Source: a virus
IMG/VR virus record: IMGVR_UViG_3300025128_000330
Location: 1-24,061 of that record
Reading direction: 5' to 3' (one strand)
DNA length: 24,061 nucleotides
In this document: in pieces, positions 1 to 24,061 of the stretch
Numbering within the stretch: the stretch's first letter is position 1
Layout: each line of letters begins with the position of its first letter
Program-made: the position numbers and the translations under genes
The notes under the pieces: model-generated
Database searches by the model: none
The model's input: only the letters and a program-made list of their open reading frames with translations
What the model was told of the DNA's origin: nothing

Positions 1-129
1 AAGATACTTCAGTATGTTGCCTTGCAGGTAATATTTAAAATTAGGTAGTAGTGCAGCTTCTATTGCATCTATGCATTCTATCCCACTCTGATTATAATGC
101 GGTGGGTTGTTTACCATATCTTTTTTCAT
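1..129 (-). CDS. DUF3310-family phage protein (3' end outside the window)
   Basis: The leftward frame starts at ATG 129-127 and stays open to the window edge, giving 43 codons. The peptide begins MKKDMVNNPPHYNQSG, continues IECIDAIEAA and ends QGNILKYL. The VNxPxHY start and the YLQGNILKYL segment are the hallmarks of DUF3310 (SaV-like), a small family common in phage nucleotide-metabolism and replication blocks. Its biochemical role is not settled. A TAGGA Shine-Dalgarno lies 7 nt before the ATG. It is the last visible gene of the leftward replication block, 9 nt after the stop of the 102-aa gene. The family call is firm; the function is unknown. Confidence 0.85.
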   Translation of the reverse strand, partial: MKKDMVNNPPHYNQSGIECIDAIEAALLPNFKYYLQGNILKYL

Positions 130-138
130 GTATGTGTC

Positions 139-447
139 CTAGTGTTTTGTTATAGGTTTATCATTGAAAGGAAAAAATACATCTTCGTCTGGTGCTTCGT
201 CTTTAATTTCTTCATATTTATCATAGTATTTACTTAACATATGTTCTACATATGATGTATCTAAAGAGGGTAGTATGCACAGTATCTTTAACATATCTGT
301 TATTATACCTTCTACCTCTGGGGTATCAAGTAAAGACGCATGAATAACAGGATAAAATCTACAAGACACACCATACTCATCATCGTTCTCTACTTTTATT
401 AACAGACAAGCATAGTCCTTTGGTAGGTTTACGTCATCTTCTAACAT
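139..447 (-). CDS. Hypothetical acidic phage protein (102 aa)
   Basis: I do not recognise this family. The 102-aa product is acidic, with a C-terminal segment EEIKDEAPDEDVFFPFNDK, and has no membrane segment or metal motif. The start overlaps the 3' end of the endonuclease I gene by 14 nt in another frame, and a GAGAGG sequence inside that gene can serve as ribosome binding site. The overlap on one side and the 9-nt gap to the DUF3310 gene on the other support a real gene of the leftward replication operon. It could be a small accessory or inhibitor protein, but nothing in the sequence shows this. Confidence 0.7.
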   Translation of the reverse strand: MLEDDVNLPKDYACLLIKVENDDEYGVSCRFYPVIHASLLDTPEVEGIITDMLKILCILPSLDTSYVEHMLSKYYDKYEEIKDEAPDEDVFFPFNDKPITKH

Positions 448-856
448 TTTTATTTTTGCCTCTCGTTTTTTCGTTTATCCATTCTTCAGGTATAAGCTGA
501 TCGGCAAATTTAAAACCATGTTTGTTGCACCAATCTGCGTAAGTAGTCTTGCTACCTTTTCTTAATTTGTTTTTAGAATTAGAAAATACAAATCGTAGAT
601 CTAAATCAGGGTACTGTTCTTTTATCCATAGATGTTTCTGTCTATCTTGAACAGTAAACACCCCTTTTGTTTCTACTATTATATTATTAGGTAACCAAAA
701 ATCAGGCGTATAGTTTCTGTTTTTTTCTGGTTGAACAAAAGATATTTTTTTTATTTCATAACAGTCTAGTATATTTAAAAAAGCTAGTTGTTCACATACT
801 CTTTCTTCTAAACCAGATCTAAAACCATGTGCTATTTTATAGTTGTATGCAACCAT
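434..856 (-). CDS. Endonuclease I, T7 gp3-type Holliday junction resolvase
   Basis: The 140-aa product matches the T7 endonuclease I family over nearly its full length (T7 gp3 is 149 aa). Family landmarks are FRSGLEERV (residues 12-20), YTPDFWLPN (49-57), IVETKG (60-65), DRQKHLWIKEQYPDLDLRF, and FADQLIPEEWI near the C-terminus. By alignment to T7 gp3, catalytic Glu20, Asp55, Glu65 and Lys67 correspond to Glu17, Asp52, Glu62 and Lys64 here, so the PD-(D/E)XK site is intact. In T7 the enzyme resolves branched DNA and helps degrade host DNA. It sits just after the exonuclease gene, as part of a phage recombination and nucleotide-salvage set. The start has only a weak ribosome binding site. Confidence 0.95.
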   Translation of the reverse strand: MVAYNYKIAHGFRSGLEERVCEQLAFLNILDCYEIKKISFVQPEKNRNYTPDFWLPNNIIVETKGVFTVQDRQKHLWIKEQYPDLDLRFVFSNSKNKLRKGSKTTYADWCNKHGFKFADQLIPEEWINEKTRGKNKNVRR

Positions 857-886
857 AAGTAGTTAAACCAAATTTACTTTGCATAA

Positions 887-1762
887 TCACGCTGCTTCCT
901 CTCCCATAGAGTTTAACTGTGTGTATGCTACCATAGGTTTGCTCTTAGCCTTAGAGAATACTGACTCCCTCTCTTGCATATTAGGCCAACAAGCAAATCT
1001 ATATTTACACCAAGAACATTCCATACCAAGTTTTCTGTTTCCAGTAAGCACTCTGTTAAATGTTTCTGGCTCATCTTCAAAGCACCTTTCAAAGGGTGCA
1101 TCTGAAACTAATGCATCTATCTTCTTCTCTGCTTCTTTTAAAATGCTAGATACTTCTTCTTTAGTATCCGTGCTTTCTATTCTGTTAAGTTCACCAGTAG
1201 TTATGTTCATTGCCCATATACCACCAGCAGGTTTGCCAGTAGCTGAAGCGTATACGTGTAACTGTGTTACGTATCCAAAAGAATCCTTTTCTTTCAATGC
1301 ATTCCAACTGACAAATTTATTTCTAAAAGCAAAGTCTGAAGTAGATTTTATGTCATCAATTCTGCCATCATCAAAAGATAAATCTGCCTCTCCTGTTACT
1401 GTATGCTCACCTATTTTAGTAGTGAGATTTTGAGAAGATTTATATCCTTCTAGGTTAGTTTCTTTTATAACTCCCTTTAGTACCGCTTCTACTATATCTC
1501 CTAATATCATTCGTAGTAAAAAATTATATGAAAACGCTACTCCTTTTTCCCCTTTCTTTTCCATCTGCAATTGGCACAAGGGCCTACCAAGATTAGATGG
1601 TCTTACTTTAAATTCTCTTCTATTTGTTGAAGAAGCAAACTGCTTACGTAATGCGTCAGCTACATCATTACATACGGTGGAGATAGTGTCCTCTGTCATG
1701 GACACCTCCCCATCCATATTCTTTTGAAGCCAACTAATAACCCTCGCTAACTTCAAATCCAT
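887..1762 (-). CDS. PD-(D/E)XK exonuclease with Cas4/AddB-like Fe-S cysteines
   Basis: The 291-aa protein has the layout of a RecB/Cas4-type nuclease. Visible elements are GEADLSF (124-130; Asp127), DDIKS (136-140; Asp137 and Lys139), and QLHVY (167-171), a QxxxY motif. A lone Cys63 in RPLCQLQ pairs with a C-terminal C-x2-C-x5-C cluster (Cys249, 252, 258). This one-plus-three cysteine pattern is known from AddB and Cas4 nucleases, where it holds a 4Fe-4S cluster; that it does so here is inference. The gene occupies the role of T7 gp6 exonuclease: end resection, recombination and host DNA breakdown. Its ATG shares a base with the stop of the SSB-like gene (TAATG), so translation is probably coupled. 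Confidence 0.8.
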   Translation of the reverse strand: MDLKLARVISWLQKNMDGEVSMTEDTISTVCNDVADALRKQFASSTNRREFKVRPSNLGRPLCQLQMEKKGEKGVAFSYNFLLRMILGDIVEAVLKGVIKETNLEGYKSSQNLTTKIGEHTVTGEADLSFDDGRIDDIKSTSDFAFRNKFVSWNALKEKDSFGYVTQLHVYASATGKPAGGIWAMNITTGELNRIESTDTKEEVSSILKEAEKKIDALVSDAPFERCFEDEPETFNRVLTGNRKLGMECSWCKYRFACWPNMQERESVFSKAKSKPMVAYTQLNSMGEEAA

Positions 1763-2634
1763 TAAGCAGCATCCTCATCAAGATTTATAAAGTCATCATC
1801 ACCATCAGACCCTGACGCACCACTTGATGTTGTATGTTTCTCCATAACCCATTTATTAATTTGAGCTATGTGATCGTGAAACTTACCAAAGAGTTCTACA
1901 GTATCATCGTTCATGGGGTAGGAAGTATCATCCGTAACAGATATATCTATATCATAGTACGTGACACCACCAGATACTTTCTTACTCTTCATTTGTACTA
2001 CTCTAGAGTTAGGAAGAACACGTTTTTTTGAAACCATATCTAAGAAAAATTTAGATAAAGTTTTACCAGAGGTCTTACCTGATAGTTCTATTTCTACAGG
2101 TAAAGTAACTTCTGTTTTTTTACCCTCTTCATTGACACCTTTCATAGTTGCTTCGCCATAAAAGATAATCATTAACCTACAAGATCGTAAAAACTCTTGC
2201 CTATCTTTGCTAAGAGACTTCCAATCTTTAATATATTCAAGGGGTCTACCACACTGGAAGTCACCATCGTCTGATGGGGCTTCATCGCGTGGCCCTTTAA
2301 CTAGTACAGAGTGTATGTATGATCCCTGTACTTTGTCACCATCTTTAGTGGTACGCTCCGCATACGCATCATATCTTTTATATCTGTAACGATGCTCATA
2401 ATATCTGAAAGATACTTCTTTTGCATACACTTTACCATCTTCTGTAGACACAGAAAAATAACCAGAAGGACATATGATATCTCCATTACTATCCTCAAGG
2501 TTTTCTCTCTCTATCCGTAGTCTAGCAAGAGAACTAGAAGAGGTAGACTCACCTCCAGTTTCACCAAAACTTTTTGCTAGTTCTGCCAATACAACAGAGT
2601 TTTCTTGCTTTACTATTTCTTGTGTTCCAGTCAT
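1762..2634 (-). CDS. Probable ssDNA-binding protein with acidic C-terminal tail
   Basis: The 290-aa protein has no motif that names it with certainty. It has a Ser-rich N-terminal linker (30-36), a striking aromatic/basic patch YYEHRYRYKRYDAY (78-91), a central beta-rich region, and an acidic tail DGDDDFINLDEDAA that includes a Phe. A disordered acidic tail with a hydrophobic residue is the hallmark of phage SSBs such as T7 gp2.5, where it binds polymerase and helicase. Position also fits: it lies between DNA polymerase and exonuclease. It has its own good sigma70 promoter inside the polymerase 3' end and an AAAGGA ribosome binding site 9 nt before the ATG, consistent with a need for high expression. 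The SSB call is inference; another replication accessory protein is possible. Confidence 0.55.
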   Translation of the reverse strand: MTGTQEIVKQENSVVLAELAKSFGETGGESTSSSSLARLRIERENLEDSNGDIICPSGYFSVSTEDGKVYAKEVSFRYYEHRYRYKRYDAYAERTTKDGDKVQGSYIHSVLVKGPRDEAPSDDGDFQCGRPLEYIKDWKSLSKDRQEFLRSCRLMIIFYGEATMKGVNEEGKKTEVTLPVEIELSGKTSGKTLSKFFLDMVSKKRVLPNSRVVQMKSKKVSGGVTYYDIDISVTDDTSYPMNDDTVELFGKFHDHIAQINKWVMEKHTTSSGASGSDGDDDFINLDEDAA

Positions 2635-2670
2635 TTTTTTTCCTTTCTTTGTCTCAAGACAAGACCTTCA

Positions 2671-2699
2671 GTTATACTTAAAACTACCTGTTTTGTCAA
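2671..2699 (-). promoter_or_regulatory. Sigma70-like promoter for the SSB-like gene
   Basis: Read on the minus strand, a perfect -35 TTGACA (2699-2694) is followed after exactly 17 bp by a -10 TATAAC (2676-2671). The predicted start near 2664 leaves about 30 nt of leader with an AAAGGA ribosome binding site before the ATG at 2634. The -35 box overlaps the last codons and stop of the DNA polymerase gene. This would let the SSB, exonuclease and endonuclease genes be transcribed independently of the long upstream operon. Confidence 0.75.
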
Positions 2700-4762
2700 G
2701 ACATATTTAGCCAATTGCTTCCTGTTTTAGTATCGATAGGTAGAGGTACATCCATGTTTATATTGTAGTATAAATGAATGCGGTTCTTAGTTGAACTAGG
2801 AGATAATATATTCTCTACAAGTTCTTCAACCCTATCTATTTCTTCATTCGGACAATCAAGTAACACACTGTCATGTACCGTATTTACTATTGTAGTTCTT
2901 AATTTATTTTTTTGTAGCTCCTCTCTTAATGCGACCAGACATAATGGAACAATGTCTGCCGTAGCTAGTGCCTGTACAGGATAGTTCTTTATCTTTGTAG
3001 CTCCTGTTGCACCCCCTGTCTTAGTTCTTTTAGCATGGGGAAATGCAAACTGCCTACCTGTTGGCAACGTAATACACTTATTCTTAATAGCCTCTGTCTG
3101 TAAACTTTGATGCCATTTTTTTATACCAGAGTATTTGTCAATGAAGTGTAAGTTGTATGCTTTCTCAGCAGTTGTGCCACTCATGGCCCCATACAGTGGG
3201 GCAAACGTCCTACCCTTGGCCTCTTGTCTAGACGTAGGCTGACCGTTGTTGGTTAAATAGTCTGCTGTATATGTGTGAACATCAAAGCCTGTTTCTATTT
3301 CTTGTATGGCTGTCTGATCGGCAGATAAGAATGCAGCTACCCTAAACTCCAGTTGTGCAAAGTCAAACTCAAACAGTGTGCCACCTTCGCCATATCTAGA
3401 CACGAATGCCTCTTTGACAGGAAACGTATTACCCCGTGGCATATTCTGCATATTAGGTGAGGAGGACGATAGCCTACCCGTAGCTGTACGACACTGATTA
3501 AAGTCAGCGTATAGCATATTACCTATCAGTCTTTTTTTGATGCCCTCTACAAACGCAGATAGGTATGTCTCAACAGCACCAAGACGCTCAACCTTTTCCA
3601 AGAACTCAATAGCATCTGAATGTTTGTCGGCGTTTAAAGATCTAAGTTGTTTAGCTAGAACCCGTAGTCTATTTTTATCTGTGCTAAATCCGTTAGCAGT
3701 TACCCATGTACTATCGGGTGGGAATATCTTTAGACCACCGACATCACCTGTTTCCATATATCTCATACCTGCACCACCGCACTCATGGCAGGTGTGCGCT
3801 CTTGAAAAGGGAGTACCATCTTTTTTTATCTTGTGTACTTTACCTGTTCCGTTACACGTTTTGCACACAGAAGCTACTGTTTTCATTACCTTTTTACAGC
3901 CACTGCGAACAAGCCTCCTAAATTTATCTGTGCTTATCCTGGGTCTAAACGGGCTGTCCAACTGATACATTATAGCGTGGCTCTTTTTATCCCTTGGAGT
4001 GTAAGAGAATATCATAGAGGATACCTGCTCTGGACTACTAAGATTAATAGGCGTATCACCCATGTAACTGTGTACTAATTCCTGTAGCCTACGTATCAGT
4101 TCCTTTTTTTCTATACGATAATTGAACTCAACGTAATCTAGCTTCGCCTCATCTATAGCCAACCCACCATACTCCATCTCAGACAGGCACATACACATTT
4201 TATTACTTAGATTTACTGTAGGCATAAGCGTAGTGTTCTCTAGATCTTTTATCTGAGCCAGATACAAATCTTTTGTAGCACGAATGTCTGCTCTGCCATA
4301 CTCCTCTACAATCTCCCAAGGCATGGCCTCATACCCTATCCCCTTATCCCAATACTCTTTGGTTATGTCAGATTTTTTATTGGCTAAGTCTCGCCTCTCA
4401 CAACAGGCACTAAGAGACATACTCATCCTCTCTCCTCTAGCCAGTATGTATTCACCTATCATAGTATCATATATGTCACCGTCATATGCAATGCCAACTG
4501 ACCATAGCCATTGTAGGTCATACTTTATATTGTGTCCTATAAGGATGTCAGCATTCTGTATTTTATGCTTGACCTCATTTCTTCTATTTGTTCCATGTGA
4601 AACATCACGATGATAAACAGCCACGTAATCTTCTTCGCCCGTGTCTACGTCTAGTATACCAATAGAAACTAAATCATTATTTTTATTGTGAGGCTTGTTA
4701 TCTATTATGTTTTCTTTTCTTGTGACACTATTTTCTATATCTACTACTAATCTTTTAGTCAT
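2696..4762 (-). CDS. Family A DNA polymerase with DnaJ-like zinc insert
   Basis: Numbered from an upstream ATG at 4783 (695 aa), the protein has a 3'-5' exonuclease with Exo I VVDIEN (Asp15, Glu17), Exo II GHNIKYD (Asp89) and Exo III YGRAD (Tyr162, Asp166). A zinc-type insert follows: CKTCNGTG (Cys307, 310) and CHECGGAG (Cys332, 335), like DnaJ CxxCxGxG repeats. The polymerase part has TATGRLSS (433-440), motif A DFAQLEFR (474-481), motif B RQEAKGRTFAPLYG (519-532) and motif C VHDS (636-639). The residue equal to E. coli Pol I 762 is Phe527. I prefer the start at 4762 (MTKRLVVD): AGG lies 4 nt upstream and the ATG overlaps the helicase stop (ATGACTAA), whereas 4783 has no ribosome binding site. 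Exonuclease and polymerase sites both look intact. The DnaJ-like insert points to HMO-2011-type marine phages. Confidence 0.97.
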   Translation of the reverse strand: MTKRLVVDIENSVTRKENIIDNKPHNKNNDLVSIGILDVDTGEEDYVAVYHRDVSHGTNRRNEVKHKIQNADILIGHNIKYDLQWLWSVGIAYDGDIYDTMIGEYILARGERMSMSLSACCERRDLANKKSDITKEYWDKGIGYEAMPWEIVEEYGRADIRATKDLYLAQIKDLENTTLMPTVNLSNKMCMCLSEMEYGGLAIDEAKLDYVEFNYRIEKKELIRRLQELVHSYMGDTPINLSSPEQVSSMIFSYTPRDKKSHAIMYQLDSPFRPRISTDKFRRLVRSGCKKVMKTVASVCKTCNGTGKVHKIKKDGTPFSRAHTCHECGGAGMRYMETGDVGGLKIFPPDSTWVTANGFSTDKNRLRVLAKQLRSLNADKHSDAIEFLEKVERLGAVETYLSAFVEGIKKRLIGNMLYADFNQCRTATGRLSSSSPNMQNMPRGNTFPVKEAFVSRYGEGGTLFEFDFAQLEFRVAAFLSADQTAIQEIETGFDVHTYTADYLTNNGQPTSRQEAKGRTFAPLYGAMSGTTAEKAYNLHFIDKYSGIKKWHQSLQTEAIKNKCITLPTGRQFAFPHAKRTKTGGATGATKIKNYPVQALATADIVPLCLVALREELQKNKLRTTIVNTVHDSVLLDCPNEEIDRVEELVENILSPSSTKNRIHLYYNINMDVPLPIDTKTGSNWLNMS

Positions 4763-5981
4763 CATACCTCGCAACTCTTCCATCTAACATTACATTTATT
4801 TGTCCATGCCAACCGCTAATTTTATTCTTAGCTATGTTGAATACTCTACGGGGATCACCCTCATCTGCTCCTTCTATCATAGCATACTTGCCAATCAGTA
4901 TCATAAGATCAGCTTCAGCTGCCTTACCTGTTCTACTGTTTTCCATCATAGATAGATTAAGATTTACCCTGCCCTCTGCATCTGCTGACAGTTGGGAGTA
5001 CCCAAAGATAGCACACTCATACCTTGTAGCTAGATCCCTAGTGCGTCTGTATATCTCACGTAGCTTTTCATGTTGAGCAGTTATGTGTTTGCTATCAGGC
5101 AATGTTACCTTGTCTAACATATCTATAACAAGTATGTCTGGCCTATGTTCTTTTAGGTGGGCTTCGATACCATCTATACCGTACGACTCCTCTATCCTAT
5201 CTATAAATAAATTATCCTTTTTCCATTCGCCATTGATTAGACTACCGCCACCCCCTAGTAGTTCTTCTTCTGATCTATTTGTAGCCGAACTTAGATACCT
5301 CAGTGCTACCCTGTTGGCAGGTTCCTCATTACAAAGTACGTGTACCTTTGCCCCTTGCTCTATCCAACCATACGGCCCCATCGCAAACGATGCATGGCTA
5401 GAGGTCTTTCCCGTTTCTGGTCTAGAGCCTATCACTATGAAGTGTCCTGCTGATACACCCGACACCCTCTCCGCAAGGGAAGACACATTAAATGCCCATT
5501 TAGTTTGCACGTTCATGGAGTCAATTAATTTTTGTGGATCTAAATCTATACCTGAGAAGGGGGATGCATCCGTAACAAAGCCAGAGGCATAGTCATCTAT
5601 TAGTTTAGATAAACTATCTAGGCTATTCTCATCACCCTCTGTCAGGGCATAGCCTATCTCAGATACTCGCCTACCAATTTCTATACGCCACAGATTATGC
5701 ATAACGTCCTTGGCTACATCGACAGATATATCCTCCGACTGTTTCATCTTGGCAAAGAGAAGTTTATAACTATCCTCTTGTGCTTTTGTTAGTGAGTTAT
5801 TGTTACTGAAGAATAAATTTTCTAATTCAGATAAGTTAATTGAATTATCATACGCATCCTGCGCGGATATAATTGTCTCTACAATTCGTTTAGGTTCTTT
5901 TTCAAAAGCAGTAACGGGTACGTTTCGTCCGATCTGCTCATATATTTCTTTGTTGCATAGTGCCTTGACTAGTTCCAACAT
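4755..5981 (-). CDS. Replicative DNA helicase, DnaB/T7 gp4-like RecA-fold
   Basis: The 408-aa product has a Walker A GSRPETGKT (185-193), the NEEP segment (218-221) that usually supplies the catalytic Glu, a Walker B ILVIDMLD (283-290) and a sensor-like GYSQLS (327-332). The C-terminal MENSRTGKAAEADLM has the arginine-finger and Lys pattern of DnaB-family hexamers. About 170 N-terminal residues are an alpha-helical non-zinc domain, so this is only the helicase half of what T7 makes as one primase-helicase. It should unwind the fork ahead of the polymerase. The start lies 44 nt inside the primase gene, with GAGG 9 nt upstream, and the stop overlaps the polymerase start. These overlaps imply coupled, roughly balanced synthesis of the three replisome proteins. 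Confidence 0.93.
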   Translation of the reverse strand: MLELVKALCNKEIYEQIGRNVPVTAFEKEPKRIVETIISAQDAYDNSINLSELENLFFSNNNSLTKAQEDSYKLLFAKMKQSEDISVDVAKDVMHNLWRIEIGRRVSEIGYALTEGDENSLDSLSKLIDDYASGFVTDASPFSGIDLDPQKLIDSMNVQTKWAFNVSSLAERVSGVSAGHFIVIGSRPETGKTSSHASFAMGPYGWIEQGAKVHVLCNEEPANRVALRYLSSATNRSEEELLGGGGSLINGEWKKDNLFIDRIEESYGIDGIEAHLKEHRPDILVIDMLDKVTLPDSKHITAQHEKLREIYRRTRDLATRYECAIFGYSQLSADAEGRVNLNLSMMENSRTGKAAEADLMILIGKYAMIEGADEGDPRRVFNIAKNKISGWHGQINVMLDGRVARYDD

Positions 5982-6741
5982 TTTGTATTTCCTCTATAGC
6001 CATATCTTTAATGTCTAGTTCTAATGCAACTACCTTACACTTGTCAACGCCAACGAATATTCGCCTAGACATTTGTATAGCTTTATCCGTTGCATCTTTA
6101 TCAAGAGCGATAGTTACATTCTTGTATGTATCCCATATCTTATTTAGATTGTTAGTAGATAACGATGTGCCTAGCAATGGCATAGCATCTGTATCTTTTA
6201 AATATGTTACTGCTTTCCATGCCGATATAATATCCTCTACTATAATTAGATTAGGTTTTGGTGGGGCATCAAACGGTACAACAATCGCACTGTCGATGTC
6301 ACTATATCTTTTCCATTTGGGCTTTCGCCAAACGTCCAACGCCCTACCAATAGCGTCCACATTTTCGCCATATTTCTGGATCATAAACGCTACCCGTCTT
6401 TCTAATGCATCATATAGAACGGGGATACCTATATTGTTTATACAATAAGTGTCTAGAAAATCGCTACAAATATTAGAATAACCCAGACGATTGACATCAG
6501 TGGTTCTGACATTTTGTGTTCCCTTCATTTTGTTTCGTTGTTGTTGATAATTAAATCTAATGTCTTCAAGTGACATACTTGAATTGTGTTTTACACCGCT
6601 ATAGTTACATGATGCAGAGTAGCAATTCCATTTAATGGTACTGCCTTCTCTACTTAAAGTAAAGGTATTGTGACGATGGCACTTGGGGCAACTACCCCTT
6701 TTGCTTTCGCCAGATCGTATGTCATCGAAGTCAATATTCAT
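5938..6741 (-). CDS. Stand-alone zinc-binding TOPRIM DNA primase
   Basis: The 267-aa protein is the primase half of a T7 gp4-like system encoded as its own gene. The N-terminus has a zinc-binding domain with Cys18, Cys21, Cys40 and Cys45 (CPKC and the CYSASC segment), used by such primases to recognise template. The TOPRIM domain shows LIIVEDIISAWKA with the conserved Glu169, and IALDKDATD with the paired aspartates Asp214 and Asp216. It should make RNA primers for the family A polymerase together with the helicase encoded next. The ATG overlaps the stop of the SleB-type gene (ATGA), with no clear ribosome binding site of its own, so translation is probably coupled. Confidence in primase is high. 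Confidence 0.9.
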   Translation of the reverse strand: MNIDFDDIRSGESKRGSCPKCHRHNTFTLSREGSTIKWNCYSASCNYSGVKHNSSMSLEDIRFNYQQQRNKMKGTQNVRTTDVNRLGYSNICSDFLDTYCINNIGIPVLYDALERRVAFMIQKYGENVDAIGRALDVWRKPKWKRYSDIDSAIVVPFDAPPKPNLIIVEDIISAWKAVTYLKDTDAMPLLGTSLSTNNLNKIWDTYKNVTIALDKDATDKAIQMSRRIFVGVDKCKVVALELDIKDMAIEEIQNVGTSQGTMQQRNI

Positions 6742-7172
6742 TTGTAAAATATATGATCCTCTATCTGAATAAGATACTGCCTATTCCATTGGGGATCTAC
6801 ATTAATAGAGTGATAAAATACTGCCCCGTCAAGTAAAGGAATAGACAGACCATACGTATAGTGAACCTCCTCTGCTATACGTATAGCTTTATTCCAGGAT
6901 CTTTTATCTTTTGGTACATCTGATAAGCCATCACAGTAGAATGAAAATTGGCAACGATGCTTCACTGGATAGTTTTGTTTCCAGCTATACGTAGGCCCCT
7001 CTTTTACCACACCGCACACAGTGTTAGGCCAACGGCTATCATGGGTACGGTTCAAGACCACTTGTGCGACAGCCATCTGACCTACGGTAGGTTGATCCCT
7101 AGCCTCAAAGTATATTGCTTGTGCCAGACAGGTTATGGATGCACCGAATGCTAGGACTGTAGCTTCAAGCAT
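6738..7172 (-). CDS. SleB/CwlJ-type cell-wall hydrolase (candidate endolysin)
   Basis: The 144-aa protein matches the Hydrolase_2 (SleB/CwlJ) family: AQAIYFEARDQPTVGQMAVA (17-36) with the catalytic-type Glu23, VVLNR, the CGVV segment near residue 53, CQFSFYCDG (74-82) and a late AVFYH. Family members cleave peptidoglycan glycan strands. In marine phages this type of enzyme commonly serves as endolysin. The N-terminus, MLEATVLAFGASITCLAQAI, is hydrophobic and could act as a signal or signal-arrest segment. The gene lies inside the replication block, overlapping MazG-like (TAATG) and primase (ATGA) genes, not next to a holin or tail gene. Lysis is therefore the likely role, but its transcription with early genes is odd. 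Confidence 0.87.
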   Translation of the reverse strand: MLEATVLAFGASITCLAQAIYFEARDQPTVGQMAVAQVVLNRTHDSRWPNTVCGVVKEGPTYSWKQNYPVKHRCQFSFYCDGLSDVPKDKRSWNKAIRIAEEVHYTYGLSIPLLDGAVFYHSINVDPQWNRQYLIQIEDHIFYK

Positions 7173-7495
7173 TACCTGTTATCTCCGCTTCCACCTATCT
7201 TACCGCGATCCATGCGAGAGTTTAACTTATCTAAATTAATTTCTACAGCCTCAGTTAGATCTATATCAAGATCGTCAGCAACACGGGCTAGATACCAAAG
7301 AACATCACCTATTTCTTTTTTAAGATCAGTCTTTCGTACCATACTTATTTTCCCGTTATCATCACGGTATATTTTTTTAATCTGGTTCATTAGTTCGCCC
7401 ACTTCGCCAGATAAACCTAGTGAGGGGTAAATGATATCGTCACTGTAGATCTTGGTCTTACGGGTTTCGATTTGGTATTTGTTAAAGTCTAACAT
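7172..7495 (-). CDS. MazG-like nucleotide pyrophosphohydrolase
   Basis: The 107-aa protein has the single-domain MazG-like layout. LGLSGEVGELMNQIKK holds the first metal-binding pair Glu31 and Glu34, and KKEIGDVLWYLA holds Glu61 and Asp64, matching the ExxE...ExxD pattern. MazG-fold enzymes hydrolyse nucleoside triphosphates to monophosphate and pyrophosphate; phage copies may adjust nucleotide pools or alarmone-type signals during infection. An ideal ribosome binding site CAGGAG overlaps the stop of the Mom-like gene, 5-6 nt before the ATG. The stop overlaps the next start (TAATG). Substrate cannot be read from the sequence. Confidence 0.9.
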   Translation of the reverse strand: MLDFNKYQIETRKTKIYSDDIIYPSLGLSGEVGELMNQIKKIYRDDNGKISMVRKTDLKKEIGDVLWYLARVADDLDIDLTEAVEINLDKLNSRMDRGKIGGSGDNR

Positions 7496-7497
7496 TT

Positions 7498-8103
7498 TTA
7501 CTCCTGATAAAGTTTTGGATAAGTGTCTTCAATAGTATATCGAAGCGCATTACGCAACGTCTTTTTATCTTTCTTTGATCCGATAAAATATACGTAGCGG
7601 TGTTTCGCTGATCTATTAATTCTGTTTTGTCTATCGCCTAGATGATGACGCGAGTGCCTACCATCTTTACCTGCTATATCTGTACGGGCTTTTGTTGTGC
7701 CAGTAAATAGGAAGTTACAGGCTTGATAAATAATACCAGCATGGTCTTGAGCAGTGTCAGCATAAGACACTACAACTCTAGGTTTAGGTAATAGTTTTAG
7801 GGATCGAGACACCAAGAACGATGCCTGATTAGGTAGGTTATCTTTTAAAACTAATCTGTTTAATTCAATTACGTTATGCTTATGTTCCTCACCGCATATG
7901 CCTTTACACAAAGAAGGCGATGCTGGTGTGCCATAAGATACCATGCCTACCATTTCATCATAATGATACAAGCCATACGCGAAGCTAATGCTAGGCATTC
8001 TTTTCGCATAATGGATATTGAGTATCCAGTTTTTTGTTGCAGAGTATGGGATCTGAACCACCTCATATTCGCTCTGCATTTGGTTTGACCAACCAACAAA
8101 CAT
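7498..8103 (-). CDS. Mom-family DNA adenine modification enzyme
   Basis: The 201-aa protein resembles the phage Mu Mom family (GNAT-like fold), which converts adenine in DNA to N6-carbamoylmethyladenine and blocks many restriction enzymes. Landmarks are NIHYAKRMPS (29-38), IELNRLVL (79-86), NQASFLVSRSLKLL (92-105), VVSYADTAQDHAGIIYQA (111-128), NFLFTG (130-135) and KHRYVYF (167-173). The His-Tyr after the N-terminal strand, the SYAD Asp116 and the GIIYQAxNFxxTG block are the conserved core as I know it. A very strong AGGAGG sits 4 nt before the ATG. There is no Com-like regulator nearby, unlike in Mu. The gene is in the early/replication block, so progeny DNA could be modified as it is made. 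Activity and modified base are inference. Confidence 0.8.
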   Translation of the reverse strand: MFVGWSNQMQSEYEVVQIPYSATKNWILNIHYAKRMPSISFAYGLYHYDEMVGMVSYGTPASPSLCKGICGEEHKHNVIELNRLVLKDNLPNQASFLVSRSLKLLPKPRVVVSYADTAQDHAGIIYQACNFLFTGTTKARTDIAGKDGRHSRHHLGDRQNRINRSAKHRYVYFIGSKKDKKTLRNALRYTIEDTYPKLYQE

Positions 8104-8160
8104 AACACCTCCTATATAAACTCTATTTGCTTTGTCGTTTTGTTGAAGTTTTATTGGGTG

Positions 8161-8343
8161 TTATGCCACGAAGCGGTGGTCTTGGATAACCCCTACTACA
8201 TATCCTTTAGGATAAGTACGAAGTATACTATCGTATGCTTTACGGGGGGTTGTCTCATAAGATGGTAGCACTTCTACAGTACCGCCATATTGTTTTTTAT
8301 AAACTACTTTAAAAGTAGGAAAACTTTTTAGTTTTATACGCAT
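8161..8343 (-). CDS. Hypothetical small basic protein (60 aa)
   Basis: I do not recognise this protein. It is basic and beta-rich, beginning MRIKLKSFPTFKVVYKKQYG and ending VVGVIQDHRFVA, with no cysteines or membrane segment. A strong ribosome binding site (AAGTAAGGA) lies 9 nt before the ATG. A good sigma70 promoter starts transcription about 35 nt upstream. Having its own promoter and translation signal makes it a real gene. It is first in a transcript that continues into the Mom-like gene, so it may be expressed together with that enzyme. The function is unknown. Confidence 0.65.
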   Translation of the reverse strand: MRIKLKSFPTFKVVYKKQYGGTVEVLPSYETTPRKAYDSILRTYPKGYVVGVIQDHRFVA

Positions 8344-8383
8344 GAATTTGTATCCTTACTTGTTTGTGTTTTAATTAAAGATT

Positions 8384-8412
8384 GTTATATCACAATATTG
8401 GTTGAAAGTCAA
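8384..8412 (-). promoter_or_regulatory. Sigma70-like promoter upstream of the 60-aa gene and Mom-like operon
   Basis: On the minus strand, -35 TTGACT (8412-8407) and -10 TATAAC (8389-8384) are separated by exactly 17 bp. The site lies in the short gap between the 77-aa and 60-aa genes. The -10 hexamer and spacer length match those of the promoters at 2671-2699 and 12592-12620, which supports a shared recognition by host RNA polymerase. It would drive the 60-aa gene, the Mom-like, MazG-like and SleB genes and possibly the replisome genes. Confidence 0.7.
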
Positions 8413-8426
8413 ATAGTTTTTAGATA

Positions 8427-8660
8427 CTACTGTCTTACTTTTACTTCTGAGATACCCCAATCTACTGCCTTATAATTAGATTTATATTTGGCCTGTTTGC
8501 CAAGACTATACACCTTCTTTACATCCAGCCCATGCATATCTGCTATTAGTTGTGCAGTTTGCATAGACCATTTAGGGTTAGCCTTGGCAGAGTGCCAGAT
8601 AAATTCCATAATAGAATTATATTCTATCTGTTGTTGTATCTGTCTTTTAGTTAATGTCAT
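8427..8660 (-). CDS. Hypothetical protein (77 aa), possible small DNA-binding protein
   Basis: This family is not recognised. The 77-aa product starts MTLTKRQIQQQIEYNSIMEF, is basic, and appears all-helical. The segment MQTAQLIADMHGLDVKKVYS has the spacing of a helix-turn-helix (helix, HGL-type turn, second helix), but that is only a resemblance. The ATG overlaps the end of the upstream gene by 14 nt, so the two are probably translated together. It is followed by a gap containing a new promoter, so it ends its own transcription unit segment. Confidence 0.6.
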   Translation of the reverse strand: MTLTKRQIQQQIEYNSIMEFIWHSAKANPKWSMQTAQLIADMHGLDVKKVYSLGKQAKYKSNYKAVDWGISEVKVRQ

Positions 8661-9063
8661 TTTTAACTAGGCCATCGTGTACTAATACACACTTTAGATC
8701 ATCCATTTCATAGTCTTCCCAAGCAGATAGTTTGACGATAGACCAATCTGACCTGTTGTGATATTTCTCCTCATTTAATCTTTTAAAGATGCCAATAACA
8801 TCACCAGCTTTCGTATGTTTGTTGAGGCCAGATATACTAATTCGTTTATCGCCTCGCGTCTTGGCCTTGTAGCATCGTATAACATTACTTGTGTTATTGT
8901 AAAAGTATTCGCCTCTAAACGCTATGCCATCACCGTTTGATATAATGTCATATGTTTTATCAAACAATTTAATTACACTTTTGTTAGCGTCTATGATGTG
9001 CTTGTCGAGCATGGTTTGTGTTACCTTAATCTCAGCATAGTCAGTGTTAAATAAAGAAGTCAT
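8647..9063 (-). CDS. Hypothetical phage protein (138 aa)
   Basis: I do not recognise this family. The protein starts MTSLFNTDYAEIKVTQT and has a beta-rich basic centre, including CYKAKTRGDKRISISG and AGDVIGIFKRL. A longer frame opens at 9090, but that ATG has no ribosome binding site. The ATG at 9063 follows AAGGAAAAACAAAT, almost the same leader as the DUF932-like gene (AAGGAAAACAAAT), and both proteins begin MTS. I therefore use 9063. The upstream 55-aa gene overlaps its start by 17 nt in another frame. A DNA-interacting role is conceivable from the basic patch but is not shown. Confidence 0.7.
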   Translation of the reverse strand: MTSLFNTDYAEIKVTQTMLDKHIIDANKSVIKLFDKTYDIISNGDGIAFRGEYFYNNTSNVIRCYKAKTRGDKRISISGLNKHTKAGDVIGIFKRLNEEKYHNRSDWSIVKLSAWEDYEMDDLKCVLVHDGLVKNDIN

Positions 9064-9214
9064 ATTTGTTTTTCCTTTTTGTGTTGTCATTGTTATTGTT
9101 AGTTTGTTTTCTGTCGTATGAGCCTTTACCCTTCTTGGGTTTTACTATCTGTTTACGGGGGCGGTCATACGCAACCGCCCTCGCTACAGGATTGATAGGT
9201 TTTATCCTATCCAT
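9047..9214 (-). CDS. Small conserved-type phage protein with PINPVARA motif (55 aa)
   Basis: This gene is easily missed because of its length. The frame runs from ATG 9214-9212 to TAA 9049-9047 and encodes 55 residues beginning MDRIKPINPVARAVAYDRPR, followed by KQIVKPKKGKGSYDRKQ and an Asn-rich tail. The INPVARA...R..KQ.V..KK..Y.RK pattern is one I recall from many short hypothetical proteins of marine phages, often placed in replication modules; its role is unknown. Its ATG shares a base with the stop of the DUF932-like gene (TAATG), pointing to coupled translation. Its last 17 nt overlap the start of the next gene. The tight packing and the basic, patterned sequence support a true gene. Confidence 0.72.
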   Translation of the reverse strand: MDRIKPINPVARAVAYDRPRKQIVKPKKGKGSYDRKQTNNNNDNTKRKNKYDFFI

Positions 9215-10137
9215 TATGCTACAAGTAATTCATTAGAATACTGGGGGCTATTAGATACAGCATCAAGCCACGGCGTAGACTGCATCCAATCCCTAACTTG
9301 AAACTTCCTATCAAACAATCTTTCAACCTTGTTGTCAAGATTACCACCCGTACTGTTGAGTGAAAAACCATTCCTATCATCAGCGTAGGTAGCATAGTTT
9401 GTAAAAGCATTTGATACACTGGCTAATGTGTTGCCCCAGTATTCGGAATTATCATTAGCTAGTTCGATCATACGACCATTAATACGATCTTGGGGTATGA
9501 TTGCTTTTATTAAAGTTTCCCTAGCACTTTCACTTATTACAGCATTAGCTAGTCGTTGTTGTTCATCAATTACCCTTTTAAAAACTATAGCATTCTCGCT
9601 AATGTCGCGGAGATACTCAGATAGATTATAGTTTTTTGTATTTTTAGCGCGATGATGTTCACTGCCATCCTGTACACCGTACAAGTTTTCATTCATACAC
9701 CAGCTACTAATAATAGATGTTGTCACATTGTTAGAAGTGCGACCATCTAATGACCGCCATGCCAATACTTGTAAAGAGTAATTGGTTTTACCACCCAGTA
9801 AAGAATGAACAACGCCTGATACTTCTTTAAAAGTATAGTTTTCTAGATGCCATAAACCACTACGCGAAGTATACGCCCGTATCATAGGCGTACCTAATTG
9901 ATACGGAATTGATTTACGAACACCCGTAAAGAAATCTTTATGTTGTGTTACTTTATATTTGTTTCCAACAATATCTAAATGTTCACCAGTTTCTGAGTTA
10001 ACAATATATTTTTTGGTAGGTACTAAAGTAGGCTCAGTAGTAACATTAAGATATGATACAGCATCTACATCAAGTGATTGGTAATCACCATCGTGAGCAA
10101 AACTTACTTTAGATTTAAGTGCAGTTGTTGAAGTCAT
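9214..10137 (-). CDS. DUF932-like phage protein (307 aa)
   Basis: The protein resembles the DUF932 phage/plasmid family. It has the early IVGNKYKVTQHKDFF block, the central SLQVLAWRSLDGRTSNNVTT and CMNEN segments where the family usually has a 'nshdG' strand and a conserved 'C.N', then RAKNTKNYNL and a long helical C-terminal region. The function of the family is unknown. A longer frame begins at 10167, but the ATG at 10137 (MTSTTALKSK) has AAGG at a good distance and the same leader as the gene at 9063, so I prefer it. It is the first gene of the leftward replication block and so is probably an early, strongly expressed protein. The family call is moderate. Confidence 0.65.
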   Translation of the reverse strand: MTSTTALKSKVSFAHDGDYQSLDVDAVSYLNVTTEPTLVPTKKYIVNSETGEHLDIVGNKYKVTQHKDFFTGVRKSIPYQLGTPMIRAYTSRSGLWHLENYTFKEVSGVVHSLLGGKTNYSLQVLAWRSLDGRTSNNVTTSIISSWCMNENLYGVQDGSEHHRAKNTKNYNLSEYLRDISENAIVFKRVIDEQQRLANAVISESARETLIKAIIPQDRINGRMIELANDNSEYWGNTLASVSNAFTNYATYADDRNGFSLNSTGGNLDNKVERLFDRKFQVRDWMQSTPWLDAVSNSPQYSNELLVA

Positions 10138-10172
10138 ATTTGTTTTCCTTATTTTTTTATTGAACATAACAC

Positions 10173-10201
10173 CTTATTGCATAACCAAATTAGATTGTCA
10201 A
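10173..10201 (-). promoter_or_regulatory. Possible weak leftward promoter for the replication block
   Basis: A perfect -35 TTGACA on the minus strand (10201-10196) lies about 60 bp before the DUF932-like start, but the hexamer 17 bp downstream is AATAAG, a poor -10. No better -10 is found at 16-18 bp. The location is right for the promoter of the leftward block, and an activator could compensate for the weak -10. I keep it as a candidate. Confidence 0.35.
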
Positions 10202-10225
10202 TAAATTATTTTATTTTTTTTTAAT

Positions 10226-10254
10226 TTGACGGGCGTGTTTTTTGCTGGTAAACT
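10226..10254 (+). promoter_or_regulatory. Sigma70-like promoter for the GP88-like gene
   Basis: On the plus strand, -35 TTGACG (10226-10231) is followed after 17 bp by -10 TAAACT (10249-10254), with TGG directly before the -10 (extended -10). The predicted start near 10261 leaves a roughly 108-nt AT-rich leader before the ATG at 10369. It is divergent from the leftward -35 box at 10196-10201, only 24 bp away, so the two may be controlled together. Confidence 0.6.
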
Positions 10255-10368
10255 ACATTCACTAATTGGCTGGGGGTAAAATATATATAAAAAACTATTT
10301 GCTATATATAATAATATGTGATATTAAAATCTAATTACTTTTAAACATATCTACTGGAGCAATACAAA

Positions 10369-11025
10369 ATGCCAAGAGATCCTAATCAAATCCATATTTC
10401 AAAAATGACTGGTAAATTAGATAGTTTACGGGCCATCAATACGAACACGGTCACAAATGAATTCTGCATCGCACAATATAATAGTGGTAAAGATAACGTA
10501 ATCTGTACTAGATGTTATTCACATGAAAGTTTAGACGGTTACCGTAAAAATATGCAACCGGCATTACAAGACAACAGTAATCTTTTATCTAGTTCTATTT
10601 TAGATGATGATAGATTACCTTTTTTACTAGACGCATATTTAAGAATTGACGGCCACGGCGAACTAATAAACGATACACATCTAATTAATATATATAACTT
10701 GGCCTTAAAAAATCCCCACTGTAAAATTGCAATATGGACTAAGCGAATACCTATTGTTAGATCCGTTGCCAAGAAAATGACAACGCCCGATAATATTATT
10801 TTGATTTATTCCAACCCCATTATTAATAAAGTAAAATATCAAAAAGATATTCCAGAATATTTTCACAAAGTATTTAATAATGTATGGAGTGATCATAAAA
10901 TAGAAGAACAAAATTGCACGGGCCAGCAGTGCAAAACGTGCATGGTATGTTATAATTTTGAAACGTCTGATATTATTATTGAGGCAGTAAAAAAGAACGG
11001 AAAAACAAGGAAGACAAAACATTAG
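10369..11025 (+). CDS. GP88-like cysteine-rich phage protein
   Basis: The 218-aa protein resembles the phage family named gene product 88 (GP88). It shows the N-terminal cysteine set Cys33, Cys46 and Cys49 in ICTRCYSHESLDGYRKN, the LRIDGHGELIND segment where relatives have a 'R.H.sGDf' strand, AIWTKR (121-126), and the C-terminal cluster Cys183-x4-Cys188-x2-Cys191-x2-Cys194. The two cysteine sets suggest bound metal or Fe-S, but no canonical radical-SAM CxxxCxxC is present and the family's function is unknown. GGAG lies 9 nt before the ATG. It is transcribed alone, against the genes on both sides, from its own promoter. Monocistronic placement between early operons suggests an early accessory role. 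Confidence 0.65.
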   Translation: MPRDPNQIHISKMTGKLDSLRAINTNTVTNEFCIAQYNSGKDNVICTRCYSHESLDGYRKNMQPALQDNSNLLSSSILDDDRLPFLLDAYLRIDGHGELINDTHLINIYNLALKNPHCKIAIWTKRIPIVRSVAKKMTTPDNIILIYSNPIINKVKYQKDIPEYFHKVFNNVWSDHKIEEQNCTGQQCKTCMVCYNFETSDIIIEAVKKNGKTRKTKH

Positions 11026-11133
11026 ATGACCAGAGAAGAAAAATTAAAAGAGATAGATAGACAATGGCAATTAATACAGTCGTTTCCATTGCCAATAAAA
11101 AAACCCCCCAAGCAATACAGCAAGGGGGGCTAA
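11026..11133 (+). CDS. Possible 35-aa protein read through the terminator hairpin
   Basis: Directly after the GP88-like stop (TAG ATG), a short frame encodes MTREEKLKEIDRQWQLIQSF followed by a Pro/Lys/Gly tail. The N-terminal half looks like a charged amphipathic helix. The last codons run through the CCCCCC...GGGGGG hairpin, encoding KKPPKQYSKGG before TAA. The nearest purine-rich ribosome binding site is about 15 nt away, too far for a strong start, so translation would rely on coupling with the upstream stop. The frame could be chance; I give it low confidence. Confidence 0.3.
   Translation: MTREEKLKEIDRQWQLIQSFPLPIKKPPKQYSKGG
11096..11130 (-). terminator. Intrinsic terminator of the leftward mini-operon
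   Basis: On the minus strand, G-C-rich arms CCCCCC (11129-11124) and GGGGGG (11109-11104) enclose a 14-nt loop and are followed at once by seven T (11103-11097). This is a strong rho-independent terminator for leftward transcription from the small-gene operon. It prevents that transcript from running antisense into the GP88-like gene. The plus-strand reading lacks a proper T run, so it is a poor terminator for the rightward gene. Confidence 0.85.
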
Positions 11134-11148
11134 TAGTTTAAGTAAGTT

Positions 11149-11259
11149 TTATAGATCTTTATGGATATTACAAAACAGCCATACAGCAATAACCGTAAAT
11201 GATAGTGCTATGATATGACCGTGAGATAAAAATAGATCGTGCATTGTTTCAATAATCAT
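11149..11259 (-). CDS. Small single-pass membrane protein (36 aa)
   Basis: This short gene runs from ATG 11259-11257 to TAA 11151-11149. The protein begins MIIETMHDLFLSHG, continues with a hydrophobic stretch HIIALSFTVIAVWLFCNI (residues 15-32) long enough to cross the membrane once, and ends HKDL. The ATG overlaps the stop of the 70-aa gene in an ATGA junction, the typical sign of coupled translation. It is the last gene of the mini-operon, 19 nt before the terminator hairpin. A tiny single-TM phage protein could be a holin-like, spanin-like or host-membrane-targeting protein; no sequence feature picks between these. Confidence 0.6.
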   Translation of the reverse strand: MIIETMHDLFLSHGHIIALSFTVIAVWLFCNIHKDL

Positions 11260-11468
11260 CTTGATATCGCCTTCACTATCGTTTCTAAAGATTTCTGACC
11301 GCTCAATAAACGTAAGCATTCCCGTCTATAGGCTTCTGTGGCCTGTTCAAGTTTTGCATTCTTCTCTAAGGCATCCAGTAATTGATCTTTATACGAAACA
11401 CCGTTGCGCTCTAAACAATCTGCATCAACTTCTAGTTTGTGACGGATCATATTATCTCTTCTAAGCAT
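11256..11468 (-). CDS. Hypothetical helical protein (70 aa)
   Basis: The family is not recognised. The 70-aa product starts MLRRDNMIRHKLEVDADCLE and continues with a long charged helix including YKDQLLDALEKNAKLEQATE, then RRECLRLLSGQKSLE. It looks all-helical and could form a short coiled coil. AGGAG lies 9 nt before the ATG. A G6/C6 hairpin separates it from the upstream gene. The stop codon overlaps the start of the 36-aa membrane protein, so the two are probably made together. Confidence 0.65.
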   Translation of the reverse strand: MLRRDNMIRHKLEVDADCLERNGVSYKDQLLDALEKNAKLEQATEAYRRECLRLLSGQKSLETIVKAISR

Positions 11469-11493
11469 TGTTCATATCTCCTATGAAAAAGAA

Positions 11494-11511
11494 GGGGGGA
11501 ATAAACCCCCC
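11494..11511 (-). terminator. Intergenic G6/C6 hairpin between the 82-aa and 70-aa genes
   Basis: On the minus strand the sequence is GGGGGG-TTTATT-CCCCCC followed by TTCTTTTTC, located just after the stop of the 82-aa gene and 25 nt before the start of the 70-aa gene. The perfect six-pair G-C stem with a 6-nt loop is terminator-like, but the T tract is interrupted and a gene follows directly. It may be a partial terminator/attenuator or an mRNA-stabilising or processing site. The same hairpin recurs at 11787-11804. Confidence 0.6.
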
Positions 11512-11517
11512 GTTAAG

Positions 11518-11766
11518 TTATCCCGAATAAGTCGTACGCTTTAATAGTTCGGTTTCCTCAATTTCTAAAGTGCCGTTTTGCACATCAATTCTTTCCAGAT
11601 GTAACATCCACAAAACATACTCATCAAAAGGCATCTCTGCCTCAATAGCGTCTGCGAATACATCCGGCCAGTCATTGGCCCACTTGGAATAATACGCAAT
11701 CACTGGATACTCTTTACTAGCTGTAATGAAAGAACTGTCTTGGTCGTAATAGTTTGTATGGGTCAT
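11518..11766 (-). CDS. Hypothetical acidic protein (82 aa)
   Basis: I do not recognise this protein. It begins MTHTNYYDQDSSFITASKEY and is acidic and aromatic-rich, with YYSKWANDWPDVF and FDEYVLWMLHLERID. Its acidic character resembles small phage inhibitor or DNA-mimic proteins, but that is only compositional. GGAG is 8 nt before the ATG. A G6/C6 hairpin lies 20 nt upstream of the start and another just after the stop, so the gene is bracketed by identical RNA structures. Confidence 0.65.
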   Translation of the reverse strand: MTHTNYYDQDSSFITASKEYPVIAYYSKWANDWPDVFADAIEAEMPFDEYVLWMLHLERIDVQNGTLEIEETELLKRTTYSG

Positions 11767-11786
11767 GTTTGTATCTCCAATAAAGT

Positions 11787-11804
11787 GGGGGGAATAAACC
11801 CCCC
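11787..11804 (-). terminator. Intergenic G6/C6 hairpin between the 94-aa and 82-aa genes
   Basis: On the minus strand this is GGGGGG-TTTATT-CCCCCC, identical in stem and loop to the copy at 11494-11511. It begins 8 nt after the stop of the 94-aa gene and ends 20 nt before the start of the 82-aa gene. The following sequence ACTTTATTGGAG has only a short T run and then the ribosome binding site. It is better viewed as an attenuator, stabiliser or processing hairpin than as a full terminator. Confidence 0.55.
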
Positions 11805-11812
11805 ATTAAAGT

Positions 11813-12097
11813 TTACCAGTAACCGTGCTGGCCCTGCTTCTCAGCATAGAAGACAGGGTCATGTTTCCAGTGATCAAAGTAGCTAATGAAATCGGACCAG
11901 TAATTGGCTAGTGTTTCAGTGCCTTGTTCAAAAGACTGGATGCAACTTGTCGAGAAGTGGCCATCAAAGTAATAGCCCTCTTTCAAAACTACATCAACAA
12001 GGAAATCAGTCGGGGAATAATTCTGGATAAAAACTTCCTCCACAATATCCATCCGCTTTTTGCCCAGTATCTTGGCTACTTTGTTTTCTGTCATCAT
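11813..12097 (-). CDS. Hypothetical acidic aromatic-rich protein (94 aa)
   Basis: No family is recognised. The protein starts MMTENKVAKILGKKRMDIVE and is rich in aromatic and acidic residues downstream, for example YYFDGHFSTSC and YWSDFISYFDHWKHDPVF, ending GQHGYW. Two adjacent ATG codons occur; AGGAG lies 9 nt before the first. It is the first gene of the leftward mini-operon. Upstream is a long noncoding region whose leftward promoter at 12592-12620 could drive it through a leader of roughly 490 nt. I see no closer convincing promoter. Confidence 0.65.
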   Translation of the reverse strand: MMTENKVAKILGKKRMDIVEEVFIQNYSPTDFLVDVVLKEGYYFDGHFSTSCIQSFEQGTETLANYWSDFISYFDHWKHDPVFYAEKQGQHGYW

Positions 12098-12259
12098 CGC
12101 TTTTTACTCCTTCGCGATTGGTTAAGATATGCAAACCGTAATCTAATTTTATCTATTAATCAAATAAAAAATAAAAAAAGGTTTCCAGTGCCGGTATATC
12201 GACCAGGGGGGTTATGTTTTTTTTAAGCACTTTTGGACCGTTGCGCTAGAAAACCGACA

Positions 12260-12413
12260 CCCTATCGCGTAAAACATAGGGCATAAGCACCCAATAACGC
12301 ACAAAATAAGACAATACATGGCCTACATTGCGTAAAATGCGCCATAATTACACGCGATAAAGGCATATTTTGGCCTTAACGCATACGGGCAGGGGCCACC
12401 ACCCCCATGTGGT
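12260..12413. repeat. Cluster of GCGT/ACGC motifs and short inverted repeats
   Basis: GCGTAAAA occurs twice in direct orientation (12267-12274 and 12330-12337). AACGCA occurs twice (12296-12301 and 12378-12383), and TTACACGCG lies at 12348-12356. Inverted repeats are CCCTAT/ATAGGG around a 10-bp loop (12260-12281), AAGGC/GCCTT (12360-12377) and ACCAC/GTGGT (12398-12413). GGCCTACA also occurs at 12320 and again at 12492. The spacing is irregular, so this is not a classical iteron array. It may be protein-binding sites or structured leader RNA for the leftward transcript. Confidence 0.45.
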
Positions 12414-12508
12414 ACGATATATATGAAGTGTGCAACGGATATGGAAAATAGAGTGTCAACCACTTTGTCGCATATTATCAGACCCACACACGGCCTACAC
12501 ACAAAACG

Positions 12509-12537
12509 TTGACATATCGCGGAATATTAAATATAGT
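12509..12537 (+). promoter_or_regulatory. Strong rightward sigma70 promoter for the packaging/structural block
   Basis: Perfect -35 TTGACA (12509-12514), 17-bp spacer, -10 TATAGT (12532-12537). The predicted start is near 12544, leaving a leader of about 94 nt before the ATG at 12638. No other strong rightward promoter is visible before the terminase and portal genes, so it is the likely start of that transcript, subject to the intrinsic terminator at 12989-13036. Confidence 0.78.
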
Positions 12538-12555
12538 ATTATTACTTGCGAGTTA

Positions 12556-12571
12556 GGGTATATATTTACCC
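12556..12571. promoter_or_regulatory. Palindrome between facing promoters (candidate operator)
   Basis: GGGTA (12556-12560) and TACCC (12567-12571) form an inverted repeat around TATATT. It lies between the predicted start sites of the rightward promoter (near 12544) and the leftward promoter (near 12585). A dimeric regulator bound here could block elongation from both. It could instead form a weak hairpin in the leader RNA. Confidence 0.4.
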
Positions 12572-12591
12572 CTCCCTATTCGATAACGAAT

Positions 12592-12620
12592 GTTATAACA
12601 CATAAAGAGGAGTTCGTCAA
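12592..12620 (-). promoter_or_regulatory. Leftward sigma70 promoter facing the rightward promoter
   Basis: On the minus strand, -35 TTGACG (12620-12615) is followed after 17 bp by -10 TATAAC (12597-12592). The -10 region is part of the palindrome GTTATAAC. The transcript would start near 12585 and run left across the control region toward the small-gene operon at 12097. Its start is about 40 bp from that of the opposing promoter, so the two polymerases would collide. Confidence 0.65.
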
Positions 12621-12637
12621 GTAAAAAAGGCAGTCTA

Positions 12638-12931
12638 ATGAAAAAAAATAACTTGACAAACAAAGACAAATCCATACAACTATATTCAGATTCAGGTAAG
12701 TATTTACTAGAACGGTTCTACGCCGTATTAGAGCAGGGGTTTTTAGTTGACCCATTGTCTCTACCAACTAGCGATCAATACTATATCTGGGTAAGATTGC
12801 GAGAATTGTTTCCATCTCGTAATTTGAAGTTGGGCGAAGTATGTAGGCTATTGCGTGAAGAGGGTTATACCAATAGTAAGGGCATACTGACATCTGAAGA
12901 GGAAGTAGAGGGGGAAGACCAGCCAACCTAG
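12638..12931 (+). CDS. Hypothetical early protein (97 aa), possible regulator
   Basis: No family is recognised. The protein starts MKKNNLTNKDKSIQLYSDSG and is helical with a central LPTSDQYYIWVRLRELFPSR and a C-terminal helical pair NLKLGEVCRLLREEGYTN that has a helix-turn-helix look, then an acidic tail. AAAGG lies 7-8 nt before the ATG. It is the first gene behind the strong rightward promoter and is followed by an intrinsic terminator, so it can be made in quantity before the downstream genes. That placement suggests a regulatory protein, but no motif proves it. The leftward promoter's -35 lies 18 bp before its start codon. Confidence 0.65.
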   Translation: MKKNNLTNKDKSIQLYSDSGKYLLERFYAVLEQGFLVDPLSLPTSDQYYIWVRLRELFPSRNLKLGEVCRLLREEGYTNSKGILTSEEEVEGEDQPT

Positions 12932-12988
12932 CTATGCGGATTCTTGCGAGGTTTGTTGTGGTCTAGGTTTGGACAGACGGTAGGGTAC

Positions 12989-13036
12989 GGCAGGGTTGTT
13001 CGTAGTCCTCATTGGTGCGAATGCCCTGTCTTTTTA
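12989..13036 (+). terminator. Intrinsic terminator/attenuator before the structural block
   Basis: GGCAGGG (12989-12995) pairs with CCCTGTC (13024-13030; one G-U), and inside it TTCGTA (12999-13004) pairs with TGCGAA (13016-13021; one G-U). TTTTTATTTG follows directly at 13031. This two-tier hairpin plus T run is a clear rho-independent terminator for rightward transcription. An alternative five-pair helix GACAG (12972-12976) with CTGTC (13026-13030) would break the terminator stem, so a switchable attenuator is possible. It separates the 97-aa gene from all packaging genes, so read-through or antitermination must occur. Confidence 0.75.
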
Positions 13037-13060
13037 TTTGTTATCTTAGAAAGTGTCAAT

Positions 13061-13723
13061 ATGACTTACGAAAAAATAATGGCTAAAATACTTGAGCTAG
13101 AACTAGAATTAAATTCTACGAACATACGACCTAAAAAAGAACAATTAGAAAGACAAATAAGTGATTTAAAATCTAGGGCTGCTAGATTAGAAAAAAATAG
13201 ACCTGCTATGTCTTTTGGTAAGAAACTATCTTCTGATAAAATTGAGCCGTTTCGTAAAGGAATAGAAGTAGGACCTCCTCCATTTAGTAATGCTACTATA
13301 CCTTCTCTTACTAAAAAGAAAAAAATGCCTACAATTGACAAAGAAAAAATTGCTAAAGAAATAAAAAATAATAGGACTAAACCTGATGCTTTAGACAAAG
13401 ATCCTACAGACGAAGAAATGAATGTCTTAGAAAAACTTGTAAGTAAAATAGTTGGTCGTAGAATAAAATTTGAAGACATACCCGATGACGATCCAGAATT
13501 TGGACAGGGCGAAGGGGGCATAGAATATCCAGCAGGTAGACCCGACTTGCGTATGGGGGGCATGACCGCTAGATCGGGCGCGACCACTAAATTTAAGAAG
13601 CCACTTGGTATGAAGGGTGGTGGAGGATTATCTAAGGCTCAGAAGCAACGGATAGCTAGACTCACACAAGAGTATAAACAGAAGAAAGCTAGAAAATCTA
13701 ATGGCAAAAGAACTAACAGATAG
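13061..13723 (+). CDS. Coiled-coil, basic-tailed phage protein (220 aa)
   Basis: I do not recognise this family. From the ATG at 13061 the protein has an N-terminal charged coiled coil (about residues 1-48; EKIMAKILELELELN, RQISDLKSRAARLEKN), a middle part with an acidic DIPDDDPEFGQGEGG, a Gly/Met-rich segment RMGGMTARSG, and a very basic tail from KAQKQRIARL onward. The same frame is open upstream to 12944, but that stretch contains the terminator hairpin and has no ribosome binding site. The start at 13061 has only a weak AGAAAG. It overlaps the small-terminase gene by 23 nt. Position and basic tail suggest a role in packaging or head assembly, as inference. Confidence 0.65.
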   Translation: MTYEKIMAKILELELELNSTNIRPKKEQLERQISDLKSRAARLEKNRPAMSFGKKLSSDKIEPFRKGIEVGPPPFSNATIPSLTKKKKMPTIDKEKIAKEIKNNRTKPDALDKDPTDEEMNVLEKLVSKIVGRRIKFEDIPDDDPEFGQGEGGIEYPAGRPDLRMGGMTARSGATTKFKKPLGMKGGGGLSKAQKQRIARLTQEYKQKKARKSNGKRTNR

Positions 13724-14102
13724 ACAGAGTGCATTCTTAGACTGCTTGTTTGACGATGCCAATGGCAACATACGAACTGCTATGAAGATTGCAGGGTATA
13801 GCGAAAACACTAAGACTAGTACCGTACTACAAACACTACAGAACGAGATAATAGATAGGACGCAAATGTATCTAGCGTCTAATGGGCCTATGGCAGCAAT
13901 GGCAATGACAGGCGTACTAACTGACCCTACCGCTTTAGGTAATCGGGATAGGATATCAGCAGCCCGTGAAATTCTAGATAGAACGGGCATAGTTAAAACT
14001 GAAAGAATAACAGTACAGGCTGAACCAGCAAGTATGATAATGTTCCCACCAAAGGCAAAGCCAAAGTATGAAGAGGGTGAAGATGGAACAAATAGCGACT
14101 GA
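13701..14102 (+). CDS. Terminase small subunit-like protein
   Basis: The 133-aa protein begins MAKELTDRQSAFLDCLF and has the N-terminal helix-turn-helix typical of Terminase_2-type small subunits: LTDRQ.AFL, then NIRTAMKIAGYSENT (recognition-type helix, residues 23-37). The central helices (TVLQTLQNEII and DRISAAREILDRTGI) resemble the oligomerisation part of the family. Small terminases recognise the packaging site and regulate the large subunit. The gene lies just upstream of an HTH protein and the large terminase, overlapping both neighbours, which supports the call. The ribosome binding site is weak and translation is probably coupled. Confidence 0.72.
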   Translation: MAKELTDRQSAFLDCLFDDANGNIRTAMKIAGYSENTKTSTVLQTLQNEIIDRTQMYLASNGPMAAMAMTGVLTDPTALGNRDRISAAREILDRTGIVKTERITVQAEPASMIMFPPKAKPKYEEGEDGTNSD

Positions 14103-14502
14103 AAACACTTGGAGGCCCGTTGTAAGAAAGAGCCGACAAATACCGTTTGGATATAAGGCTGATCCAAATGACAATACTATACTGTTACCTATACAGGAAC
14201 AATTAGATGCATTACTTGAGGCTAAAGAATATTTAAAAACGTGTAGTTATAGAGAAGTTTCTAGATGGTTATCTGCTAAAACAGGAAGGACTATAACCTA
14301 TCAGGCACTACACAAATTAATAAAAAAAGAAAGAGATAGACAGAATGCAGTCCAATCGTACAGACATTATGCCTCCAAAGCGAAAGAGTACGCCGAAAAG
14401 GAAAAGAGCATCCAAGAAAAAATCCTCTACGCTTCAGTTGAACAAAGAGGCGATAGAATCGACACCGAATGGGCAAACGGACTCTTATCCTCCCAAGGTT
14501 GA
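14083..14502 (+). CDS. HTH protein overlapping the large terminase start
   Basis: The 139-aa protein starts MEQIATENTWRPVVRKSRQI and contains FGYKADPNDNTILLP (22-36), then a probable HTH in YREVSRWLSAKTGRTITYQA (56-75), and a charged helical tail (82-116). The FGY...L.P...S.REVSRWL..KTGR.I pattern resembles the recombinase-type HTH found next to large terminases in marine phages; function is unknown, but site recognition during packaging is plausible. A longer frame starts at 14068, yet the ATG at 14083 has GAGG 6 nt upstream. Its last 158 nt are also read in another frame as the N-terminus of the large terminase. Confidence 0.7.
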   Translation: MEQIATENTWRPVVRKSRQIPFGYKADPNDNTILLPIQEQLDALLEAKEYLKTCSYREVSRWLSAKTGRTITYQALHKLIKKERDRQNAVQSYRHYASKAKEYAEKEKSIQEKILYASVEQRGDRIDTEWANGLLSSQG

Positions 14503-15922
14503 AGAACTTGTAGAACAAGAATATGATCCTAATAGAATACAAATAAACAAAGGTCCACAAGAAAGTTTTATAAATGCACCAGAGCGAGAGGTATTGTATG
14601 GTGGTGCTGCAGGGGGAGGTAAAAGTTTTGCGCTATTAATAGACCCACTAAGATACTGTCAGTATCCTGATCATAGCGCACTTATACTTAGGAGAACAAA
14701 TGACGAACTTAGGGAACTTATTCACAAATCTACTGAACTATATCCGAAGTTTTATCGTGGGGCCAAATGGTCTGAAAGAAAAAGCCAATGGACTTTCCCT
14801 TCGGGTGCGAGAATTTGGCTCACGTACTTGGAACAGGATAAAGACGTATTGCGTTACCAAGGTCAGAGCTTTTCGTACGTGGGTTTCGATGAGCTTACGC
14901 AGTATCCTACATCGTTTCCGTGGGATTATCTCAGGTCGAGATTGAGGTCAACAAACCCTGAGATAGATGTATATATGAGAGCTACTACAAACCCAGGAGG
15001 GCCAGGACATTCATGGGTTAAAAAGATGTTTATAGATCCAGCAACCCCAAATAAATCGTTTTGGGCTAGAGATCCTGAAACAAAGGAGGTACTAAAGTAC
15101 CCGAAAGGTCACAATAGAGCAGGAGAGCCATTATTTCAAAGAAGATTTATACCTGCTAGTTTAAAAGATAATCCATATCTATATAACACAGGTGACTATG
15201 AAACAATGTTGTTGTCTCTGCCAGAGGTACAAAGAAAACAATTACTATACGGAAGTTGGGATATTGCAGAGGGTGCTGCGTTTACAGAGTTTGACAGAAA
15301 GACCCACGTAATAGAGCCGTATGATTTACCTAGTGGGTGGAGAAAATTTAGGGCGTGTGACTATGGTTATGGTTCTTATTCTGCTGTTCTTTGGTTTGCT
15401 GTTACGCCAGATGATACGTTGGTTGTGTACAGGGAGTTGTACGTAAGAAAAGTCCTAGCAGTAGAGTTGGCTAGAATAATATTGAATTTAGAAAGTCAAG
15501 ATGGTAAAATGGCGTATGGGGTTCTAGACTCTTCTTGTTGGCATAAAAGAGGGGATACAGGCCCTAGCCTAGCGGAGCAAATGATACTAGAAGGTTGTAA
15601 GTTTAGGCCATCAGATAGAAGTAGAGGTAGTAGAGTGAGTGGTAAGAACGAAGTACACAGACTACTACGTGTAGACGAAGATACTGATATGCCTGGGATA
15701 CAGATATTTAATACGTGTACAAATCTAATTGCACAATTACCTATCTTACCACTAGATAAAAGAAACCCAGAAGATATAGATACACATTCAGAAGACCACC
15801 TATACGATGCACTAAGATACGGAATACAATCTAGACCAGTGCCTAGAAACATATTTGATTTAGATCCTTCAACATCAGGTAAAGAGGCATTTAAACCTGC
15901 TGATGCAGTATTTGGATATTAA
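14345..15922 (+). CDS. Terminase large subunit
   Basis: The 525-aa protein is a full large terminase. The ATPase has Walker A GGAAGGGKS (86-94), Walker B FSYVGFDEL (176-184; Asp182, Glu183) and coupling motif ATTNPGG (213-219). The RNase H-like nuclease has ACDYGYG (337-343; Asp339), LDSSC (394-398; Asp395) and HSEDHLYDALRYG (481-493; Asp484). It translocates DNA into the prohead and cuts it at the end of packaging. The first 55 residues are a very basic, Lys/Arg/Pro-rich extension (for example PPKRKSTPKRKRASKKKSS) coded inside the HTH gene. ATG codons exist at 14345 and 14369, none with a good ribosome binding site, and no later ATG precedes the ATPase domain, so the long overlap seems real. 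Confidence 0.95.
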   Translation: MQSNRTDIMPPKRKSTPKRKRASKKKSSTLQLNKEAIESTPNGQTDSYPPKVEELVEQEYDPNRIQINKGPQESFINAPEREVLYGGAAGGGKSFALLIDPLRYCQYPDHSALILRRTNDELRELIHKSTELYPKFYRGAKWSERKSQWTFPSGARIWLTYLEQDKDVLRYQGQSFSYVGFDELTQYPTSFPWDYLRSRLRSTNPEIDVYMRATTNPGGPGHSWVKKMFIDPATPNKSFWARDPETKEVLKYPKGHNRAGEPLFQRRFIPASLKDNPYLYNTGDYETMLLSLPEVQRKQLLYGSWDIAEGAAFTEFDRKTHVIEPYDLPSGWRKFRACDYGYGSYSAVLWFAVTPDDTLVVYRELYVRKVLAVELARIILNLESQDGKMAYGVLDSSCWHKRGDTGPSLAEQMILEGCKFRPSDRSRGSRVSGKNEVHRLLRVDEDTDMPGIQIFNTCTNLIAQLPILPLDKRNPEDIDTHSEDHLYDALRYGIQSRPVPRNIFDLDPSTSGKEAFKPADAVFGY

Positions 15923-15935
15923 GAGAAGGTAAAGT

Positions 15936-18077
15936 ATGGCTGACGAAACAGACTTTTTAGAAGATAGCACCAGTTCTTATTTAGAAGATGGTAGCCAAGA
16001 AAATGAAGATGCTTCTGGTATAACTGACCACATATACAAATTATTTTCTAGGGCAGAAGATGCAAAGTATCAGGAAGAGTCAAACTGGATACGTGCATAC
16101 AAAAACTATAGGGGCATATACTCTCCTGATGTACAGTTTACTGAGGCAGAAAAGTCTCGCGTATTTATAAAAGTAACAAAGACAAAAGTGTTAGCAGCGT
16201 ATAGTCAATTAGTAGATGTACTACTTGCTAACAATGAGTTTCCTCTATCTATTGAGCCAACAACTTTACCAGAGGGCGTAGCAGAAACTGTAAACTTTGA
16301 TCCTAACGAACCTAAAGATGTAGATGTTGGCGAGATGCCAAAAGATCTATACGGGTACGAGGGTGATGGTAAAGTTTTACCTGCTGGTGCTACAGAACTA
16401 AATGACCTGACAGAAAAGTTAGGACCACTAAAAGATATATTAAAAGACGTAGATATTCTTAAAGAGGGTTTTGGCATAACGCAATCTGCTGTCAATTTTC
16501 ATCCTGCAATGGTAGCTGCAAAGATGATGGAGAAGCAGATAAAAGATCAGCTAGAAGAATCTGACGCTAGTATGCATCTAAGAAACACTGCGTTTGAATG
16601 TGCTTTGTTTGGCACTGGTGTACTCAAAGGGCCGTTTGCTACAACTAAAGAATATGCAAACTGGAATGATGATGGTGAGTATGATCCAACAATTAAGACA
16701 GTTCCTAAAGTATCGTATGTTTCTGCTTGGAACTTCTACCCTGATCCTGATGCGTCTAGCATGGAAGAATGTGACTACGTAATAGAGCGTCACAAACTTA
16801 CTAAAACACAATTAAGAAATCTACGAACTAGACCTTTCTTTAGAGAAGAAGCAATTGCAGAGGCAATAGATATAGGGCAGAACTACAACATTAAGTGGTG
16901 GGAGTCTAGCCTACTCGATTCTCAAGACGAAGAAAGTTCCCGTGGATACGACACATACAGATACGAAGCCCTAGAATATTGGGGTGTAATGGACAGGGAG
17001 CTTGTAGAAGAGTCTGGCATAGAAATACCAGAAGAATACGAAGACGTAAATGAACTACAGGTAAACGTGTGGATATGTAATGGCGAAGTGCTACGGTTTG
17101 TGGTCAACCCATTCCTACCAAAGCGCATACCATACTGCGCTGTTCCGTATGAAGTAAACCCATATGCTTTCTTTGGCATTGGCGTTGGTGAAAACATGGA
17201 CGATACACAGACACTAATGAATGGTTTCATGCGTATGGCAGTAGATAACGCAGTCCTGTCAGGTAATTTACTAATAGAAGTTGATGAGACAAACCTAACT
17301 CCAGGACAGGATCTTACAGTATACCCAGGAAAAGTATTTAGAAGACAGGGAGGTGCGCCTGGACAGGCTATATTTGGCACTAAGTTTCCTAATGTAAGTA
17401 GTGAAAATATGCAGTTGTTTGACAAGGCTAGAGTGTTAGCAGATGAGTCAACGGGCATACCATCATTTTCACATGGGCAAACAGGTGTTACGGGTGTAGG
17501 TAGGACGGCAGCTGGTATCTCTATGTTAATGGGGGCCGCAGCAGGTTCTATAAAAACAGTTGTTAAAAACTTTGATGACTATATGCTACGTCCATTAGGT
17601 CAGGCAATGTTTGCATTCAATATGCAGTTTAACTACAACAAAGATATAAAAGGTGATCTAGAAGTTAAGGCTAGAGGACTAGAAAGTTTAATGCAAAACG
17701 AGGTACGATCACAACGTCTTATGTCTTTCTTGCAGATAACTAGTAATCCTGTACTTGCACCGTTTGCTAAGTTCCCTTACATAATACGAGAGATAGCTAA
17801 GTCGATGATGCTAGATCCTAACAAAGTTACTAATACGCCAGAAGAAATGTTGAGGCAAACATACTTAATGCAACAACAACAGCAAGGGCAACCACAACAG
17901 GGCGAGATGGACATGACAGGTGCAGGTAATGGTAACATAGGTGTAGGAGGAGTACCAGTACCAGGAGAACCACAGTTCTCAGGTAACCCACAACAAGCAC
18001 CACAACAAGCACCTCCACAACAACAGATGCAAGAACCACCACCTAACGCAGGATTACCTCCAGGATTATTACAATAA
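15936..18077 (+). CDS. Portal protein
   Basis: The 713-aa protein has the size, place and sequence of a podovirus-type portal. Visible portal-like parts are WIRAYKNYRGIYSP (51-64), VFIKVTKTKVLAAYSQLVD, YVSAWNFYPDPDASSMEECD, and IPYCAVPYEVNPYAFFGIGV followed by DDTQTLMNGFMRMAVDNAVL, with GVGRTAAGISMLMGAAAGSI later. Twelve copies form the ring through which DNA enters and leaves. GAGAAGG lies 6 nt before the ATG, 13 nt after the terminase stop. The last 70 residues, from about residue 645, are a Gln/Pro/Gly-rich low-complexity tail that starts with a run of Q. Acidic N-terminus and disordered C-terminus are probably not part of the ring. The final TAA shares a base with the next ATG. Confidence 0.92.
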   Translation: MADETDFLEDSTSSYLEDGSQENEDASGITDHIYKLFSRAEDAKYQEESNWIRAYKNYRGIYSPDVQFTEAEKSRVFIKVTKTKVLAAYSQLVDVLLANNEFPLSIEPTTLPEGVAETVNFDPNEPKDVDVGEMPKDLYGYEGDGKVLPAGATELNDLTEKLGPLKDILKDVDILKEGFGITQSAVNFHPAMVAAKMMEKQIKDQLEESDASMHLRNTAFECALFGTGVLKGPFATTKEYANWNDDGEYDPTIKTVPKVSYVSAWNFYPDPDASSMEECDYVIERHKLTKTQLRNLRTRPFFREEAIAEAIDIGQNYNIKWWESSLLDSQDEESSRGYDTYRYEALEYWGVMDRELVEESGIEIPEEYEDVNELQVNVWICNGEVLRFVVNPFLPKRIPYCAVPYEVNPYAFFGIGVGENMDDTQTLMNGFMRMAVDNAVLSGNLLIEVDETNLTPGQDLTVYPGKVFRRQGGAPGQAIFGTKFPNVSSENMQLFDKARVLADESTGIPSFSHGQTGVTGVGRTAAGISMLMGAAAGSIKTVVKNFDDYMLRPLGQAMFAFNMQFNYNKDIKGDLEVKARGLESLMQNEVRSQRLMSFLQITSNPVLAPFAKFPYIIREIAKSMMLDPNKVTNTPEEMLRQTYLMQQQQQGQPQQGEMDMTGAGNGNIGVGGVPVPGEPQFSGNPQQAPQQAPPQQQMQEPPPNAGLPPGLLQ

Positions 18078-18286
18078 TGGAGTACAAAAAATTACGGGAT
18101 ATAGTTACGCATCCTCGATATGAAGAATTAGAAAAGCACATAGATTACATGAGAGAAAGGGCTGTTGCTAATCTTTCATATGCAGATGCTCCTGTAGAAA
18201 TACACAGGTATCAAGGCCAGATATCTATATTAGATCAGTTACTAAAGCTAAAGGCCAATGTTATAAATGATGGGAATAAAAAATAA
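18077..18286 (+). CDS. Small helical protein coupled to portal (69 aa)
   Basis: The family is not recognised. The 69-aa protein starts MEYKKLRDIVTHPRYEELEK and is almost wholly helical: a first helix with THPRYEELEKHIDYMRERA, and a second, HRYQGQISILDQLLKLKANV, with heptad-like hydrophobic spacing. Its ATG overlaps the portal stop (TAATG), so it is made together with portal; its own stop is directly followed by the next start. Small helical proteins between portal and internal virion genes are common in marine podoviruses and may be structural or assembly factors, but no motif shows which. Confidence 0.7.
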   Translation: MEYKKLRDIVTHPRYEELEKHIDYMRERAVANLSYADAPVEIHRYQGQISILDQLLKLKANVINDGNKK

Positions 18287-21200
18287 ATGGCTAAAGAACC
18301 ACGCCGTAATTTAGAATCAGCTTTAGAACGTCTTAGAAGAGAAGACCGACTAAGAAGATCTTCAGAGGGATCTCCATTATATAATATAGCACAAACTTTA
18401 ACAGAGCTAAATACGGAAGAAGACAAAGTACCGCAAGTTGTTTCGTTAGAGGCTACCCTTAACTCTATTTACATGGTTCCTACATCTATAGCTTTTGGAT
18501 TACTTCACGGTTTAGGAAAGATAGGAGGAAACTTTGCGTCACTTGTAGGTGCATTAGATCAGGAGTATGTAGATACTCTTAGCAAAAGTGTATCAGGTAA
18601 GTTCTTAAAATTTGCTAGTGAACAGGCCCCAGAAGAAGATGCAGGGGGCAGACGTTTGATGGAAACTATAGGAAAATTAGGAACGGCAGGTGGTGAAATG
18701 GTTAGTTTTGCAGTTCCTGCTATAGGTTTTGCAAGAATATTCCAAGTAAGTTTAGGCTTTAGGCCCATAGTAGCAACAGCAACAGCAGATGCGCTAGTTG
18801 GTTTTGGCGGTATGTCACCAGACGAAGAAAACTTTTTTAATTTTGTAGAAGAAATATCTAAAGAAAATAACATAGAGGCACTAGAAACTTTAGGTAGAAT
18901 ACTTGCTACTAATCCTAAGAATACAGAATTTGAAAACCGTGTTAATAACGGAATAGAAACATTAATAGCTTTGGGTCTTTCAGAGAGTGCAGTTAGAGGT
19001 GTTATAAAACTAAACACCATGCGTAAAATGGCATCTGCAAAAGTTAAAGGAGAAGATACAGCAGATAAATATGAAGTCGTAAAAGAAAAATTATCACCAG
19101 AAGTTTCAGAAAATTTAGACAAAGCTGTTGAGCCAAAACCCACAGACGAAGAGCCTATAGGAACTACTGTAGTAGAAGCAGAAAAACCTCCTGTAGATAA
19201 ACAGACAGAAGAAGTACTTACAGATGCAGAGAAAAAACTTGCAGTGCAAGAGAAGTTTAATTTACCTACATCTTCAAATATAGAAAAAGAAACAGTAGAT
19301 AAGTTAATGAAATCTATAGAAGATGGTTTACCTTTAGCACAAGCAGATGATTTAGATTTTGCTACTATAGTAAATAAACAAGAAGCAAAGATAGATGAGC
19401 CAGATCCTGAATTTAAAAAAGAATTTGATAAAAAAGCAAAAGAAATACAACAACAAATAGACGATGCTAAGATAAAACTAGAAGAGGATAAGATAGAATC
19501 TACAGAAAAAACAACTACACCTAGCGCACCAGATATCCCAACATTTAAAGTAGTAGGTAAAAAACCAGGTGGTTCTACAGAAGGAGCCATGATAGAGGAT
19601 GTTTCCACAGGAATAAAATATATAGCAAAATATCCTAAGAACATAGAACAAGCTGCGCAAGAAGCAATAACATCTCGCGCCTATCAAATAGCAGGTATTA
19701 AAACTCCAGAAGTAAAAGTGATGTTTGGTAAAATAGATGGAGAAGAGAGGACGTTTTTAGTATCTGAGTTTATCGAAGATCTTAAACCATACAATGCAAA
19801 TGAGGTGTCATCAGAAGATATAGGAAGATTACACGCTACCGCTACAGTAATGAAAGATTGGGATACTGTTGGGTTAGAAAAAGACAATATAACTTTGTCT
19901 GTAAATCCTGGAGGTAGGACCATTCTAGTGCAAAATGATGCTGGTGGTTCTATGGAATTTAGAGCGCAAGGCGGTCCAAAAGATTTTGAAAAAGACCCTA
20001 TGCCTCAGTGGGCTTCGTTTACTAGTGGTGATAACAAACAGGCTACAGAAGTATTTCGTGACGCATACAAAAAAGACCCTATTGGATACATGAGGGGTGT
20101 AGAAAATGCATTAGTTAATTTAAAATCAAACGATATGGCTCTACAAGAAATTGCAGAAGAATCATATTTAAATATAGCTACAGCATTAGAAAATCCTAGT
20201 GATTTTGCGACCATAAATAAAGCAGATAAACTAGTAGACACTATAGTAGAAAGAATAAATCTTTTAAGTGAGGGATTAGAAGAGCCTATACTTATTAATA
20301 AATACATACAGACTAAAGAAACTAAAGATACTGTAATAGATCCTAATAGTGACGATGTTACTAAAGTAGTTTTTGACCCTGTTAAAAATAAACCAAATAA
20401 AAAAATACAAAGAATTATAGAGAAACAAAAAAATGTACCTGAAGTAATGGCAGAAAAAATGGGATTTGATCCTACAGGAGGTGCTACTAGATTTGAACAA
20501 GACTTTGGAACTCCACAAAGAGGAGTTGTAACTGTCACAGACATTCCACAAAAAGATTTTCCAGAACAAAAATTATTATCAGACAAAGATAAAATAATGC
20601 CACCGCTTAGTGAAGAAGTTAAGGCTGTTTTACCTGATACTAAAACACAAAGTATACGCAATAAAAATAGAATAGCAGAAGATTATTTTAATACACTTCC
20701 ACTAAAAGACAGAATAAAATTAATAGAAGAAGATGATCTATTTAAAGAGTTATTTGAAGATACAAAAACATTAGCAGAAAAAAGCAAAGTATATAATGAA
20801 ATATTACAGTTTCCATATGTTAAATCTAAACCTGCTGAGATATCAAGTATAAGAGAAAAAATATTGTCTCTTAGAATGGCAAAAAAACTAGGTAAACCTA
20901 CAAATGTAGTTTCAGGAAATACACCAGCAGGTCAATTTGACAGGGAAACTGTTGGTGAAATAAATGAAAAACTAAAAGAAAGTAATGTAGATAAACAAAT
21001 ATCTCAGATGCTTGATCCTCGCGGAACTAGAAAGTATGTTTTAAAAAACTTTTTAGGTGTTAATAAAGGTGATCCATCGGTTGTTGGACCGTCTTATCAA
21101 AAAGATTTAGATGCGTATGGAAGAGGGGCAGGAGGTTTGTATTCTGGTCCTATGTACAATAATGCATTTGTTTTTGATGATGGAGTTGCTTCAAAAAGCC

Positions 21201-22639
21201 ACGTACTGCTAACAAAAAGACAATTAAAACAAGCAATAGTAACAGCAGCCCAACCAAACTTTCCCCTTCCCCCAGGAAGTATACCTACTCAATTTTTAAC
21301 TCTTGGAAAATCTATAGATATACACGTACCTAATAGTGTAGAAAGTATAGTACTTCCTCAAAATCCTGATTTTAAAGAATTATTAAAAACATATGAGAAT
21401 GTTCAAAAATCTCTTTCAGCAAATTATGGTAAAACTCCTAATGACAAACTTCATGTAGTTCAAGGTTATACCTCTTTAATATTTCATAATGCCTATGGTA
21501 GACAGGTTATGAAAAAAATAGAAGCCGTAATGTTTAATCCTAGTATGAATATAAATAGTACAAATATTTACACTGATAATAGTTTAAAAACAGTTGGAAA
21601 TATTAGTGGTGATTTAGAAATAAAAAAAGGCACTAGGTATAAAAAATTTACGTATGGCCCTAATAATCCTATAGGTAAACAACAGTATAAAGATCACTTT
21701 GGTGAGGAATGGTATAAAGAAACTTTTTTTGATTCAGGAAAAATATCAGGTTGGACAACATCAGAAATCAATGGGTTTGGTGTTAATAAATTTTTAACTA
21801 GATTAAATGAAGGTATAACAGATCCTAAAGATGCATTTTTAAGTTTTCCAGTTGCAGATGAGGTTACAACAACCATAGGTCATGGAATAAGTAGTATTAA
21901 TAAATTAAAAAGTAGTAGATTGCCTTTTGCTACAGTTACACTTCCACCAATACAAGCAAAAGAAGTAGTTAAAGAAAGTAGTAAAAAAGTTAAAGATATA
22001 TTTAGAGTAGGCGTACCTGATGAGTTTATTACTACAATTAAACCTATATACTACAGTGAAAAAAATCCTAATAAAATAGACAAGGCGCGATCTGCTTTGT
22101 TTGAAAAGTTAGATTTAAATGTACTTGCATCTTATGTTCCTGCTCCCTTACTACTAGCACAACTTGCACCACCGAAAGAAAAAGATCAAGAAATAGAAAT
22201 AGAACCTTTACAAAAGTTTGTACCGTTAGATCAGGGAGAGTCTATACGAGAAGAACTGCCTCAAACAGAATTAGATACTACGCCCATAACTAGAGAAGCA
22301 ACAGAAAAGTCTACGTCTTCTACATTAGAAGATGGAACAGTTGTATTGCACCCAACAATATTTAAAGACAAAGAAACAAATATACCGCAAGAATTAGGTG
22401 GGCAAGATGCATTTGTTGCAGCGATGGACTTTGAGGCACGAAACCCTAGTCTTGAATTTCCACGATTTAATACTGTAGAGGAAGCAGACCAGTACTCAAG
22501 AGATAGAAGTGAGGCAGGTGGTGCAAGTGATATGCCCTTGTATCTAGACACAACCGAAGATGAGTTAGATATTGACAGTCAAATGTCAGATTTAAACCTT
22601 GGAGAACAATCAAATGATGAACTACGACAACGAGTCTGA
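18287..22639 (+). CDS. 1450-aa virion-type protein with kinase-like domain
   Basis: This is the largest gene. An N-terminal 250 residues hold Gly-rich, mildly hydrophobic helices (VPTSIAFGLLHGLGKIGG, 64-81; FAVPAIGFARIF, 141-152), then about 170 charged, disordered residues (250-415). Residues 424-610 look like a HipA/phosphoinositide-kinase-type domain: PGGSTEGAMIEDVSTG (427-442), KYIAKYP (444-450, Lys448), ITSRAYQIAGIKTPE (461-475), LVSEFIEDL, DWDTVGLEKDNI (524-535, Asp526, Asn534) and LVQNDAGGSMEFRAQG (547-562, Asp551). The rest is unrecognised, with a Pro/Leu segment PAPLLLAQLAPP near 1285 and a C-terminal block GGQDAFVAAMDFEARNPS near 1371. The size and place after portal suggest an internal or ejected virion protein. 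The kinase-like residues are present, but substrate and activity are unknown. Confidence 0.75.
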   Translation: MAKEPRRNLESALERLRREDRLRRSSEGSPLYNIAQTLTELNTEEDKVPQVVSLEATLNSIYMVPTSIAFGLLHGLGKIGGNFASLVGALDQEYVDTLSKSVSGKFLKFASEQAPEEDAGGRRLMETIGKLGTAGGEMVSFAVPAIGFARIFQVSLGFRPIVATATADALVGFGGMSPDEENFFNFVEEISKENNIEALETLGRILATNPKNTEFENRVNNGIETLIALGLSESAVRGVIKLNTMRKMASAKVKGEDTADKYEVVKEKLSPEVSENLDKAVEPKPTDEEPIGTTVVEAEKPPVDKQTEEVLTDAEKKLAVQEKFNLPTSSNIEKETVDKLMKSIEDGLPLAQADDLDFATIVNKQEAKIDEPDPEFKKEFDKKAKEIQQQIDDAKIKLEEDKIESTEKTTTPSAPDIPTFKVVGKKPGGSTEGAMIEDVSTGIKYIAKYPKNIEQAAQEAITSRAYQIAGIKTPEVKVMFGKIDGEERTFLVSEFIEDLKPYNANEVSSEDIGRLHATATVMKDWDTVGLEKDNITLSVNPGGRTILVQNDAGGSMEFRAQGGPKDFEKDPMPQWASFTSGDNKQATEVFRDAYKKDPIGYMRGVENALVNLKSNDMALQEIAEESYLNIATALENPSDFATINKADKLVDTIVERINLLSEGLEEPILINKYIQTKETKDTVIDPNSDDVTKVVFDPVKNKPNKKIQRIIEKQKNVPEVMAEKMGFDPTGGATRFEQDFGTPQRGVVTVTDIPQKDFPEQKLLSDKDKIMPPLSEEVKAVLPDTKTQSIRNKNRIAEDYFNTLPLKDRIKLIEEDDLFKELFEDTKTLAEKSKVYNEILQFPYVKSKPAEISSIREKILSLRMAKKLGKPTNVVSGNTPAGQFDRETVGEINEKLKESNVDKQISQMLDPRGTRKYVLKNFLGVNKGDPSVVGPSYQKDLDAYGRGAGGLYSGPMYNNAFVFDDGVASKSHVLLTKRQLKQAIVTAAQPNFPLPPGSIPTQFLTLGKSIDIHVPNSVESIVLPQNPDFKELLKTYENVQKSLSANYGKTPNDKLHVVQGYTSLIFHNAYGRQVMKKIEAVMFNPSMNINSTNIYTDNSLKTVGNISGDLEIKKGTRYKKFTYGPNNPIGKQQYKDHFGEEWYKETFFDSGKISGWTTSEINGFGVNKFLTRLNEGITDPKDAFLSFPVADEVTTTIGHGISSINKLKSSRLPFATVTLPPIQAKEVVKESSKKVKDIFRVGVPDEFITTIKPIYYSEKNPNKIDKARSALFEKLDLNVLASYVPAPLLLAQLAPPKEKDQEIEIEPLQKFVPLDQGESIREELPQTELDTTPITREATEKSTSSTLEDGTVVLHPTIFKDKETNIPQELGGQDAFVAAMDFEARNPSLEFPRFNTVEEADQYSRDRSEAGGASDMPLYLDTTEDELDIDSQMSDLNLGEQSNDELRQRV

Positions 22640-23945
22640 GGAGAACGAAGCACCATTTGGCTCTCTTGAAGAAGAGGTAGCTGACGATATACCTGTGATG
22701 CTATCAGAGGGTGAGTATGTAATACCTGCTGATGTTGTGCGATACTGGGGTCTAAAGCATTTAGAAGAAATGCGTATGATGGCAAAGTGTGGTCTTATGT
22801 CTATGCAACAGGACGGTAGATTACACATGGTAGATGAAGATGGCGAACCTGTAGAAACAGATGAGCCAGAAGCTCCACAAATAGAAGTTGTAGAAATAGA
22901 TATACAGGCAATGCAAGATGATGCGTCAGAAGAAGAGGATGATGATGATGAAGACATGGACAAACAAATGGAGTTGTTTGAAGATAATGTAATAGAGGTA
23001 GATTTTGATGGTAAGAATAAAGATATATTAAAGTTAGGTGATGGTGGTGATGTAGGTAACGATGAAAATAATGATGAGAATAATGATGAGAACGATGACG
23101 ATGATAATGATGAAGCAGATGACGAAACAGGAATGGGTACAGCTAGTATGCAAGATATAACTGACATTCAAGGGAAAGATGCTGGTAGGAGTATGTCAGG
23201 TCCAGAAGGAAATGTACCTGATGATGTAGCAGGTAATCCTACAGGATTTGCTGGCCCAGATGCTTCTTTAAAATCAGGTTTGGATGTTTCAGGTTTAACA
23301 GCAGTTGAAGTTGCTATTGCAGATCTAGCAGAAAAACAAGGTGCAGATAATCCTATTGGAACAGCAAGAGCAGCAACATCTATGGGATATACAGGAGTAA
23401 ATGAATTTAGTACTGATACCCCTGTAGATACACAAGTTGATCAGGCAATAGATGCAAGAGTAGCAAACAATCCTACTGCTGCACAATTAGGTATAAATGC
23501 ACAATTAGAAAAAGGCTTTCAAACAGCTAACCCAACAACGGTAGCAGCAACAAACGCACTAGCAGGATTGCTTAGTAAAACAAGTCCAGCTATTGCAGCT
23601 ACTTTAGCAGTAGGTAATATTGTAAATGCAGCTACAGGAAGAGAAGGATTAGGTGTAGGAGAGGTATTTGGATTAGATATATCAGGTACAATAGGAGAGC
23701 AACTATCTGGAATTGCACAAGATGTAGTTGATTTTTCTGAAACAGTTCCTGGTAATATAGAAGATACAATAGATGCAGGTGTAGAGGCAGGAAAAGAAGC
23801 TGGAAGTACAGATGAAGACTCAAGAAAAAAACAAAATACCTTGCCTGATCTAAATACGCTACTAAATAAAACAATGAAAATAGATGGTATTAATGAAGAA
23901 ATTCCTGTTAGGAATAGTTTAATGTCACAACCAATAACTACATGA
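22614..23945 (+). CDS. Acidic marine-phage structural-type protein (443 aa)
   Basis: The N-terminal domain contains GSLEEEVADDIPVMLSEGEY followed by VIPADVVRYWGLKHLEEMR, a 'DDIP.MLS.GEYVIPADVVR' pattern I know from marine-phage virion-region proteins of unknown function. A long Asp/Glu/Asn run follows (roughly residues 105-175), coded by GAT/GAA-rich near-repeats at 22920-23120, and then an Ala/Gly-rich region with LAGLLSKTSPAIAATLAVGN. A TTG start at 22599 is possible, but GGAG at 22601-22604 lies 9 nt before ATG 22614, which I prefer. It overlaps the 1450-aa gene by 26 nt. The acidic, disordered make-up would fit a scaffold, DNA-mimic or ejected protein. Confidence 0.72.
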   Translation: MMNYDNESEENEAPFGSLEEEVADDIPVMLSEGEYVIPADVVRYWGLKHLEEMRMMAKCGLMSMQQDGRLHMVDEDGEPVETDEPEAPQIEVVEIDIQAMQDDASEEEDDDDEDMDKQMELFEDNVIEVDFDGKNKDILKLGDGGDVGNDENNDENNDENDDDDNDEADDETGMGTASMQDITDIQGKDAGRSMSGPEGNVPDDVAGNPTGFAGPDASLKSGLDVSGLTAVEVAIADLAEKQGADNPIGTARAATSMGYTGVNEFSTDTPVDTQVDQAIDARVANNPTAAQLGINAQLEKGFQTANPTTVAATNALAGLLSKTSPAIAATLAVGNIVNAATGREGLGVGEVFGLDISGTIGEQLSGIAQDVVDFSETVPGNIEDTIDAGVEAGKEAGSTDEDSRKKQNTLPDLNTLLNKTMKIDGINEEIPVRNSLMSQPITT

Positions 23946-24023
23946 CATTAATTATTACGGGCTACCCGATACCCCTTTCAAGGTGAAAGGCTACTTGAGG
24001 CCCCTGATGCTAGGAGAATACTA
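23946..24023 (+). promoter_or_regulatory. Structured leader with hairpin before the next gene
   Basis: This 78-nt gap is unusually GC-rich at its centre. CCTTTC (23974-23979) pairs with GAAAGG (23985-23990) around AAGGT, and GGCTAC occurs directly repeated on both sides (23960 and 23989). There is no T run, so it is not a terminator. AGGAG at 24012-24016 is the ribosome binding site of the next gene. The hairpin may stabilise or process the mRNA of the following, perhaps highly expressed, structural gene. Confidence 0.4.
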
Positions 24024-24061
24024 ATGGCAATCGAAGAACAAATCGAAGATACGTCCAACAT
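24024..24061 (+). CDS. Start of a structural-block gene (cut by window end)
   Basis: ATG at 24024 with AGGAG 7 nt upstream opens a frame that begins MAIEEQIEDTSN and runs off the window after 12 full codons. Too little is present to assign a family. In the order terminase, portal, virion protein, a further structural or scaffold gene would be expected, but this is context only. Confidence 0.6.
   Translation, partial: MAIEEQIEDTSN

Follow-up and report, generated by a model that had tools for sequence, protein, structure and literature searches.

The window, a 24-kb virus fragment (24,061 nucleotides in full), carries a mom gene that quite likely encodes an active Mom-type enzyme of an HMO-2011-type marine podovirus, where it would serve as an early anti-restriction cassette. 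In the mechanism that we propose, mom would be transcribed early by host RNA polymerase together with the replication genes, and its product would bind newly made double-stranded phage DNA, an action during replication that is suggested by gene position only. At some sites, the enzyme would add a small group to adenine, after which host restriction enzymes would cut progeny DNA poorly; what is proposed here for the group, the target motif and the timing derives from Mu or from where the gene lies. Within the early operon, mom would be a modification cassette that can be exchanged for others. The most probable function of the protein is protection of phage DNA from the restriction enzymes of bacteria.

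The protein is a true member of the Mom family, which it matches far beyond chance:

7498-8103, minus strand: mom gene, 201 aa (Pfam PF25680, E 8.9e-35; PHROG 1384, E 2.8e-56; PDB 8bv8 by phmmer, 1.3e-11)

The reading frame starts with ATG, and its translation contains HY (residues 31-32), ELNR (80-83), SYAD (113-116), GIIYQACNFLFTG (123-135) and KHRYVYF (167-173), including every family core motif claimed in a preliminary description of this DNA. The profile search proposed there as a check gave 120.6 bits against PF25680 (profile positions 2-194 of 202), for which the curated cut-off is 27.1 bits. PHROG 1384 is the family 'Mom-like DNA modification protein', and phmmer with the window protein as query found Mu Mom (8bv8) in the PDB, while NCBIfam had no matching model.

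Gene order supports the earlier claim that mom lies inside a replication operon with a promoter upstream. The minus strand reads in the order 60-aa gene, mom, mazG, SleB hydrolase, primase, helicase, polymerase and then three genes:

8384-8412, minus strand: TTGACT-17-TATAAC, a promoter of sigma-70 type ahead of the 60-aa gene and mom (both boxes in 8/8 clade members)
8161-8343, minus strand: conserved 60-aa gene between promoter and mom, also present in the mom-less sisters L219 and L224
8108-8113, minus strand: AGGAGG Shine-Dalgarno sequence of mom, 4 nt ahead of the ATG (read directly from the sequence)
7172-7495, minus strand: MazG-type nucleotide pyrophosphohydrolase (Pfam MazG, 5.6e-10; PHROG 229, 4.9e-33)
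6738-7172, minus strand: SleB-type cell wall hydrolase of the same operon (Pfam Hydrolase_2, 3.4e-20)
5938-6741, minus strand: DNA primase, TOPRIM (PHROG 47 DNA primase, 4.2e-15)
4755-5981, minus strand: DnaB-type helicase (TIGR00665, 4.6e-12)
2696-4783, minus strand: DNA polymerase A with two CXXCXGXG motifs (307, 332), 44% identical to the HMO-2011 DNA polymerase
1762-2634, 887-1762 and 434-856, minus strand: three genes after the polymerase whose homologues are ordered alike in HMO-2011, with an endonuclease I-like gene (434-856) at the end

The two polymerase motifs read CKTCNGTG (at 307) and CHECGGAG (at 332), and such a pair of CXXCXGXG motifs is the defining hallmark of HMO-2011-type phages (PMC9038755). 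HMO-2011, the CRP series and HTVC033P share with the window this polymerase with a DnaJ-type CXXCXGXG insert, the module order and a portal protein up to 66% identical (64.8-66.3% for HMO-2011 and CRP-345). Judged from these shared features, the source phage is an HMO-2011-type marine podovirus. A tyrosine integrase is present in the phages HMO-2011 and CRP-212, whereas none was found in the window or in the 55-kb sister contig G002. Elsewhere in the window, a gene at 10369-11025 that weakly matches Pfam GP88 lies on the plus strand amid the minus-strand early genes, and two near-identical minus-strand terminator-like hairpins (GGGGGGTTTATTCCCCCC) lie about 290 bases apart at 11494-11511 and 11786-11805.

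Both expression signals named in the preliminary description, a strong AGGAGG and a promoter at 8384-8412, are present and conserved. The sequence upstream of mom reads ATATAGGAGGTGTT-ATG, and AGGAGG or GGAG is kept before mom in seven sister contigs; a distance of only 4 nt between AGGAGG and ATG is a point against the best explanation. The complement of 8384-8412 reads TTGACT, 17 nt and TATAAC; the seven sister contigs keep the host-type boxes as TTGAC and TTGTGATATA (CTGTGATATA in one contig), while most of the spacer varies. A default sigma-70 scan of the window did not call this site, since its pattern requires T as the final base of the -10 box. The scan found 31 promoter-like sites in the window versus 46 in shuffled sequence, so a single promoter match carries little weight and conservation was relied on instead. 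Further copies of the mom promoter amounted to ten weak matches in the window against about four expected, the mom-proximal one alone being exact, and a phage-wide set of such promoters is not claimed. Promoter and operon position make early transcription of mom by the RNA polymerase of the host probable.

The claim that no Com-like gene is nearby also held, as no small ORF of the Cys4 type was found anywhere near mom; the 60-aa gene has no cysteines and is therefore not Com. Nor was a Mu-like leader hairpin found, the leaders of four sisters folding no better than shuffles (z -1.2 to 0.1). In neither respect does the window resemble the Mu-type com-mom operon, which has a Com zinc-finger gene beside mom and a leader hairpin that depends on Com. 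Phage Mu expresses mom late, controlled by C, Dam/OxyR and Com, whereas the window gene sits in a replication operon behind a sigma-70-type promoter. In Mu, Mom is held back until late because its untimely or high-level expression kills the cell (PMC4461284). A phage that kills its host in any case could do without this brake, a difference that would account for the missing Com and for the apparent lack of late control.

Lytic phages with Com-less Mom genes have been described before, and the window protein joins a known family. A Mom-like gene was reported in phage Riggi in 2013, where C and Com were not found (PMC3853051), and with Mom relatives in 318 phage records, independence from Com is not special. 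Bacillus phage Riggi, Listeria phages A511 and LP-114 and Proteus phage PM87 have Mom-family genes, 45-48% identical, that likewise lack Mu-type control. Their genes lie among small hypothetical genes or beside terminase, unlike the window gene, which is followed at once by the mazG-hydrolase-primase-helicase-polymerase series. In jumbo phages, Mom-endonuclease fusions are known in which the Mom domain is used in DNA protection (PMC7824862), whereas the window gene stands alone and relatives in the CRP-212 group are fused to MazG. Fourteen of the 15 HMO-2011-type phages examined have no mom, and the exception, CRP-212, has one from a different Mom branch.

The close association of mom and mazG raises the possibility that the two work as one unit, for example if MazG provided, or disposed of, a nucleotide connected with the modification, a reading that we consider unlikely. 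In the window, the start codon of mazG is 2 nt past the stop codon of mom, and in roseophage CRP-212 (MZ892988) gp15, annotated as MazG only, is the C-terminal part of a single 310-aa Mom-MazG protein (L081:10342-11274) with key residues kept (Mom 5.2e-20, MazG 4.5e-9). The fusion starts at 10342, and the annotated start of gp15 (10525) removes part of the Mom domain. This unannotated fusion in a cultured phage, encoded also by ten related environmental contigs, is an addition of the present analysis. The Mom domains of the CRP-212 branch and the window are only about 30% identical (the MazG parts 51%), and the pairing may therefore have arisen twice. However, mazG occurs without mom in the sisters L219 and L224 and in the relatives L116-L124, the mazG of the mom-less CRP-3 is 88% identical to that of CRP-212, and in several, indeed many, contigs with mom, mazG was missing from the neighbourhood or not found. 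The link between Mom and MazG is suggestive, not general. In another lineage, a PAPS-reductase-like gene (PHROG 424; L017:6750-7505) precedes mom at a short distance.

The reading of mom as an anti-restriction gene gains from what sister phages carry at or close to its place in the operon:

L222:461-1399, L223:734-1672 and L224:4181-5119: replication-operon gene for a C5-cytosine DNA methyltransferase (PF00145)
L218:570-1091: 173-aa DPPY-type DNA methyltransferase (PHROG 11619) between SleB hydrolase and primase
L219:2799-3572: 80-aa ORF and GIY-YIG endonuclease at the exact place of mom

In L010 (same contig as L220), mom is immediately ahead of primase, and L222, L223 and L224 have the C5-cytosine methyltransferase (PF00145, 4.4e-42) in its place; the helicases of L222 and L223, the two measured, are about 80% identical to that of the window and 90% to that of L010. 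L218, whose helicase is 88% identical to the window's, has the second methyltransferase (PHROG 11619, 5.7e-33), and the methyltransferases of sister phages adjoin primase on its upstream side. L219 (helicase 95%) keeps the leader and AGGAGG of the window ahead of its own replacement. No contig had both mom and a PF00145 gene (0/39 in these lineages, many of the contigs being fragments). This methyltransferase swap, for which the evidence comes from four contigs of two lineages, is new here; it supports a putative anti-restriction role and is the best comparative evidence in this analysis for the presumed part of Mom in DNA protection, although Mom and methyltransferase could both be neutral accessory genes. 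Tentatively, and with rather low probability, the HMO-2011-type replication operon may have a dedicated early 'modification position' filled by Mom or DNA methyltransferases, where in some lineages a Mom-MazG unit would tie adenine modification to nucleotide supply during replication.

The predicted structure bears on whether the protein is instead a Mom-fold GNAT with a different transferred group (e.g. acetyl) or another substrate (RNA, protein), an alternative to which we give only a slim chance. Other GNATs do share the fold, and the Mom domain is used in several settings, as is indicated by its fusion to a GIY-YIG-like endonuclease part in L057 and L058 and by its weak matches to homing endonuclease families. 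In these two contigs, the Mom domain is followed in frame by the GIY-YIG-like homing endonuclease part within a 461-aa open frame. The structure comparison with Mu Mom proposed earlier was done with an AlphaFold (AF2) model built from 29 relatives (mean pLDDT 85.6), for which Foldseek returned 8bv8 as best match (E 6.7e-12). The DALI-like Z of the model against 8bv8 is 20.3 (VIA), 8 units above all other GNATs (next chain 12.5), and the aligned proteins are about 25% identical. Placement in another GNAT family was not seen and the Mom active site is kept. The structure 8bv8 is the phage Mu Mom crystal structure, 'inactive mutant S124A', and in the phmmer alignment S95 of the window protein faces the alanine of this mutant chain; deduced from this alignment, S95 would be the counterpart of the Mu serine mutated in S124A. 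All 29 sequences have H31, Y32, R83, S95, S113, D116, Y126, N130, K167 and H168, and every Mu active-site position that could be mapped is invariant among relatives. Beyond the serine, we take the counterparts of H31, Y32, R83, D116 and Y126 to be residues needed for Mu Mom activity. The retention of these Mu-specific residues, including the essential serine, together with the DNA methyltransferases in or near the mom position of sisters, argues against a different group or substrate. With respect to a Mom-type enzyme, the window protein and Mu Mom (PF25680) share fold, active-site residues and significant sequence similarity, and Mu Mom adds a methylcarbamoyl-type group on N6 of adenine.

Relatives of the window Mom were found at 63 loci in IMG/VR and indicate how the gene has travelled. 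L001, L002, L005, L007, L016, L021, L022 and others belong to the window's clade, in which the whole operon is alike. In L003, L004, L008, L009, L011-L015, L017-L020, L023 and L025, Mom is 77-88% identical to that of the window, whereas the helicase (where present) is only 31-39% and polA 32-43% identical. Slow evolution does not explain the high Mom identity, since inside the clade Mom is the faster protein (window-L002 dN 0.025 for mom versus 0.006 for helicase). The Mom of L010/L024 is joined with that of L017 (100/99), whereas their helicase is sister to the window's clade, and the helicase-based grouping of their Mom with that clade was rejected (p-AU 0.016). The contrast in identities and the conflict between trees indicate that Mom moved between lineages; on this evidence Mom has been exchanged among HMO-2011-type lineages and inserted at differing points of the same operon, which is a further addition of this analysis. 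A recent swap by recombination within the window's own clade was not upheld, as the clade A Mom forms a single group in the tree (99/98), although in some pairs mom, unlike helicase, has saturated synonymous sites. Travel together with an upstream Pyr_excise-type gene was dropped as an explanation, that gene being common in mom-less HMO-2011-type phages.

The gene is accessory and patchy, absent from the 80 contigs with the closest polymerase relatives, most of which are fragments, and found in one of 15 cultured or complete HMO-2011-type genomes, as a decaying or neutral passenger without present function might be; this is extremely improbable given dN/dS values of 0.03-0.19 in ten close pairs, by which mom is under purifying selection and retained, the intact set of active-site residues, the conserved promoter and ribosome-binding site, and repeated transfer with retention.

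The extent of protection appears smaller than was first proposed. The target motif of Mu Mom is SASNY, and if it applied here about 6% of window adenines would be targets, which does not fit the genome-wide adenine modification suggested in the preliminary description. Mean log2 observed/expected values of 6-bp palindromes are about -2.1 in CRP-212, -2.2 in G002 and -1.8 in G015, which bear Mom, and -2.5 in CRP-3, -1.8 in CRP-207 and -1.9 in CRP-235, which do not; in this small comparison of three against three genomes, avoidance is equally strong with and without Mom. Restriction pressure thus looks real, and its unrelaxed footprint in Mom-bearing genomes argues against a complete or long-standing shield, from which relief of palindrome avoidance would be expected. 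An anti-restriction role is favoured by the methyltransferases at or near the same operon position in sisters; the broad shield first envisaged finds no support in palindrome avoidance. HMO-2011-type phages rank among the dominant phages of the sea, and the trading of Mom, with methyltransferases at the same operon position in sisters, suggests that restriction exerts real pressure on them. The host strain FZCC0040 is common to CRP-212, with its Mom-MazG protein, and to the Mom-less CRP-3, CRP-207 and CRP-235, a ready comparison that bears on how Mom acts without the Mu control circuit. Depletion of GANTC, together with very strong 6-bp palindrome avoidance, was observed in all six HMO-2011-type genomes tested (L240-L245, L081, L229-L239).

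What the first reader, a model, noticed from the sequence alone, without database searches (positions are those of the whole stretch)
19556..20117. Kinase-like domain buried in a 1450-aa virion-type protein
Residues 424-610 have the ordered elements of a HipA/PI-kinase-like fold: Gly-rich loop, Lys in YIAKYP, catalytic-type DWDTVGLEKDN, and NDAGG as a metal-binding DxG equivalent. All key polar residues appear present. A kinase carried in the virion and delivered with the DNA could act on host proteins at once, before any phage gene is expressed.
Basis: partly seen in the sequence, partly recalled or inferred. Interest (0 to 1): 0.72.

Follow-up and report, generated by a model that had tools for sequence, protein, structure and literature searches.

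The report
HipA-like kinase in phage head cargo
A marine bacterial virus carries, inside a giant protein encoded among its head genes, an intact protein-kinase-type domain from a large family that no database yet labels as a kinase; it is probably packed in the virus particle and injected to modify the host cell at the very start of infection.

Summary
Residues 411-662 of the 1450-aa ORF (window 19517-20272) form a complete HipA/CotH-clade kinase domain. AlphaFold2 gives pLDDT 93 and pTM 0.89. The best structural matches are CtkA (Z 16.3), CotH (15.6), PI4KII-alpha (13.1) and HipA (12.0). Across 108 non-redundant relatives, K448, E459, D526 and N534 never vary and D551 varies once. The named test residues K448, D526 and D551 are exactly the catalytic ones. 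The domain has the lowest dN/dS of the protein in all window-relative comparisons.

The family is widespread: at least 252 IMG/VR stretches, 26 loci in bacterial genomes and 19 phage records. No Pfam, PHROG or NCBIfam model covers it, and no phage record calls it a kinase. It is repeatedly fused or adjacent to MuF head proteins, ADP-ribosyltransferases and NUDIX domains, next to portal and terminase genes. A relative in phage fHe-Yen8-01 is annotated 'phage particle associated'. The window is an HMO-2011-type marine podovirus, with the ORF next to the portal.

The fold and an intact active site are shown. Presence in this virion, phosphotransfer and a host protein target are inferred. It is a new variant of a known kind: polyvalent cargo with a HipA-like kinase.

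The parts
18287..22639 (+). 1450-aa ORF, proposed polyvalent virion-cargo protein
   Evidence: full-length relatives L008-L011, with about 38-49% identity in the tblastn blocks that together span most of it
19517..20272 (+). HipA/CotH-clade kinase domain, residues 411-662
   Evidence: AF2 pLDDT 93.2, pTM 0.89; VIA-align Z 16.3 CtkA, 15.6 CotH, 12.0 HipA; HMM limits
19571..19573 (+). G429, invariant Gly of the Gly-rich loop between beta1 and beta2
   Evidence: 108/108 relatives
19628..19630 (+). K448, beta3 ATP-binding lysine (YIAKYP)
   Evidence: 108/108; in beta3 of the model
19661..19663 (+). E459, alpha-C glutamate
   Evidence: 108/108; in helix 49-64 of the model; aligns with the Glu of HipA proteins
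19862..19864 (+). D526, predicted catalytic aspartate (NWD motif)
   Evidence: 108/108
19886..19888 (+). N534, predicted catalytic-loop metal-binding asparagine
   Evidence: 108/108
19937..19945 (+). D551-A-G553, DxG metal-binding motif
   Evidence: D 107/108, G 108/108
19961..19981 (+). R559-AQG-xx-K565, family-specific signature after DxG; function unknown
   Evidence: G562 and K565 108/108, R/A/Q at least 101/108
18287..19486 (+). N-terminal region (residues 1-400), conserved in marine relatives, function unknown, candidate virion-association part
   Evidence: alignment A5; no Pfam or significant PHROG match
20963..22186 (+). C-terminal conserved region (residues 893-1300), fold unknown
   Evidence: alignments A4/A7; AF2 failed, pLDDT 39
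14345..15922 (+). terminase large subunit
   Evidence: PHROG 979, E 4.6e-67
15936..18077 (+). portal / head-tail adaptor, immediately upstream
   Evidence: PHROG 332 and 1216; 66% identical to Roseobacter phage CRP-345 portal
22599..23945 (+). next ORF with the DDIPVMLSEGEYVIPADVV domain, overlapping the cargo ORF end; in CRP-3, CRP-9 and CRP-212 this domain is fused in cis to the large ORF of the same slot

Best explanation
Residues 411-662 are a catalytically competent kinase domain of the HipA/CotH/CtkA clade. Shown: sequence family, predicted fold, full active site and purifying selection. It is one module of a polyvalent cargo protein made from the late head/packaging gene block (position shown). 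The protein is packaged in the head and enters the host with the DNA (inferred from relatives). There it uses ATP-Mg to phosphorylate one or more host proteins at the start of infection (inferred), as one of a set of injected host-modifying enzymes together with ADP-ribosyltransferases and NUDIX hydrolases in related phages. The likely purpose is host takeover or disabling of defence. A HipA-like choice of translation or transcription proteins as targets is the leading guess only.
For: Fold: AF2 pLDDT 93.2, pTM 0.89; Foldseek CotH E 2.6e-7 and CtkA 1.2e-5; VIA-align Z 16.3 CtkA, 15.6 CotH, 13.1 PI4KII-alpha, 12.0 HipA, 11.9 Fam20C, 11.7 bacterial kinase complex 7vkb, 11.4 HipT, 11.1 actin-fragmin kinase. 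Sequence: 29 of 66 members match Pfam HipA_C, best 7.8e-6; profile hits CtkA at E 0.002; hhalign to HipA 88%, E 3e-6, above all shuffles. Active site K/E/D/N/D complete in 107 of 108 relatives; lowest dN/dS of the protein against all four relatives. Virion cargo: next to the portal here and in Gordonia phage Sixama, portal gp72 - kinase gp73 - ADP-ribosyltransferase gp75; Pfam tally in 39 relatives: ADPrib_exo_Tox 16, NUDIX 15, Phage_Mu_F 6; MuF-kinase-ART in one chain in L030 and L042; neighbours portal, head protease, terminase, NUDIX; fHe-Yen8-01 relative and its downstream NUDIX-domain protein annotated 'particle associated'.
Against: No experiment on any member. The D-to-N spacing is 8 residues and there is no HRD-type His, so the catalytic loop is unusual. 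Particle association is known only as an annotation on one relative that shares the kinase domain alone (about 31% identity), not the rest of the protein. The window protein itself has no recognisable MuF, ART or NUDIX. Isolated HMO-2011-type phages examined carry other cargo, not this kinase.
Confidence: 0.6

Rival explanations
1. The kinase is active but works late, in the cell that makes the virions: for example it confers immunity to superinfection or regulates assembly by phosphorylating capsid proteins, and is not injected. This is the reading published for the HipA-family kinase between portal and MCP in 'Gratiaviridae'.
For: Same gene position, late module; Benler et al. 2021 propose a late, immunity-like role (PMC8008677); some relatives are stand-alone 230-260 aa proteins.
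Against: Fusion to MuF and minor capsid domains and to ART modules, and the particle-associated annotation of one relative, favour packaging.
Confidence: 0.2
2. The kinase fold transfers something other than phosphate to protein: AMPylation (SelO-like), glutamylation (SidJ-like), or phosphorylation of a lipid, nucleotide or other small molecule.
For: The nearest folds include the lipid kinase PI4KII-alpha. The RAQGxxK signature after DxG is family-specific and nearly invariant. Neighbouring enzymes handle ADP-ribose and nucleotides (ART, NUDIX). Kinase folds with altered chemistry are known (own knowledge).
Against: The K/E/D/N/D set is complete and in the usual order; the closest matches CtkA, CotH and HipA are protein kinases.
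Confidence: 0.15
3. A pseudokinase or purely structural module of the head protein.
For: Large virion proteins can contain inert modules (inference); one relative, L026 4890-6524, has the D551 position changed to N.
Against: 107 of 108 relatives keep every catalytic residue, and the domain is the most constrained part of the protein against all relatives; domain architectures swap around it.
Confidence: 0.04
4. Chance resemblance: no kinase fold.
For: The window sequence alone gives only HipA_C E 0.07 and no PDB hit.
Confidence: 0.01

Closest known systems
HipA-family kinase between portal and MCP in 'Gratiaviridae' gut phages (Benler et al. 2021, PMC8008677)
   Same: Distant HipA-type kinase encoded between portal and capsid genes of tailed phages
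   Different: Reported in five phages of one family next to an AAA ATPase and glycosyltransferase, interpreted as a late immunity factor. Here it is a module of giant cargo proteins with MuF/ART/NUDIX partners in relatives. Whether the sequences belong to one family was not tested.
Kinase domains of phage polyvalent proteins (Iyer et al. 2017, PMC5512222)
   Same: Kinase as one module of a multi-domain injected protein; same proposed use
   Different: Described as Ser/Thr/Tyr-kinase superfamily domains with catalytic His and Asp that lost the whole C-terminal subdomain, mainly in Verrucomicrobia/Chlamydia and Bacteroidetes phages. The present family has NWD instead of an HxD motif, keeps a helical C-lobe and matches HipA/CotH.
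HipA / HipT toxins (Pfam HipA_C)
   Same: Fold, beta3 Lys - alpha-C Glu block with significant profile match
   Different: Below Pfam cut-off, longer Asp-Asn spacing, no HipB antitoxin seen, embedded in virion-type proteins
CotH kinase (B. cereus, 5jda) and CtkA (H. pylori, 3akj)
   Same: Best structural matches over the whole domain; CtkA also found by sequence profile
   Different: 10-12% identity in the structural alignments; no CotH Pfam match in the window
T4 Alt and T7 gp0.7
   Same: Phage enzymes that modify host proteins early; Alt is packaged and injected (PMC5512222)
   Different: Alt is an ADP-ribosyltransferase; gp0.7 is an early-expressed kinase, not virion cargo; no sequence relation tested

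Membership tests
HipA/CotH/CtkA-clade kinases (fold) | Bilobal kinase fold, beta1-beta2-beta3-alphaC-beta4-beta5, helical C-lobe | tested here: met
   model; Z 10-16 to CtkA, CotH, HipA, HipT, Fam20C, AFK
HipA/CotH/CtkA-clade kinases (fold) | Catalytic Lys, Glu, Asp, Asn, DxG in order | tested here: met
   K448 E459 D526 N534 D551
HipA/CotH/CtkA-clade kinases (fold) | ATP-dependent phosphotransfer | not testable with these tools
   no biochemistry
HipA_C (Pfam PF07804) | Score over the curated cut-off 30.5 bits | tested here: not met
   window 13.2 bits; best member E 7.8e-6; related to, not a member of, the Pfam family as drawn
HipA_C (Pfam PF07804) | Profile-level homology | tested here: met
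   hhalign 88%, score 51.3 vs shuffled maximum 18.6, over the beta3-alphaC-beta4 block
HipBA toxin-antitoxin | Adjacent HipB-type HTH antitoxin | tested here: not met
   neighbours are portal and a morphogenesis-slot ORF
CotH (Pfam PF08757) | Match to the family model | tested here: not met
   no match at E <= 10; hhalign score 27.9 vs shuffled maximum 20.4, weak
Polyvalent-protein kinase of Iyer et al. 2017 | Catalytic His-Asp pair, loss of C-terminal subdomain | tested here: not met
   position -2 of D526 is N in 100, D in 7 and S in 1 of 108 relatives, never His; helical C-lobe present; paper text
Phage polyvalent / head-cargo proteins | Several unrelated modules in one polypeptide encoded with head genes | tested here: met
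   1450 aa with distinct conserved blocks next to the portal; relatives with MuF, ART, NUDIX, WGR, TopoIB
Phage polyvalent / head-cargo proteins | Protein present in the virion and injected | tested here: inconclusive
   only a relative is annotated particle-associated
HMO-2011-type podoviruses (genome) | TerL-portal-coat core genes of the group | tested here: met
   portal 66% to CRP-345 and 65% to HMO-2011
'Gratiaviridae' HipA kinase | Sequence relationship to the five reported proteins | not tested
   sequences not identified here

The most novel reading that the evidence does not exclude
This is a large, so far unnamed family of virion-delivered HipA-like kinases. With ART and NUDIX partners it forms a standard injected host-modification kit of tailed phages of many hosts, including an abundant marine group, acting before any phage gene is expressed.
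Probability: 0.5. Interest if true: 0.8.

Novelty: new variant of a known kind. Interest (0 to 1): 0.64.

Why it matters
Phage protein kinases are rarely described: a 2021 paper counted two characterised ones, both not virion-borne (PMC8008677). Here one family spans at least 252 viral stretches and phages of Proteobacteria and Actinobacteria, is called a kinase in none of the 19 phage records found, and keeps its active site almost without exception. If it is packaged, it would explain why a kinase sits among late genes: it is made late and used early, in the next cell. It gives a directly testable case in isolates with ordinary laboratory hosts, such as Gordonia phage Sixama, and suggests that phosphorylation joins ADP-ribosylation as a general injected weapon.

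Tried and rejected
Single-sequence searches of the window domain against Pfam, PHROGs and PDB were nearly empty, so a family profile was needed; a first profile of 11 sequences also found nothing in PDB. AF2 of the C-terminal region 893-1300 failed with six sequences (pLDDT 39) and was not searched; a viral scan for that region found only the same four contigs. I looked for the kinase in seven HMO-2011-type isolates: none has it; the same slot holds other large ORFs. Virion proteomics of HMO-2011 (PNAS 2013) is not in the library, and a text search found no other paper that was pursued for it. No paper on fHe-Yen8-01 is held; the meaning of 'phage particle associated protein' as a proteomics term was taken from another Yersinia phage paper (PMC8309999). 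Membership in the Iyer 2017 kinase group was considered and rejected on the His-Asp and C-lobe features. The NCBIfam scan gave only two single-member chance-level hits.

Full report
Observation. The ORF at 18287-22639 (+) encodes 1450 residues, and 19556-20117 is residues 424-610. The quoted motifs are present, with K448, D526 and D551 exactly as numbered. Alone, the window sequence is nearly silent: Pfam HipA_C E 0.07, no significant PHROG or PDB match. That silence is a depth problem. tblastn over annotated phages finds seven 86-95 kb phages that share only a stretch within residues 402-567, at 28-32% identity; in the six that were fetched it lies in proteins of 1177-2253 aa. Two viral scans gave four near relatives and then at least 252 confirmed stretches, of which 80 were kept. 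A genome scan gave 26 loci from Actinobacteria, Alphaproteobacteria, Chloroflexi, Cyanobacteria, Planctomycetes and others.

Fold and active site. With a 66-sequence alignment, AlphaFold2 models residues 405-665 at pLDDT 93.2, pTM 0.89, with the kinase order beta1-beta2-beta3(K448)-alphaC(E459)-beta4-beta5-alphaE-loop(D526, N534)-beta-beta-D551xG and a helical C-lobe. Foldseek ranks CotH (2.6e-7) and CtkA first. VIA-align gives Z 16.3 CtkA, 15.6 CotH, 13.1 PI4KII-alpha, 12.0 S. oneidensis HipA, 11.9 Fam20C, 11.4 HipT and 11.1 actin-fragmin kinase. By sequence, 29 of 66 members match HipA_C (best 7.8e-6) and six HipA_2; the profile finds CtkA at E 0.002; hhalign to 26 genuine HipA proteins fetched for the purpose gives 88%, E 3e-6, score 51.3, against a maximum of 18.6 for 20 column-shuffled profiles and about 15 for unrelated alignments; CotH scores only 27.9 against 20.4. 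In 108 non-redundant relatives K448, E459, D526 and N534 are invariant and D551 changes once. Between the window and its four long relatives the kinase region has dN/dS 0.35-0.37, lower than the rest of the protein (0.43-0.81); dS is high in these pairs, so only the ranking should be used.

Context. TerL and portal precede the ORF; the portal is 66% identical to Roseobacter phage CRP-345 and 65% to Puniceispirillum phage HMO-2011, so this is an HMO-2011-type marine podovirus, a group described as dominant and broadly distributed (PMC9038755). In isolates of the group the same slot after the portal holds large ORFs of different content (about 760-1395 aa), several carrying the DDIPxxLSEGEYVxPADVV domain that in the window lies in the next, overlapping ORF at 22599-23945. 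The slot thus looks like a place for exchangeable cargo. None of the seven isolates read has the kinase.

Partners. In 39 large proteins (the window's and 38 viral relatives) Pfam finds ADPrib_exo_Tox in 16, NUDIX in 15, Phage_Mu_F in 6, WGR in 4, and once each topoisomerase IB, phage minor capsid protein 2 and HINT; 24 relatives from bacterial genomes show ADPrib_exo_Tox 8, NUDIX 3, Phage_min_cap2 2. Examples: MuF-kinase-ART in one chain (L030, L042), NUDIX-kinase-TopoIB (L075). Neighbouring genes include portal, head morphogenesis, head protease, terminase and NUDIX. In Gordonia phage Sixama the order is portal gp72, kinase protein gp73, ADP-ribosyltransferase gp75.

Mechanism. Best supported: an active kinase module of a polyvalent head-cargo protein, injected and used on host proteins at once, with ADP-ribosyltransferase and NUDIX partners in related phages. 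Fold, residues, selection and gene position are shown; packaging of this protein, activity and target are inferred. Rivals are late action in the producing cell, chemistry other than protein phosphorylation, and a pseudokinase; see the separate entries.

Comparison with the known. Polyvalent proteins with kinases were described in 2017, but that kinase group has a catalytic His-Asp pair and lost the C-lobe (PMC5512222), features not met here. A HipA-family kinase between portal and MCP was reported in five 'Gratiaviridae' phages and read as a late immunity factor because its late-gene position argued against early action (PMC8008677). Packaging would remove that objection. None of the 19 phage records found calls the domain a kinase, and Pfam, PHROGs and NCBIfam have no model that covers it. 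I therefore rate it a new variant of a known kind.

Noticed in passing
L047, L048, L066, L067, L073, L085, L091: Two successive genes in the same viral locus each carry a copy of this kinase domain (for example L047 ORFs 3-3548 and 4095-5642), so some phages encode a pair.
   Followed up: no
L026:4890-6524: One of two kinase-domain ORFs in this contig has the DxG aspartate changed to Asn, the only active-site change among 108 relatives; a possible pseudokinase paired with an intact copy (L026:124-2862).
   Followed up: no
L019, L020, L021, L025, L027, L029, L031, L034, L038: Stand-alone versions of the domain (232-258 aa) in viral contigs, which fix the domain borders.
   Followed up: partly
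window 7498-8103 (-): By eye the 201-aa ORF resembles Mom-like DNA-modification (acyltransferase) proteins; not searched.
   Followed up: no
window 6738-7172 (-): By eye a SleB/hydrolase_2-like cell-wall hydrolase (FEARDQPTVGQMAVAQVVLNR) in the replication-side gene cluster; a similar stretch opens the CRP-3 slot protein gp36.
   Followed up: no
slot after the portal in L092, L093, L094, L095, L096, L097, L098: The gene after the portal varies strongly in length and content among HMO-2011-type isolates, with a shared DDIPxxLSEGEYVxPADVV domain in most: a likely exchangeable cargo slot.
   Followed up: partly
L114, L115, L119, L123, L126: Several Gastranaerophilales metagenome bins carry large proteins with this kinase, twice in one bin (L114 and L126); prophages or cellular effectors, not decided.
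   Followed up: no
window 20963-22186: Conserved C-terminal region of the same protein (residues 893-1300) with no family match and no confident fold; also present, more distantly, in L016.
   Followed up: partly
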